Positions 1 through 40,879 of a stretch of DNA of 40,879 bases are shown here, piece after piece. A model generated the notes under the pieces. The model was not told where the DNA came from, made no database searches, and saw only the letters and a list, made by a program, of their open reading frames with translations. The position numbers and the translations under genes were made by a program. Position 1 is the stretch's first letter, and each line of letters begins with the position of its first letter. Source of the stretch: Alphaproteobacteria bacterium (GTDB lineage: Bacteria; Pseudomonadota; Alphaproteobacteria; SMXS01); assembly GCA_030836535.1 (NCBI GenBank), contig JAURPT010000171.1:1-40879 (forward strand), read 5' to 3'.

Positions 1-381
1 GTCAACCAATGGCAGGTAGATATAGGCAGATGTGCCGACGCCCAGTTCGCTTTCTATACCTGCAAGGCCGCCGGCCTGTTTGGCCATCATCAACGGGTTG
101 ACCTGCGAAAGAATGTTTACCCCGGTGCCCAGGCGCAGTGTTTTTGTTGCCGCGGCAATGGCGGTCAGCGCAATCAGCGGGTCAACCATGATGGTCTCCG
201 GCTCGGCTCCCATCTTGCCGCTTTCGTTGTAGGGGTATTTGGAGGCGTATTCGACCGGTACAATGGCGTGTTCAAACGTCCAGACGCTCTCAACGCCGGC
301 GGCTTCCGCTGCCTGGGTCAGGCCAATCATATGGCTGCCCTGGTTCATGCCGATATTGATGGGGACGAGACCGAACTTCAT
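1..381 (-). CDS. LLM-class (luciferase-like) flavin-dependent oxidoreductase, N-terminal part
   Basis: The visible 127 residues are the N-terminal part of a luciferase-like monooxygenase fold protein; the rest lies beyond the left edge. It opens MKFGLVPINIG and has a helix with AAEAAGVESVWTFEHAIVP at about residues 24-42 and a strand LRLGTGVNILSQVNP at about 82-96, both typical of F420- or FMN-dependent members. These enzymes use a reduced flavin or deazaflavin to oxidise or reduce small organic substrates in the cytoplasm. The usual LSGGR-type signature expected after the AKQ motif is not visible; the sequence reads AGGLAGIESELGVG instead, so this is either a divergent branch or a sequence problem near the edge. 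A flavin reductase at 5482-6138 could in principle supply reduced flavin, but it is not adjacent. Family call fairly firm, substrate unknown. Confidence 0.8.
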   Translation of the reverse strand, partial: MKFGLVPINIGMNQGSHMIGLTQAAEAAGVESVWTFEHAIVPVEYASKYPYNESGKMGAEPETIMVDPLIALTAIAAATKTLRLGTGVNILSQVNPLMMAKQAGGLAGIESELGVGTSAYIYLPLVD

Positions 382-429
382 TGCTTATTCCTTCACCCAA
401 CGCTGAATCATGCTGGCGCAGCTTAGACC

Positions 430-456
430 AAAAAAAACGGGGCCCGAAAGCCCCGT
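430..456 (-). terminator. Rho-independent terminator of the acidic lipoprotein gene
   Basis: On the minus strand a perfect 7-bp stem (ACGGGGC at 437-443 with GCCCCGT at 450-456) and a 6-nt loop is followed directly by a run of eight U residues (A-run at 430-437 on the plus strand). It sits 27 nt after the stop codon of the gene at 483-806. Confidence 0.9.
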
Positions 457-482
457 CTTAATTCTTATGAAGCAAAAGTTGC

Positions 483-806
483 TTACATGTCGCCCATGGC
501 GTCGGCTGCTGCGTCAGCAGCATCATCCATGGCGTCGCCAGCGTCGTCCATGGCTTCACCCATGGCATCAGCAGCATCGTCCATCGCGTCGCCAGCGGCT
601 TCAGCAGCGTCATCCATGGCTTCGCCCATTGATTCGGCCGCATCATCCATGGCGTCGCTGGCTGCGTCGCTCCAATCGCCAGCTGCTTCTTCAGCGGCGG
701 CAGGTGCTTCAGCCGGTGCGGCAGCTTCGCCACCGTCCTGGCCACAAGCGCTCAGGCCCATAACCAGAATTGCTGACGGTACCAGTACTTTCAGCAGATC
801 TTTCAT
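483..806 (-). CDS. Acidic alanine-rich 11-residue-repeat lipoprotein
   Basis: A 107-residue predicted lipoprotein. Residues 1-20 form a signal peptide with two lysines and a hydrophobic core, ending in the lipobox LSAC with Cys21 as the lipidation site. The mature part has 28 Asp/Glu and no Lys or Arg. From residue 52 it consists of 11-residue repeats of the type AMDDAAESMGE, AMDDAAEAAGD and AMDDAADAMGE; one copy (85-91) is shortened to 7 residues. Such hendecads suggest a long amphipathic helix or coiled coil. A good AAGGAG ribosome site precedes the ATG and a strong terminator follows, so it is a complete single-gene unit. I recognise no family. An extracytoplasmic structural, cation-binding or stress-related role is possible but unproven. 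The low-complexity repeat leaves other frames open on both strands, but the lipobox, ribosome site and terminator support this frame. Confidence 0.85.
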   Translation of the reverse strand: MKDLLKVLVPSAILVMGLSACGQDGGEAAAPAEAPAAAEEAAGDWSDAASDAMDDAAESMGEAMDDAAEAAGDAMDDAADAMGEAMDDAGDAMDDAADAAADAMGDM

Positions 807-913
807 CCCTCGTCTCCTTCAGACTTGCTCAATCCCAATCGCCTCTCGCGAGAGCGAGCTTGGAACTCTTACACATCCGGGGCGATCTTACAAATATCCT
901 GTGCACTTAAGGC

Positions 914-1714
914 TTATTTGCCTTTGAACTCGGCAGGCCGTTTTTCCAGGAATGCCTTCACGCCTTCACCAAAATCGTCGGTCCGCCCAGCAATTTTCTG
1001 GGTCTGGCGTTCTAGGTCGAGCTGCTCTTCATAGGAATTCAGCGCGCTCTGGTTATAGAGCATACGGATTTTGCCCAGCGCCACGGTTGGGCCCGTGGCC
1101 AGGTCTTTGGCCATGGCCATGGCTTCATCCATCAACTGGTCATCCGGGTAAACACGGTTCACGAGGCCCCATTCCATGGCTGTCTTGGCGGGCAGTTTTT
1201 CGCCCAGCAATGACAGTTCGCGGGCGCGGGCAAAGCCGACCAGGCGCGGCAGCAGGTAAGTCGCGCCGCCATCGGGTACCAGGCCGATACGGCGGAAGGC
1301 CTGCATGAAATAGGCAGATTCGCCAGCCAGGATCAGGTCGCCCATCATGGCAAAGCTCATACCAACACCGGCAGCCGGGCCGTTGACAGCTGTCAGGAAG
1401 GGCATCTCCAAATTGCGGATGCGCCGCATGATGGGGTGGTACATTTGCTCCAGCAGCGAGCCCGAATCCGGGCGGGCATTGGGGTTGGGGTCCTGTTCGC
1501 CGCGGCCCTGCAAATTGGCGCCGGCGCTGAAACCGCGCCCTTCGCCGGTCATGATCACACAGCGGACACCGCTGTCCGGGGCCTCAATGTCGGTCAGTGC
1601 ATCTGCCAGTGCTTCCAGCATGGGAGGGCTCACAGCATTCAGGGCTGACGGGTCATTCAGGGTAATGACAGCGACACCATCCTGAATATCCAGTTTGACC
1701 TTGCGCTCGCTCAT
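914..1714 (-). CDS. Enoyl-CoA hydratase/isomerase (PaaG-like crotonase)
   Basis: A full-length crotonase-superfamily protein of 266 residues. The oxyanion-hole segments are visible as GRGFSAGANLQG (about 59-70) and NGPAAGVGMSFAMMGDL (about 110-126). The catalytic region reads RIGLVPDGGATYLLPR, with Asp where classical hydratases have Glu, as in the PaaG/isomerase branch. Crotonases hydrate, isomerise or cleave acyl-CoA thioesters in the cytoplasm; the exact reaction cannot be read here. An AAGGA ribosome site lies 9 nt before the ATG. The gene is divergent from a second crotonase at 1851, with a palindromic intergenic segment between them, suggesting joint control. Family certain, substrate open. 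Confidence 0.92.
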   Translation of the reverse strand: MSERKVKLDIQDGVAVITLNDPSALNAVSPPMLEALADALTDIEAPDSGVRCVIMTGEGRGFSAGANLQGRGEQDPNPNARPDSGSLLEQMYHPIMRRIRNLEMPFLTAVNGPAAGVGMSFAMMGDLILAGESAYFMQAFRRIGLVPDGGATYLLPRLVGFARARELSLLGEKLPAKTAMEWGLVNRVYPDDQLMDEAMAMAKDLATGPTVALGKIRMLYNQSALNSYEEQLDLERQTQKIAGRTDDFGEGVKAFLEKRPAEFKGK

Positions 1715-1749
1715 ATGCTTAATCCTTTGTTAGTGTTTGGTGGTGCCAG

Positions 1750-1772
1750 CATGGTCGGAACCATGGGTCCGA
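1750..1772. promoter_or_regulatory. Overlapping palindromes between divergent crotonase genes
   Basis: CATGGT-CGGA-ACCATG (1750-1765) is a perfect 6+4+6 inverted repeat. It overlaps TCGGA-ACCATGGG-TCCGA (1755-1772), a second dyad with 5-bp arms. The pair sits in the 136-bp gap between the two divergent enoyl-CoA hydratase genes, about 35 bp from one start and 78 bp from the other. A repressor operator of TetR or similar type is a reasonable inference; no regulator gene is adjacent. Confidence 0.45.
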
Positions 1773-1850
1773 ACAAGAAAAATATGGCAGCACTGTAAAG
1801 GGAACCGCAACGCCACCCCAAGGGCTGGCTGCGCGTCGTGAGAGGATGTC

Positions 1851-2630
1851 ATGAGCGACTACGAATTCATTACAACGGAACGGGAAGACAACCTGTTCAT
1901 CATCACCATCAACCGGCCAGAACGTATGAATGCCTGTCATCCGCCCTGTAATTTTGAAATGCAGGCTGCGTTCGATGAATTTGCTGCCGATGACGACCTC
2001 TGGGTCGCGATTGTGACCGGCGCCGGTGATCGCGCATTCTCAGCCGGTAATGACCTGCGCTTCCAGGCTGAAGGTGGCAAGATGGAGCGGCCAGAAAAGG
2101 GCTTTGGCGGCCTGACGTCCCGTTTCGACCTGAACAAGCCGGTGATTGCGGCCGTAAATGGCGTTGCCATGGGTGGTGGGTTTGAGATTGCCCTTGCCTG
2201 TGACCTGATCATTGCGTCCGACAATGCACGGTTTGCTCTGCCGGAGCCGAAAGTGGGTTTGCTGGCTGGCGCAGGTGGTGTCCACCGCCTGCCTCGATCT
2301 ATTCCGCTCAAGCAGGCCATGGGCATGATGCTGACCGGTCGTCACGTACCGGCAGAAGAAGGCTTGGCGCTGGGCTTCGTTAATGAAGTGGTGCCGCAGG
2401 CTGACCTTATGGATACCGCCAAGAAATGGGCGGCCATGATCCTTGAATGCTCGCCCCTGTCGATCCGTGCCACGAAAGAAGCTGCCTATGCCGGCTTCAG
2501 CGAAGATAGTTTGGAGGCAGCTATCAAGGCGGTTTATCCGGGCACGGAAGCCATGCGCAATTCAGAAGACTTTGTAGAAGGCCCACTTGCCTTCTCAGAA
2601 AAGCGCAAGCCGAACTGGAAGGGCCGTTAG
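1851..2630 (+). CDS. Enoyl-CoA hydratase/isomerase family protein
   Basis: A complete crotonase of 259 residues. It shows the nucleotide-side motif FIITINRPERMNA near the N-terminus, the oxyanion loop DRAFSAGNDLRF (about 60-71), the signature NGVAMGGGFEIALACDL (about 103-119) and PEPKVGLLAGAGG (about 131-143). The last has Leu where hydratases carry the first or second catalytic Glu, so the reaction may be isomerase- or lyase-like rather than simple hydration. The start follows a GAGAGGA ribosome site by 4 nt. It reads away from the crotonase at 914-1714. Neighbouring CoA-ligand chemistry (the CaiB/BaiF gene at 21756) is consistent with catabolism of an acyl-CoA. Family certain, specificity unknown. 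Confidence 0.92.
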   Translation: MSDYEFITTEREDNLFIITINRPERMNACHPPCNFEMQAAFDEFAADDDLWVAIVTGAGDRAFSAGNDLRFQAEGGKMERPEKGFGGLTSRFDLNKPVIAAVNGVAMGGGFEIALACDLIIASDNARFALPEPKVGLLAGAGGVHRLPRSIPLKQAMGMMLTGRHVPAEEGLALGFVNEVVPQADLMDTAKKWAAMILECSPLSIRATKEAAYAGFSEDSLEAAIKAVYPGTEAMRNSEDFVEGPLAFSEKRKPNWKGR

Positions 2631-2656
2631 GCGCTGACACGCTTTGCAGGTTGGTG

Positions 2657-2729
2657 TTTCTGGGGAGGAACATCAGCCTGCCGACCGGGTCGTCCCGGTC
2701 ATCTTAGGGGCTTGCCAGAAATGTTCCTC
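2657..2729 (+). repeat. Interleaved inverted repeats in the leader of the RND gene
   Basis: The 142-bp gap before the RND exporter holds three perfect complementary pairs: TTTCTGG (2657-2663) with CCAGAAA (2715-2721), GAGGAACAT (2665-2673) with ATGTTCCTC (2721-2729), and the hairpin GACCGGG-TCGT-CCCGGTC (2683-2700). The first two pairs interleave in the order a, b, a', b', which is the topology of a pseudoknot or of two alternative stems enclosing the central hairpin. No U-run follows, so it is not a simple terminator. Confidence 0.55.
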
Positions 2730-2772
2730 GGGGTAAAGTGGTCACCATATTTTAGTCTTGGGGGTCTTTGAT

Positions 2773-5118
2773 ATGAATGATTTGGCGGTGCGCTACGCGC
2801 ACTGGGTAATCCGTTGGCGTTGGCTGGTGATTGTCCTGACCCTTGGACTGGGCATATGGGCCACCATGGGTTTTCAATATATTGCTTTCACGGGTGACTA
2901 TCGAAACTTCTTCTCAGAGGAAAATCCAGACCTGCGGGCGCATGACCTGTTGGAGAGAACCTATGTGGCGGCGGATACGGTCATGTTTGTGGTGCGGCCC
3001 TATGACGGGTCGTCCATGTTCACCGAAGACCGACTGTCAGCGCTCTATGAGCTGACGGACGAATCCTGGCAAATTCCCTATGCGCTGCGGGTGGATTCGC
3101 TAACGAGCTACCAGCACACCACGGCCGATGGCGACGATCTGTATGTTGAAAGCCTGGTCGACGATCCCGCAGACTTGACCCCAGAACGCGTTGCCTATGT
3201 GCAGTCAGTGGCGATGAATGAGCCCAGTATTGCCGGGCGTATGGTGTCTGCTGACGGGGCGACGGTTGCCATTGTGGCGACATTGCAGATGCCCCACGAC
3301 AGCGGCGAAAATTTGCAACGAATGACGGCGGAGAGTGTTGGCGAGATTGTCTCTTCCTTCCGCCAAGCCAACCCGGACCTCAAATTGGCCGTCGCCGGTC
3401 ACGTTATGATGGCGAACACGTTTTTTGACGTTACCCAGAATGATATGGCCACCTTGTTTCCGGCCATGTTTGTCTTCCTCGCGCTGGTGATGCTGTTCTT
3501 CTTGCGGTCTTTTGCCGGGTCGATTGCGGCGATCATTGTTGTGCTGATGTCGGTGGGCGCGGCTATGGGGGCGATGTTCTATTTCTTCCGGATTGAGATG
3601 TCGCCCGTTTCCGGCCAAGTGCCGACGATTATCCTAACAGTGGCGATTGCAGATTCGATCCATCTATTGGTCACCATGGTGAAGGAAATTGGCCGCGGCA
3701 AAACGCGGCATGAAGCAATTGTCGAGAGCATCCGCATCAATGTAGCCCCTGTCATGCTGACAAGTCTGACAACGGCTATTGGTTTCCTCAGTCTCAATTT
3801 TTCCGATGCCCCGCCTTTCTGGGACCTGGGCAATATGGCCGCCCTGGGCGCGGTGATGGCACTGGTTTATTCGCTGACGCTGCTGCCGGCGCTCATGGCG
3901 GTGCTGCCCATTGGGTCGCGCAAGGAGAGCAAGCTGGAAGAGGCGACGATGTATCGTCTGATGGAAGGGGTGATCGCCCGACCAAAGGCGACCATGGCCG
4001 GCATTGTGGTGGCGACGGGTGCGGCGATTGCGCTTATCCCGACCATTGAGGTGAATGATAAATTCGTCGAGTTCCTCAGTACGAATATCGAGTTCCGACA
4101 GGATTCAGATTTCATCACGGAACATCTGCCGGGGATTTATGACATCGCGTTTTCGCTGGAGTCAGGCGAAGAGGGTGGCATTGCAAACCCTGAATATCTG
4201 GCGCGGCTGGACCGGTTTGCCAATTGGCTGGAAAAACAGCCGGAGGTCGTCCACGTCACGGACCTGGCAGACACCATGAAGCGCCTGAACAAAAATATGA
4301 ATGGCGATGACCCGGCCATGTACAGGGTGCCCGAAGAGCGTGACCTGGCCGCGCAATATCTGCTGCTTTATGAGATGTCTCTGCCCTATGGGTTGGACCT
4401 GAATAATCAGATCAATGTGCCGAAGTCTGCCACCCGCGTTCAGGTTACCATGGACAATATTTCCTCCAATGAAATGAAGGCGCTGAAAACGCGTGCCGAA
4501 GACTGGCTGCGCGACAACTACCCGCCGGAAATGCAGGCGACCGGCAGCGGCATCACCATCATGTTTGCCTATCTGACAGAGCGGAACATGGTGGCCATGA
4601 CCGTCGGTACAGGTATCGCCATCTTCCTGATCTCATTGTGTCTTGTAGCGGCCCTGCGCAGCTTCAAGATGGGGATTGTCAGCCTGTTACCGAACTTCCT
4701 GCCGCCCATGATTGCCTTTGGGGTGTGGGCGCTTTTGAAAGGCGAAGTCGGCCAATATGCAGCCATGGTAACGGCGGTGTCGTTGGGGCTGATTGTAGAC
4801 TTTACCGTGCACTTCCTCAGTAAATATCTGCGGGCACGGCGGGAACGTGGCTACGATGCAGCTGATGGTATTCGCTATGCGTTCCAGACGGTTGGGTCTG
4901 CCTTGTGGATCTCAGCCTTCGTGCTGATAGCCGGTTTCTCGGTGCTGTCGCTGTCGGACTTCCTGACTAACGCCTATCTGGGGCAATTTGTCGCGATCAT
5001 CATTGCCGTGGCACTGGTGGTTGACTTTCTGCTGTTGCCTGCCGTGCTGATGCTGGTAGACGGCCGCAAAAAGTCAGAGCCGGCTACTAGCCAAGTCGAG
5101 GCAGCACAAACATCATAA
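2773..5118 (+). CDS. RND-superfamily exporter, HAE3/MMPL type
   Basis: A 781-residue inner-membrane protein with the duplicated RND layout: one membrane helix near residues 12-30, a large periplasmic loop, about five helices from 220 to 375, then a repeat of the same plan with helices near 395-415 and from about 620 to the end. Helix motifs such as ILTVAIADSIHLLV and VSLGLIVDFTVHFL, with acidic residues inside the membrane, are the proton-relay type helices of this superfamily. It likely exports lipids, hopanoid-like or other hydrophobic compounds, powered by proton flux; the substrate is unknown. I chose the ATG at 2773, 8 nt after a GGGGG stretch; a TTG at 2758 in the same frame is possible. 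No membrane-fusion or outer-membrane partner is adjacent. The last 32 bases overlap the 3' end of the opposing MAPEG gene. Confidence 0.9.
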   Translation: MNDLAVRYAHWVIRWRWLVIVLTLGLGIWATMGFQYIAFTGDYRNFFSEENPDLRAHDLLERTYVAADTVMFVVRPYDGSSMFTEDRLSALYELTDESWQIPYALRVDSLTSYQHTTADGDDLYVESLVDDPADLTPERVAYVQSVAMNEPSIAGRMVSADGATVAIVATLQMPHDSGENLQRMTAESVGEIVSSFRQANPDLKLAVAGHVMMANTFFDVTQNDMATLFPAMFVFLALVMLFFLRSFAGSIAAIIVVLMSVGAAMGAMFYFFRIEMSPVSGQVPTIILTVAIADSIHLLVTMVKEIGRGKTRHEAIVESIRINVAPVMLTSLTTAIGFLSLNFSDAPPFWDLGNMAALGAVMALVYSLTLLPALMAVLPIGSRKESKLEEATMYRLMEGVIARPKATMAGIVVATGAAIALIPTIEVNDKFVEFLSTNIEFRQDSDFITEHLPGIYDIAFSLESGEEGGIANPEYLARLDRFANWLEKQPEVVHVTDLADTMKRLNKNMNGDDPAMYRVPEERDLAAQYLLLYEMSLPYGLDLNNQINVPKSATRVQVTMDNISSNEMKALKTRAEDWLRDNYPPEMQATGSGITIMFAYLTERNMVAMTVGTGIAIFLISLCLVAALRSFKMGIVSLLPNFLPPMIAFGVWALLKGEVGQYAAMVTAVSLGLIVDFTVHFLSKYLRARRERGYDAADGIRYAFQTVGSALWISAFVLIAGFSVLSLSDFLTNAYLGQFVAIIIAVALVVDFLLLPAVLMLVDGRKKSEPATSQVEAAQTS

Positions 5119-5485
5119 CGCCCGTCATGCCCATGATGGACATGAGCACAAAGGTGCCCTGTGCGCCGATCAGCCTCTCATAGGTGGCGCCGGGGTCCCG
5201 GCTCATGCCAATGGCGTGCAAAACACGGAATAGGAACAAGCTTCCGCCGAACCAGTGCACCCAGGTGCCTGGCAGACCCCCAACTTCCAGTGCCAATAAC
5301 AGGACCAGTGCCAGTGGCACGTTTTCGTTGAAGTTGCCCTGAATGCGCAGATTGGTCTGTTCTTTCCATTCCGGCACCTTGTCGCCGCGCAAGCGTGCCC
5401 ACAGCACACGATTGGCCACGAAGACAGACATCAGGGCCAAAAGCCCTGCGTAAAGGGCAGTGATAGGCAGATCGATCCCGGTCAT
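5087..5485 (-). CDS. MAPEG family membrane protein
   Basis: A 132-residue four-helix membrane protein of the MAPEG family (eicosanoid and glutathione metabolism), similar in size to bacterial YecN-type members. The signature region NLRIQGNFNENVPLALVLL (about 45-64) and the following GGSLFLFRVLHAIGMS (about 80-95) are diagnostic. Eukaryotic members act as membrane glutathione transferases or peroxidases; bacterial ones are poorly defined. Its start overlaps the stop of the flavin reductase gene by 4 nt, so it is the last gene of the minus-strand operon that begins at 6937. Its end overlaps the opposing RND gene by 32 nt. Confidence 0.88.
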   Translation of the reverse strand: MTGIDLPITALYAGLLALMSVFVANRVLWARLRGDKVPEWKEQTNLRIQGNFNENVPLALVLLLALEVGGLPGTWVHWFGGSLFLFRVLHAIGMSRDPGATYERLIGAQGTFVLMSIMGMTGVMMFVLPRLG

Positions 5486-6138
5486 GCGGCGTCTCCTTTT
5501 TCAGGCGCAGTTTCTTGCGCGTCCCAGTCTTCCAGAGGAATGCGGTTCAACTCAAACAGGTCTGTTGTTCGGGCATACCAGCCGCCGCCATGCATGCGAC
5601 CAATCAGATTCAGGGCGGGTGTGTCGATATACATTTTCTCGGTATCGACATATTTGTCGTCGATATGCATATGCAGCACTTCGCCAACGACAATCTGGTT
5701 TTGCTCGCCAACGTCGAGAATCTCAGTAGCGACACATTCAAAGGCAACAGGGGATTCAGCAATATAAGGCGGTTTGATGCGCTTGCTGTCCATAGCGGTG
5801 AGGCCGGCCTTGGCCAGTTCGTCCACTTCGGGCGGGAAGGTAATGGCGGTGATGTTCATGGCATCAGCCATCTGTTCGCTGACCAGGTTCACAACGAACT
5901 CCCCATTGGCAACGATATTATCGCCCGTGTCTTTGTTCATGGCATGGCCATAGCGTTCCAACCCCAGCACGACGAGCGGTGGTTCCGAGCTCATACCATT
6001 GAAAAAGCTATAGGGCGCTGCGTTGACAACGCCATCGTCGCTGATGCTGGTCACCAACCCGATGGGCCGCGGCACAATGGTGGAGATGATCAGCTTTGAG
6101 CGGTCCATCCGCCGCAGAGCGCCAAAATCGAATTCCAT
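5482..6138 (-). CDS. Flavin reductase-like, FMN-binding split-barrel protein
   Basis: A 218-residue protein of the flavin reductase-like family. The FMN-binding N-terminal half shows STIVPRPIGLVTSISDDG (about 19-36) and VNAAPYSFFNGMSSEPPLVV (about 38-57); a later AFECVATEILDVGEQNQIVVG (about 132-152) and HIDDKYVD region completes the barrel. Members reduce FMN with NAD(P)H for a partner monooxygenase or act alone on small substrates. It is third in a minus-strand operon, 9 nt after the small membrane protein gene and overlapping the MAPEG gene by 4 nt. The only luciferase-like oxygenase seen is the edge gene at 1-381. Family firm, partner uncertain. Confidence 0.88.
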   Translation of the reverse strand: MEFDFGALRRMDRSKLIISTIVPRPIGLVTSISDDGVVNAAPYSFFNGMSSEPPLVVLGLERYGHAMNKDTGDNIVANGEFVVNLVSEQMADAMNITAITFPPEVDELAKAGLTAMDSKRIKPPYIAESPVAFECVATEILDVGEQNQIVVGEVLHMHIDDKYVDTEKMYIDTPALNLIGRMHGGGWYARTTDLFELNRIPLEDWDAQETAPEKGDAA

Positions 6139-6147
6139 TATTATTCC

Positions 6148-6393
6148 CTAGACGAGTTTGAGGAAGACGAGCGCAGGCAGAATAATGCCGGTGGCTGAAA
6201 GCGTAATGCCAAACCACGCATATTGATCGAGCCAGAACAGGCCAAAGGCTTCGGGCGTACCTTTTTCAGCCCGAGGGACCGGGCCCCGCCGCAGCTGGCG
6301 GGGCAATGGCACATTGGCCAAAATCAGCCAACCCATCCAAAGACAGCCCAGCCCGGTCACGAGCAGGGTCATTCCTGGTGAAACGTCTGGCAT
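6148..6393 (-). CDS. Small two-helix membrane protein of unknown function
   Basis: An 81-residue protein with predicted membrane helices at about 8-27 and 58-79, separated by a basic, proline-containing loop (LPRQLRRGPVPRAEKG). I recognise no family. It lies 22 nt after the SnoaL-like gene and 9 nt before the flavin reductase gene on the same strand, which supports it as a real operon member. It could be a membrane anchor or accessory protein for the neighbouring enzymes, but that is a guess from position only. Confidence 0.65.
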   Translation of the reverse strand: MPDVSPGMTLLVTGLGCLWMGWLILANVPLPRQLRRGPVPRAEKGTPEAFGLFWLDQYAWFGITLSATGIILPALVFLKLV

Positions 6394-6415
6394 GTTTTGC
6401 TCCGTTCTCTGACTG

Positions 6416-6937
6416 TTACTTGCGGAAGAAATAGAACTGGTCGTCTGGCATGCGCCCGCCGGTGTTCAAGCCGCCGAGCAGGCCATCAGAGCGCTGGTCG
6501 GTGTTGGGGACGTTCTGGTTCCAGTCCATCACATAAAGGCGGTGCTTGATGCGCCATTCGCCGTCGCGTTTTTCGTGGTGATCAAGATAGCGGCCACCAA
6601 CAATCATATCCGTCAGGGCCCCATCTTCCCCCTGGATGACATGGTAGGCGGTGCAATAGGTTTCTGAAGTGGCGGTGTCGCCATCAATTTCAATCCAATT
6701 ATTGGAAATGGAATGGAATGTGCGCACCATGGCGGAAATGCCCGCATGGGTGCCGACGGCCCATTCCATGGCGTTCAATTCCCCACTGCCATAGTCGCAG
6801 GCACCGTCTTCCCAGAACGAACCTTGCAGTACCTCCAAATCACAACGATCAACGCCGTGGCAATAGCGCATCATGACTTGTTGGATCGCCTGACGGTCGA
6901 TGAATTCCTGTACATTATCTACGGTTGCTTTTCCCAT
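6416..6937 (-). CDS. SnoaL-like (NTF2 fold) protein
   Basis: A 173-residue protein of the NTF2-like superfamily, SnoaL type. The opening helix pattern RQAIQQVMMRYCHGVDRCD, a middle part with SNNWIEIDGDTATSETYCTAYHV and the end pattern GGRYLDHHEKRDGEWRIKHRLYVMDW are the usual three blocks of this group, which includes dehydratases, isomerases and aromatic-ring dioxygenase small subunits. The precise chemistry cannot be inferred. I placed the start at 6937, because an AGGGGGGGG ribosome-site tract precedes that ATG; the frame stays open to 6979. It is the first gene of the operon 6937-5087. A second, related gene is at 11787. The eight-G tract in the ribosome site is unusual. Confidence 0.85.
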   Translation of the reverse strand: MGKATVDNVQEFIDRQAIQQVMMRYCHGVDRCDLEVLQGSFWEDGACDYGSGELNAMEWAVGTHAGISAMVRTFHSISNNWIEIDGDTATSETYCTAYHVIQGEDGALTDMIVGGRYLDHHEKRDGEWRIKHRLYVMDWNQNVPNTDQRSDGLLGGLNTGGRMPDDQFYFFRK

Positions 6938-7177
6938 GGCGAATGTTCCCCCCCCTCGTTTCGGCAAAAGTTGTTGCACGCGCCAGCCTAGCTATTGCTG
7001 CTCTGCAGCGCAAAGAAAATGAAAGATGAGAAAGCCTGCTCCAGAAACAGTGGGCCAACATTGAATTCCCTGTGAGAAGAGTGGCTATTCGTCACCAAAC
7101 CTGCATTAATAGCTATCACTTTCAAAGACTTGGGGTTGTCGGTGGTGGCCAATGGGCCGGGGAAAGGGAAGCACCTG
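6938..7177. other. Intergenic region between divergent genes
   Basis: A 240-bp stretch separates the SnoaL-like operon from the plus-strand membrane-protein gene. It holds the C8 tract at 6948-6955 (G8 for the minus-strand gene) and the ribosome-site-like AAGGGA before 7178. A minus-strand frame stays open across 6988-7626 but has no family resemblance and crosses the coding part of the plus-strand gene. I see no clear promoter. Confidence 0.5.
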
Positions 7178-8071
7178 ATGAATGACACAGTTCCAAATGA
7201 AACGGCATTGCAGGAAGAGGTGCAATTGCTGCTGCAGGCAAAACCGGCGCGCCTCCTGCATTTTGGTTTTTCCTGATTTCTGCTGTGCTTGTCTGGGGCA
7301 GCGTCACCTTTGTACCGGACTTTCTGGGGCTGGAGCCACTGGGTAGGCAGAACCTGTCGCAGGTTCTCTTTGTGCATTACGGCACCTTTTTTGTTTTGCT
7401 CTGGGGGGGCTATTTTGTTTTTCCGGACCGGTACCAATCGCTGCGACGGCTCTTGCGATCGGTAGCTGTAACACGCAGTCGGGCGCAACAGGGGCAGTTT
7501 GAAAGAAGCGGTAGCGGAAGAACAGAACGAAGTTGTGCGGGAAAAGGCAAAAACCTCCATCACAGTATCAGCTTTGATGATTGCCGCTGCGGCCGTTGTT
7601 TTTTCGGTGACGAGTGACAAATACATCTTTCTGAAAAGTAATGGCCTCTACATGGAAAACTTCAGTTTCGATTGGGCCTCCACAGTTCTGATGCTGTCCG
7701 GCTTCCTGTCGCTCACGGCCTTTGTGCTCTTTGTGGTGACGATGGATGTATTGGATAGACTGCTGAACAAGTTTGCCGTCGGACGCCAGGTGGATATGAC
7801 CAACTACTTCTATGGCTACACATCTAATCCAAAATATATCGGTATGCTTTGTTTGGTAATGAGCGTGTGCACGCTGGTTTCTTATCATAGCGCTGGTCTG
7901 GCCGCCTATGGCCTGGGGTTGTTTCTAGCCGTTGGCTATCGCTACTGGTTTCCAGAATTCATCCTGCCAAGCAGGGAGGGGCTACAGCGAGTTTCGCATA
8001 TTCTTCTGCAGGGCTTGCGCGGATTACTGATCGTGGCGCCCCTGATTGTCATGATTGTTGATTTACTTTGA
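7178..8071 (+). pseudogene. Integral membrane protein, reading frame broken twice
   Basis: Three consecutive open segments make one plausible protein of about 297 residues. The ATG at 7178 (AAGGGA 8 nt upstream) gives MNDTVPNETALQEEVQLLLQ. From about 7240 the hydrophobic sequence continues one base back in another frame (PPAFWFFLISAVLVWGSVTF, then LFVHYGTFFVLLWGGYFVFP). From about 7499 it returns to the first frame (LKEAVAEEQNEVVREKAKTS and four or five further helices to 8071). The shifts coincide with an AAAA run at 7240-7243 and GGGG/TTT runs at 7491-7500, and they cancel each other. Either this is a decayed gene or there are two homopolymer errors; a TTG start at 7499 giving a shorter protein of 190 residues is a third option. 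I recognise no family. It is joined to the EamA gene by a TGATG overlap. Confidence 0.6.
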
Positions 8072-8958
8072 TGGAGGGCTATCTGCTCCCATTGGCCGCC
8101 GCCTTTCTATGGGCAGTTTCAGCCCCGGTCGTGAATGTCGGGCTGCGTCGTCTTCCTCAAGAGCATCGCGTTGCCTGCATTGGTATTGGGCTAATGTCGT
8201 CCCTTGCAGCAGGAACGATCGCCATGGTGGCGGCAAATGGGGTTGCTATGCTGCAGCCGTCTTCCGTTGATGGCGCTGCTGTTCTTTCGGGGGTGTTTAC
8301 CTTTATCCTTGGTACTGGCCTCTGTTACCTCTGTGGTCATGCTTATGGTACCCGGACGGAGCTTGCCGCCCAGTTTGCAAATGTAAAACCGGTCATCACA
8401 GTGGGCGTCGGTGTTCTGCTATTTGACGAGAGCTTTGGTCTTCAGTCACTTGTGGCTGGTTCGCTGATTTTCACCGGGTTGGGGGTGCTTATCATCGGCA
8501 CAATCCGGGGGCGATTTCACTGGTTGCCATTGGTGTTGGGGCTTTGCCTTGCGCTCGCGTGGTCTCTGGGTGAAATTCTTGCAAAATATTCTTTGTCCTC
8601 GTTGAATGCGCAGGCTTTTTCTTATCAGGCACTTGTTTGGTCAACGATACTCTATCTTGTTCTTGTTGGTCCGATTGCCCTGCGGTCGGTCCCAAGCCGG
8701 TCAGTTTCGTTGAATTGGCTGTGGCCCTTTTTACTGCACGGCATGGTCAGTTTTTGGCTGGCCTATTCGTTTTTCTTCGCCTCTATTGCGCAGTTGGGAC
8801 TCACCCGAACAATTATTGTGACGGTTTTCTGGCCGGGGCTGGCTATTCTACTGGGTGCAATAGCGGCCTATTTCCGGGGTGCCCAACCCGCCAGCCCACG
8901 CTTCATTATTGCCGCAATACTTCTGCTGATGGCTGGTAGCTTTATTCAAATCCTATAG
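8071..8958 (+). CDS. EamA/DMT-family permease
   Basis: A 295-residue inner-membrane protein with about ten helices in two homologous halves, the usual EamA (drug/metabolite transporter) size and plan. The first half has LLPLAAAFLWAVSAPVVNVG and the loop before helix 4 reads RTELAAQFANVKPVITVGVG; the second half begins near residue 150 (LVLGLCLALAWSLGEILAKY). Members export or import amino acids, nucleosides or other small metabolites; substrate unknown. The ATG overlaps the upstream stop codon (TGATG), so it is probably translated together with the broken membrane-protein gene. Confidence 0.85.
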   Translation: MEGYLLPLAAAFLWAVSAPVVNVGLRRLPQEHRVACIGIGLMSSLAAGTIAMVAANGVAMLQPSSVDGAAVLSGVFTFILGTGLCYLCGHAYGTRTELAAQFANVKPVITVGVGVLLFDESFGLQSLVAGSLIFTGLGVLIIGTIRGRFHWLPLVLGLCLALAWSLGEILAKYSLSSLNAQAFSYQALVWSTILYLVLVGPIALRSVPSRSVSLNWLWPFLLHGMVSFWLAYSFFFASIAQLGLTRTIIVTVFWPGLAILLGAIAAYFRGAQPASPRFIIAAILLLMAGSFIQIL

Positions 8959-9121
8959 CCTACTGATGAATTTTTGCGCTTCCTGGTGGGTGAAAATGCA
9001 CCAATGACTTTTGCGACCACAGGCGCTAAACTATTTATTGCACGGTTGACCAATTTTATTGTCGTCAGTCGTCGTCGTTTGGGAAGCGGCGAATTTGGGG
9101 GACATACAGAGGAGAGTCATT

Positions 9122-11626
9122 ATGTCCAAAAGAATAAACCTGCCTGCGTGGCGGGGTGGCATTGCCGCCCTGTGCATGGGGGCTTTTTTGGGAATTATGG
9201 GGGTGGCTCAACCGGCCATGGCGCAGGACAATGCGCCAGCCTACGACCGCTCCAAGCTTGAAGACATCACAGTGCAGACCCAGAAAAGGGTTGAGTCCGC
9301 CCAGACGGTGCCCGTTGCTGTGACGGCTTTCAGCGGCACCAAGCTTGAGCGCGAATTCGCGGTGACGCTGGAAGACTTCAACCATTCCATTCCAAACGTG
9401 CAGTTGGAACATGTAGGCCTGTTCCAGGCGGCAGCGTCGTTCTCGATGCGTGGTATCGGTACGTCGGGGATTGAAAGTTTCGCGGACCCCGTGGTCGCTG
9501 TCTTTGTTGATGGTGCCTATTATTCGCGTAATGCGGTATCGCTGTTGGACTTGTTTGATATTGAGGCGATCGAAGTCATGCGTGGCCCGCAGGGTACGCT
9601 GTATGGCCGGAACGCCTTTGCCGGTGCTGTTTCCGTTCGTACCCATCGGCCGGATATGAATGAATTTACCGGCCATGTGGAAATGGATTTTGGCAATGCC
9701 GGTCGCATGAATGTCGGCGTCATAGGCAACTTCCCGGTTGTTGAAGATAAAGTCGCTATTCGTTTCGCCGCTAATTACCACAAGCTGAACGGCTTCTTCA
9801 AAAATGACGGCCTCGTCTACACCCTGGCGCCAGATGGTGGCGGATTGTTTGGTGCTGGTACACCGACTGCAACAGTGGATGATAGCTTGAAAGGCAAGCG
9901 CCTGAACGGCGAAAAGTCGGTCTATTTCCGTCCCAGCATTCGGTTCACACCGAATGACAAGCTGGACGTCTCTATCATCGGTGAAGTCTGGCGCGACCGA
10001 GGTGACGGTACGGCCAACTGGTCGCAGTGTTACCAGCCGAACAGCTTCCCGCCACCTCTGGGCGCCGGCCCGTCCGGCGTGCCCGATCTGCACACATCGC
10101 TGGGTTGGCCTTGTAAGGACCCCTTTGGTGACCCGCGCTTTGGCATCGAGGGTGATGGCAGCGACCCGTTTGAAGTTGGCTTTGAGCTGACGCCAAATCG
10201 TACAAACCACAATGTCTGGGGTATCACGCTGGACGCCAGCTATGAAACAGACGCTGGTACATTCGAACTGATGGTCAACCACCGTGAGGTGACAGAAGAC
10301 ATCACCACGGATACAGATGGTTTCAATGGTGAACTGTTCAGCTCCAGCCGTATTCAGGACTTCGATGCGACACAGGGTGAGTTGAGGTTCATCTCGGACT
10401 TCTCGGATAAGATAGATCTGATCGTTGGTGCTTTCTTCCTGAAGGATCAATACAAGGTCGGTCAGTTGCTCTGGATCTTTGCGGATAGTGGGCTCTATGG
10501 TGGCGGCGGATTTGGTCGTGACAACCCGCTGATGTCCTATGGTGAAAACTCCCAGGATCGCAAGAGCTGGGCGCTATATGCACAGATCAACTATCATATG
10601 ACGGACCAGTTGAGCCTGGTGCTCGGCGGTCGCTACACCCATGAAAAGAAATACAACGTCATGGGCATGGCCATTAATGACTCTGTGTGCCCGGACGGGG
10701 TGACCCCTGTTGCGTTGGGCGGTACGGGCCTTTGTAATGGTGCACCGTTCTCCGGCGACAACCCCGGTGACTTCACCGACTTTAACCCGGGCGTCCAATT
10801 CGGCCCAAACAGTGAAAACTGGAACGCTTTCTCACCTCGAGTTGGTCTCGACTATCAGATGAATGACGATGTGTTGCTGTTTGCCTTCTGGCAGAGGGCG
10901 CACAAGTCCGGTGGTTTTGTGAACAATGCTGGTACGCTGGCGGTGTTCAATAGCCCCTATGGTCAGGAAAGTGTCGATAATTTTGAGATTGGTATGAAGA
11001 GTGACTGGCTCGACAACACCTTGCGTATCAATGTCAACGCCTTCTATGCGAAGTATCATGACCTGCAGCGTGGTGTCATTCGTGCTGCCAATACGTCGAC
11101 CGGACAGGAAACTTTCACGGACAACGCAGCGGGCGCTGAGTCCAAGGGCGTTGAGCTGGAGTTCAGCTGGTTGCCGGCGGAAGGACTGACGATCTTCGGC
11201 GTCGTGGGTTGGCTCGACATCGAGTACAAAGGCTTCATCGCCGATATCAACGGTGATGGTGTTGCAACCGACAATAGCGGTCTCGACCTGGTGCGTGCAC
11301 CAAAGTGGGACCTGCAATTTGGTATCAACTATGACCTGGACCTGGGCAATTCCGGCCTGCTGAATTTTGGTGCGCGGATGAGCTATACCAGCTCTATGGT
11401 GTTGACCACGCCAAACGATGTTGGCTTCTACCGGTCGCCGTTGACGACGATTGACCTGAACGTCAATTGGGAACCCGCCAATGGCAATTACCGGATTTCT
11501 GTCTGGGGTAAGAATGTCAATAATGACATCGAGCGCTTGGGCGGCACGCCAGTGGCAACCCTGTTTGCCTTCGCATCGCCGACGCAGCCCCGCCAGTATG
11601 GTATTTCGCTTGCTGCAGACTTCTAG
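9122..11626 (+). CDS. TonB-dependent outer-membrane receptor
   Basis: An 834-residue outer-membrane receptor. Residues 1-34 form a signal peptide ending PAMA before QDN. The plug domain follows with a TonB-box-like ITVQTQKR (about 50-57), SIPNVQLEHVG, FSMRGIGTSG, VAVFVDGAYY and the diagnostic IEVMRGPQGTLYGRNAFAGAV. The rest is a 22-strand barrel ending in GISLAADF, with a terminal Phe as expected for outer-membrane insertion. No N-terminal signalling domain is present. Such receptors import siderophores, vitamins, sugars or, in many aquatic alphaproteobacteria, hydrophobic organics. The start is fixed by GAGGAG before the ATG; the open frame begins earlier. It ends in a strong terminator, so it is likely its own transcription unit, yet it sits beside an oxidation gene run that may use its substrate. 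Confidence 0.95.
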   Translation: MSKRINLPAWRGGIAALCMGAFLGIMGVAQPAMAQDNAPAYDRSKLEDITVQTQKRVESAQTVPVAVTAFSGTKLEREFAVTLEDFNHSIPNVQLEHVGLFQAAASFSMRGIGTSGIESFADPVVAVFVDGAYYSRNAVSLLDLFDIEAIEVMRGPQGTLYGRNAFAGAVSVRTHRPDMNEFTGHVEMDFGNAGRMNVGVIGNFPVVEDKVAIRFAANYHKLNGFFKNDGLVYTLAPDGGGLFGAGTPTATVDDSLKGKRLNGEKSVYFRPSIRFTPNDKLDVSIIGEVWRDRGDGTANWSQCYQPNSFPPPLGAGPSGVPDLHTSLGWPCKDPFGDPRFGIEGDGSDPFEVGFELTPNRTNHNVWGITLDASYETDAGTFELMVNHREVTEDITTDTDGFNGELFSSSRIQDFDATQGELRFISDFSDKIDLIVGAFFLKDQYKVGQLLWIFADSGLYGGGGFGRDNPLMSYGENSQDRKSWALYAQINYHMTDQLSLVLGGRYTHEKKYNVMGMAINDSVCPDGVTPVALGGTGLCNGAPFSGDNPGDFTDFNPGVQFGPNSENWNAFSPRVGLDYQMNDDVLLFAFWQRAHKSGGFVNNAGTLAVFNSPYGQESVDNFEIGMKSDWLDNTLRINVNAFYAKYHDLQRGVIRAANTSTGQETFTDNAAGAESKGVELEFSWLPAEGLTIFGVVGWLDIEYKGFIADINGDGVATDNSGLDLVRAPKWDLQFGINYDLDLGNSGLLNFGARMSYTSSMVLTTPNDVGFYRSPLTTIDLNVNWEPANGNYRISVWGKNVNNDIERLGGTPVATLFAFASPTQPRQYGISLAADF

Positions 11627-11653
11627 GCTCGCCTGGTAAAAACGACACTTCAG

Positions 11654-11687
11654 CCGTCGGGCCCTCCGGGGCCCGGCGGTTTTTCTT
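11654..11687 (+). terminator. Rho-independent terminator after the TonB receptor gene
   Basis: An 11-bp stem (CCGTCGGGCCC at 11654-11664 with GGGCCCGGCGG at 11669-11679, one G-U pair) and a TCCG loop are followed by TTTTTCTTT. It lies 28 bp after the receptor stop codon. Confidence 0.93.
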
Positions 11688-11710
11688 TGGGATGGGGCAA
11701 AAAACATTGT

Positions 11711-11748
11711 CGCCTGCCGTTTCCAGTTGCGGCAGGCGGAATCTGCCG
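11711..11748 (+). repeat. Competing hairpins upstream of the SnoaL-like gene
   Basis: CGCCTGCCG (11711-11719) and CGGCAGGCG (11730-11738) form a perfect 9-bp inverted repeat with a 10-nt loop. The CGGCAG of the right arm (11730-11735) can instead pair with CTGCCG (11743-11748). The two stems exclude each other. No U-run follows, and the element lies 39-76 nt before the ATG at 11787, in the likely leader of the SnoaL-GMC-MFS-P450 run. Confidence 0.5.
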
Positions 11749-11786
11749 TACTCTGTGCTCGGGAAGAGATTGGGAGCTGTTTCATC

Positions 11787-12317
11787 ATGGCCACGATGGA
11801 TGACCTGCTGGATAAGCAGGAGATCATGGAATTGAGCTATCGCTATTCGCGTGCCTTCGACCGTATGGACGCAGAGCTGATGGCCGCCGTCTATTGGCCG
11901 GATGGCACCGACGACCATGGCGCCTTCAAAGGTACAGCACCGGATTATGTGGCGTGGGTCATGGGTTTCGTCGGGGCTTGGGAGTCTACGCACCACGACA
12001 ACACCAATATTTTGATCGATCTGGATGGCGATGTGGCATTCGGCGAAGTGCATTGGACCGGATATTGCCACTATCGCATCGACGGGGTGCTGTATGACAA
12101 CATTGCTGTGGGTCGCTATCTCGACCCCTATGAACTCCGTAATGATGAGTGGCGTATCAAGCACCGCACCTGCCTGCCTGATTGGTCGCGGCTCAAGCCA
12201 GCCAATGACGCCATGCATGAAGTCGGGTTGGCCAACCCGCTGCGGGGTCAACGCGGCGGGGGAGACCACCTCTATAATTTGTGCAATATCGCGATACTGG
12301 CAGATGCCGCTGAATAG
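11787..12317 (+). CDS. SnoaL-like (NTF2 fold) protein
   Basis: A 176-residue NTF2-like protein with the SnoaL_4-type blocks: [20 protein letters not shown] near the N-terminus, [20 protein letters not shown] in the middle and [20 protein letters not shown] near residues 110-130. It is clearly related in layout to the protein at 6416-6937. Family members include polyketide cyclases, dehydratases and steroid isomerases, so a lyase or isomerase step on a ring substrate is plausible but not shown. The ATG at 11787 follows a GGGAG site. It is the first gene of the run to 18706, with the GMC gene 23 nt downstream. Confidence 0.85.
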
Positions 12318-12340
12318 GGCGCTGGGCGGGTAGAGCAAGC

Positions 12341-13942
12341 ATGTCGGAATTTGACTATATTATCGTGGGTGCAGGGTCTGCCGGTTGCGTGCTGGCCAAC
12401 CGTCTGTCTGCCGACCCGAACAACAGCGTTTTGCTGCTGGAAGCGGGTAAGCATGATAAAAACCCTTGGATTCATATACCCGCCGGCTTGGGCCACCTGG
12501 TGCCAACCGATACAGACAATTGGTGCTTCTGGACGGCGCAACAGGCCAATTTGAACAATCGCAAGCTATTCTGGCCACGCGGCAAAGTGCTCGGTGGGTC
12601 CAGTTCGATCAATGGCATGGTTTATATTCGGGGCCATGCGTCGGACTATGACCATTGGCGGCAATTGGGCAATGAAGGCTGGTCGCATGACGATGTGCTG
12701 CCTTATTTCCGGAAATCCGAAACCCATGAAGATGGCTCGAGTGATCATCACGGCGGTGATGGTCCACTTTATGTTACCCGCAATCGGGTGCCGCACCCGC
12801 TGCCAGAAGCCTTCCTGGGATCGGCAGAACAGAACGGTTATGCCCTGACGGAAGACTTCAATGGCGCCCAGCAGGAAGGTTTTGCTGTCTACGACTTCAC
12901 GACCAAAGGCGGCCGCCGTATGAGTGCAGCAGCAGCCTATCTGACACCAGTGCTGGACCGGGAAAATCTTTCGGTCGAAACAGAGGCGCTGACAACGTGT
13001 GTCGATATTTCTGAGGGCCGTGCCACCGGCGTGTCGTACCTCAAGGGCGGGGCTGGCGGTGAGGCCAGAAGCGTAAGCGCCCGCAAGGAAGTGATCCTGT
13101 GTGGCGGGGCAGTCAACTCGCCGCAGCTCTTGCAGCTGTCTGGCATCGGCGACCAAGATGAATTGGCGGCTGCGGGCGTCGAGATTGTGCACCACCTGCC
13201 CGGCGTGGGCAAAAACCTGCAGGACCATCTGGATTGCGTATTGCAATGGGAATGCACTCAACCGGTCAGCCTGTTTAAGACGCTCAAGTTCCACAATTCA
13301 GTGCTGGCCTTCTTCCAATACCAGCTGACTAAAAAGGGTATTTTGGCGAACCCGCCGACACCGGCGGGTGCGTTTATCCGGACGGACCCGAGCCTCGACG
13401 TGCCAGACATTCAGCTGCATTTCATGAACTTGGCCAACGCGGCCCATGGCTTGGGCGATGAACGACCCCAGGGCCATTCGTTCCAGATTCATGTCTGCCA
13501 GTTGCGGCCCCAAAGTCGCGGCTATGTAGGGCTGGAAAGTACGGACCCGACGGCCGCCCCCGTTATTCAGCCTAATTATCTGGATCAGGAGGCTGACCTG
13601 GAGGTTATCCGCAAGGGTGTCCGCATCACCCGGCGACTGGTGCGAAGTGCCGCGTTCGATGCCTATCGCGGGCCCGAAATGTGGCCTGGCGAAGAGGCGC
13701 AGAGTGATGCTGAACTGGATGCCGCCATTCGTGACGGTGCCGAGACGATTTACCACCCGGTGGGCACCTGCAAAATGGGCCAGGACGACATGGCTGTCGT
13801 GGATGCCCAGCTGAAAGTACACGGGCTGGATGGGCTGCGGGTTGTCGATGCGTCCATCATGCCAACACTCATCGGGGGCAATACGAATGCACCCACTATT
13901 ATGATCGCCGAGAAAGCAGCAGATATGATCCTCGCTGCCTGA
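12341..13942 (+). CDS. GMC-family FAD-dependent alcohol/choline dehydrogenase
   Basis: A 533-residue glucose-methanol-choline oxidoreductase. The FAD-binding GAGSAG is at 10-15, followed by LLLEAG; the signature [19 protein letters not shown] lies near residues 80-98 and [16 protein letters not shown] near 255-270. The C-terminal active site has HPVGTCKMG with His472 and GGNTNAPT with Asn516, the residues that take the proton from the alcohol. It resembles the BetA/AlkJ branch, which oxidises choline or medium-chain alcohols to aldehydes. There is no signal peptide, so it is cytoplasmic or membrane-associated. It follows the SnoaL-like gene by 23 nt and precedes two MFS genes and a P450; a P450-made alcohol could be its substrate, which is inference. 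Confidence 0.93.
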
Positions 13943-13994
13943 CCGGCATTCACCATAACCTCTTACAGTGGGCGCATCCGCGCCGGGAAACACA

Positions 13995-15377
13995 GTGTCA
14001 ACACAACAACAAGAGTTACCGTCTGATCAGCAACAGGCGAGCCAACCCTACCCGTCACCCGCCTATGCCTGGTGGGTCATTGCCGTTTTGTTTTTGGCGA
14101 TGCTGGTCTCCTATGTGGATCGGCAAATTCCTGCTCTTGTTGTGGGGCCGATGCGAGAAGATTTGGGTATTAATGACACCCAGGTCGGGTGGCTCTATAG
14201 CGGCTTTGCCTTTTTCTATGCGGCGGCTGGTGTGCCGCTGGCTTGGCTTTCTGACCGAAAAAGTAGGCGGTTGATTGTGACCATTGGCATTCTCGCCTGG
14301 TCCTTCATGACGGTGATGTGCGGCATTGCCAAGAACTTCTGGCAGTTCTTCCTGGCCCGCGTGGGTGTCGGTGTCGGTGAGGCTACTCTGACGCCAGCCA
14401 CGCATTCACTCGTGGGTGATTATTTCCCACGAGATCGTATTCCTCGGGCGCTCAGTGTCTTTCAGGTGGGGGCCGTGGTTGGCTCTGGCCTGGCCTTCTA
14501 CATCATTGGTTTTGTGCTTGAATTTATCCAGTCCAGCCCACCGGGCCCTATGCCTTTGGTGGGTGAGCTGCGGGACTGGCAGTGGGTGTTCATTTATGTC
14601 GGCGCGCCAGGCCTGCTGGTTGTGCTGCTCATGGCGACAGTGCGTGAGCCAATCCGTCGCGCCGTACCCAAGTCTGTGTCCAAGGGTGACCAGGCAACAA
14701 TAGGCGAGATCCTTCAGTTTTACAGGACCAATTGGAAGACATTCCTTTGCCACCATGTCGGCTTTTCTTTCTTTGGGATGGTTGGATACGCTTTTGTCTT
14801 CTGGACCCCGACCTTCTTCGAGCGTGTCCACGGTATGAACGCTAGTGACGCCTCACAAACCTTTGGCATCATCTTCATGATCTTCGGCGCTATGGGTGTG
14901 TTGATATGGGCATTCGTTGGCGAGTGGCTGGAGCGCAAAGGCCGCAAGGACGCCTACATTGTGGCCGGCCTGGCGGGTGGTGTGTTGACGCTGCCCTTCG
15001 TGTTCTTCATCCAATTAATGCCGAACCCGTTCTGGGCCTTTGTGCTTTATGCGCCCGCCATGTTCTTTGTGAATTCGCCCTTTGGGTTGGCGAATGGGGC
15101 GATCCCGGTCATCACGCCGCCCAATATGCGTGCGCAGGTTGCGGCTATTTATGCCGTGATTGTCTCCGTGTTTGGCATGGGCCTTGGCCCGGTTGTGGGG
15201 GGTGCTTTGAACGACTATGTCTTTACCGGTGATCAGGGGGTACGCCAGTCGTTGATGGCCATGGCCACGTTCTGCGGCATTATCGGCACCAGCTTCCTTT
15301 GGATCGGACGCCGCTATTATGCTCAGTCGATGCACCGTGCCGACGCCTGGGAACAGGAAATGGTGAGTGAGAAATAA
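13995..15377 (+). CDS. MFS transporter, Spinster-like, first of tandem pair
   Basis: A 460-residue major facilitator with 12 predicted helices. The N-terminal half has AWWVIAVLFLAMLVSYVDRQ, DTQVGWLYSGFAFFYAAAG and LSDRKSRR, the MFS loop motif, followed by RVGVGVGEATLTPA in helix 5, features of the Spinster-like branch. It is predicted to move an organic anion or lipid-like metabolite across the inner membrane. The start is uncertain: GTG at 13995 has a GGGA site 6 nt upstream, and GTG at 13968 is in the same frame. The next gene, a close relative, begins 3 nt after its stop. The two stand between an alcohol dehydrogenase and a P450, so they probably carry the pathway substrate or product. Confidence 0.88.
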   Translation: MSTQQQELPSDQQQASQPYPSPAYAWWVIAVLFLAMLVSYVDRQIPALVVGPMREDLGINDTQVGWLYSGFAFFYAAAGVPLAWLSDRKSRRLIVTIGILAWSFMTVMCGIAKNFWQFFLARVGVGVGEATLTPATHSLVGDYFPRDRIPRALSVFQVGAVVGSGLAFYIIGFVLEFIQSSPPGPMPLVGELRDWQWVFIYVGAPGLLVVLLMATVREPIRRAVPKSVSKGDQATIGEILQFYRTNWKTFLCHHVGFSFFGMVGYAFVFWTPTFFERVHGMNASDASQTFGIIFMIFGAMGVLIWAFVGEWLERKGRKDAYIVAGLAGGVLTLPFVFFIQLMPNPFWAFVLYAPAMFFVNSPFGLANGAIPVITPPNMRAQVAAIYAVIVSVFGMGLGPVVGGALNDYVFTGDQGVRQSLMAMATFCGIIGTSFLWIGRRYYAQSMHRADAWEQEMVSEK

Positions 15378-15380
15378 GGA

Positions 15381-16733
15381 ATGGCGACTGTTGAAACACC
15401 TTCATCGGCTGCGCAAAGTCGCAAGGTAACGCCCTATGCCTGGTGGGTCATGGTGGTGCTGTCTATCGCTATGCTGGTCTCTTACATTGACCGGCAGATC
15501 ATTGCTTTGGTCGTTGAGCCCATGCGCGACGACCTTGGCTATACCGACACGCAAACCGGGTTTCTCTATGCGGGCTTTGCCATTTTTTATGCCGCAGCGG
15601 GCGTGCCCATTGCCTGGGCGGTAGACCGCAAAAGCCGCCGGGGCATCATTGCTATTGGCGTGTTCCTCTGGTCGGTTGCGACCATGGTCTGCGGACTTGT
15701 TAAGGGCTATTGGGCGCTGTTTGCTGCGCGCATCGGCGTTGGGGTTGGTGAAGCGACACTGACGCCGGCAACCTATTCCATGGTCGGGGATATTTTCCCG
15801 CGCGAACGTATTCCCATGGCGCTCAGCATCTTCCAGATTGGCGCGATTGTGGGGACGGGGCTTGCCTTTTTGGTGGGTGGCTATGTTGTTTCCTGGGTGC
15901 GTAATGCGCCGCCAGTCGACCTGCCACTGATCGGTGAGATTTTCTCCTGGCAGTTGACGTTTATCTATGTCGGGGCGCCGGGCATGCTGGTGCTACTGTT
16001 GTTTCTGACCGTTAAGGAGCCAAAGCGCACCCAGACGATCCAGATTGAAGGGGCCGCCAAAAAGGGCACATGGTCTCAGGTTTGGGAATTTTATCGTGCT
16101 AACTGGGCGGCTTTATTGCCGCACCATGCGGGCTATATGTTCCTTATTTTGTTGGGTTATGCCTTTGTTTTCTGGACGCCGTCCTTCTTTGAACGCGTCC
16201 ACGGTGTGCCCGCAGAAGAAGCCTCTATCATCTATGGGCTGATCTTCATTTTCTTTGGCGGCAGTGCGGCATTCTTTGCCGGTTGGCTGGCAGAACGCAT
16301 GGCAGCGCGCGGCAAGCCGGACGGCACGTTGCTGTCGGCGCTCATCGGGTCTGCACTCTTCGTACCCGTAGTGGTGCTAATCCAGTTCGTGCCTAATGTT
16401 ACGGTTGTTTACTTCCTCTACATCCCGGCCCTGTTCCTGATGAATATGCCCTTTGGTATGGGGCACGCGTCATTGGCGCAAATTACCCCGCCGGATATTC
16501 GCGGGCGTGTCGCGGCGATCTATACAATCACGGGGTCTATCGGTAACGCTTTGGGGCCACCCATTGCCGGTTTTTTCAATGATGTGGTGTTCCCGGGCGA
16601 AGACGGCGTTAGCGCCTCGCTTATGACCATGTGCATCATCTTCGGTGTCGTTGGTGTTGTGCTGGTTTGGACGGCCCGTAAGCCGTTCCGAGAAGCCTTG
16701 CGCCGAGCCGCCGCCATGGATGCCACGACCTAG
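15381..16733 (+). CDS. MFS transporter, Spinster-like, second of tandem pair
   Basis: A 450-residue, 12-helix major facilitator clearly paralogous to the upstream gene: AWWVMVVLSIAMLVSYIDRQ, DTQTGFLYAGFAIFYAAAG, VDRKSRR and RIGVGVGEATLTPATYSMVG appear at matching places, and the mid-protein VFWTPSFFERVHGV occurs in both. It starts 3 nt after the upstream stop codon, so the pair is surely co-transcribed. Retention of two copies suggests different substrates or directions, but no residue I can see tells which. The P450 gene starts 63 nt downstream. Confidence 0.92.
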   Translation: MATVETPSSAAQSRKVTPYAWWVMVVLSIAMLVSYIDRQIIALVVEPMRDDLGYTDTQTGFLYAGFAIFYAAAGVPIAWAVDRKSRRGIIAIGVFLWSVATMVCGLVKGYWALFAARIGVGVGEATLTPATYSMVGDIFPRERIPMALSIFQIGAIVGTGLAFLVGGYVVSWVRNAPPVDLPLIGEIFSWQLTFIYVGAPGMLVLLLFLTVKEPKRTQTIQIEGAAKKGTWSQVWEFYRANWAALLPHHAGYMFLILLGYAFVFWTPSFFERVHGVPAEEASIIYGLIFIFFGGSAAFFAGWLAERMAARGKPDGTLLSALIGSALFVPVVVLIQFVPNVTVVYFLYIPALFLMNMPFGMGHASLAQITPPDIRGRVAAIYTITGSIGNALGPPIAGFFNDVVFPGEDGVSASLMTMCIIFGVVGVVLVWTARKPFREALRRAAAMDATT

Positions 16734-16796
16734 ACTTCAAAAGTTACGCCTGCAGGGGTAGGATGTGAGTCGCACAGACAAACGGGGGATTGTGCC

Positions 16797-18065
16797 ATGA
16801 ACGAATATGCTGCCATTGATGGGCCGGTAAGCGCCCAGGATTTTAATCCGCTAGACCAGAAGATTCAGGGGTGTCCATACCCCTATTACAAGGCTATGCG
16901 GTCCGAATGCCCGGTATTCCAGGCACCGCAGACAGGCATGTTCTATGTCACGAAATATGATGATATCCGGCACATCAAGCGTAACCCGGATATCTTTTCC
17001 TCCAACATGGTGTTGGGGGATCGCGGCGGCATCCGAGAAATTGACCTGCAATATACGGATATCCTGCGCACCTATGGGTGGGAACATGTCCAGGTATTGC
17101 AGCGGACGGACCCGCCCGCCCACAATCGCTGGCGGCAATATATTGACCGGACATTCACTGCCCGCCGTGTGCGTGAGCTGAAGCCCTATATAGATGAACA
17201 GGTTCATTCCCTGATCGATGAATGGATCGACCAGGGCGAATGCGAATTTGTGCATGACTATTGCATCCCCTTGCCTTGCAAGGTGATTGCCGATCAGCTT
17301 GGCCTGCCGAGCGACCAATATCTCAAGCTGAAGGAATGGTCTGACGCCTTCCTGGAGCCAGGCGGCCTGATGTGCACTGACAAGCGCATCATTGAGTGTG
17401 CCTGGACGGAGATTGAAGCACAGCAATTCTTCTACCGGGTATTTGAAGATCGTCGGAAGAACCCCCGCAACGACATTATGTCGTCGCTGGTGAATACGCA
17501 GGTCGAAGGGGAAGACCCCCTGTCGATGCACGAGTTGCAGAACCTGATGCATCAGTTGATCACAGGTGGGAATGAGACAACGACGTCGGCGATTTCCCAT
17601 GCCCTGTGGAACCTGATGAAAAACCCGGACCAGATGGCCAAGTTGTGGGCTGACCCCAGCCTGGTGAACAATTTTGTTGAAGAAGCCCTGCGGTTCGAGA
17701 CACCGATCCTCGGCCTGTTCCGCATGGTCACGCAGGACACGGAAATCCGGGACGTGCAACTGCCGAAGGGGTCGATCATCTTCATGGCCTATGGCGCAGC
17801 AAACCGGGACGAAGAAAAGTTCGACGATGGCGAAGATTTGATTATCGACCGGCAGAATGCCGGGGCGCAGATTGCCTTTGGCATGGGTGCCCATTTCTGC
17901 CCGGGTGCGATGCTGGCCCGTCAGGAACTGCGATCGACGTTTGAGATCATGATCGAGCGGATGGAAGACATTCAGCTGGCCCGCCCGCTGGGTGAACTGA
18001 CCCATGATCCGTCGATCTTCCTGCACCAGCTGACAGAACTACCGATCAAGTTCAAGAAGCGCTGA
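16797..18065 (+). CDS. Cytochrome P450
   Basis: A complete soluble bacterial P450 of 422 residues. The heme-ligand loop FGMGAHFCPG places the thiolate Cys at 368; the K-helix ExxR is Glu296 to Arg299 (EALR); the I-helix oxygen-binding segment is TGGNETTTS at 256-264, with Asn where many P450s have Gly-Ala or Asp. It inserts one oxygen atom into an unactivated carbon using electrons from a ferredoxin and its reductase, neither of which is seen in the window. Substrate is unknown; family assignment within CYP needs comparison. It overlaps the VOC gene by one base (TGATG) and follows the MFS pair, so it belongs to the SnoaL-GMC-MFS run. Confidence 0.95.
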   Translation: MNEYAAIDGPVSAQDFNPLDQKIQGCPYPYYKAMRSECPVFQAPQTGMFYVTKYDDIRHIKRNPDIFSSNMVLGDRGGIREIDLQYTDILRTYGWEHVQVLQRTDPPAHNRWRQYIDRTFTARRVRELKPYIDEQVHSLIDEWIDQGECEFVHDYCIPLPCKVIADQLGLPSDQYLKLKEWSDAFLEPGGLMCTDKRIIECAWTEIEAQQFFYRVFEDRRKNPRNDIMSSLVNTQVEGEDPLSMHELQNLMHQLITGGNETTTSAISHALWNLMKNPDQMAKLWADPSLVNNFVEEALRFETPILGLFRMVTQDTEIRDVQLPKGSIIFMAYGAANRDEEKFDDGEDLIIDRQNAGAQIAFGMGAHFCPGAMLARQELRSTFEIMIERMEDIQLARPLGELTHDPSIFLHQLTELPIKFKKR

Positions 18066-18706
18066 TGCCGCTGGAACTCGACCATCTGTTTTACATGGTG
18101 GAAGATGAAGCCCAGGCAGAGGCCTGGGCTTCTGCTTTGCGGCTGGAAGAGTCCTACCGCCGCCAGCACCCCGGCCAGGGGACGACCAATATTTGCTGCT
18201 GCTTCAACAATGCCTATCTGGAATTTTTGTGGGTCGATGACCCGCAGGCAGTTGCCTCGGATGTCTCTGCACCACTGGCATTTGCGGCCCGATCAGCCTG
18301 GGGAAATTTGGGCACATCGCCCATCGGTATCAGCATTCGCCACGGTGAAGACGAAGCGCTGCCCTTTGAGACATGGCAATACACGCCATCCTATTTGCCC
18401 GAGGGTGTGACAATTTCCATGGCGCGAGATAGTGATGACGCCCGCCAGCCCTTGCTCTTTGCACCACCCGGTGGTTGCCGCCCGGATTCGTGGACCGGTG
18501 ATAGGGCTGTGCCGTTGAATGTTGCTGAGCTTGTATCAGTCGAGATTGGTGTACCAGCAGGGATGGAACCTTCAACTGGACTGATTCAACTAGCGGAACT
18601 GGGGCTTATCCAGCTGACAGGCGGGCAGTTGCAATGGGGCCTGACATTGACATTGCACCAGCCAGGCGACCCCATTCCAACAGAATTGATGCTACCGATC
18701 TGGTAG
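18065..18706 (+). CDS. Glyoxalase-like (VOC) domain protein
   Basis: A 213-residue protein whose N-terminal part looks like a vicinal-oxygen-chelate domain: LELDHLFYMVEDEAQAEAW with a conserved-position His7, TNICCCFNNAYLEFLWVDD (about 40-58) and a later region with ISIARD-like spacing (GVTISMARDSDD near 115). Members bind a divalent metal through His and Glu and act as lyases, isomerases or dioxygenases; not all keep the metal site. It shares a stop-start overlap with the P450 gene and ends the plus-strand run, and the GST gene on the other strand ends 12 nt further on. Confident as a gene, moderate on function. Confidence 0.78.
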   Translation: MPLELDHLFYMVEDEAQAEAWASALRLEESYRRQHPGQGTTNICCCFNNAYLEFLWVDDPQAVASDVSAPLAFAARSAWGNLGTSPIGISIRHGEDEALPFETWQYTPSYLPEGVTISMARDSDDARQPLLFAPPGGCRPDSWTGDRAVPLNVAELVSVEIGVPAGMEPSTGLIQLAELGLIQLTGGQLQWGLTLTLHQPGDPIPTELMLPIW

Positions 18707-18718
18707 CCAGAACGCAGT

Positions 18719-19435
18719 TTAGTCCTGGCGATCTGTGGCGTCGTCGCGGGTCTGGGTATAGAGAAGTTGTTTCTCTTCCTCGCTCAGCTGGCCCGGCGTG
18801 GCGGCGATGTCCTTGCCAATTTCATAGGCGCGTTTGACGGCTGGGCGTTCGCCCATGCGCTCAAACCATTCCTTCAGGTGGGGCGTGGCGTTGATGTCCT
18901 GTCCCTGCAGTTCATACAGTGTTACCCAGCCCCAGCAGGCCATATCGGCAATGGAATATTCATTATTGGCGATCCAGTCATTGTCCTTTAGCTGGTCATC
19001 CAACAGGCCCCAGAGCCGCGCTACTTCATTGGTGTATCGGTCCTTGGCGTATTGAATGTCTTCGGGGCAATAGGCGTTGAAGTGGTTGGCTTGGCCGCCC
19101 ATGGGGCCCATGCCGCCCATTTGCCACATCAGCCATTCCAGTACTTTGGCTCGCTTGGCCGGGTCTTTGGGATAGAACTGCCCGGTTTTTTCCGCCAGAT
19201 GGATCAGGATGGCACCGGATTCCATGATGGACACCGGGTTGCCGTCTTCGTCCAGTACGTTGTGGTCCACAATGGCGGGGACGCGATTGTTGGGGCTGAC
19301 TTTTAGAAACTCCGGCTCAAACTGGTCGCCCTGCAAGATGTTGACCGTCTTGACGGTGTAGTCGATACCCGTCTCTTCCAGGAAGATGGAAACCTTCCAC
19401 GTATTGGGCGTGGGAAAATAGTAAAGGTCGATCAT
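18719..19435 (-). CDS. Glutathione S-transferase, YghU/YfcG-like
   Basis: A 238-residue GST. The thioredoxin-like domain opens MIDLYYFPTPNTWKVSIFLEE, with the glutathione-binding SPNNRVPAIVD (about 46-56) and the cis-Pro and ESGAILIHLAEKTG (about 71-84) of the G-site; the alpha-helical domain carries EYSIADMACWGWV (about 160-172), typical of the Nu-class YghU/YfcG group. Members have glutathione-dependent disulfide-bond reductase or peroxidase activity. It is 21 nt downstream of a MAPEG gene on the same strand, both being glutathione-linked families. Reasonable interpretation: detoxification of reactive products made by the neighbouring oxidation genes. Confidence 0.9.
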   Translation of the reverse strand: MIDLYYFPTPNTWKVSIFLEETGIDYTVKTVNILQGDQFEPEFLKVSPNNRVPAIVDHNVLDEDGNPVSIMESGAILIHLAEKTGQFYPKDPAKRAKVLEWLMWQMGGMGPMGGQANHFNAYCPEDIQYAKDRYTNEVARLWGLLDDQLKDNDWIANNEYSIADMACWGWVTLYELQGQDINATPHLKEWFERMGERPAVKRAYEIGKDIAATPGQLSEEEKQLLYTQTRDDATDRQD

Positions 19436-19456
19436 TGTGTTCTCCGATTTGATCGA

Positions 19457-20116
19457 TCAGGCCGCAGCCAGGAAGAAGTAAAGAGCGCTCAGTGCCATAA
19501 AGGCGAGTGAACCCAGGGTTGTTTGGATACCGACAACACGGCCGAAGCTTGCAAAGGGGTCTGTGCTCAGGCCCCAAGCGTGCAGAATACGGCCCAAAAC
19601 AAACAGACCACCGCCGATGAACACAAAGACATCCGGCGCACCGGCCCACTCGATGACGATCATCAGGCCCAGGCCGGTGGGGGCGTATTCGGTGAAATTG
19701 GCTTGAACACGTGTCATGCGGCTGGAGACTTCATCCGCCCCGGTTTCTGATTCGATGGCCACGCGGACATTGTGGTAGAGCACATTATAGCTCAGCACCA
19801 CGAGCAAAAGTCCGAGTGCGGCAGCCCAATACAGGCTGATGGGCACGTCCAGCGACAGGCCGGCAGCGGCCCCAAGACCAGCTCCTGAGAAATGAGCAAC
19901 AATGAACAAGGCAGCGCCTGCGAAGATGCAACCATAGCTAGCGCGCACGAAGTTCATGAAGATGTTGATCAACATGTCCGGCGGGTTGGCAGGCAGGCCT
20001 TCTTCACCGCGGTGGTAAGGCAATATCCGACGATACGCGCGATAGATACTCAGCCCCGTAAACAGCAGGGCCAGGCCCAGAAGGGCGGCAAAAAGTGTCC
20101 AGTCGATGGTGTCCAT
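19457..20116 (-). CDS. MAPEG family protein with N-terminal extension
   Basis: A 219-residue membrane protein. Residues from about 130 to 219 match the MAPEG family, with RVQANFTEYAPTGLGLMIVI and GGGLFVLGRILHAWGLS. It is longer than the usual 130 or so residues: the first 85 residues hold two more predicted helices (TLFAALLGLALLFTGLSIYR and a second near 65-80), linked by a polar loop. The gene precedes the GST gene by 21 nt, and the LuxR-type regulator gene lies 79 nt upstream on the same strand. The extension is not obviously another known domain. Confidence 0.85.
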   Translation of the reverse strand: MDTIDWTLFAALLGLALLFTGLSIYRAYRRILPYHRGEEGLPANPPDMLINIFMNFVRASYGCIFAGAALFIVAHFSGAGLGAAAGLSLDVPISLYWAAALGLLLVVLSYNVLYHNVRVAIESETGADEVSSRMTRVQANFTEYAPTGLGLMIVIEWAGAPDVFVFIGGGLFVLGRILHAWGLSTDPFASFGRVVGIQTTLGSLAFMALSALYFFLAAA

Positions 20117-20195
20117 GATCTCTCCCCCGTGACGATCCTGTGCAGCATCCTAGCGGGCCGGTCGTCGTCCGCCAAGTGCGCGCACAGAAGGCGCG

Positions 20196-20996
20196 CTAGA
20201 GAATGGGGCCAATAATCCCCAGCTGTGCAGCCTTTGCGACGGCCTGTGTGCGGGTGACGGCGTCCAATTTTTTGGCCGCGTTGGCGATATGAAAGCGTGC
20301 TGTTGTGTGGGATACGTCGAGGATCTTGCCGATTTCCTGGTCGCTCTTGCCCTGGGCCGCCCAGGTCAGGCATTCGATTTCACGTTTGGTCAGGTAGATA
20401 AAACCGGTACGCGGGGGTTCAGGGTCACGTGCGCGGCGTATGACGTCCATAAAGTGCAGACCCGCCAGTGTCAGCGGATACTGATATGCATCCAGTTTTT
20501 CCTGCAGGTTGATGTCGGCATCGTAGCTCAGCCACGTGACTGAACCAATGCGACCCTTTGCCAAATGGGTGGGCATGGTGATGCCGCCAGATATGCCAAG
20601 AGCAGCCATCTGCTCCATGGTTTTCATCTGTAGCGGTTCAATGTCGATGGCGACCGACCATGTGCCATTGCAGTACCAATAGAACGGCAAATGTTCGAAC
20701 CGGGAGGCATGGCTGACGGCGCTGACCAATGTCAGGCTCTGTTCGACCCACTGATCGATAAATTCCGTCGGCCAGCCGAAGGAATCTGCCAGTCGGTTGC
20801 CCTCTTCATCTGTGAGCGGAACGGTGGTTGAAATGTCATCCAGCACAGCAACAAGCGGCAGGCCAATCACATTGCCAATGTCGCGCAATATCTGGACGCC
20901 CTCGGCAATCGTTGGCCCATTGGCCAATTTTTCTAAAGTCTGCTCAAGGCGTTGCCTCGTCACATGGCTGCCGTCAGTGTTCACACTCTGATCCAA
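20196..20996 (-). CDS. LuxR-family transcriptional regulator (autoinducer-domain type)
   Basis: A regulator with a ligand-binding N-terminal domain and a C-terminal LuxR helix-turn-helix: [20 protein letters not shown] then [20 protein letters not shown] and [15 protein letters not shown]. The N-terminal half resembles acyl-homoserine-lactone-binding domains in the segment [20 protein letters not shown] followed by LPFYWY, but the Asp-Pro that contacts the ligand in LuxR and TraR is replaced by Ser-His. No luxI-type synthase is in the window, so this is a solo receptor, maybe for another ligand. The TTG at 20996 follows a GGGGAA site; the frame is open to 21074. A 14-bp palindrome at 21092-21105 lies just upstream. 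Confidence 0.83.
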
Positions 20997-21091
20997 CGAA
21001 TTCAGTTCCCCAATAGTGCCCTGGCTGTAAAACCGGCCATGATCACCGCCACAATATAGCCCCAAGCGTATCAATCGGAACAGGGTATTAG

Positions 21092-21105
21092 TGGACGTTC
21101 GTCCA
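21092..21105. promoter_or_regulatory. Palindrome TGGACG-TT-CGTCCA, candidate operator
   Basis: A perfect 6+2+6 inverted repeat in the 187-bp gap between the LuxR-type regulator and the divergent SRPBCC-like gene at 21184. Its size resembles half of a lux box but it is not the canonical 20-bp sequence. Location suggests an operator, possibly autoregulatory. Confidence 0.4.
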
Positions 21106-21183
21106 ATCAGCGTAGTAGCGATTCGAAAGGCGCTAAGGTAAAGTCACGCCTGCTGATACGGGAAACGCGGGAAATTGAACCTG

Positions 21184-21687
21184 ATGCTCCAGCTGGTTGA
21201 TCCAGAACAGAGGCCGGTCCATTGGTATATGGATGTCCGGATGCCTGTGGACGAGCTATCGGCTATCTTTGCGGATTACCGCAATGTCAGTGAGTGGTGG
21301 CCGGATAAAAATACCCGCTTCGACTTTATCGGCGACGGTATCGGGATGATCCGCAATATATACCCGCCGGGTGGCCTGATGATCAGCCAGCGGCTGGATG
21401 CAATCGACGAAAACCAGCGGACGATCACGGCGACATTCCTGAATTCCGAGGAATATGGCATGAAGGACTTTCAGGGCACCATGAAGGCAACAGACTTGGG
21501 CGATGGATGGTCGCGCCTTACCTATATGGCAACCACCAAGACAGCTCCCGATGTGCCGCACAGCATGCGTATTGCAGCTGTCGAAGGTTACCTGGCCGGT
21601 TTCTACGCCAGTCTCAAGGCCCAGCTTGAAGGCAACGGCATCGAGGCGCTTAGTGCGGGCCGGCTGGAAATGAAAGAAGACGTGTAA
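21184..21687 (+). CDS. SRPBCC-like protein of unknown function
   Basis: A 167-residue protein with the look of a Bet v1/START (SRPBCC) fold: ADYRNVSEWWPD near the N-terminus resembles the usual early helices, GIGMIRNIYPPGG and ISQRLDAIDENQRTITATFL form strands, and the C-terminal amphipathic helix is AAVEGYLAGFYASLKAQLEG. Such proteins bind hydrophobic ligands or act as cyclases. The frame starts at ATG 21184 after GGGAAA at a rather long spacing; a TTG at 21175 is possible. It is divergent from the LuxR-type gene and 68 nt before the CoA-transferase gene, so it may be under that regulator. Fold assignment is by pattern only. Confidence 0.7.
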   Translation: MLQLVDPEQRPVHWYMDVRMPVDELSAIFADYRNVSEWWPDKNTRFDFIGDGIGMIRNIYPPGGLMISQRLDAIDENQRTITATFLNSEEYGMKDFQGTMKATDLGDGWSRLTYMATTKTAPDVPHSMRIAAVEGYLAGFYASLKAQLEGNGIEALSAGRLEMKEDV

Positions 21688-21755
21688 ACACGCCTTTAAG
21701 CCCCCGCGCTTTTGGCTATAGTAACGTCAAATCCAATATCAATGCGGGAAGTAGT

Positions 21756-22967
21756 ATGACGGATACCAAGCCGGGGCCGCTCGACGGCGTCAAAATCCTC
21801 GACCTTTCAACGGTTCTTCTGGGTCCCTATGCGGGCCAGATCATGGGTGATCTGGGCGCAGATGTGATCCGTGTCGAATCTCCTGCAGCCGACGTCACAC
21901 GCTGGTCCGGCGACATGACCGCCCCTGGCATGGGGTTCTTGTTTCTGGGCGCAAATCGGAACAAGCGCTCTTTGTGCCTCGACCTCAAGCAGGATGGCGC
22001 AAAAGACATCCTGATTGGCCTGATTAAAGAGGCGGATGTGCTGCTGCATAATATCCGGACAGAGGCAATTGAGCGCCTTGGTTTCGGGTACGAAGACGTC
22101 AAGGCGATCAAGGAAGATATTGTCTATGTCCATGCTGTCGGCTACGGCAGCGATGGCCCTTATTCAGGCCAGCCCGCCTATGACGACCTGATCCAGGCAG
22201 CCGGTGGCGGTATGATGCTGGGTGAATACATCGATGGCGATGAAGACCCGACCATGATCCCCACACTGGTGGCGGACAAAACATCTGGCTTGCACTGTGC
22301 TTATGCGCTGTTGGCCGCCCTGTTTCACCGCGAACGGACGGGTGAAGGCCAGTATGTAGAAGTCCCCATGCTGGAAAGCTTTGTGTCCTTTCTGATGATG
22401 GACCATATGGGCAACCGCATTTACGAACCTGAACGCGGCATTCCCGGCTATCACAAGGTCTCCAACCCGAACCGGCGGCCCTACAAGACGTCCGATGGCT
22501 ACATCTATATCATGCCATTCGGTGAAAACGCCTGGGCCAAGATTTTCGAGATTGGTGATTCCCACATCCAGCCGGATGACCCTATGTTCTCCAACATGGA
22601 GCAGTTGATCGCCAATCTGCAGACGATCTATGCGGCCATGCACGCTATGACGCCCCAGAAGACGACCGATGAATGGTACAAGCTTTTGTCAGAAGCCGGT
22701 GTGCCGGTGATGTATGTAAACCGCATCGACGAACTGATGGATGACCCACACTTGCAGGCTGTGAATATGTTTGAAAGCAGGCCGCATCACCGGGAAACGG
22801 GATACATTTCCACCAAGCAGCCGATCAAGTTCTCGGAAACACCGGCGTCAATCCGTCGTGACCCGCCAGGCATGGGCGAGCACAACCAGGAAATCCTGCG
22901 CGAGCTGGGCTATTCGGATGAAGACATTGCCGATATGGAAGCCCGCAATGTCGTGGTGAAGATGTAG
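21756..22967 (+). CDS. CaiB/BaiF family CoA-transferase
   Basis: A complete class III CoA-transferase of 403 residues. It opens PLDGVKILDLSTVLLGPYAG and has LGADVIRVESP, LGANRNKRSLCLDL and ADVLLHNIRTEAIERLGFGY in the expected order. The catalytic Asp that forms the aspartyl-CoA intermediate is in PAYDD, Asp143. These enzymes move CoA from a donor acyl-CoA to a carboxylic acid such as carnitine, bile acids or 2-methylacyl derivatives; the acceptor is not known here. A CoA ester made here could feed the crotonases at 914 and 1851. The stop codon is separated from the opposing EthD gene by one base. Confidence 0.93.
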   Translation: MTDTKPGPLDGVKILDLSTVLLGPYAGQIMGDLGADVIRVESPAADVTRWSGDMTAPGMGFLFLGANRNKRSLCLDLKQDGAKDILIGLIKEADVLLHNIRTEAIERLGFGYEDVKAIKEDIVYVHAVGYGSDGPYSGQPAYDDLIQAAGGGMMLGEYIDGDEDPTMIPTLVADKTSGLHCAYALLAALFHRERTGEGQYVEVPMLESFVSFLMMDHMGNRIYEPERGIPGYHKVSNPNRRPYKTSDGYIYIMPFGENAWAKIFEIGDSHIQPDDPMFSNMEQLIANLQTIYAAMHAMTPQKTTDEWYKLLSEAGVPVMYVNRIDELMDDPHLQAVNMFESRPHHRETGYISTKQPIKFSETPASIRRDPPGMGEHNQEILRELGYSDEDIADMEARNVVVKM

Positions 22968-22968
22968 C

Positions 22969-23661
22969 CTATTCGTCTTCCGCCAGACCGGGCCAGAAGA
23001 CCCGGTTTTCATCGACAAACATGGCGTGGGTAGCTTTGGTATCCAACAGATTAGCGCGGTCGGCCTTTTTTGGGGCCCCGCGTTTGTCCTTATTGAAAGC
23101 GGCTTCTGTGTCCCACCACAATTCTTCCGCGCCGTCATAGAGCGCATCGCCCCCTTCATAGGCGCTTGGCAGCGTGGGTGACCGCACAAAGCGCTTTAGA
23201 TTCTCTCCCTTGGAAAAGAGTGGTCCATCCAACGCCAACCACTGGTCATGGAACTGCTCGTGCGTCAATGCCGGGTTGCGCTTCACGAAAAACAGCACTT
23301 TAACGAGCTTGTCCTTCTCGGCGATCGGGTCGCCGTCAATGATGACATACTCGCTGGCCATGATTCCTGCGGAGCGTTCCCGCATAAAGGCTGGTTCATC
23401 GATATAAGCACCATTCATATATTCAGGCATGGTATTCAGCACACGGGCAGCGTCTGTATCCTGCAGCCATACTTCCGGGCTGCCATCGCAGGGCGCGTCA
23501 AAGCCCGGATAGGCCTTGGCGGCTTTGTGGTTTTGGACATAGCGGCGCATCACCGGCACCAGCGTTAACGCATGCACGGCGTGTGGGCCGCTCCAATGTT
23601 TATGAAACTGGCGTTGGCTGATGTCGCTGCGCTTGTTCAGCATGCCGAAAACTTTGATCAT
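22969..23661 (-). CDS. Two-domain EthD-like protein
   Basis: A 230-residue protein with two EthD-like (dimeric alpha+beta barrel) units. The first shows IKVFGMLNKRSDISQRQFHK with HWSGPHA near residues 2-27; the second shows VKVLFFVKRNPALTHEQFHD near 120-140. Each has the strand-loop-helix and the FHxxW pattern. EthD proteins are associated with ether and aromatic degradation and are thought to act as small ferredoxin-linked or isomerase subunits, although the reaction is not settled. I chose ATG 23661 because AGGGGG precedes it by 7 nt; the frame is open to 23688. It is convergent with the CoA-transferase gene. Confidence 0.82.
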   Translation of the reverse strand: MIKVFGMLNKRSDISQRQFHKHWSGPHAVHALTLVPVMRRYVQNHKAAKAYPGFDAPCDGSPEVWLQDTDAARVLNTMPEYMNGAYIDEPAFMRERSAGIMASEYVIIDGDPIAEKDKLVKVLFFVKRNPALTHEQFHDQWLALDGPLFSKGENLKRFVRSPTLPSAYEGGDALYDGAEELWWDTEAAFNKDKRGAPKKADRANLLDTKATHAMFVDENRVFWPGLAEDE

Positions 23662-23939
23662 GAATGGTCCCCCTGTGGTCTTCCCCAAGACTGGTTAGTC
23701 AGCATGAACGACGCGTGTGCGTGCTGCAATGCGAAATCTTCAGAGAGGTATTGCGGGAATCGCCGTTTCCGTTTGCTTTTGGCTTGCCAATCCGAAAACC
23801 CGTGCCCACTATCTTCCAGGGGAATTTTTGGGAGTAAAGGGATGCCGCTTTGGGCGCGCCTTACGGAACACACCGCCGATAGCAGTATTGGCGCATATCA
23901 TCCGCGGCAAAAAACAGCCACCACGGGCGGAGGTTGTCG
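23662..23939. other. Intergenic region before the four-symporter array
   Basis: A 278-bp stretch separates the divergent EthD and first GPH genes. It contains a perfect dyad TTGGC-TT-GCCAA at 23779-23790 and no convincing protein-coding frame. The dyad is a possible regulator site; promoter boxes are not clear. Confidence 0.4.
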
Positions 23940-25334
23940 TTGACTGACTCAGCAACGCGCTTGAAGCCGCGCACTCTTATTGCCTATGGGATTTCGGACC
24001 TGCCGGTGATGTTAGCCAACATCCCGATGATGCTGTACCTCAATGCGTTCTATGCGAAGGACTTTGGTCTCGACCTTGTCGACATGGCCAATATGCTGCT
24101 TTTTGCTCGCGTGTTTGACCTGATCACTGATCCATTAGTGGGTTACCTATCGGACCATACGAAGACACGCTGGGGCAGGCGCAAGCCCTGGATGGTGGCT
24201 TCGCTGCCTGTTCTGGTTCTTGGCCTTTATCAGGTGTTGGTGCCGTCGCCAGACGCTGATCTCTGGTATCTCGTGGGGTGGATGATAGTCATGCAGCTTG
24301 GCTGGACCATGCTGATGATCCCTTACTACGCCTGGGGGGCCGAGCTTTCCAAAAACTATGACGAACGCACCCGTATTGCCGGCTGGCGTGCAGGCATGGG
24401 CTCGGTCGGCCAGCTTATTGCCATTGCCTTTCCGTTTATTTTCGGGTTGCCGCTCTTTGTCGATATGGGCTGGGGGCTCACCGGCTTTGCAGACATCCTG
24501 CGGGTAACGGCCTATGCGGCTGTCATTCTGGTGCCCTTGTGCGTGTTCACCACAATTTGGCGGGTCAAAGAAGCGCCGAATGCGGGTGGGTCGGCTATGG
24601 AGATGATGGACGGCCTCAAGGTCATGGCCAAAAATGGCTCATTCCGATGGCTGGTGATTACTTTCATGCTGTCGAGCCTGGGGCTGGCGGTGATGATGCC
24701 GATGAACGCTTTTTATGTAACGGCGGTGCTGGACGTACCGCAAATGCTGGTGCCGACTGTCATGTTCTTTGGCACCTTTGCCGGTCTACTTGGCCTGCCG
24801 TTCTGGATGGCTATTTCAAAACGCTTTGGCAAGCACCGGGCCTGGATTGGCGGTCTTCTGTTTGTGACAGCTTTTAGTCCCATGTATCTGTTTTTGGGGC
24901 CGGGCGACTTCTGGTACATGGTGCCTTTTGCGGTTATCAGTGCCTTTGGCACGGGCTCCTTCATGGCCCTGCCCAATGCCATGAAGGCCGATGTGATTGA
25001 TATCGACACGGCCCGCACGGGTGAAAACCGGGCGGCCATGTTCTTCTCTGCCTGGTCGCTGACCTCTAAGGCGGCGTCCAGCCTGGGTGGCTCTCTTGGC
25101 CTTTGGGCGCTGGCGCTGGTCGGGTTTGACGCGACGTTGGGTCCGGCCAATTCGGCGGATGCCCTGATGGGCCTCAAGTTGGTCTACGTGTTCCTGCCTG
25201 CGATTATCTTCGTGACGGCGGGCATCATTATCTGGAAATACCCTCTCAACAAAGAGCGTCAGGAACGTATCCGCGCGGCGATTGATCGTCGGCAGGAGCG
25301 ATGTACCCAGGCTGCTGTGCAATTGGCTGAATAA
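23940..25334 (+). CDS. GPH-family sugar/cation symporter, array gene 1
   Basis: A 464-residue 12-helix transporter of the glycoside-pentoside-hexuronide:cation family, the MelB-like branch of MFS. Helix 2 carries FDLITDP (Asp60, Thr63, Asp64), matching the cation-binding Asp-Asn-Asp helix of MelB with Thr for Asn. Further family blocks are DHTKTRWGRRKPWM, IPYYAWGAELSKNYDERTRI with AGWRAGMG, and MKADVIDIDTARTGENRAAM. It should co-transport a sugar, sugar acid or similar molecule with H+ or Na+. I use the TTG at 23940, 6 nt after GGAGG. It leads a four-gene array; the next start is 2 bases after its stop. Confidence 0.93.
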   Translation: MTDSATRLKPRTLIAYGISDLPVMLANIPMMLYLNAFYAKDFGLDLVDMANMLLFARVFDLITDPLVGYLSDHTKTRWGRRKPWMVASLPVLVLGLYQVLVPSPDADLWYLVGWMIVMQLGWTMLMIPYYAWGAELSKNYDERTRIAGWRAGMGSVGQLIAIAFPFIFGLPLFVDMGWGLTGFADILRVTAYAAVILVPLCVFTTIWRVKEAPNAGGSAMEMMDGLKVMAKNGSFRWLVITFMLSSLGLAVMMPMNAFYVTAVLDVPQMLVPTVMFFGTFAGLLGLPFWMAISKRFGKHRAWIGGLLFVTAFSPMYLFLGPGDFWYMVPFAVISAFGTGSFMALPNAMKADVIDIDTARTGENRAAMFFSAWSLTSKAASSLGGSLGLWALALVGFDATLGPANSADALMGLKLVYVFLPAIIFVTAGIIIWKYPLNKERQERIRAAIDRRQERCTQAAVQLAE

Positions 25335-25335
25335 A

Positions 25336-26718
25336 GTGTCTGAACAAAAGTCTGGCCGCATGCGCCGTTTTTCGAACGCGACCCTGTTTGCCTATGGGGC
25401 GGCGGATATTCCGGTCATGCTCGCATTGATGCCCATGAGCATCTACCTCAACCGGTTCTATACGGGCGACATCGGGCTTGCCATTTCTGCTGTTGCCAAT
25501 GTCATGTTGTTCTCGCGGGTTTTTGACGCCATCACTGACCCGCTGGTCGGTTATCTCAGTGACAACACAAAGTCGCGCTGGGGGCGGCGCAAACCATGGA
25601 TACTCGCCTCGGTGCCCGTCCTGATGCTGGGCATCTACAAGGTCTTTATGCCGCCTGAAGGGGTTGGAATCTGGTATCTGTTTGGCTGGCTGACGGTGAT
25701 GTGGGCGGGCTGGACCATGCTGATGATCCCCTATTATGCATGGGCCGCCGAATTGTCAGACAATTACGATGAACGCACACGGATAACCGGTTGGCGCGCA
25801 GCTATGGGTGCGTTCGGGCAATTGCTGGCGCAGGCAATCCCGCTGATTGCCTTGCTGGTGTTCAGTTTCGGCGGCACTGCAAATGTGATGAGTCTGCTTG
25901 GTGTCGCCGCGGTGGTTCTGATACCTACCTGTGTCGCGCTGACATTGTGGAAAGTGCCGGAATATCCGGAAATCAAGGCCCCGCAGGTCCCTTTGCTGAC
26001 GGGGTTGAAAATGATGTGGCAGAATGGCCCATTCCGCATACTCGCCATGGGGTATGTGCTTGGCTATATCGGCCTGTCGATCACCATGCCGCTTTATATC
26101 TTCTTTGTGGAATTCATCCTTGAGCGCAGCGCGGCAGATGTGCCCTACATGCTTGTTATTGCAACCTCTGCCGGCATTCTGGGCGTGCCGTTATGGGTCA
26201 AGATTTCGGCAACGATCGGCAAACACAAAGCCTGGCTGTGCGGCTTTTTGTTCGTGTCCGCCATGCAGCCAATCTACCTGCTTTTGGGCCCCGGTGACTT
26301 TTGGTATATGGCGCCGATGGTTTTCATCATTGGTATGGGCACCGGGTCTTTCCAGGCCTTGCCCAATTCCATGAAGGCAGATGTCATCGACCTCGACACA
26401 GCGCGAAGTGGCCAAAACCGGGCCGCTTTCTTCTTTTCGGCCTGGTCATTCATCACCAAATCGGCGGCAAGTATAGGCGGCTGGTTCGCGTTGCAAAGCC
26501 TTGCCTTGTTTGGCTTTAATGCACTCAATGGCGCCGAAAACACCCCTGAGGCGCTGCTGGGCCTCAAGCTGACGTTTTCTGTACTTCCTGTTTTGTTTTT
26601 TCTCGCTGCTGCCGCCGTTATCTGGAAGTTCCCCATCACCAAAGAACGGCAGGCACGTATCCGAACGGCCATCGACAAGCGCCAGGAGAGACGCGCAGCA
26701 GCAGCTGCCGCGGAGTAG
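25336..26718 (+). CDS. GPH-family sugar/cation symporter, array gene 2
   Basis: A 460-residue GPH symporter, the closest relative of array gene 1: both have YLN-FY in helix 1, FDAITDP here at 63-69, TKSRWGRRKPWILAS, NYDERTRITGWRAAMGAFGQ and LPNSMKADVIDLDTARSGQN. The best start is GTG at 25336, one base after the preceding stop; ATG 25360 is an alternative. It has the cation-site aspartates and Thr67 in place of MelB Asn58. It is almost certainly translated from the same transcript as its neighbours. The substrate is not predictable from sequence alone. Confidence 0.92.
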   Translation: MSEQKSGRMRRFSNATLFAYGAADIPVMLALMPMSIYLNRFYTGDIGLAISAVANVMLFSRVFDAITDPLVGYLSDNTKSRWGRRKPWILASVPVLMLGIYKVFMPPEGVGIWYLFGWLTVMWAGWTMLMIPYYAWAAELSDNYDERTRITGWRAAMGAFGQLLAQAIPLIALLVFSFGGTANVMSLLGVAAVVLIPTCVALTLWKVPEYPEIKAPQVPLLTGLKMMWQNGPFRILAMGYVLGYIGLSITMPLYIFFVEFILERSAADVPYMLVIATSAGILGVPLWVKISATIGKHKAWLCGFLFVSAMQPIYLLLGPGDFWYMAPMVFIIGMGTGSFQALPNSMKADVIDLDTARSGQNRAAFFFSAWSFITKSAASIGGWFALQSLALFGFNALNGAENTPEALLGLKLTFSVLPVLFFLAAAAVIWKFPITKERQARIRTAIDKRQERRAAAAAAE

Positions 26719-26733
26719 GAGCCCAACCGGATT

Positions 26734-28152
26734 ATGTCTTCAGCACCCTCTACCCCAACACGCCTGTCTAACAAGACGCTTTTCTTCTACAGTCTGACAG
26801 AGCTGCCATTGATGATGGCGCTGTTCCCGGTGATGGTGTTCATCCCGAAATATTACACGACCGAAATGGGCGTGGGCCTGGCGCTGGCAGGTAATATCAT
26901 CCTGACGGTCCGCATCTTTGATATTTTCACCGACCCGTTAATCGGTGTGTTAAGCGACCGGACCCGAACCCCCTGGGGCCGCAGACGGCCCTGGGTATTG
27001 GCGTCCATGCCGCTGCTGGTGGCCGGGTTCTACCTGCTGTTTGTGCCGCTAGAGGACCTTAGCCTGCTGACGGCCATGCTGCCGGCCGAGATGGCCACGC
27101 GTGAATATACCAGTGGGCTTTATATGTTCCTGTGCATGGTACTGCTGTCAGTCGGGGCGACCATGATCATGATCCCCTACTGGTCTTGGGGGGCAGAGCT
27201 ATCGCCAGACTATAATGAGCGCACGCGCATCACCGGTTGGCGCGCCGCATTTGGTGTTGGCGGATCACTGCTGGCGCAATTATTGCCGATTCTTGCCGGT
27301 ATCTTTTTTGGTCTGCAGGGTGATGAGGCCGTCCTGATTGTGGTTGGCACCGGCATGCTGGTGACCATGCCCATCTGTATGATCCTCACCGTCTGGATGG
27401 TGCCGGAAAACAAGAATTTCGTCAGCGCCTATACGCCCCTGCTGGAGGGCTTGCGGCTGATGATGAAGAACAGCCCGTTCAAAAAGTTGATCATGGCTTT
27501 TGCTTCCAGCAGCACCGGGCTGACAATTACAACACCGCTTTATGCCTTCTTCATCGCCTTTGTGTTGCAGGACACGACCAGCACCATCTACATGCTGTCG
27601 ATCTTCTATTTGGTGAATATTGCGGCCATCCCGATATGGGTGCGGATCTCGCAAAATATTGGCAAGCGTAGCTGCTATATCACCGCCTTTGTCATCATTT
27701 CGGTTGTGCACCCGTTCTATATGTTGTTGGGGCCGGGTGATATCTGGTGGATGACACCGGTCACCATCATGACCGGCTTTTGCGCAGGCGCATTCAATGC
27801 CCTGCCCAATTCCATGAAGGCGGATGTGATTGACCTCGACACCCTGGAAAGTGGCGAAAATCGTGCCGCTTCTTATTTTGCGACTTGGTCGTTCACGACA
27901 AAGATTGTCAATGCAGGCGGTGCGTGGCTGGCGCTGAATGGTCTGGCCCTCACCGGGTTTGACCCACAACTGGGCGCCGGCAATTCTGAGGAACATTTAA
28001 TGGGCCTGCGGCTGATGTTTGCTGTGATCCCGTCGGCATTTTATCTACTGGCGGTGGCCTTCATCTGGAACTACCCAATTACTGAAGAATATCACCAGCA
28101 GGTGCGGGATGAATTGGACCGCCGGGACGCGGTGCCGGAACCGGCGCAGTAG
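26734..28152 (+). CDS. GPH-family sugar/cation symporter, array gene 3
   Basis: A 472-residue GPH symporter that is closer to gene 4 than to genes 1 and 2. It begins with IPKYYTTEMGVGLALAGNII and has DIFTDP at 63-68, DRTRTPWGRRRPWVLAS, YWSWGAELSPDYNERTRITG and MKADVIDLDTLESGENRAAS. A polar stretch of about 20 residues near 105-130 (EDLSLLTAMLPAEMATREYT) is present here and in gene 4 but not in genes 1 and 2. It starts 15 nt after gene 2. Predicted to carry a sugar-like solute with H+ or Na+; substrate unknown. Confidence 0.93.
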   Translation: MSSAPSTPTRLSNKTLFFYSLTELPLMMALFPVMVFIPKYYTTEMGVGLALAGNIILTVRIFDIFTDPLIGVLSDRTRTPWGRRRPWVLASMPLLVAGFYLLFVPLEDLSLLTAMLPAEMATREYTSGLYMFLCMVLLSVGATMIMIPYWSWGAELSPDYNERTRITGWRAAFGVGGSLLAQLLPILAGIFFGLQGDEAVLIVVGTGMLVTMPICMILTVWMVPENKNFVSAYTPLLEGLRLMMKNSPFKKLIMAFASSSTGLTITTPLYAFFIAFVLQDTTSTIYMLSIFYLVNIAAIPIWVRISQNIGKRSCYITAFVIISVVHPFYMLLGPGDIWWMTPVTIMTGFCAGAFNALPNSMKADVIDLDTLESGENRAASYFATWSFTTKIVNAGGAWLALNGLALTGFDPQLGAGNSEEHLMGLRLMFAVIPSAFYLLAVAFIWNYPITEEYHQQVRDELDRRDAVPEPAQ

Positions 28153-28164
28153 GAGCAGGGATCG

Positions 28165-29568
28165 ATGAAACAACCGCCTGAGCGTCTGTCCTGTTGGCAA
28201 CTGTTCTGTTATGGCCTCACGGATATGCCGTTGCATTTCGCGCTGACACCGGTGCTGATCTATGTGCCGAAATATTACGCCGCAGAGCTGGGCGTCAGCC
28301 TGGCGCTTATCGGTACGATATTGCTGATTGCCCGCATATCCGATGTGTTTACTGACCCGCTGATCGGCTATTGGAGCGACCGCACGCGCACGCGCTGGGG
28401 CCGTCGGAAACCCTGGATTGTCGCGGGTATGCCGCTGCTGACGGTCAGTTTCTACATGTTGTTCCTGCCGCCGGATGACCCAGCGGTACTGGCGGAATAT
28501 GTCAGCTTTGTCTCGCTCGAGAACCTGTTCACGCTCTATCTCTTTGTAGGGATCATGGGGGTCTATCTGGCGATGACGATGATCCTGATCCCCTATTATT
28601 CCTGGGCGTCGGAGTTGTCGCCGGATTACCGCGAACGGTCGCGCATCACCGGTTGGCGTTCTGCCATCGGGGTGGTGGGCAACCTGGCAGCCCAGGGCGT
28701 CCCGATCTTTTTCCTGTGGGCGTTCGACTATGGCGGCGACAAGGCGATCATGACCATTCTGGGGGTCATGATGGTGATTACGCTACCGCTGGGCACTTAT
28801 CTGACCGTTACCCAAGTACCGGAGACGCAGGATTATGAGGACTCGCGCACATCCCTGCGCGACGGGTTGCGACTGATGTGGCGCAATGGCCCGTTCAAGC
28901 GGCTGGTCACGGCGCTGATGATCGGCATGACTGCCTTCAACATCACCACCCCGCTTTATTCTTTCTATGTCGGCTTCGTGTTGGGCGCGCCTGAGATGAT
29001 GGTCGTGATGCTGTTCTTCTTCTATGCCTGCAATATTGCCGGCGTGCCGTTCTGGGTGTGGTTGTCCAATCGCATTGGCAAGCATAAAGCCTATTCAGCC
29101 AGTTTCATCACCATTGGGCTCGTGAACCCGCTCTACATCTTCCATGGCTGGGGTGACTTCTGGTGGATGATCCCAATCACCATTGTCTCTGGCTTTGCCG
29201 CGGGTGCGTTCGCGTCCCTGCCCAATTCCATGAAGGCAGATGTTATCGACCTTGATGAAATGATGAGCGGCGACAACAGGGCGGCGTCCTTCTTTGCGAC
29301 ATGGTCATTCACGTCAAAAATGGCCGCCGCACTGGGTAGCAGTGTATCGATGTATCTGCTGGCGCTGATTGGCTTTGATCCGGAACTGGGTACAGATAAT
29401 GCCTATGAGCACATGCTCGGCCTGCGCCTATTGTTCACCATGCTGCCATCGTTATTCTTTTTCTGGGCGGCTGCGATTGTCTGGAATTACCCGATTACCG
29501 AGGCGCGCCATGCCCGAATGCGCGACGCCCTGCAGCGGCGGATGGATAGAAGAGCGGCAAGCGCCTAA
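28165..29568 (+). CDS. GPH-family sugar/cation symporter, array gene 4
   Basis: A 467-residue GPH symporter pairing with gene 3: VPKYYAAELGVSLALIG, DVFTDP at 60-65, DRTRTRWGRRKPWIVAG, the inserted loop DDPAVLAEYVSFVSLENLFT near 105-125, YYSWASELSPDYRERSRITG and MKADVIDLDEMMSGDNRAAS. It starts 12 nt after gene 3, giving a tight array with no other gene inside. The C-terminal WNYPITEARHARMRDALQRR matches the same region of all four. The convergent SDR gene on the opposite strand ends 20 nt downstream. Confidence 0.93.
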   Translation: MKQPPERLSCWQLFCYGLTDMPLHFALTPVLIYVPKYYAAELGVSLALIGTILLIARISDVFTDPLIGYWSDRTRTRWGRRKPWIVAGMPLLTVSFYMLFLPPDDPAVLAEYVSFVSLENLFTLYLFVGIMGVYLAMTMILIPYYSWASELSPDYRERSRITGWRSAIGVVGNLAAQGVPIFFLWAFDYGGDKAIMTILGVMMVITLPLGTYLTVTQVPETQDYEDSRTSLRDGLRLMWRNGPFKRLVTALMIGMTAFNITTPLYSFYVGFVLGAPEMMVVMLFFFYACNIAGVPFWVWLSNRIGKHKAYSASFITIGLVNPLYIFHGWGDFWWMIPITIVSGFAAGAFASLPNSMKADVIDLDEMMSGDNRAASFFATWSFTSKMAAALGSSVSMYLLALIGFDPELGTDNAYEHMLGLRLLFTMLPSLFFFWAAAIVWNYPITEARHARMRDALQRRMDRRAASA

Positions 29569-29587
29569 GGCTCATGCTCTTAGGTGC

Positions 29588-30364
29588 CTACGGCACAACG
29601 CCTTCCATGCTGGTGACGGTGTTGTCGACCACCATTTCTGCGCCATTGGTGTATTTGCTTTCGTCGGAGGCCAGATACAGCACCATATAGCCAATATCCT
29701 GCGGTTCACCTGGTGTGGTGCCGGTGATGGGCGGCTTAAAGCGCTCATCAGCATCCAGGGCTGCCTGTACGACAGGGCCAATATTGGTTGTCATCGGTGT
29801 CACGATCCCGCCCGGATGAATGGAGTTTACCCGGATCTTGTCGCCATTCTGGGCGCAGTGCACGGCGGCGGCCTTGCTCATCAGGCGGACCGCGCCTTTG
29901 GCCGCCGCATAGGCAAACACGTAAGGCACGCCGACAATCCCGGCGGTTGACGACATGTTGATGATGGAGCACATCTCGTCGCTGTTTCGCATGGCGGGGA
30001 TGGCGTGCTTCATGCCAAAGAATGTCGCATCTTCCGAGACAGCTTTGGTCTTGCGCCATTCTTCTTCGGTACAGGTTTCGACATTGCCGGGGATCACGAT
30101 GCCCGCATTGTTCACCAGTACATTCAGCTTGCCATATTTGCCGACGACATAGTCGATCAGCTCAATCCACGGTGCCTCAGCTGTCACATCCATGTGGTAA
30201 TACTCGGCGCCAATGTCGGCTGCGAGCGCCTCACCGGCTTCATCGGCAATATCGACAATGATTACCTTGCCGCCTTCGCGGGCCAGCAGACGGCAATCCG
30301 CCTCGCCCAGCCCCATGGCACCGCCGGTGACGATGCAGACTTTTCCTTTAACACGTCCTGTCAT
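29588..30364 (-). CDS. Short-chain dehydrogenase/reductase (SDR), NAD-type
   Basis: A 258-residue classical SDR. The cofactor loop TGGAMGLG is at 13-20, Asp38 at the end of strand 2 indicates NAD rather than NADP preference, NNAG is at 85-88, and the catalytic set is Ser139, Tyr152 and Lys156 (YAAAK). It oxidises an alcohol or reduces a ketone in the cytoplasm, with steroid, terpenoid and sugar alcohols as typical substrates. It is the last gene of the minus-strand operon that begins near 32916; the VOC gene lies 24 nt upstream. Confidence 0.94.
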   Translation of the reverse strand: MTGRVKGKVCIVTGGAMGLGEADCRLLAREGGKVIIVDIADEAGEALAADIGAEYYHMDVTAEAPWIELIDYVVGKYGKLNVLVNNAGIVIPGNVETCTEEEWRKTKAVSEDATFFGMKHAIPAMRNSDEMCSIINMSSTAGIVGVPYVFAYAAAKGAVRLMSKAAAVHCAQNGDKIRVNSIHPGGIVTPMTTNIGPVVQAALDADERFKPPITGTTPGEPQDIGYMVLYLASDESKYTNGAEMVVDNTVTSMEGVVP

Positions 30365-30388
30365 GTTTTCCTCCCCCAGGGTTTAAGT

Positions 30389-30934
30389 TCAGGCGCCGGG
30401 ATTGCGGACATCCCACAAGCGCCGGTCTGTTTCTTTTTCGTAGCCTTTCCCGTTGGGAAAGCTGATCAGTTCCATCTGCATATCCCATGGCGTCAGGAAA
30501 TAGCAGGACCGCAGCCCTGCTTCGGGTCCCTGCGTGCCTGCAGGCCCGCCGCCATTCATCAGGCGCACCCCATGGGCACGCAGATGGTCCATGGCAGCAT
30601 CGATATCATCTACATAGAGCGTAATGTGGTGGCCACCCCAGTCGCTGTTTTGCGGCATGGTCTGGCGTTGTTCGGGCGCAGAATATTCGAACAGCTCAAT
30701 ATTCGGTCCGTGTCCGGCTCGGAAAATCTGCACTTTTTCAATGACGGCACGAGGGTGGACATTCAGCATGTCCTTCATCCAGTCACTGTCCTCGGATCCG
30801 TAAGGGCCGTGCAGGTAGAATTCTTCAAACCCCAGCACGTTCACCAGAAAATCCCGTGCCTCTTCAAAGTTTGGGACGGTGACGCCGATATGGTCGACCC
30901 CGCGAAAGCCCGGCAGGCCTTTCTTTTCCCCCAT
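30389..30934 (-). CDS. VOC/glyoxalase superfamily protein
   Basis: A 181-residue protein with two vicinal-oxygen-chelate modules. The first begins GVDHIGVTVPNFEEARDFLV with HIGVTV as the classic opening strand and His as likely metal ligand, followed by IEKVQIFRAGHGPNIELFEY with Glu. The second starts GGHHITLYVDDIDAAMDHLR and ends MELISFPNGKGY. It may act as a dioxygenase, lyase or isomerase. ATG 30934 follows AAGGGGG by 4-5 nt; the frame is open to 30991 but that part lacks a site. It sits 19 nt after the phosphatase gene, third of the five genes in the operon from the upstream end being the phosphatase. Confidence 0.88.
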   Translation of the reverse strand: MGEKKGLPGFRGVDHIGVTVPNFEEARDFLVNVLGFEEFYLHGPYGSEDSDWMKDMLNVHPRAVIEKVQIFRAGHGPNIELFEYSAPEQRQTMPQNSDWGGHHITLYVDDIDAAMDHLRAHGVRLMNGGGPAGTQGPEAGLRSCYFLTPWDMQMELISFPNGKGYEKETDRRLWDVRNPGA

Positions 30935-30953
30935 GGTTCCCCCTTTTGCGGGC

Positions 30954-31532
30954 TTAGCCCACCTCTGTTTCCGCCTCGGTGCCCTTTTCAATCAATCGAA
31001 GCTCCTGGCCATTGGACTCGACAATTGTAATGGAACAATTGTCGGGCCGGAAGCCAACGACTGTATCATCCCCGATGAGTTGCCCAACAATGGCATTGAT
31101 CGCCACAAAGTGTGTGGAAACAATGGTTGGCTCGGTTAGCTCCAGCAGTGCGTCCACGGTGCCGCGCCGCCAGGCAGGTAAGTCATGCGGCTCGGTCGCA
31201 AGAGCAGGCTGGTCCGTCCACTTGCCTTCCATAATGGCCATTAGCCAACCACGCCGTTCGTTCAATGCCATGGAAGGCGAGGGAATTTCTGATATCCGCT
31301 CGTCGATCCTTGCCTTGGCCTGCCATTGTTCCTCAAAGGGCATGGCCGTTTCCTGGGTGCGGCGCATCGGGCTGGAGATGATATTCATGGGACCCAGTGG
31401 TGCCAGCTTTTGCGCGGCGGCCGCTGCCTGACCGTGGCCGGTCGGGCTCAAGCCGGGGTCTGTATCTTCTTCCCAGCTGGCGGCAGCCAGCCCGTGGCGA
31501 ACGAGATAGATCCTGTGCCACTCATTTGACAT
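30954..31532 (-). CDS. Histidine phosphatase superfamily protein
   Basis: A 192-residue protein of the phosphoglycerate-mutase-like histidine phosphatase family. The phosphohistidine motif is VRHGLAAA with His13, LSPTGHGQA follows, SSPMRRTQETA (about 53-63) holds the second substrate-binding arginine, and the C-terminal THF in IVSTHFVAINA supplies the second catalytic His. The usual catalytic Glu may lie in DERISEIP. Family members dephosphorylate sugars, proteins or small metabolites. It lies between the desaturase gene (29 nt upstream) and the VOC gene (19 nt downstream) in one operon, which is an unusual companion. Confidence 0.9.
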   Translation of the reverse strand: MSNEWHRIYLVRHGLAAASWEEDTDPGLSPTGHGQAAAAAQKLAPLGPMNIISSPMRRTQETAMPFEEQWQAKARIDERISEIPSPSMALNERRGWLMAIMEGKWTDQPALATEPHDLPAWRRGTVDALLELTEPTIVSTHFVAINAIVGQLIGDDTVVGFRPDNCSITIVESNGQELRLIEKGTEAETEVG

Positions 31533-31561
31533 TGGTTGGTCTCCGTAGACGTATTGGCTGG

Positions 31562-32497
31562 TTATTCAGCGGCCTGCATGGCAACGGGTGCCAGCTCTTC
31601 TTCGGCTAGGGCGGGCTCGGTAATCGACTTGGCCCAGGCTTCCTTGACGCTGGCCGTTGTCTGGCGCGACCCGTCGGGCGACCAGCCTGGTGGGCCCATC
31701 AGAAACATGAAGATTTCTCGGCCAGACTTGGCCCCCCGGACATCCTGTATGATGGTGCCCCACTCAGCGAAGGCAATACGCAGGGGGTTGAAGCTGTTGA
31801 GATTACCCAAAATGCCATAGCGTGGCGGGTCTTCGGGGTCTTCTTCCACAAAGGTGCCAAACAGGCGGTCCCAGATAATCAAGACCCCGGCATAGTTGGA
31901 ATCCAGATATTTTGGGTTGGTCGCGTGGTGCACGCGGTGATGGCTGGGGCTGTTGAAGACCCACTCCAGCGGGCCAATACGGTCGATCAGTTCCGTATGT
32001 GGCCAGAACTGATAGACAAGGCTGACACCGTGGAAGAACAACACCATATCTGGTGGGAAGCCGATCAGGATCAGCGGCAACCAGAACAAAAAGCCCATCG
32101 ACATGAAGTGCGTCCAGGTTTGGCGCAGGGCGGTGGACAGGTTGAAGTGCTGCGACGAATGGTGCACGACGTGGCTGGCCCAGAACCAGCGGAGTTCATG
32201 CGAAATGCGGTGGTAGACGTAGTAGCACAGGTCCTCAGCAAAGAAGCAGAGTACAAAGACCCACCACTGATAGCCCATGTCAAACAGGGCGATGGAATTG
32301 GCGGCGCTGAATGTCCCGTAAACGGCGGCAACTGTTGCCCCGCCAATAATGGCATTGCCTAGGCCCATGGTCAGGCTGGCGGCCGTGTCGCGTGTTTCAT
32401 AGTCACCGCGCTTCAGGGCGCGCCACAGCATGATCTCGACGGCCAGTGCGCCAAGAAAGAAGGGAATGGCCAGAGGCACCATATCTGGGAAATTCAT
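31562..32497 (-). CDS. Fatty acid hydroxylase/sterol desaturase family protein
   Basis: A 311-residue integral membrane di-iron enzyme. It has several helices (about 5-25, 40-65, 80-95 and 130-155) and the histidine clusters YHRISHELR, HVVHHSSQHFN and HHRVHHATN that bind the two irons in this superfamily. Members insert OH or a double bond into fatty acids, sterols, carotenoids or ether lipids using oxygen. The substrate is unknown; the neighbouring SDR, P450 and GMC genes make a sterol-, terpenoid- or lipid-like molecule likely, as inference. Its start overlaps the stop of the small membrane protein gene by 4 nt. It leads into the phosphatase, VOC and SDR genes. Confidence 0.92.
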   Translation of the reverse strand: MNFPDMVPLAIPFFLGALAVEIMLWRALKRGDYETRDTAASLTMGLGNAIIGGATVAAVYGTFSAANSIALFDMGYQWWVFVLCFFAEDLCYYVYHRISHELRWFWASHVVHHSSQHFNLSTALRQTWTHFMSMGFLFWLPLILIGFPPDMVLFFHGVSLVYQFWPHTELIDRIGPLEWVFNSPSHHRVHHATNPKYLDSNYAGVLIIWDRLFGTFVEEDPEDPPRYGILGNLNSFNPLRIAFAEWGTIIQDVRGAKSGREIFMFLMGPPGWSPDGSRQTTASVKEAWAKSITEPALAEEELAPVAMQAAE

Positions 32498-32916
32498 GCC
32501 GGCCGCCCAATCATTGAAATGAATGTTTTGCGCCAGGCAGATTGCTGCTCTGCATCATCGAATGCAAAGTGCATATCGGGTGCCTTGTAGTCATGGGTTG
32601 AAACAACCAGGGTATTGTCGACCGATTCTACGTTGCTGATTTCGCCTTTGGACCATAGCCGGGTAATCAGCCGGTCCCCAAACCGGGCAATAGCCGCAAC
32701 GCGCCCCTGGTCGTCACGTGTAAGGGCAGCGTCTCCCTCACCGGTGATGGTCCAGTCAGCTATGCGCAGGAGCGGAAAGTCCTGTAGCAGCCGCCGGGTC
32801 GCACCTTCAGGGTCCAGCTTGGCCGGGCGTTTCAGCCCGCCGAAAAACCATGTCAGCGATACAATGGCGACAACCCCAAAGGGGGCGATGATCATTTGCC
32901 ATGACATGGCTGGCAT
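32494..32916 (-). CDS. Small membrane-anchored protein of unknown function
   Basis: A predicted 140-residue protein with one N-terminal membrane helix (about 5-26) and a soluble rest with charged, mixed strand and helix regions. I recognise no family. It overlaps the desaturase gene by 4 nt, a strong sign of translational coupling, so it may be a subunit or anchor of that enzyme. The start is uncertain: ATG 32916 or 32907, or TTG 32943 in the same frame, and no good ribosome site is present; a TATAAT element just upstream suggests a short leader. Confidence 0.7.
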   Translation of the reverse strand: MPAMSWQMIIAPFGVVAIVSLTWFFGGLKRPAKLDPEGATRRLLQDFPLLRIADWTITGEGDAALTRDDQGRVAAIARFGDRLITRLWSKGEISNVESVDNTLVVSTHDYKAPDMHFAFDDAEQQSAWRKTFISMIGRPA

Positions 32917-32932
32917 TTGAGAATATTTGTCA

Positions 32933-33017
32933 ATTATATGCAATGCCTAATTCTGCAGGGCTAAGGTGCCGGATTCGCGTGCTATTTCTTGCACCTGCAA
33001 AACGGCACGCCCATAAT
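32933..33017. promoter_or_regulatory. Divergent promoter region
   Basis: On the minus strand a perfect TATAAT (32933-32938) lies 17 nt before ATG 32916, with no clear -35 box. On the plus strand TTGCAC (32989-32994) and CATAAT (33012-33017) are separated by 17 nt and precede the methyltransferase start by 36 nt. These are reasonable promoter matches but not proven. Confidence 0.45.
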
Positions 33018-33052
33018 CGGCAGCGACCGAAAAGCAATATCTTGGGGGGAAG

Positions 33053-33928
33053 ATGAAGCATATTGAAGCAACAGGACCCAATGCAGACCAGATCGAGTTC
33101 TGGAACGACGCAGGGGGCAAGAATTTCGTCCGACATCAGGCCGGGCTGGATGCCATGCTTGGCGTTTTTGGCAATCGGGCAATGGAAAAGGCGGGCATCA
33201 AGTCCGGGGATGTTATCCTCGACATTGGCTGTGGCTGCGGCGACACCAGTATCGAGATGGCGCGCCGTGTTGGCCCGACGGGCGAAGTGGTCGGCGTCGA
33301 TATCTCGCAAATGATGCTGGCGCGGGCAGAGCATGTGGCCCAGCGCGCCGAGCTGACCAATGCGTTCTTTGAGCTGGCTGACGTTGAGACTGACCCACTG
33401 CATCGGGATAGTTTTGACCTCGCCTATTCCCGTTTCGGCATCATGTTTTTTGCGGACCCAGTTGCGGCTCTGCGCAATGTGCACAAGGTGCTGCATGAGA
33501 ACGGAAAACTGGCTTTTGCATGCTGGCAAACACTGGCAGAAAGCCCCTGGATCGCTCTGCAGGCCCAGGCAGTTGTACCGTTTTTGGCGGAAGAAGACTG
33601 CCCGCCGCCCGCTGACCCGGATGCGCCCGGCCCGTTTTCTTTTGGGGACCCGGTTCGCCTGCGGCAGACCCTGACAGATGCCGGTTTTACCAACATCGAG
33701 ATGGAGGACTTTGGCCCCGAGGTCGCCTTGTTTGGGCTGAAGAATATTGAAGACGTGCTCGACTTCGCGCTTGAAGTGGGCCCCGCGGCGACTTTCTTTG
33801 AGCTGATGGATGAACCAACGCAGGCCAAAGCACGTGAAGCTGTGCGCGAGGCCTATCAACCTTACATCACCGATGATGGTGTGATTATGAAGACATCTGC
33901 CTGGATTGTGACAGCCGACAAAGCCTGA
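33053..33928 (+). CDS. Class I SAM-dependent methyltransferase
   Basis: A 291-residue methyltransferase. Motif I is ILDIGCGCGDTSIEMA (about 60-75), the acidic end of strand 2 is VVGVDISQMM (about 84-93), and the post-motif SFDLAYSRFGIMFFADP (about 120-136) is typical of methylases of the UbiE/MenG-like group. It methylates a small molecule in the cytoplasm; the substrate is not identifiable. A TTGGGGGGAAG ribosome site sits just before the ATG. It is divergent from the desaturase operon and followed by two hydrolase genes after a 77-nt gap. Confidence 0.9.
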   Translation: MKHIEATGPNADQIEFWNDAGGKNFVRHQAGLDAMLGVFGNRAMEKAGIKSGDVILDIGCGCGDTSIEMARRVGPTGEVVGVDISQMMLARAEHVAQRAELTNAFFELADVETDPLHRDSFDLAYSRFGIMFFADPVAALRNVHKVLHENGKLAFACWQTLAESPWIALQAQAVVPFLAEEDCPPPADPDAPGPFSFGDPVRLRQTLTDAGFTNIEMEDFGPEVALFGLKNIEDVLDFALEVGPAATFFELMDEPTQAKAREAVREAYQPYITDDGVIMKTSAWIVTADKA

Positions 33929-34005
33929 AATTCGGCCTGATCAGGACTGGCCAGCCACCGGAATGTTTGCCATCTTGGCGCTACAGATTTCTTAGGGAGG
34001 AAAAG

Positions 34006-34920
34006 ATGACCGCTTCACCGCAAATGCAGGAAGTAATTGATATGCTGACGCCGGACCCCGATGCGCCGGTGGAAGGCCCCACCGTGCAGGGCATTCGCGA
34101 CATGATGTCTGGTGTGCTGATGCGGGTTGCAGACTTCCCGGAAGTGACGGTAGCCCCTGTTAGCGCTGGTGGCGTGCCTTGCGAATGGTTGGTGCACAAG
34201 GACGCAGACCCCAACAAGCGTGTGGTCTACCTGCATGGCGGTGGCTATGTGGCGGGTGACGTCAATACGCATCGGACATTCTGTAGCGACCTGTCACAGA
34301 CGGCTGGTGTTGCGGTGTTGAATGTCGATTACCGACTGGCGCCGGACCACAAGGCCCCTGCACAGTTTGATGACGGGCTGACCGCCTATAAATGGATGCT
34401 GGAAAACGGCCCGGATGGTGCGGGTGCGCCAACCCATTGCTTTGTTGCAGGCGATTCTGCTGGTGGTGGCCTTGCGCTGGCCGTGATCATGGGTGCGCGC
34501 GATGCCGGCTTGCCGGTACCTACGGCAGGTGTGCTGATATCTCCCTGGGCAGATATGCATATGGCGGGCGCAAGCTTTGAAAGCAATTCGCCGACCGACC
34601 CGATGGTCCAGAAGGGGGCACTGGAATGGATGGCCAGCCTGACCTTAGCAGAAGGTGCAGATCTGGATGATGCGCGTTGGTCTCCCATGCGTGGGTCGTA
34701 TGACGGCCTGCCGCCGCTCTTTGTGCATGTGAGCTCTATTGAAACGCTCTTGGATGATTCCACAGAAATTGCCGCGCGTGCCCAGGCTGCCGGTGTTGAT
34801 GTCATTATCGAGCAGGTGCCCGACGTTGTGCATGTTTGGCACGCGCTGGGCCGTGAGGTGCCTGAGGCATCAGCGGGTATTGATCGGGTGTGTGCGTATA
34901 TCCGTAGCCAATGCGGCTAG
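34006..34920 (+). CDS. HSL-type alpha/beta hydrolase, first of tandem pair
   Basis: A 304-residue hormone-sensitive-lipase-type esterase. The oxyanion motif HGGG is at 77-80 and the nucleophile Ser151 is in GDSAGG. The acid region reads SSIETLLDDS and the catalytic His lies in VVHVWH near the C-terminus. Some members of this family use Glu in the position usually Asp, as here. It hydrolyses esters or lactones. I place the start at ATG 34006 after AGGGAGGAAAAG; the frame is open upstream to 33967. The next gene is a paralogue 9 nt downstream. Confidence 0.93.
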   Translation: MTASPQMQEVIDMLTPDPDAPVEGPTVQGIRDMMSGVLMRVADFPEVTVAPVSAGGVPCEWLVHKDADPNKRVVYLHGGGYVAGDVNTHRTFCSDLSQTAGVAVLNVDYRLAPDHKAPAQFDDGLTAYKWMLENGPDGAGAPTHCFVAGDSAGGGLALAVIMGARDAGLPVPTAGVLISPWADMHMAGASFESNSPTDPMVQKGALEWMASLTLAEGADLDDARWSPMRGSYDGLPPLFVHVSSIETLLDDSTEIAARAQAAGVDVIIEQVPDVVHVWHALGREVPEASAGIDRVCAYIRSQCG

Positions 34921-34929
34921 GCTGGCCCC

Positions 34930-35838
34930 ATGCCCTCTGATTCCTTCAAAAAGGCGCGCCGACTTCTTCGTTTCGCGAAGGTGATGAACAAGTTATTGCG
35001 CCGCAAGGTCACGCCGCTGGGCCTGCGCGCCAATATGCAGCAGTCCATGCAGGGGCGTGAGCCCGAGGGCGTACGCTATGTTGAGGTTGATGCTGATGGC
35101 GTGCCGTCTGCCTGGTTGGTGCCGGAAGGCCATGATGGGCGTATCCGTGTGCTGCACTTGCATGGGGGTGGCTATACGGCAGGTGATATTCAAACCCACA
35201 GGGCCTATGCGGGGCATCTGGCCAAAGCATCTGGTGCGGCGGTGCTGGTGGCGGACTATCGCCTGGCGCCGGAACATGTTTACCCTGCTGCGCTGGAAGA
35301 TGGCTTGGCTGCCTGGCGGTGGATGGCGGCCAATGGGCCGGATGGCCCAGGGACTGCAGATCGCTTGATCATAGGCGGTGAATCCGCCGGCGGCGGGTTG
35401 ACGCTTGCGGTACTGATGGCCCTGCGCGATGCGGGTGAGTCAATGCCAGATGGCGCTTCGCTTCTTTCACCCTGGGCAGATTTGGTTGTGCAGGGCGAGA
35501 CCATGAAAACCCGGGCCAAGGCAGACCCGTTGGTGGCGCAAGAGTGGCTGCTGGCCTGTGCAGCCGCCTATCAAGGGGACACCGACCCGGCCACAACGGG
35601 TATGTCGCCAGTCTTTGGTGATTTTGCAGGGCTGCCGCCACTCGATATCCATGTCGGTGATGCAGAAGTATTGTTAGGGGACAGTCAGGTTGTAGCGGAA
35701 AAGGCCAAAGCGGCAGGTGTTGATGTGACACTCGAGGTATGGCCCGAAATGCTGCATATCTGGCAGGTGCTTTGGCCCACTATGCCCGAAGGTGCGGCTG
35801 CGGTTGAAAAAGCGGCCGCTTTCGTCAGGGCGGCATAG
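34930..35838 (+). CDS. HSL-type alpha/beta hydrolase, second of tandem pair
   Basis: A 302-residue paralogue of the upstream hydrolase: LHGGGYTAGDIQTHRAYAG in the oxyanion region, GESAGGGLTLAVLMAL with Ser as nucleophile, GDAEVLLGDSQVVAEKAKAA as acid loop and MLHIWQVLWP as His region. Two such enzymes side by side suggest different ester or lactone substrates, or a gene duplication under selection. No signal peptide is visible, so both are cytoplasmic. Ester or lactone ring opening would fit the catabolic theme of the region. Confidence 0.92.
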   Translation: MPSDSFKKARRLLRFAKVMNKLLRRKVTPLGLRANMQQSMQGREPEGVRYVEVDADGVPSAWLVPEGHDGRIRVLHLHGGGYTAGDIQTHRAYAGHLAKASGAAVLVADYRLAPEHVYPAALEDGLAAWRWMAANGPDGPGTADRLIIGGESAGGGLTLAVLMALRDAGESMPDGASLLSPWADLVVQGETMKTRAKADPLVAQEWLLACAAAYQGDTDPATTGMSPVFGDFAGLPPLDIHVGDAEVLLGDSQVVAEKAKAAGVDVTLEVWPEMLHIWQVLWPTMPEGAAAVEKAAAFVRAA

Positions 35839-35859
35839 GCCGCCTTTCGGTTTGAAAGC

Positions 35860-35888
35860 TTGCCAAGCCGACTTGCTTTGGCCATAAA
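35860..35888 (+). promoter_or_regulatory. Possible sigma70-type promoter before the ZIP-like gene
   Basis: TTGCCA (35860-35865) and CATAAA (35883-35888) are separated by 17 nt, 39 nt before the start codon at 35928. Match is partial. Confidence 0.3.
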
Positions 35889-35927
35889 GCGCCACCTTTT
35901 GCACGATAGAACGGGGTGCAGGCGCCC

Positions 35928-36542
35928 ATGTCGCTAACACTGGCACTCATAGCTTTGGCCATAGGCCCCATTGCCTGGCAATTCCTTGACAGGGTGCCAT
36001 CCATTCATCGTGCGCTCGGTGTTATCATGGCCGTCGTCATGGCAGGCCTCGTGGTCATGATCCTTATCCATACGGTGGAAGAAGGCGGCGCCATCTCAAT
36101 CGCCTTTGCTGCCGGTGGTTTTGTGCTGCCCCTGGCAGCAGAGCGTGCCTTGCGGCGCAGCGCCTGGACAATCCATCGCCTGACCCTTGCCTTGGGCATC
36201 ATCGGCCTGCTGGTGCATAGCCTTAGTGATGGCGCAGCGCTCACGGCGGCACAGGGCATGCACGGCCATGGGGCGACGCTCGTGTCGGCGATCATTCTGC
36301 ACCGCCTGCCCATGGGCCTTGGTATCTGGTGGCTTGTGTCGTCTGACTTCGGCAATAAGCTGGCGGTCGGTGCTTTGCTGGTGATGGCTTTGGCGACAGT
36401 TGTCGGTTATCTGATGGGCGGTGCGTTGCTCAGCCATCTGGAGGCCGCTGGCCAGGCTTGGTTTATTGCCTTTGTTGCTGGATCGCTCGCGCATTTGGCG
36501 GTGCACCGGCTTGGTGGCTCCTACGAAGGGCATACGCATTAG
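35928..36542 (+). CDS. ZIP-like integral membrane protein
   Basis: A 204-residue protein with six or so helices. Two segments resemble helices 4 and 5 of ZIP metal transporters: VHSLSDGAAL (compare HNxxDG or HSxxDG) and ILHRLPMGLGIWW (compare HxxPEG), with Met at the Glu position of the second motif. It is shorter than most ZIPs and lacks a His-rich loop, so metal transport is uncertain; a non-transporting or altered-specificity relative is possible. I use ATG 35928; a GTG at 35916 is in the same frame. It follows the hydrolase pair on the same strand with an 89-nt gap. Confidence 0.65.
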   Translation: MSLTLALIALAIGPIAWQFLDRVPSIHRALGVIMAVVMAGLVVMILIHTVEEGGAISIAFAAGGFVLPLAAERALRRSAWTIHRLTLALGIIGLLVHSLSDGAALTAAQGMHGHGATLVSAIILHRLPMGLGIWWLVSSDFGNKLAVGALLVMALATVVGYLMGGALLSHLEAAGQAWFIAFVAGSLAHLAVHRLGGSYEGHTH

Positions 36543-36652
36543 CGTTGCGAAAAGCGGGGTCGGTTCCCATATTCCTGTTTCACCGATTGTGCCAATGCAC
36601 TAGCGTTGTGCCACTTGCTCTCTCATTCTGCTGTTTTGAAAGGACCATCAAT

Positions 36653-37528
36653 ATGGGTCGTCACACACTTCGTCTCGCAGGCCTGTGCCTCGTGGGGGTT
36701 ATGCTCACTGCTTGCGACCAGATGGCCGATATCGGCAAGCCCGCGGTTGACGGCCCCGTTGTTGTAACGGTTAACGGTACCGACCTGCACGAATCGCAGT
36801 TGCGGGCTATTTATGACGGCCTGCCCGATGAAGCCAAGCAGTTGCCTTATGCCTTCCTGCGCGACCAATTGGTTGACGTATTGGTCAATCGGCACTTGAT
36901 GTCTGTTGAGGCAGAAAAGGCCGGGTATGCCAACAACACAGAATTGAAGCAGTTGGTGGCGCAATACCATCAGGACGCTATGCGTGACCTGTGGCTGCAG
37001 GATGAGATGGAGCGTGTTATGTCGCCCGACCGCCTGCGCGCCATTTATGATGAACAGATTGCAGAACTTCAGGCGCTGGGGAACACCGAACGCCATGCAC
37101 GCCACATCCTTGTTGAAGAGGAAGAAGCGGCAAAGGACCTGATTGCCCAGCTAGACGAAGGTGCAGATTTCCTGGCTTTGGCGAATGAGCATTCCATCGA
37201 CACGGCCAGTGTAGACGGCGACCTGGGGTATTTTGGCAAGGGTATGATGGTCAAGCCGTTTGAAGATGCCGCTTTTGGTCTGGAGGTCGGTTCCTATACG
37301 CCCGAGCCTGTTCAGTCCCAATTTGGCTGGCATGTCATCATCGTCGAAGACGAGCGTGAACAGAGCATGCCAAGCTTTGCTGAAATGCGGGAAGACATTG
37401 CCCGGGCTGAGCAGGGCAATACGTATCGAACTGTTGTGGATGGTCTTCGCGCAACAGCGACGATTGAACGCCCCGATTCGGGTGTTGAAGAAAGCATGCT
37501 GGACCCGTTGCCGGAACCAGCTGAATAG
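36653..37528 (+). CDS. Parvulin-type peptidyl-prolyl isomerase lipoprotein
   Basis: A 291-residue lipoprotein with signal peptide and lipobox LTAC (18-21), Cys21 being the lipidation site. The PPIC-type domain covers about 147-240: ARHILVEEEEAAKDLIAQLD, DLGYFGKGMM and SQFGWHVIIVED are its conserved strands and helices. An N-terminal helical chaperone-like part (about 35-140) precedes it, as in PrsA and SurA relatives. It would assist folding of exported or outer-membrane proteins. An AAGGA site lies 9 nt before the ATG; the frame extends upstream to 36458 but overlaps the ZIP-like gene. It is convergent with gcrA, 28 nt apart. Confidence 0.9.
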   Translation: MGRHTLRLAGLCLVGVMLTACDQMADIGKPAVDGPVVVTVNGTDLHESQLRAIYDGLPDEAKQLPYAFLRDQLVDVLVNRHLMSVEAEKAGYANNTELKQLVAQYHQDAMRDLWLQDEMERVMSPDRLRAIYDEQIAELQALGNTERHARHILVEEEEAAKDLIAQLDEGADFLALANEHSIDTASVDGDLGYFGKGMMVKPFEDAAFGLEVGSYTPEPVQSQFGWHVIIVEDEREQSMPSFAEMREDIARAEQGNTYRTVVDGLRATATIERPDSGVEESMLDPLPEPAE

Positions 37529-37556
37529 ACTTTAGGGAAGTTTGTGGCGGCGGGAC

Positions 37557-37985
37557 CTAGCGGTTGCGCCGACGATCCTTGCGCGGCTGCGGCGCCTGAT
37601 AGGCCATGGCCCCATGGAAAGTGCAGTAGGGCTGCCCGGCGACAGAGGGGCGGCCACAGAACTGGAAGTCGTCCTCACCAGGGTGACCCAGCGGCCATTT
37701 GCAGATGCGGTCTGTCAGCTCAAGAATCGTTATTTTCTCGGGCTTTTCCTCGGGTTTTAGTTCTTTTGGCGCGGCAGGCGCTGCCTTTTTGGCTGCGGGC
37801 TTGCGCTTTGCCTGGGCCGGCTTTTTGACGGGCGACGGGCGTGAAGACAGACCAAGGCGGTGCGCCTTGCCGATCACCGCATTGCGGGTGATATTCTCGC
37901 CAAGTTCTTCAGCAATCTGGCTCGCGCTCAGGCCCTTTTTCCAAAGAGCTTTCAATTTATCAACGCGATCTTCCGTCCAGGCCAT
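37557..37985 (-). CDS. gcrA: GcrA cell-cycle regulator
   Basis: A 142-residue GcrA homologue. The DNA-binding N-terminus MAWTEDRVDKLKALWKKGLS with ITRNAVIGKAHRLGL is diagnostic. A lysine-, proline- and alanine-rich linker follows (about 50-85), then the C-terminal sigma70-binding domain with Cys and His at ICKWP, FCGRP and YCTFH. GcrA recruits RNA polymerase to promoters, preferring CcrM-methylated GANTC sites, in alphaproteobacteria. AAGGA precedes ATG 37985. No GANTC site is visible in the 147 bp between its start and the ABC-2 gene. A perfect inverted repeat (38051-38075) lies upstream and could be a control site. The frame is open to 38024. Confidence 0.97.
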   Translation of the reverse strand: MAWTEDRVDKLKALWKKGLSASQIAEELGENITRNAVIGKAHRLGLSSRPSPVKKPAQAKRKPAAKKAAPAAPKELKPEEKPEKITILELTDRICKWPLGHPGEDDFQFCGRPSVAGQPYCTFHGAMAYQAPQPRKDRRRNR

Positions 37986-38050
37986 GGTCAATCCTTGTGT
38001 TCTGTTGGTGCCTTGGGTGCACATCCAAAGCGGCGGGCACCATAGTCAAT

Positions 38051-38075
38051 CGCTGCAATCAGGTCAATTGCAGCG
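38051..38075. repeat. Perfect 9-bp inverted repeat between gcrA and the ABC-2 gene
   Basis: CGCTGCAAT (38051-38059) and ATTGCAGCG (38067-38075) with a 7-nt spacer CAGGTCA. It lies 66 bp upstream of gcrA and 58 bp upstream of the divergent ABC-2 permease gene, so it may be an operator shared by both; there is no U-run and it is not in a transcript end. Confidence 0.5.
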
Positions 38076-38132
38076 CATAAGCGCCTTCTCTGCGCTTGCG
38101 CCAGTGCCCGGCCTTCGTTAGAAGCGTCACCC

Positions 38133-38987
38133 ATGAATGTAGAAACGACCCATATGGCTGCACGGGCACCAACACCACGCTCATTACCGGGCGAGAATGC
38201 CTATGCTGAACGCCGGATCGGCCGGGTGAACTGGCTGGGCGTCTGGACTCTTTATTGTAAGGAGGTTCAGCGTTTCCTCAAGGTCGTCCTGCAGACGGTG
38301 CTCGCCCCGGCGGTAACAGCGGTGCTGTTTTTCACCATCTTCACCCTGGCGTTTGGCGGTGCCAGCCGCACGGTGGGAGACATTCCCTTTGCGCAGTTTC
38401 TGGTGCCGGGCCTGATTATGATGGCCATCGTCCAGAACAGTTTTGCCAATACGTCTTCCTCGCTGCTGATCGGCAAGGTGCAGGGCAATATTGTTGATGT
38501 GCTCATGCCGCCTCTCAGCCCCGGTGAACTGACTATTGCCTTTGCCCTGGGTGGGCTAAGTCGTGGTCTGTTGGTTGCCGTATCGGTTGCCGTGCCGCTT
38601 TACCCCTTTGTGGAGATCACGCTGCATCATCCGCTGATCGCGGTGTATTTTGCCGTCATGGCTAGCTTGCTTTTGTCCTTCATCGGCATGTTGGGAGGCA
38701 TCTGGGCCGACAAGTTCGACCATATGGCCGCTGTTACGAATTTTGTCATCATGCCGCTGTCGTTCCTGTCGGGGACATTCTATTCCATCCAGCGCCTGCC
38801 GGAAATTTGGCAACAGATCAGCCAGTTCAATCCGTTCTTCTATATGATCGACGGTTTCCGCTACGCCTTCATCGACCACGCTGATGGTTCTATTGCTCTG
38901 GGCATGGGCGTTCTCCTGGCGCTGAATATCCTGCTGGGCATGACCTGCCTTTGGGTTTTCCGACGAGGCTACCGACTTAAGCCGTAA
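38133..38987 (+). CDS. ABC-2 type transporter permease
   Basis: A 284-residue permease of the ABC-2 family with six predicted helices after a short cytoplasmic N-terminus. Diagnostic parts are FLKVVLQTVLAPAVTAVLFF, FAQFLVPGLIMMAIVQNSFA and the signature SFLSGTFYSIQRLPEIWQQI with NPFFYMIDGFRYAFIDHADG. Such permeases export polysaccharides, lipids or drugs together with an ATPase. No ATPase gene is next to it in the window, so its partner lies elsewhere. It is divergent from gcrA and precedes argD after a 159-bp gap with its own promoter. Confidence 0.9.
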   Translation: MNVETTHMAARAPTPRSLPGENAYAERRIGRVNWLGVWTLYCKEVQRFLKVVLQTVLAPAVTAVLFFTIFTLAFGGASRTVGDIPFAQFLVPGLIMMAIVQNSFANTSSSLLIGKVQGNIVDVLMPPLSPGELTIAFALGGLSRGLLVAVSVAVPLYPFVEITLHHPLIAVYFAVMASLLLSFIGMLGGIWADKFDHMAAVTNFVIMPLSFLSGTFYSIQRLPEIWQQISQFNPFFYMIDGFRYAFIDHADGSIALGMGVLLALNILLGMTCLWVFRRGYRLKP

Positions 38988-39075
38988 CGGATCCAGTGCC
39001 AGTGCTTGGGCCTGTGCCGGGGTTGTTACGGCATTTCCAGTAAACAAAGCGGTGCTGCGCTGCGTGGTTCCAAGA

Positions 39076-39104
39076 TTGACAATTTGCGGTGAGTTCACGA
39101 TACT
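39076..39104 (+). promoter_or_regulatory. Sigma70-type promoter of argD
   Basis: TTGACA (39076-39081, consensus -35) and GATACT (39099-39104) are 17 bp apart, and lie 43 bp before the argD start codon. This is the best promoter match in the window. Confidence 0.65.
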
Positions 39105-39146
39105 CAGACGCTTTTTCGGGGCTCATTTCGGCCCAAAGGAGCAACC

Positions 39147-40328
39147 ATGACCGAAGCAGTCATGCCAACATATGGACGGTTCGACCTAGCGTTTGAGCGG
39201 GGCGAAGGCGTCTACCTCTATGATACAGAAGGCACAGCCTATCTCGACTTTTGCGGTGGCATCGCCGTAACCAGCCTTGGCCACGGACACCCACACCTGG
39301 TGGAAGCGATCCGCGAGCAGGCGGGCAAGCTGATGCACACCTCCAATCTTTATCGCATTCCCGCGCAGGAAAAGCTGGCGGAACGCCTTGCCGCCTCCAC
39401 CTTTGCCGATCTGGTGTTCTTCACCAATTCAGGGGCTGAAGCGGTGGAATGTGCCATCAAGGCCGCACGGCGCTATCATTATGTTAATGGCGCACCTGAG
39501 CGGTACCGGATTATCACCATGGAAGGGGCCTTCCACGGTCGGACTTTGGCAACTATTGCAGCCGGTGGGCAGGAGAAACACCTTGAAGGCTTTGGTCCTG
39601 TCGTCGATGGCTTTGACCAGGTACCCTTCGGTGATCTTGCAGCTCTTGAAGCCGCTATTGGTCCAGAAACAGCGGGGATCCTTGTGGAGCCTGTGCAGGG
39701 TGAAGGTGGCATCAATGCCATCACCACCGAGGTTTTGGAGGCCATGCGCAAACTGGCCGACGACAATGGTCTGCTGCTGATCTTTGATGAAGTGCAGTGT
39801 GGTGTTGGGCGTACGGGCAAACTCTTTGCGTATCAGTGGAGCAATATAGAGCCTGACATCATGGCTGCGGCCAAGGGTATCGGTGGTGGTTTCCCGCTCG
39901 GTGCCTGCCTGGCGACGGAAAGCGCTGCCAAGGGCATGACAGCTGGCACCCATGGGTCCACCTATGGGGGCAACCCGCTGGCTGCCACTGCCGGCAATGC
40001 GGTGCTCGACGTGGTCGATGACCCCGCCTTTTTGGCGCATGTTGAGGAAATGGGTGGTTATTTGGGCCAGAAGCTGGGGGCGCTTGTTGCGCGTTACCCA
40101 GAAATCATCTCGGGTGTGCGGGGCGTGGGCCTGATGCGCGGCATTGAATGCAAGGTCGTCAATGGCGACCTCGTGAACGCGCTGACAGAACAAAAGATGC
40201 TGACAGTGGGCGCTGGTGGCAATGTCGTGCGCCTGTTGCCGCCGCTGACGGTGACGGAAACGGACATCGACGCCGCTATTGATGCGCTGGATGCTGCCTG
40301 CCAGTCATTGCAGGTGGCGAAGGATTAG
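39147..40328 (+). CDS. argD: Acetylornithine aminotransferase
   Basis: A 393-residue class III PLP-dependent aminotransferase. The N-terminal block is [20 protein letters not shown]; the cofactor region [30 protein letters not shown] and [20 protein letters not shown] lead to the Schiff-base lysine Lys243 in [14 protein letters not shown]. It converts N-acetylglutamate semialdehyde to N-acetylornithine in arginine synthesis, and often also succinyl-diaminopimelate in lysine synthesis. AAAGGAG precedes the ATG. argF follows after 4 nt, giving an arginine operon, with gcrA and the ABC-2 gene upstream. Confidence 0.95.
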
Positions 40329-40332
40329 GGCA

Positions 40333-40879
40333 ATGGCAAAGAAAAGAGACTTTCTCGATCTGGACCAGATCAGCGCCGCTGAACTGCGGAACATTCTGGA
40401 GCTGGCCAAGGACATCAAGAATGCCCGGGCGGGCATGCCAAAGGGTGCTGTCGACGAAGGCGCGCCACTTGATGGCCATGTACTGGCCGCAATCTTTGAA
40501 GAAGCATCAACCCGCACGCGCGTTTCCTTCGATGTGGGTATGCGCCAGTTGGGTGGCGACACGCTGACCCTGTCTGGCAAGGATATGCAGCTTGGCCGAG
40601 GTGAAACCATCACCGACACGGCCCAGGTTCTCTCGCGCTTTGTGGATGTCATTGTTATTCGTACCCTGTCGCACGCTTATCTGCTGGAACTGGCAGAATA
40701 TGCTTCTGTGCCCGTTATCAATGGGTTGACGGAACGGTCACACCCCTGCCAGTTAATGGCGGATATCATGACCATTGAAGAGCATCGTGGGCCTGTTGAG
40801 GGCAAGCAGATGGTCTGGTCTGGCGACGGGAATAATGTGGCAACCAGCCTCGTGCACGCCGCTGTTCAATTCGGTTTCA
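40333..40879 (+). CDS. argF: Ornithine carbamoyltransferase, N-terminal part
   Basis: The first 182 residues of ornithine carbamoyltransferase; the gene runs past the right edge. The carbamoyl-phosphate-binding [15 protein letters not shown] (about 57-71) is complete, [20 protein letters not shown] (about 88-107) follows, and HPCQ in [20 protein letters not shown] is the second phosphate-binding loop. It converts ornithine and carbamoyl phosphate to citrulline. It begins 4 nt after argD, so the two are co-transcribed from the promoter before argD. Confidence 0.95.

Follow-up and report, generated by a model that had tools for sequence, protein, structure and literature searches.

A four-gene GPH transporter array fills an enlarged slot of a conserved catabolic locus in an alphaproteobacterium

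The four consecutive GPH transporter genes described here do not make up a transport system of their own but represent the enlarged transporter slot of an otherwise conserved catabolic cluster, and this enlargement of the uptake step is real and lineage-specific. The genes are located at positions 23940-29568 of the window, by which we mean the whole 40,879-nucleotide stretch of DNA that was analyzed, and which represents the entire contig C139 of an alphaproteobacterial genome assembly of 2.68 Mb (183 contigs, 96% complete). All four are complete PF13347 (MFS_2) genes, arranged head to tail on one strand and coding for proteins of 461-472 amino acids (Table 1). We suggest, with a probability of roughly one half, that the proteins use cation coupling to import several related organic acids or alcohols that are not sugars. 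The copies derive from separate older lineages that were brought together in the enlarged slot of the catabolic locus.

Table 1. The transporter array and the genes of the surrounding locus. Percentages are amino acid identities; G001 is a genome of the same genus as the window.
Feature	Position	Strand	Evidence and conservation
LuxR-type regulator with autoinducer-binding-like domain	20196..21074	-	PF00196 and PF03472; locus-conserved in the family
SRPBCC / polyketide cyclase-like protein	21175..21687	+	PF10604; conserved in G001
CoA-transferase family III	21756..22967	+	PF02515, 341 bits; G001 82%, rest of family 55-59%, same position
EthD-domain protein, left slot border, divergent from copy 1	22969..23688	-	PF07110
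GPH/MFS_2 transporter copy 1	23940..25334	+	PF13347, 297 bits; G001 orthologue 68%
GPH/MFS_2 transporter copy 2	25336..26718	+	PF13347, 305 bits; orthologue is the truncated second G001 copy, 75% over 149 aa
GPH/MFS_2 transporter copy 3	26734..28152	+	PF13347, 284 bits; insertion of 17 residues in the loop preceding helix IV
GPH/MFS_2 transporter copy 4	28165..29568	+	PF13347, 293 bits; 15-residue insertion in the same loop as copy 3
SDR oxidoreductase, right slot border, convergent with copy 4	29588..30364	-	PF13561/PF00106; G001 88%, family 72-80%
VOC / glyoxalase-like protein, right flank	30389..30991	-	PF13669; G001 87%
Histidine phosphatase, right flank	30954..31532	-	PF00300; G001 76%
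Methyltransferase, right flank	33053..33928	+	PF13847; G001 71%, family 53-57%

Analysis of the open reading frames and of the PF13347 matches, which extend from end to end of the model (positions 1 or 2 to 427 of 427, 284-305 bits, where the cut-off is 27), confirmed the four complete paralogues of the first-pass annotation, which are separated by only 1, 15 and 12 nt and are not interrupted by any enzyme gene. The likeliest start of copy 1 is the TTG at 23940, with a GGAGG 6 nt upstream, in a frame that is open from the TTG at 23934, and copy 2 starts at either GTG 25336 or ATG 25360. Copies 3 and 4 start at ATG 26734 and ATG 28165, both behind an identical overlap of stop codon and Shine-Dalgarno sequence, GTAGGAG, suggesting that they may be co-translated. 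Since the promoter scan revealed no credible site upstream of copy 1 (the single weak promoter-like match was on the minus strand, and shuffled sequences gave more), it is the close spacing that points to co-transcription of the four copies. Terminator-like matches numbered 15 against 6.9 expected, but nearly all were within genes and are hence uninformative.

A search for inactivating changes found no frameshifts or internal stops in the four copies, and the cation site is intact in each of them. The differences between copies 1, 2 and 4 and their orthologues were concentrated at third codon positions, with values of 0.27, 0.14 and 0.54 for the three positions of copy 1, indicating purifying selection. 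Taken together with the confident structural models of copies 1 and 4, this suggests that all four copies are functional.

The proteins of the window were compared with the DNA surrounding related transporters, which revealed a gene order that is common to the family: LuxR, CoA-transferase III, EthD (-), GPH (+), SDR (-), VOC (-), histidine phosphatase (-) and methyltransferase (+). The EthD gene is present once per genome in G001-G006, adjoining the GPH gene. Six genomes that belong to one genus (G003, G004, G006, G007, G008 and G009), all examined on both flanks, carry a single GPH gene between EthD and SDR; G005 was examined on the EthD side only. Two GPH genes occupy the slot in G002, from another genus, where a FAD-dependent oxidase-like ORF and a second ORF, both assigned by reading the sequence, separate EthD from the transporters. 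At least two are present in G001, the assembly of which is broken at the slot. One of its contigs (C86) extends from SRPBCC and the CoA-transferase through EthD (68%) and the copy 1 orthologue to the first 149 residues of the copy 2 orthologue, where the contig ends, and the rest of copy 2 is absent from the whole assembly. Another contig (C10) carries two hydrolases, the methyltransferase, the histidine phosphatase, VOC and SDR (71-88%) and ends 17-20 nt past the SDR gene. The breaks of both contigs thus coincide exactly with the transporter slot, as would be expected if a multi-copy array had failed to assemble there.

Several additional features of the locus were observed. Contig C86 of G001 (L133) contains a 923-aa ORF at 2032-4803 (-), between the CoA-transferase and EthD, that has no counterpart at this place in the window; from its sequence, it reads like a heme peroxidase with an autotransporter-like C-terminal part. 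The histidine phosphatase directly adjoins the methyltransferase in G001; in the window, the two are separated by genes for a fatty-acid hydroxylase and for an unknown protein of 149 aa (31562-32943, -). Two adjacent Abhydrolase_3 hydrolases follow at 33967-35838 (+); they are 45% identical, are conserved as a pair in G001 and both show weak matches to steryl-acetyl hydrolase (Say1). Another pair of neighboring transporter genes, both MFS_1, is located between a GMC oxidoreductase and a P450 at 13968-16733 (+); the two share 50% identity and are separated by 3 nt. The LuxR-type gene is a candidate regulator of the locus, possibly a LuxR solo that controls catabolism.

The gene neighborhoods provide information about the likely solutes. 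MMPL, fatty-acid hydroxylase-like and CoA genes are found near the array, and neither a glycosidase nor a sugar kinase is present among the annotated genes of the window. The families located near related GPH genes elsewhere include SDR, acyl-CoA dehydrogenase, luciferase-like monooxygenase, P450, Rieske, SnoaL and TonB, as counted from the 25 commonest families of each set, a tally that rare glycosidases would escape. The genome itself contains about ten CoA-transferase III genes as compared to a single GH3 gene. These neighbors and gene numbers favor the import of acids or alcohols for CoA-linked breakdown. The proposal that the array serves several related solutes is plausible. The glycosides that were included among its possible substrates find no support in the neighbors or in the loss of sugar-binding residues described below.

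Based on the conserved residues, each of the 12-helix proteins would couple the import of its solute across the inner membrane to the flow of Na+ (or H+) down its gradient. As solutes, we consider related and largely non-polar organic acids or alcohols most likely, such as cyclic, terpenoid or steroid-like carboxylates, which the products of the neighboring CoA-transferase III, SDR, P450 and beta-oxidation-type genes would then activate and oxidize. The copies accumulated where most relatives have a single transporter, and the four probably act by a division of labor, extending the range or improving the affinity of uptake, and not as a complex. Gene order by itself does not establish that the solutes taken up by the transporters are passed on to the flanking enzymes. 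A classical 9,10-seco route of steroid breakdown was also considered and set aside; the model of its ring-cleavage dioxygenase (TIGR03213), which is one marker only, had no match in G000-G002.

A bolder model, which we consider rather unlikely, is that the slot is swappable: the enzymes are fixed, whereas non-orthologous GPH genes, partly of gammaproteobacterial origin, are added or exchanged. The four copies would then belong to a non-sugar GPH subfamily, with each protein adapted to its own solute within a single family of hydrophobic acids.

The proteins could instead be ordinary GPH symporters for sugars or sugar acids, importing several glycosides, hexuronides or sugar acids, which we consider unlikely. 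This is what membership in PF13347 would suggest, given that the characterized or annotated bacterial GPH members (E. coli MelB, UidB, YagG and YihO) carry such compounds. Moreover, the model for YagG, a D-xylonate transporter, scored 120-169 bits on the copies, and MelB is a top structural match. Two results weigh against our own reading of acid or alcohol import: the scores for the NCBIfam model TIGR00792, named "GPH:cation symporter", were 190-218 bits for all four copies, below its curated cut-off of 231.35, and identity to any characterized transporter was only 18-23%. The residues of the cation site in MelB, Asp55 and Asp59 of helix II, Thr121 of helix IV and Lys377 of helix XI (PMC8329300), are retained in all four copies, in agreement with the first-pass annotation that both helix-2 aspartates are kept. 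The Thr that replaces Asn58 of MelB was also correctly noted in each copy, but it is not special, since it is found in 73 of 107 relatives, as well as in MFSD2A, YagG, YihO and YihP.

Against the sugar symporters, the galactoside-binding residues of MelB (PMC8329300) have been replaced, almost always by a small or non-polar residue: in copies 1 to 4, Lys18 corresponds to V/V/L/L, Asp19 to M/M/M/H, Asp124 to M/M/M/L and, in the multiple alignment, Arg149 to A/A/A/S, although this last column is alignment-dependent: when copy 4 and MelB are aligned as a pair with HMMER, a window-protein Arg falls close to it. None of the four copies fits the MelB galactoside-residue pattern, a weak argument in that the conservation of these residues is confined to MelB orthologues (PMC8329300). 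The pocket positions are mostly non-polar and differ between the copies, which would fit different non-sugar solutes. The lack of glycosidase and sugar kinase genes among those annotated in the window, and the single GH3 gene of the genome, also speak against sugars.

An importer of the MFSD2A type, which would carry lysolipids or other fatty, amphipathic compounds through the inner membrane to feed beta-oxidation, is quite improbable in our view. Among solved structures, the profile scored higher for MFSD2A (132 bits) than for MelB (94 bits), and the Thr at the cation site, the hydrophobic pocket positions and the MMPL, hydroxylase-like and CoA genes close by are all in line with lipid import. 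However, the identity to MFSD2A is only 19-22%, and it was placed with the outgroup rows of the tree, apart from the window clades, a weak placement given the deep branches. The AlphaFold2 models of copies 1 and 4 displayed 12-helix MFS folds (pLDDT 93-94; 93.8 for copy 4) and matched MelB (Z 40-42) and outward-facing MFSD2A (Z 39-40) about equally, such that the structural scores give MFSD2A no edge.

The ancestry of the copies was inferred with IQ-TREE from 62 proteins, of which many are MAG records, so that the organism names of single contigs are uncertain. Pairwise identity is 54% between copies 1 and 2, 50% between copies 3 and 4, and 40-44% for all other pairs. Copies 1 and 2 are members of one clade of 12 proteins (support 100/99), and copies 3 and 4 of another clade of 24 (100/98). 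Copy 1 is sister to copy 1 of G001 (99/94), followed by proteins of contigs binned as Myxococcales and Gammaproteobacteria, and copy 2 is sister to copy 2 of G001 (99/93), followed by two Pseudomonadales proteins. Copy 3 has no close partner in its clade, and none of the relatives in the compared set exceeds 56% identity to it. Copy 4 falls within a group of proteins from marine Gammaproteobacteria (98/91) and is 68-73% identical to proteins of their MAGs. The GPH proteins from the single-gene slots of the other genera group in a clade of their own (96/90). Plasmid origin was rejected, as plasmid-borne relatives are only about 29-32% identical.

The AU tests rejected each of four groupings: a single clade for the four copies and those of G001 (p = 2e-36), a clade made up of copies 1 and 2 and their orthologues in G001 (p = 2e-4), a sister relationship of copies 3 and 4 (p = 3e-8) and a common clade for every slot copy of the family (p = 7e-6). 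These results rule out recent tandem duplication, and together with the tree they suggest that the present array combines previously diverged transporters. The pairs 1+2 and 3+4 that were proposed from sequence similarity thus hold at the level of clades but not as sisters, and an expansion by duplication within the lineage is contradicted, since the copies belong to different clades with separate ancestry. Likewise, the shared loop insertion of about 20 residues was found, with 17 residues in copy 3 (window 27060-27120) and 15 in copy 4 (28480-28530), but was discarded as a marker of common ancestry for this pair: it is missing from the nearest relatives of copy 4, and an insertion of similar size is present in the same loop of three other clade members (L082, L091 and L062). 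The insertions may represent parallel gain or exchange between neighbors.

It could still be argued that the copies arose by in-place duplication in the lineage of the window and that the gammaproteobacterial genes were later copied outwards by transfer. The placement of copies 1 and 2 in one clade and of 3 and 4 in another agrees with this, as does the tandem of copies 1 and 2 that is common to the genus. However, several outward transfers would be required, the sister pairs are rejected, and copy 4 is located inside the gammaproteobacterial clade, a position that suggests lateral exchange in one direction or the other. We regard in-place duplication as an improbable explanation. Chance neighbors or an artefact of assembly or binning are hardly credible, even with a MAG in 183 contigs and a same-genus assembly that breaks at the slot, because both flanks are orthologous and in order in relatives, an identity of 40-54% is too divergent for a collapse or tandem-repeat artefact, and the GC3 of the copies (0.68-0.73) is close to that of the neighboring genes (0.62-0.69).

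We searched 240 alphaproteobacterial genomes for tandem GPH genes at E <= 1e-40. At least five other genomes (G057, G181, G129, G232 and G013) contained two same-strand matches no more than 300 nt apart, a lower bound given that up to about six candidates were scored per genome with the coordinates read by eye. Apart from the window's genome, runs of more than two were not seen among the matches listed for the 240 genomes, and the longest other run in 65 named contigs was the triplet of L094. Thus, no second run of four was found in the searched places of these genomes and contigs, and the open-access papers searched contained nothing relevant on GPH genes in tandem or on a role of GPH proteins in the catabolism of steroids or terpenes. 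The first-pass annotation was right that such an array is unusual, in that a four-gene run is rare, but not that it is transport-only, as it fills a slot of a conserved catabolic cluster.

GPH transporters are usually annotated as sugar carriers, and the proteins of the window are candidates for a non-sugar branch between MelB and MFSD2A, accompanied family-wide by CoA, SDR and P450 genes and with relatives in marine Gammaproteobacteria. The presence of one, two or four copies in the slot, which are not orthologous, offers a natural experiment in which uptake, rather than the enzymes, may set the substrate range of the pathway.

Among known systems, the melibiose:cation symporter MelB (TC 2.A.2) shares the 12-helix MFS_2 fold and the four cation-site residues with the window proteins, and differs in its Asn58, in its sugar-binding residues and by an identity of only 18-22%. 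MFSD2A, the Na+-dependent lysophosphatidylcholine symporter 1, is the best-scoring solved sequence and shares the cation site including the Thr, but is a eukaryotic lipid transporter. The other alphaproteobacterial arrays (the L090/G057 pair, the L094 triplet and the pairs of G129/G232 and G013) likewise consist of adjacent same-strand MFS_2 genes, some of which adjoin SDR, SnoaL and ECH genes; however, they have two or three copies at a different locus, and the members placed in the tree (L140 of G057, L083 and L094) belong to another clade of the family. The yihO-yihP genes in the sulfoquinovose cassette of E. coli also represent two adjacent MFS_2-type genes in one catabolic cassette, annotated for two related compounds of which one is imported and one exported (PMC12608037). 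YihO and YihP are 65% identical to each other, are flanked by sugar enzymes, have Thr in place of Asp55 and are 18-22% identical to the window copies, which are four in number and more diverged from one another. Thus, adjacent GPH genes are a known arrangement, and the novel part is the enlarged transporter slot with its non-orthologous copies.
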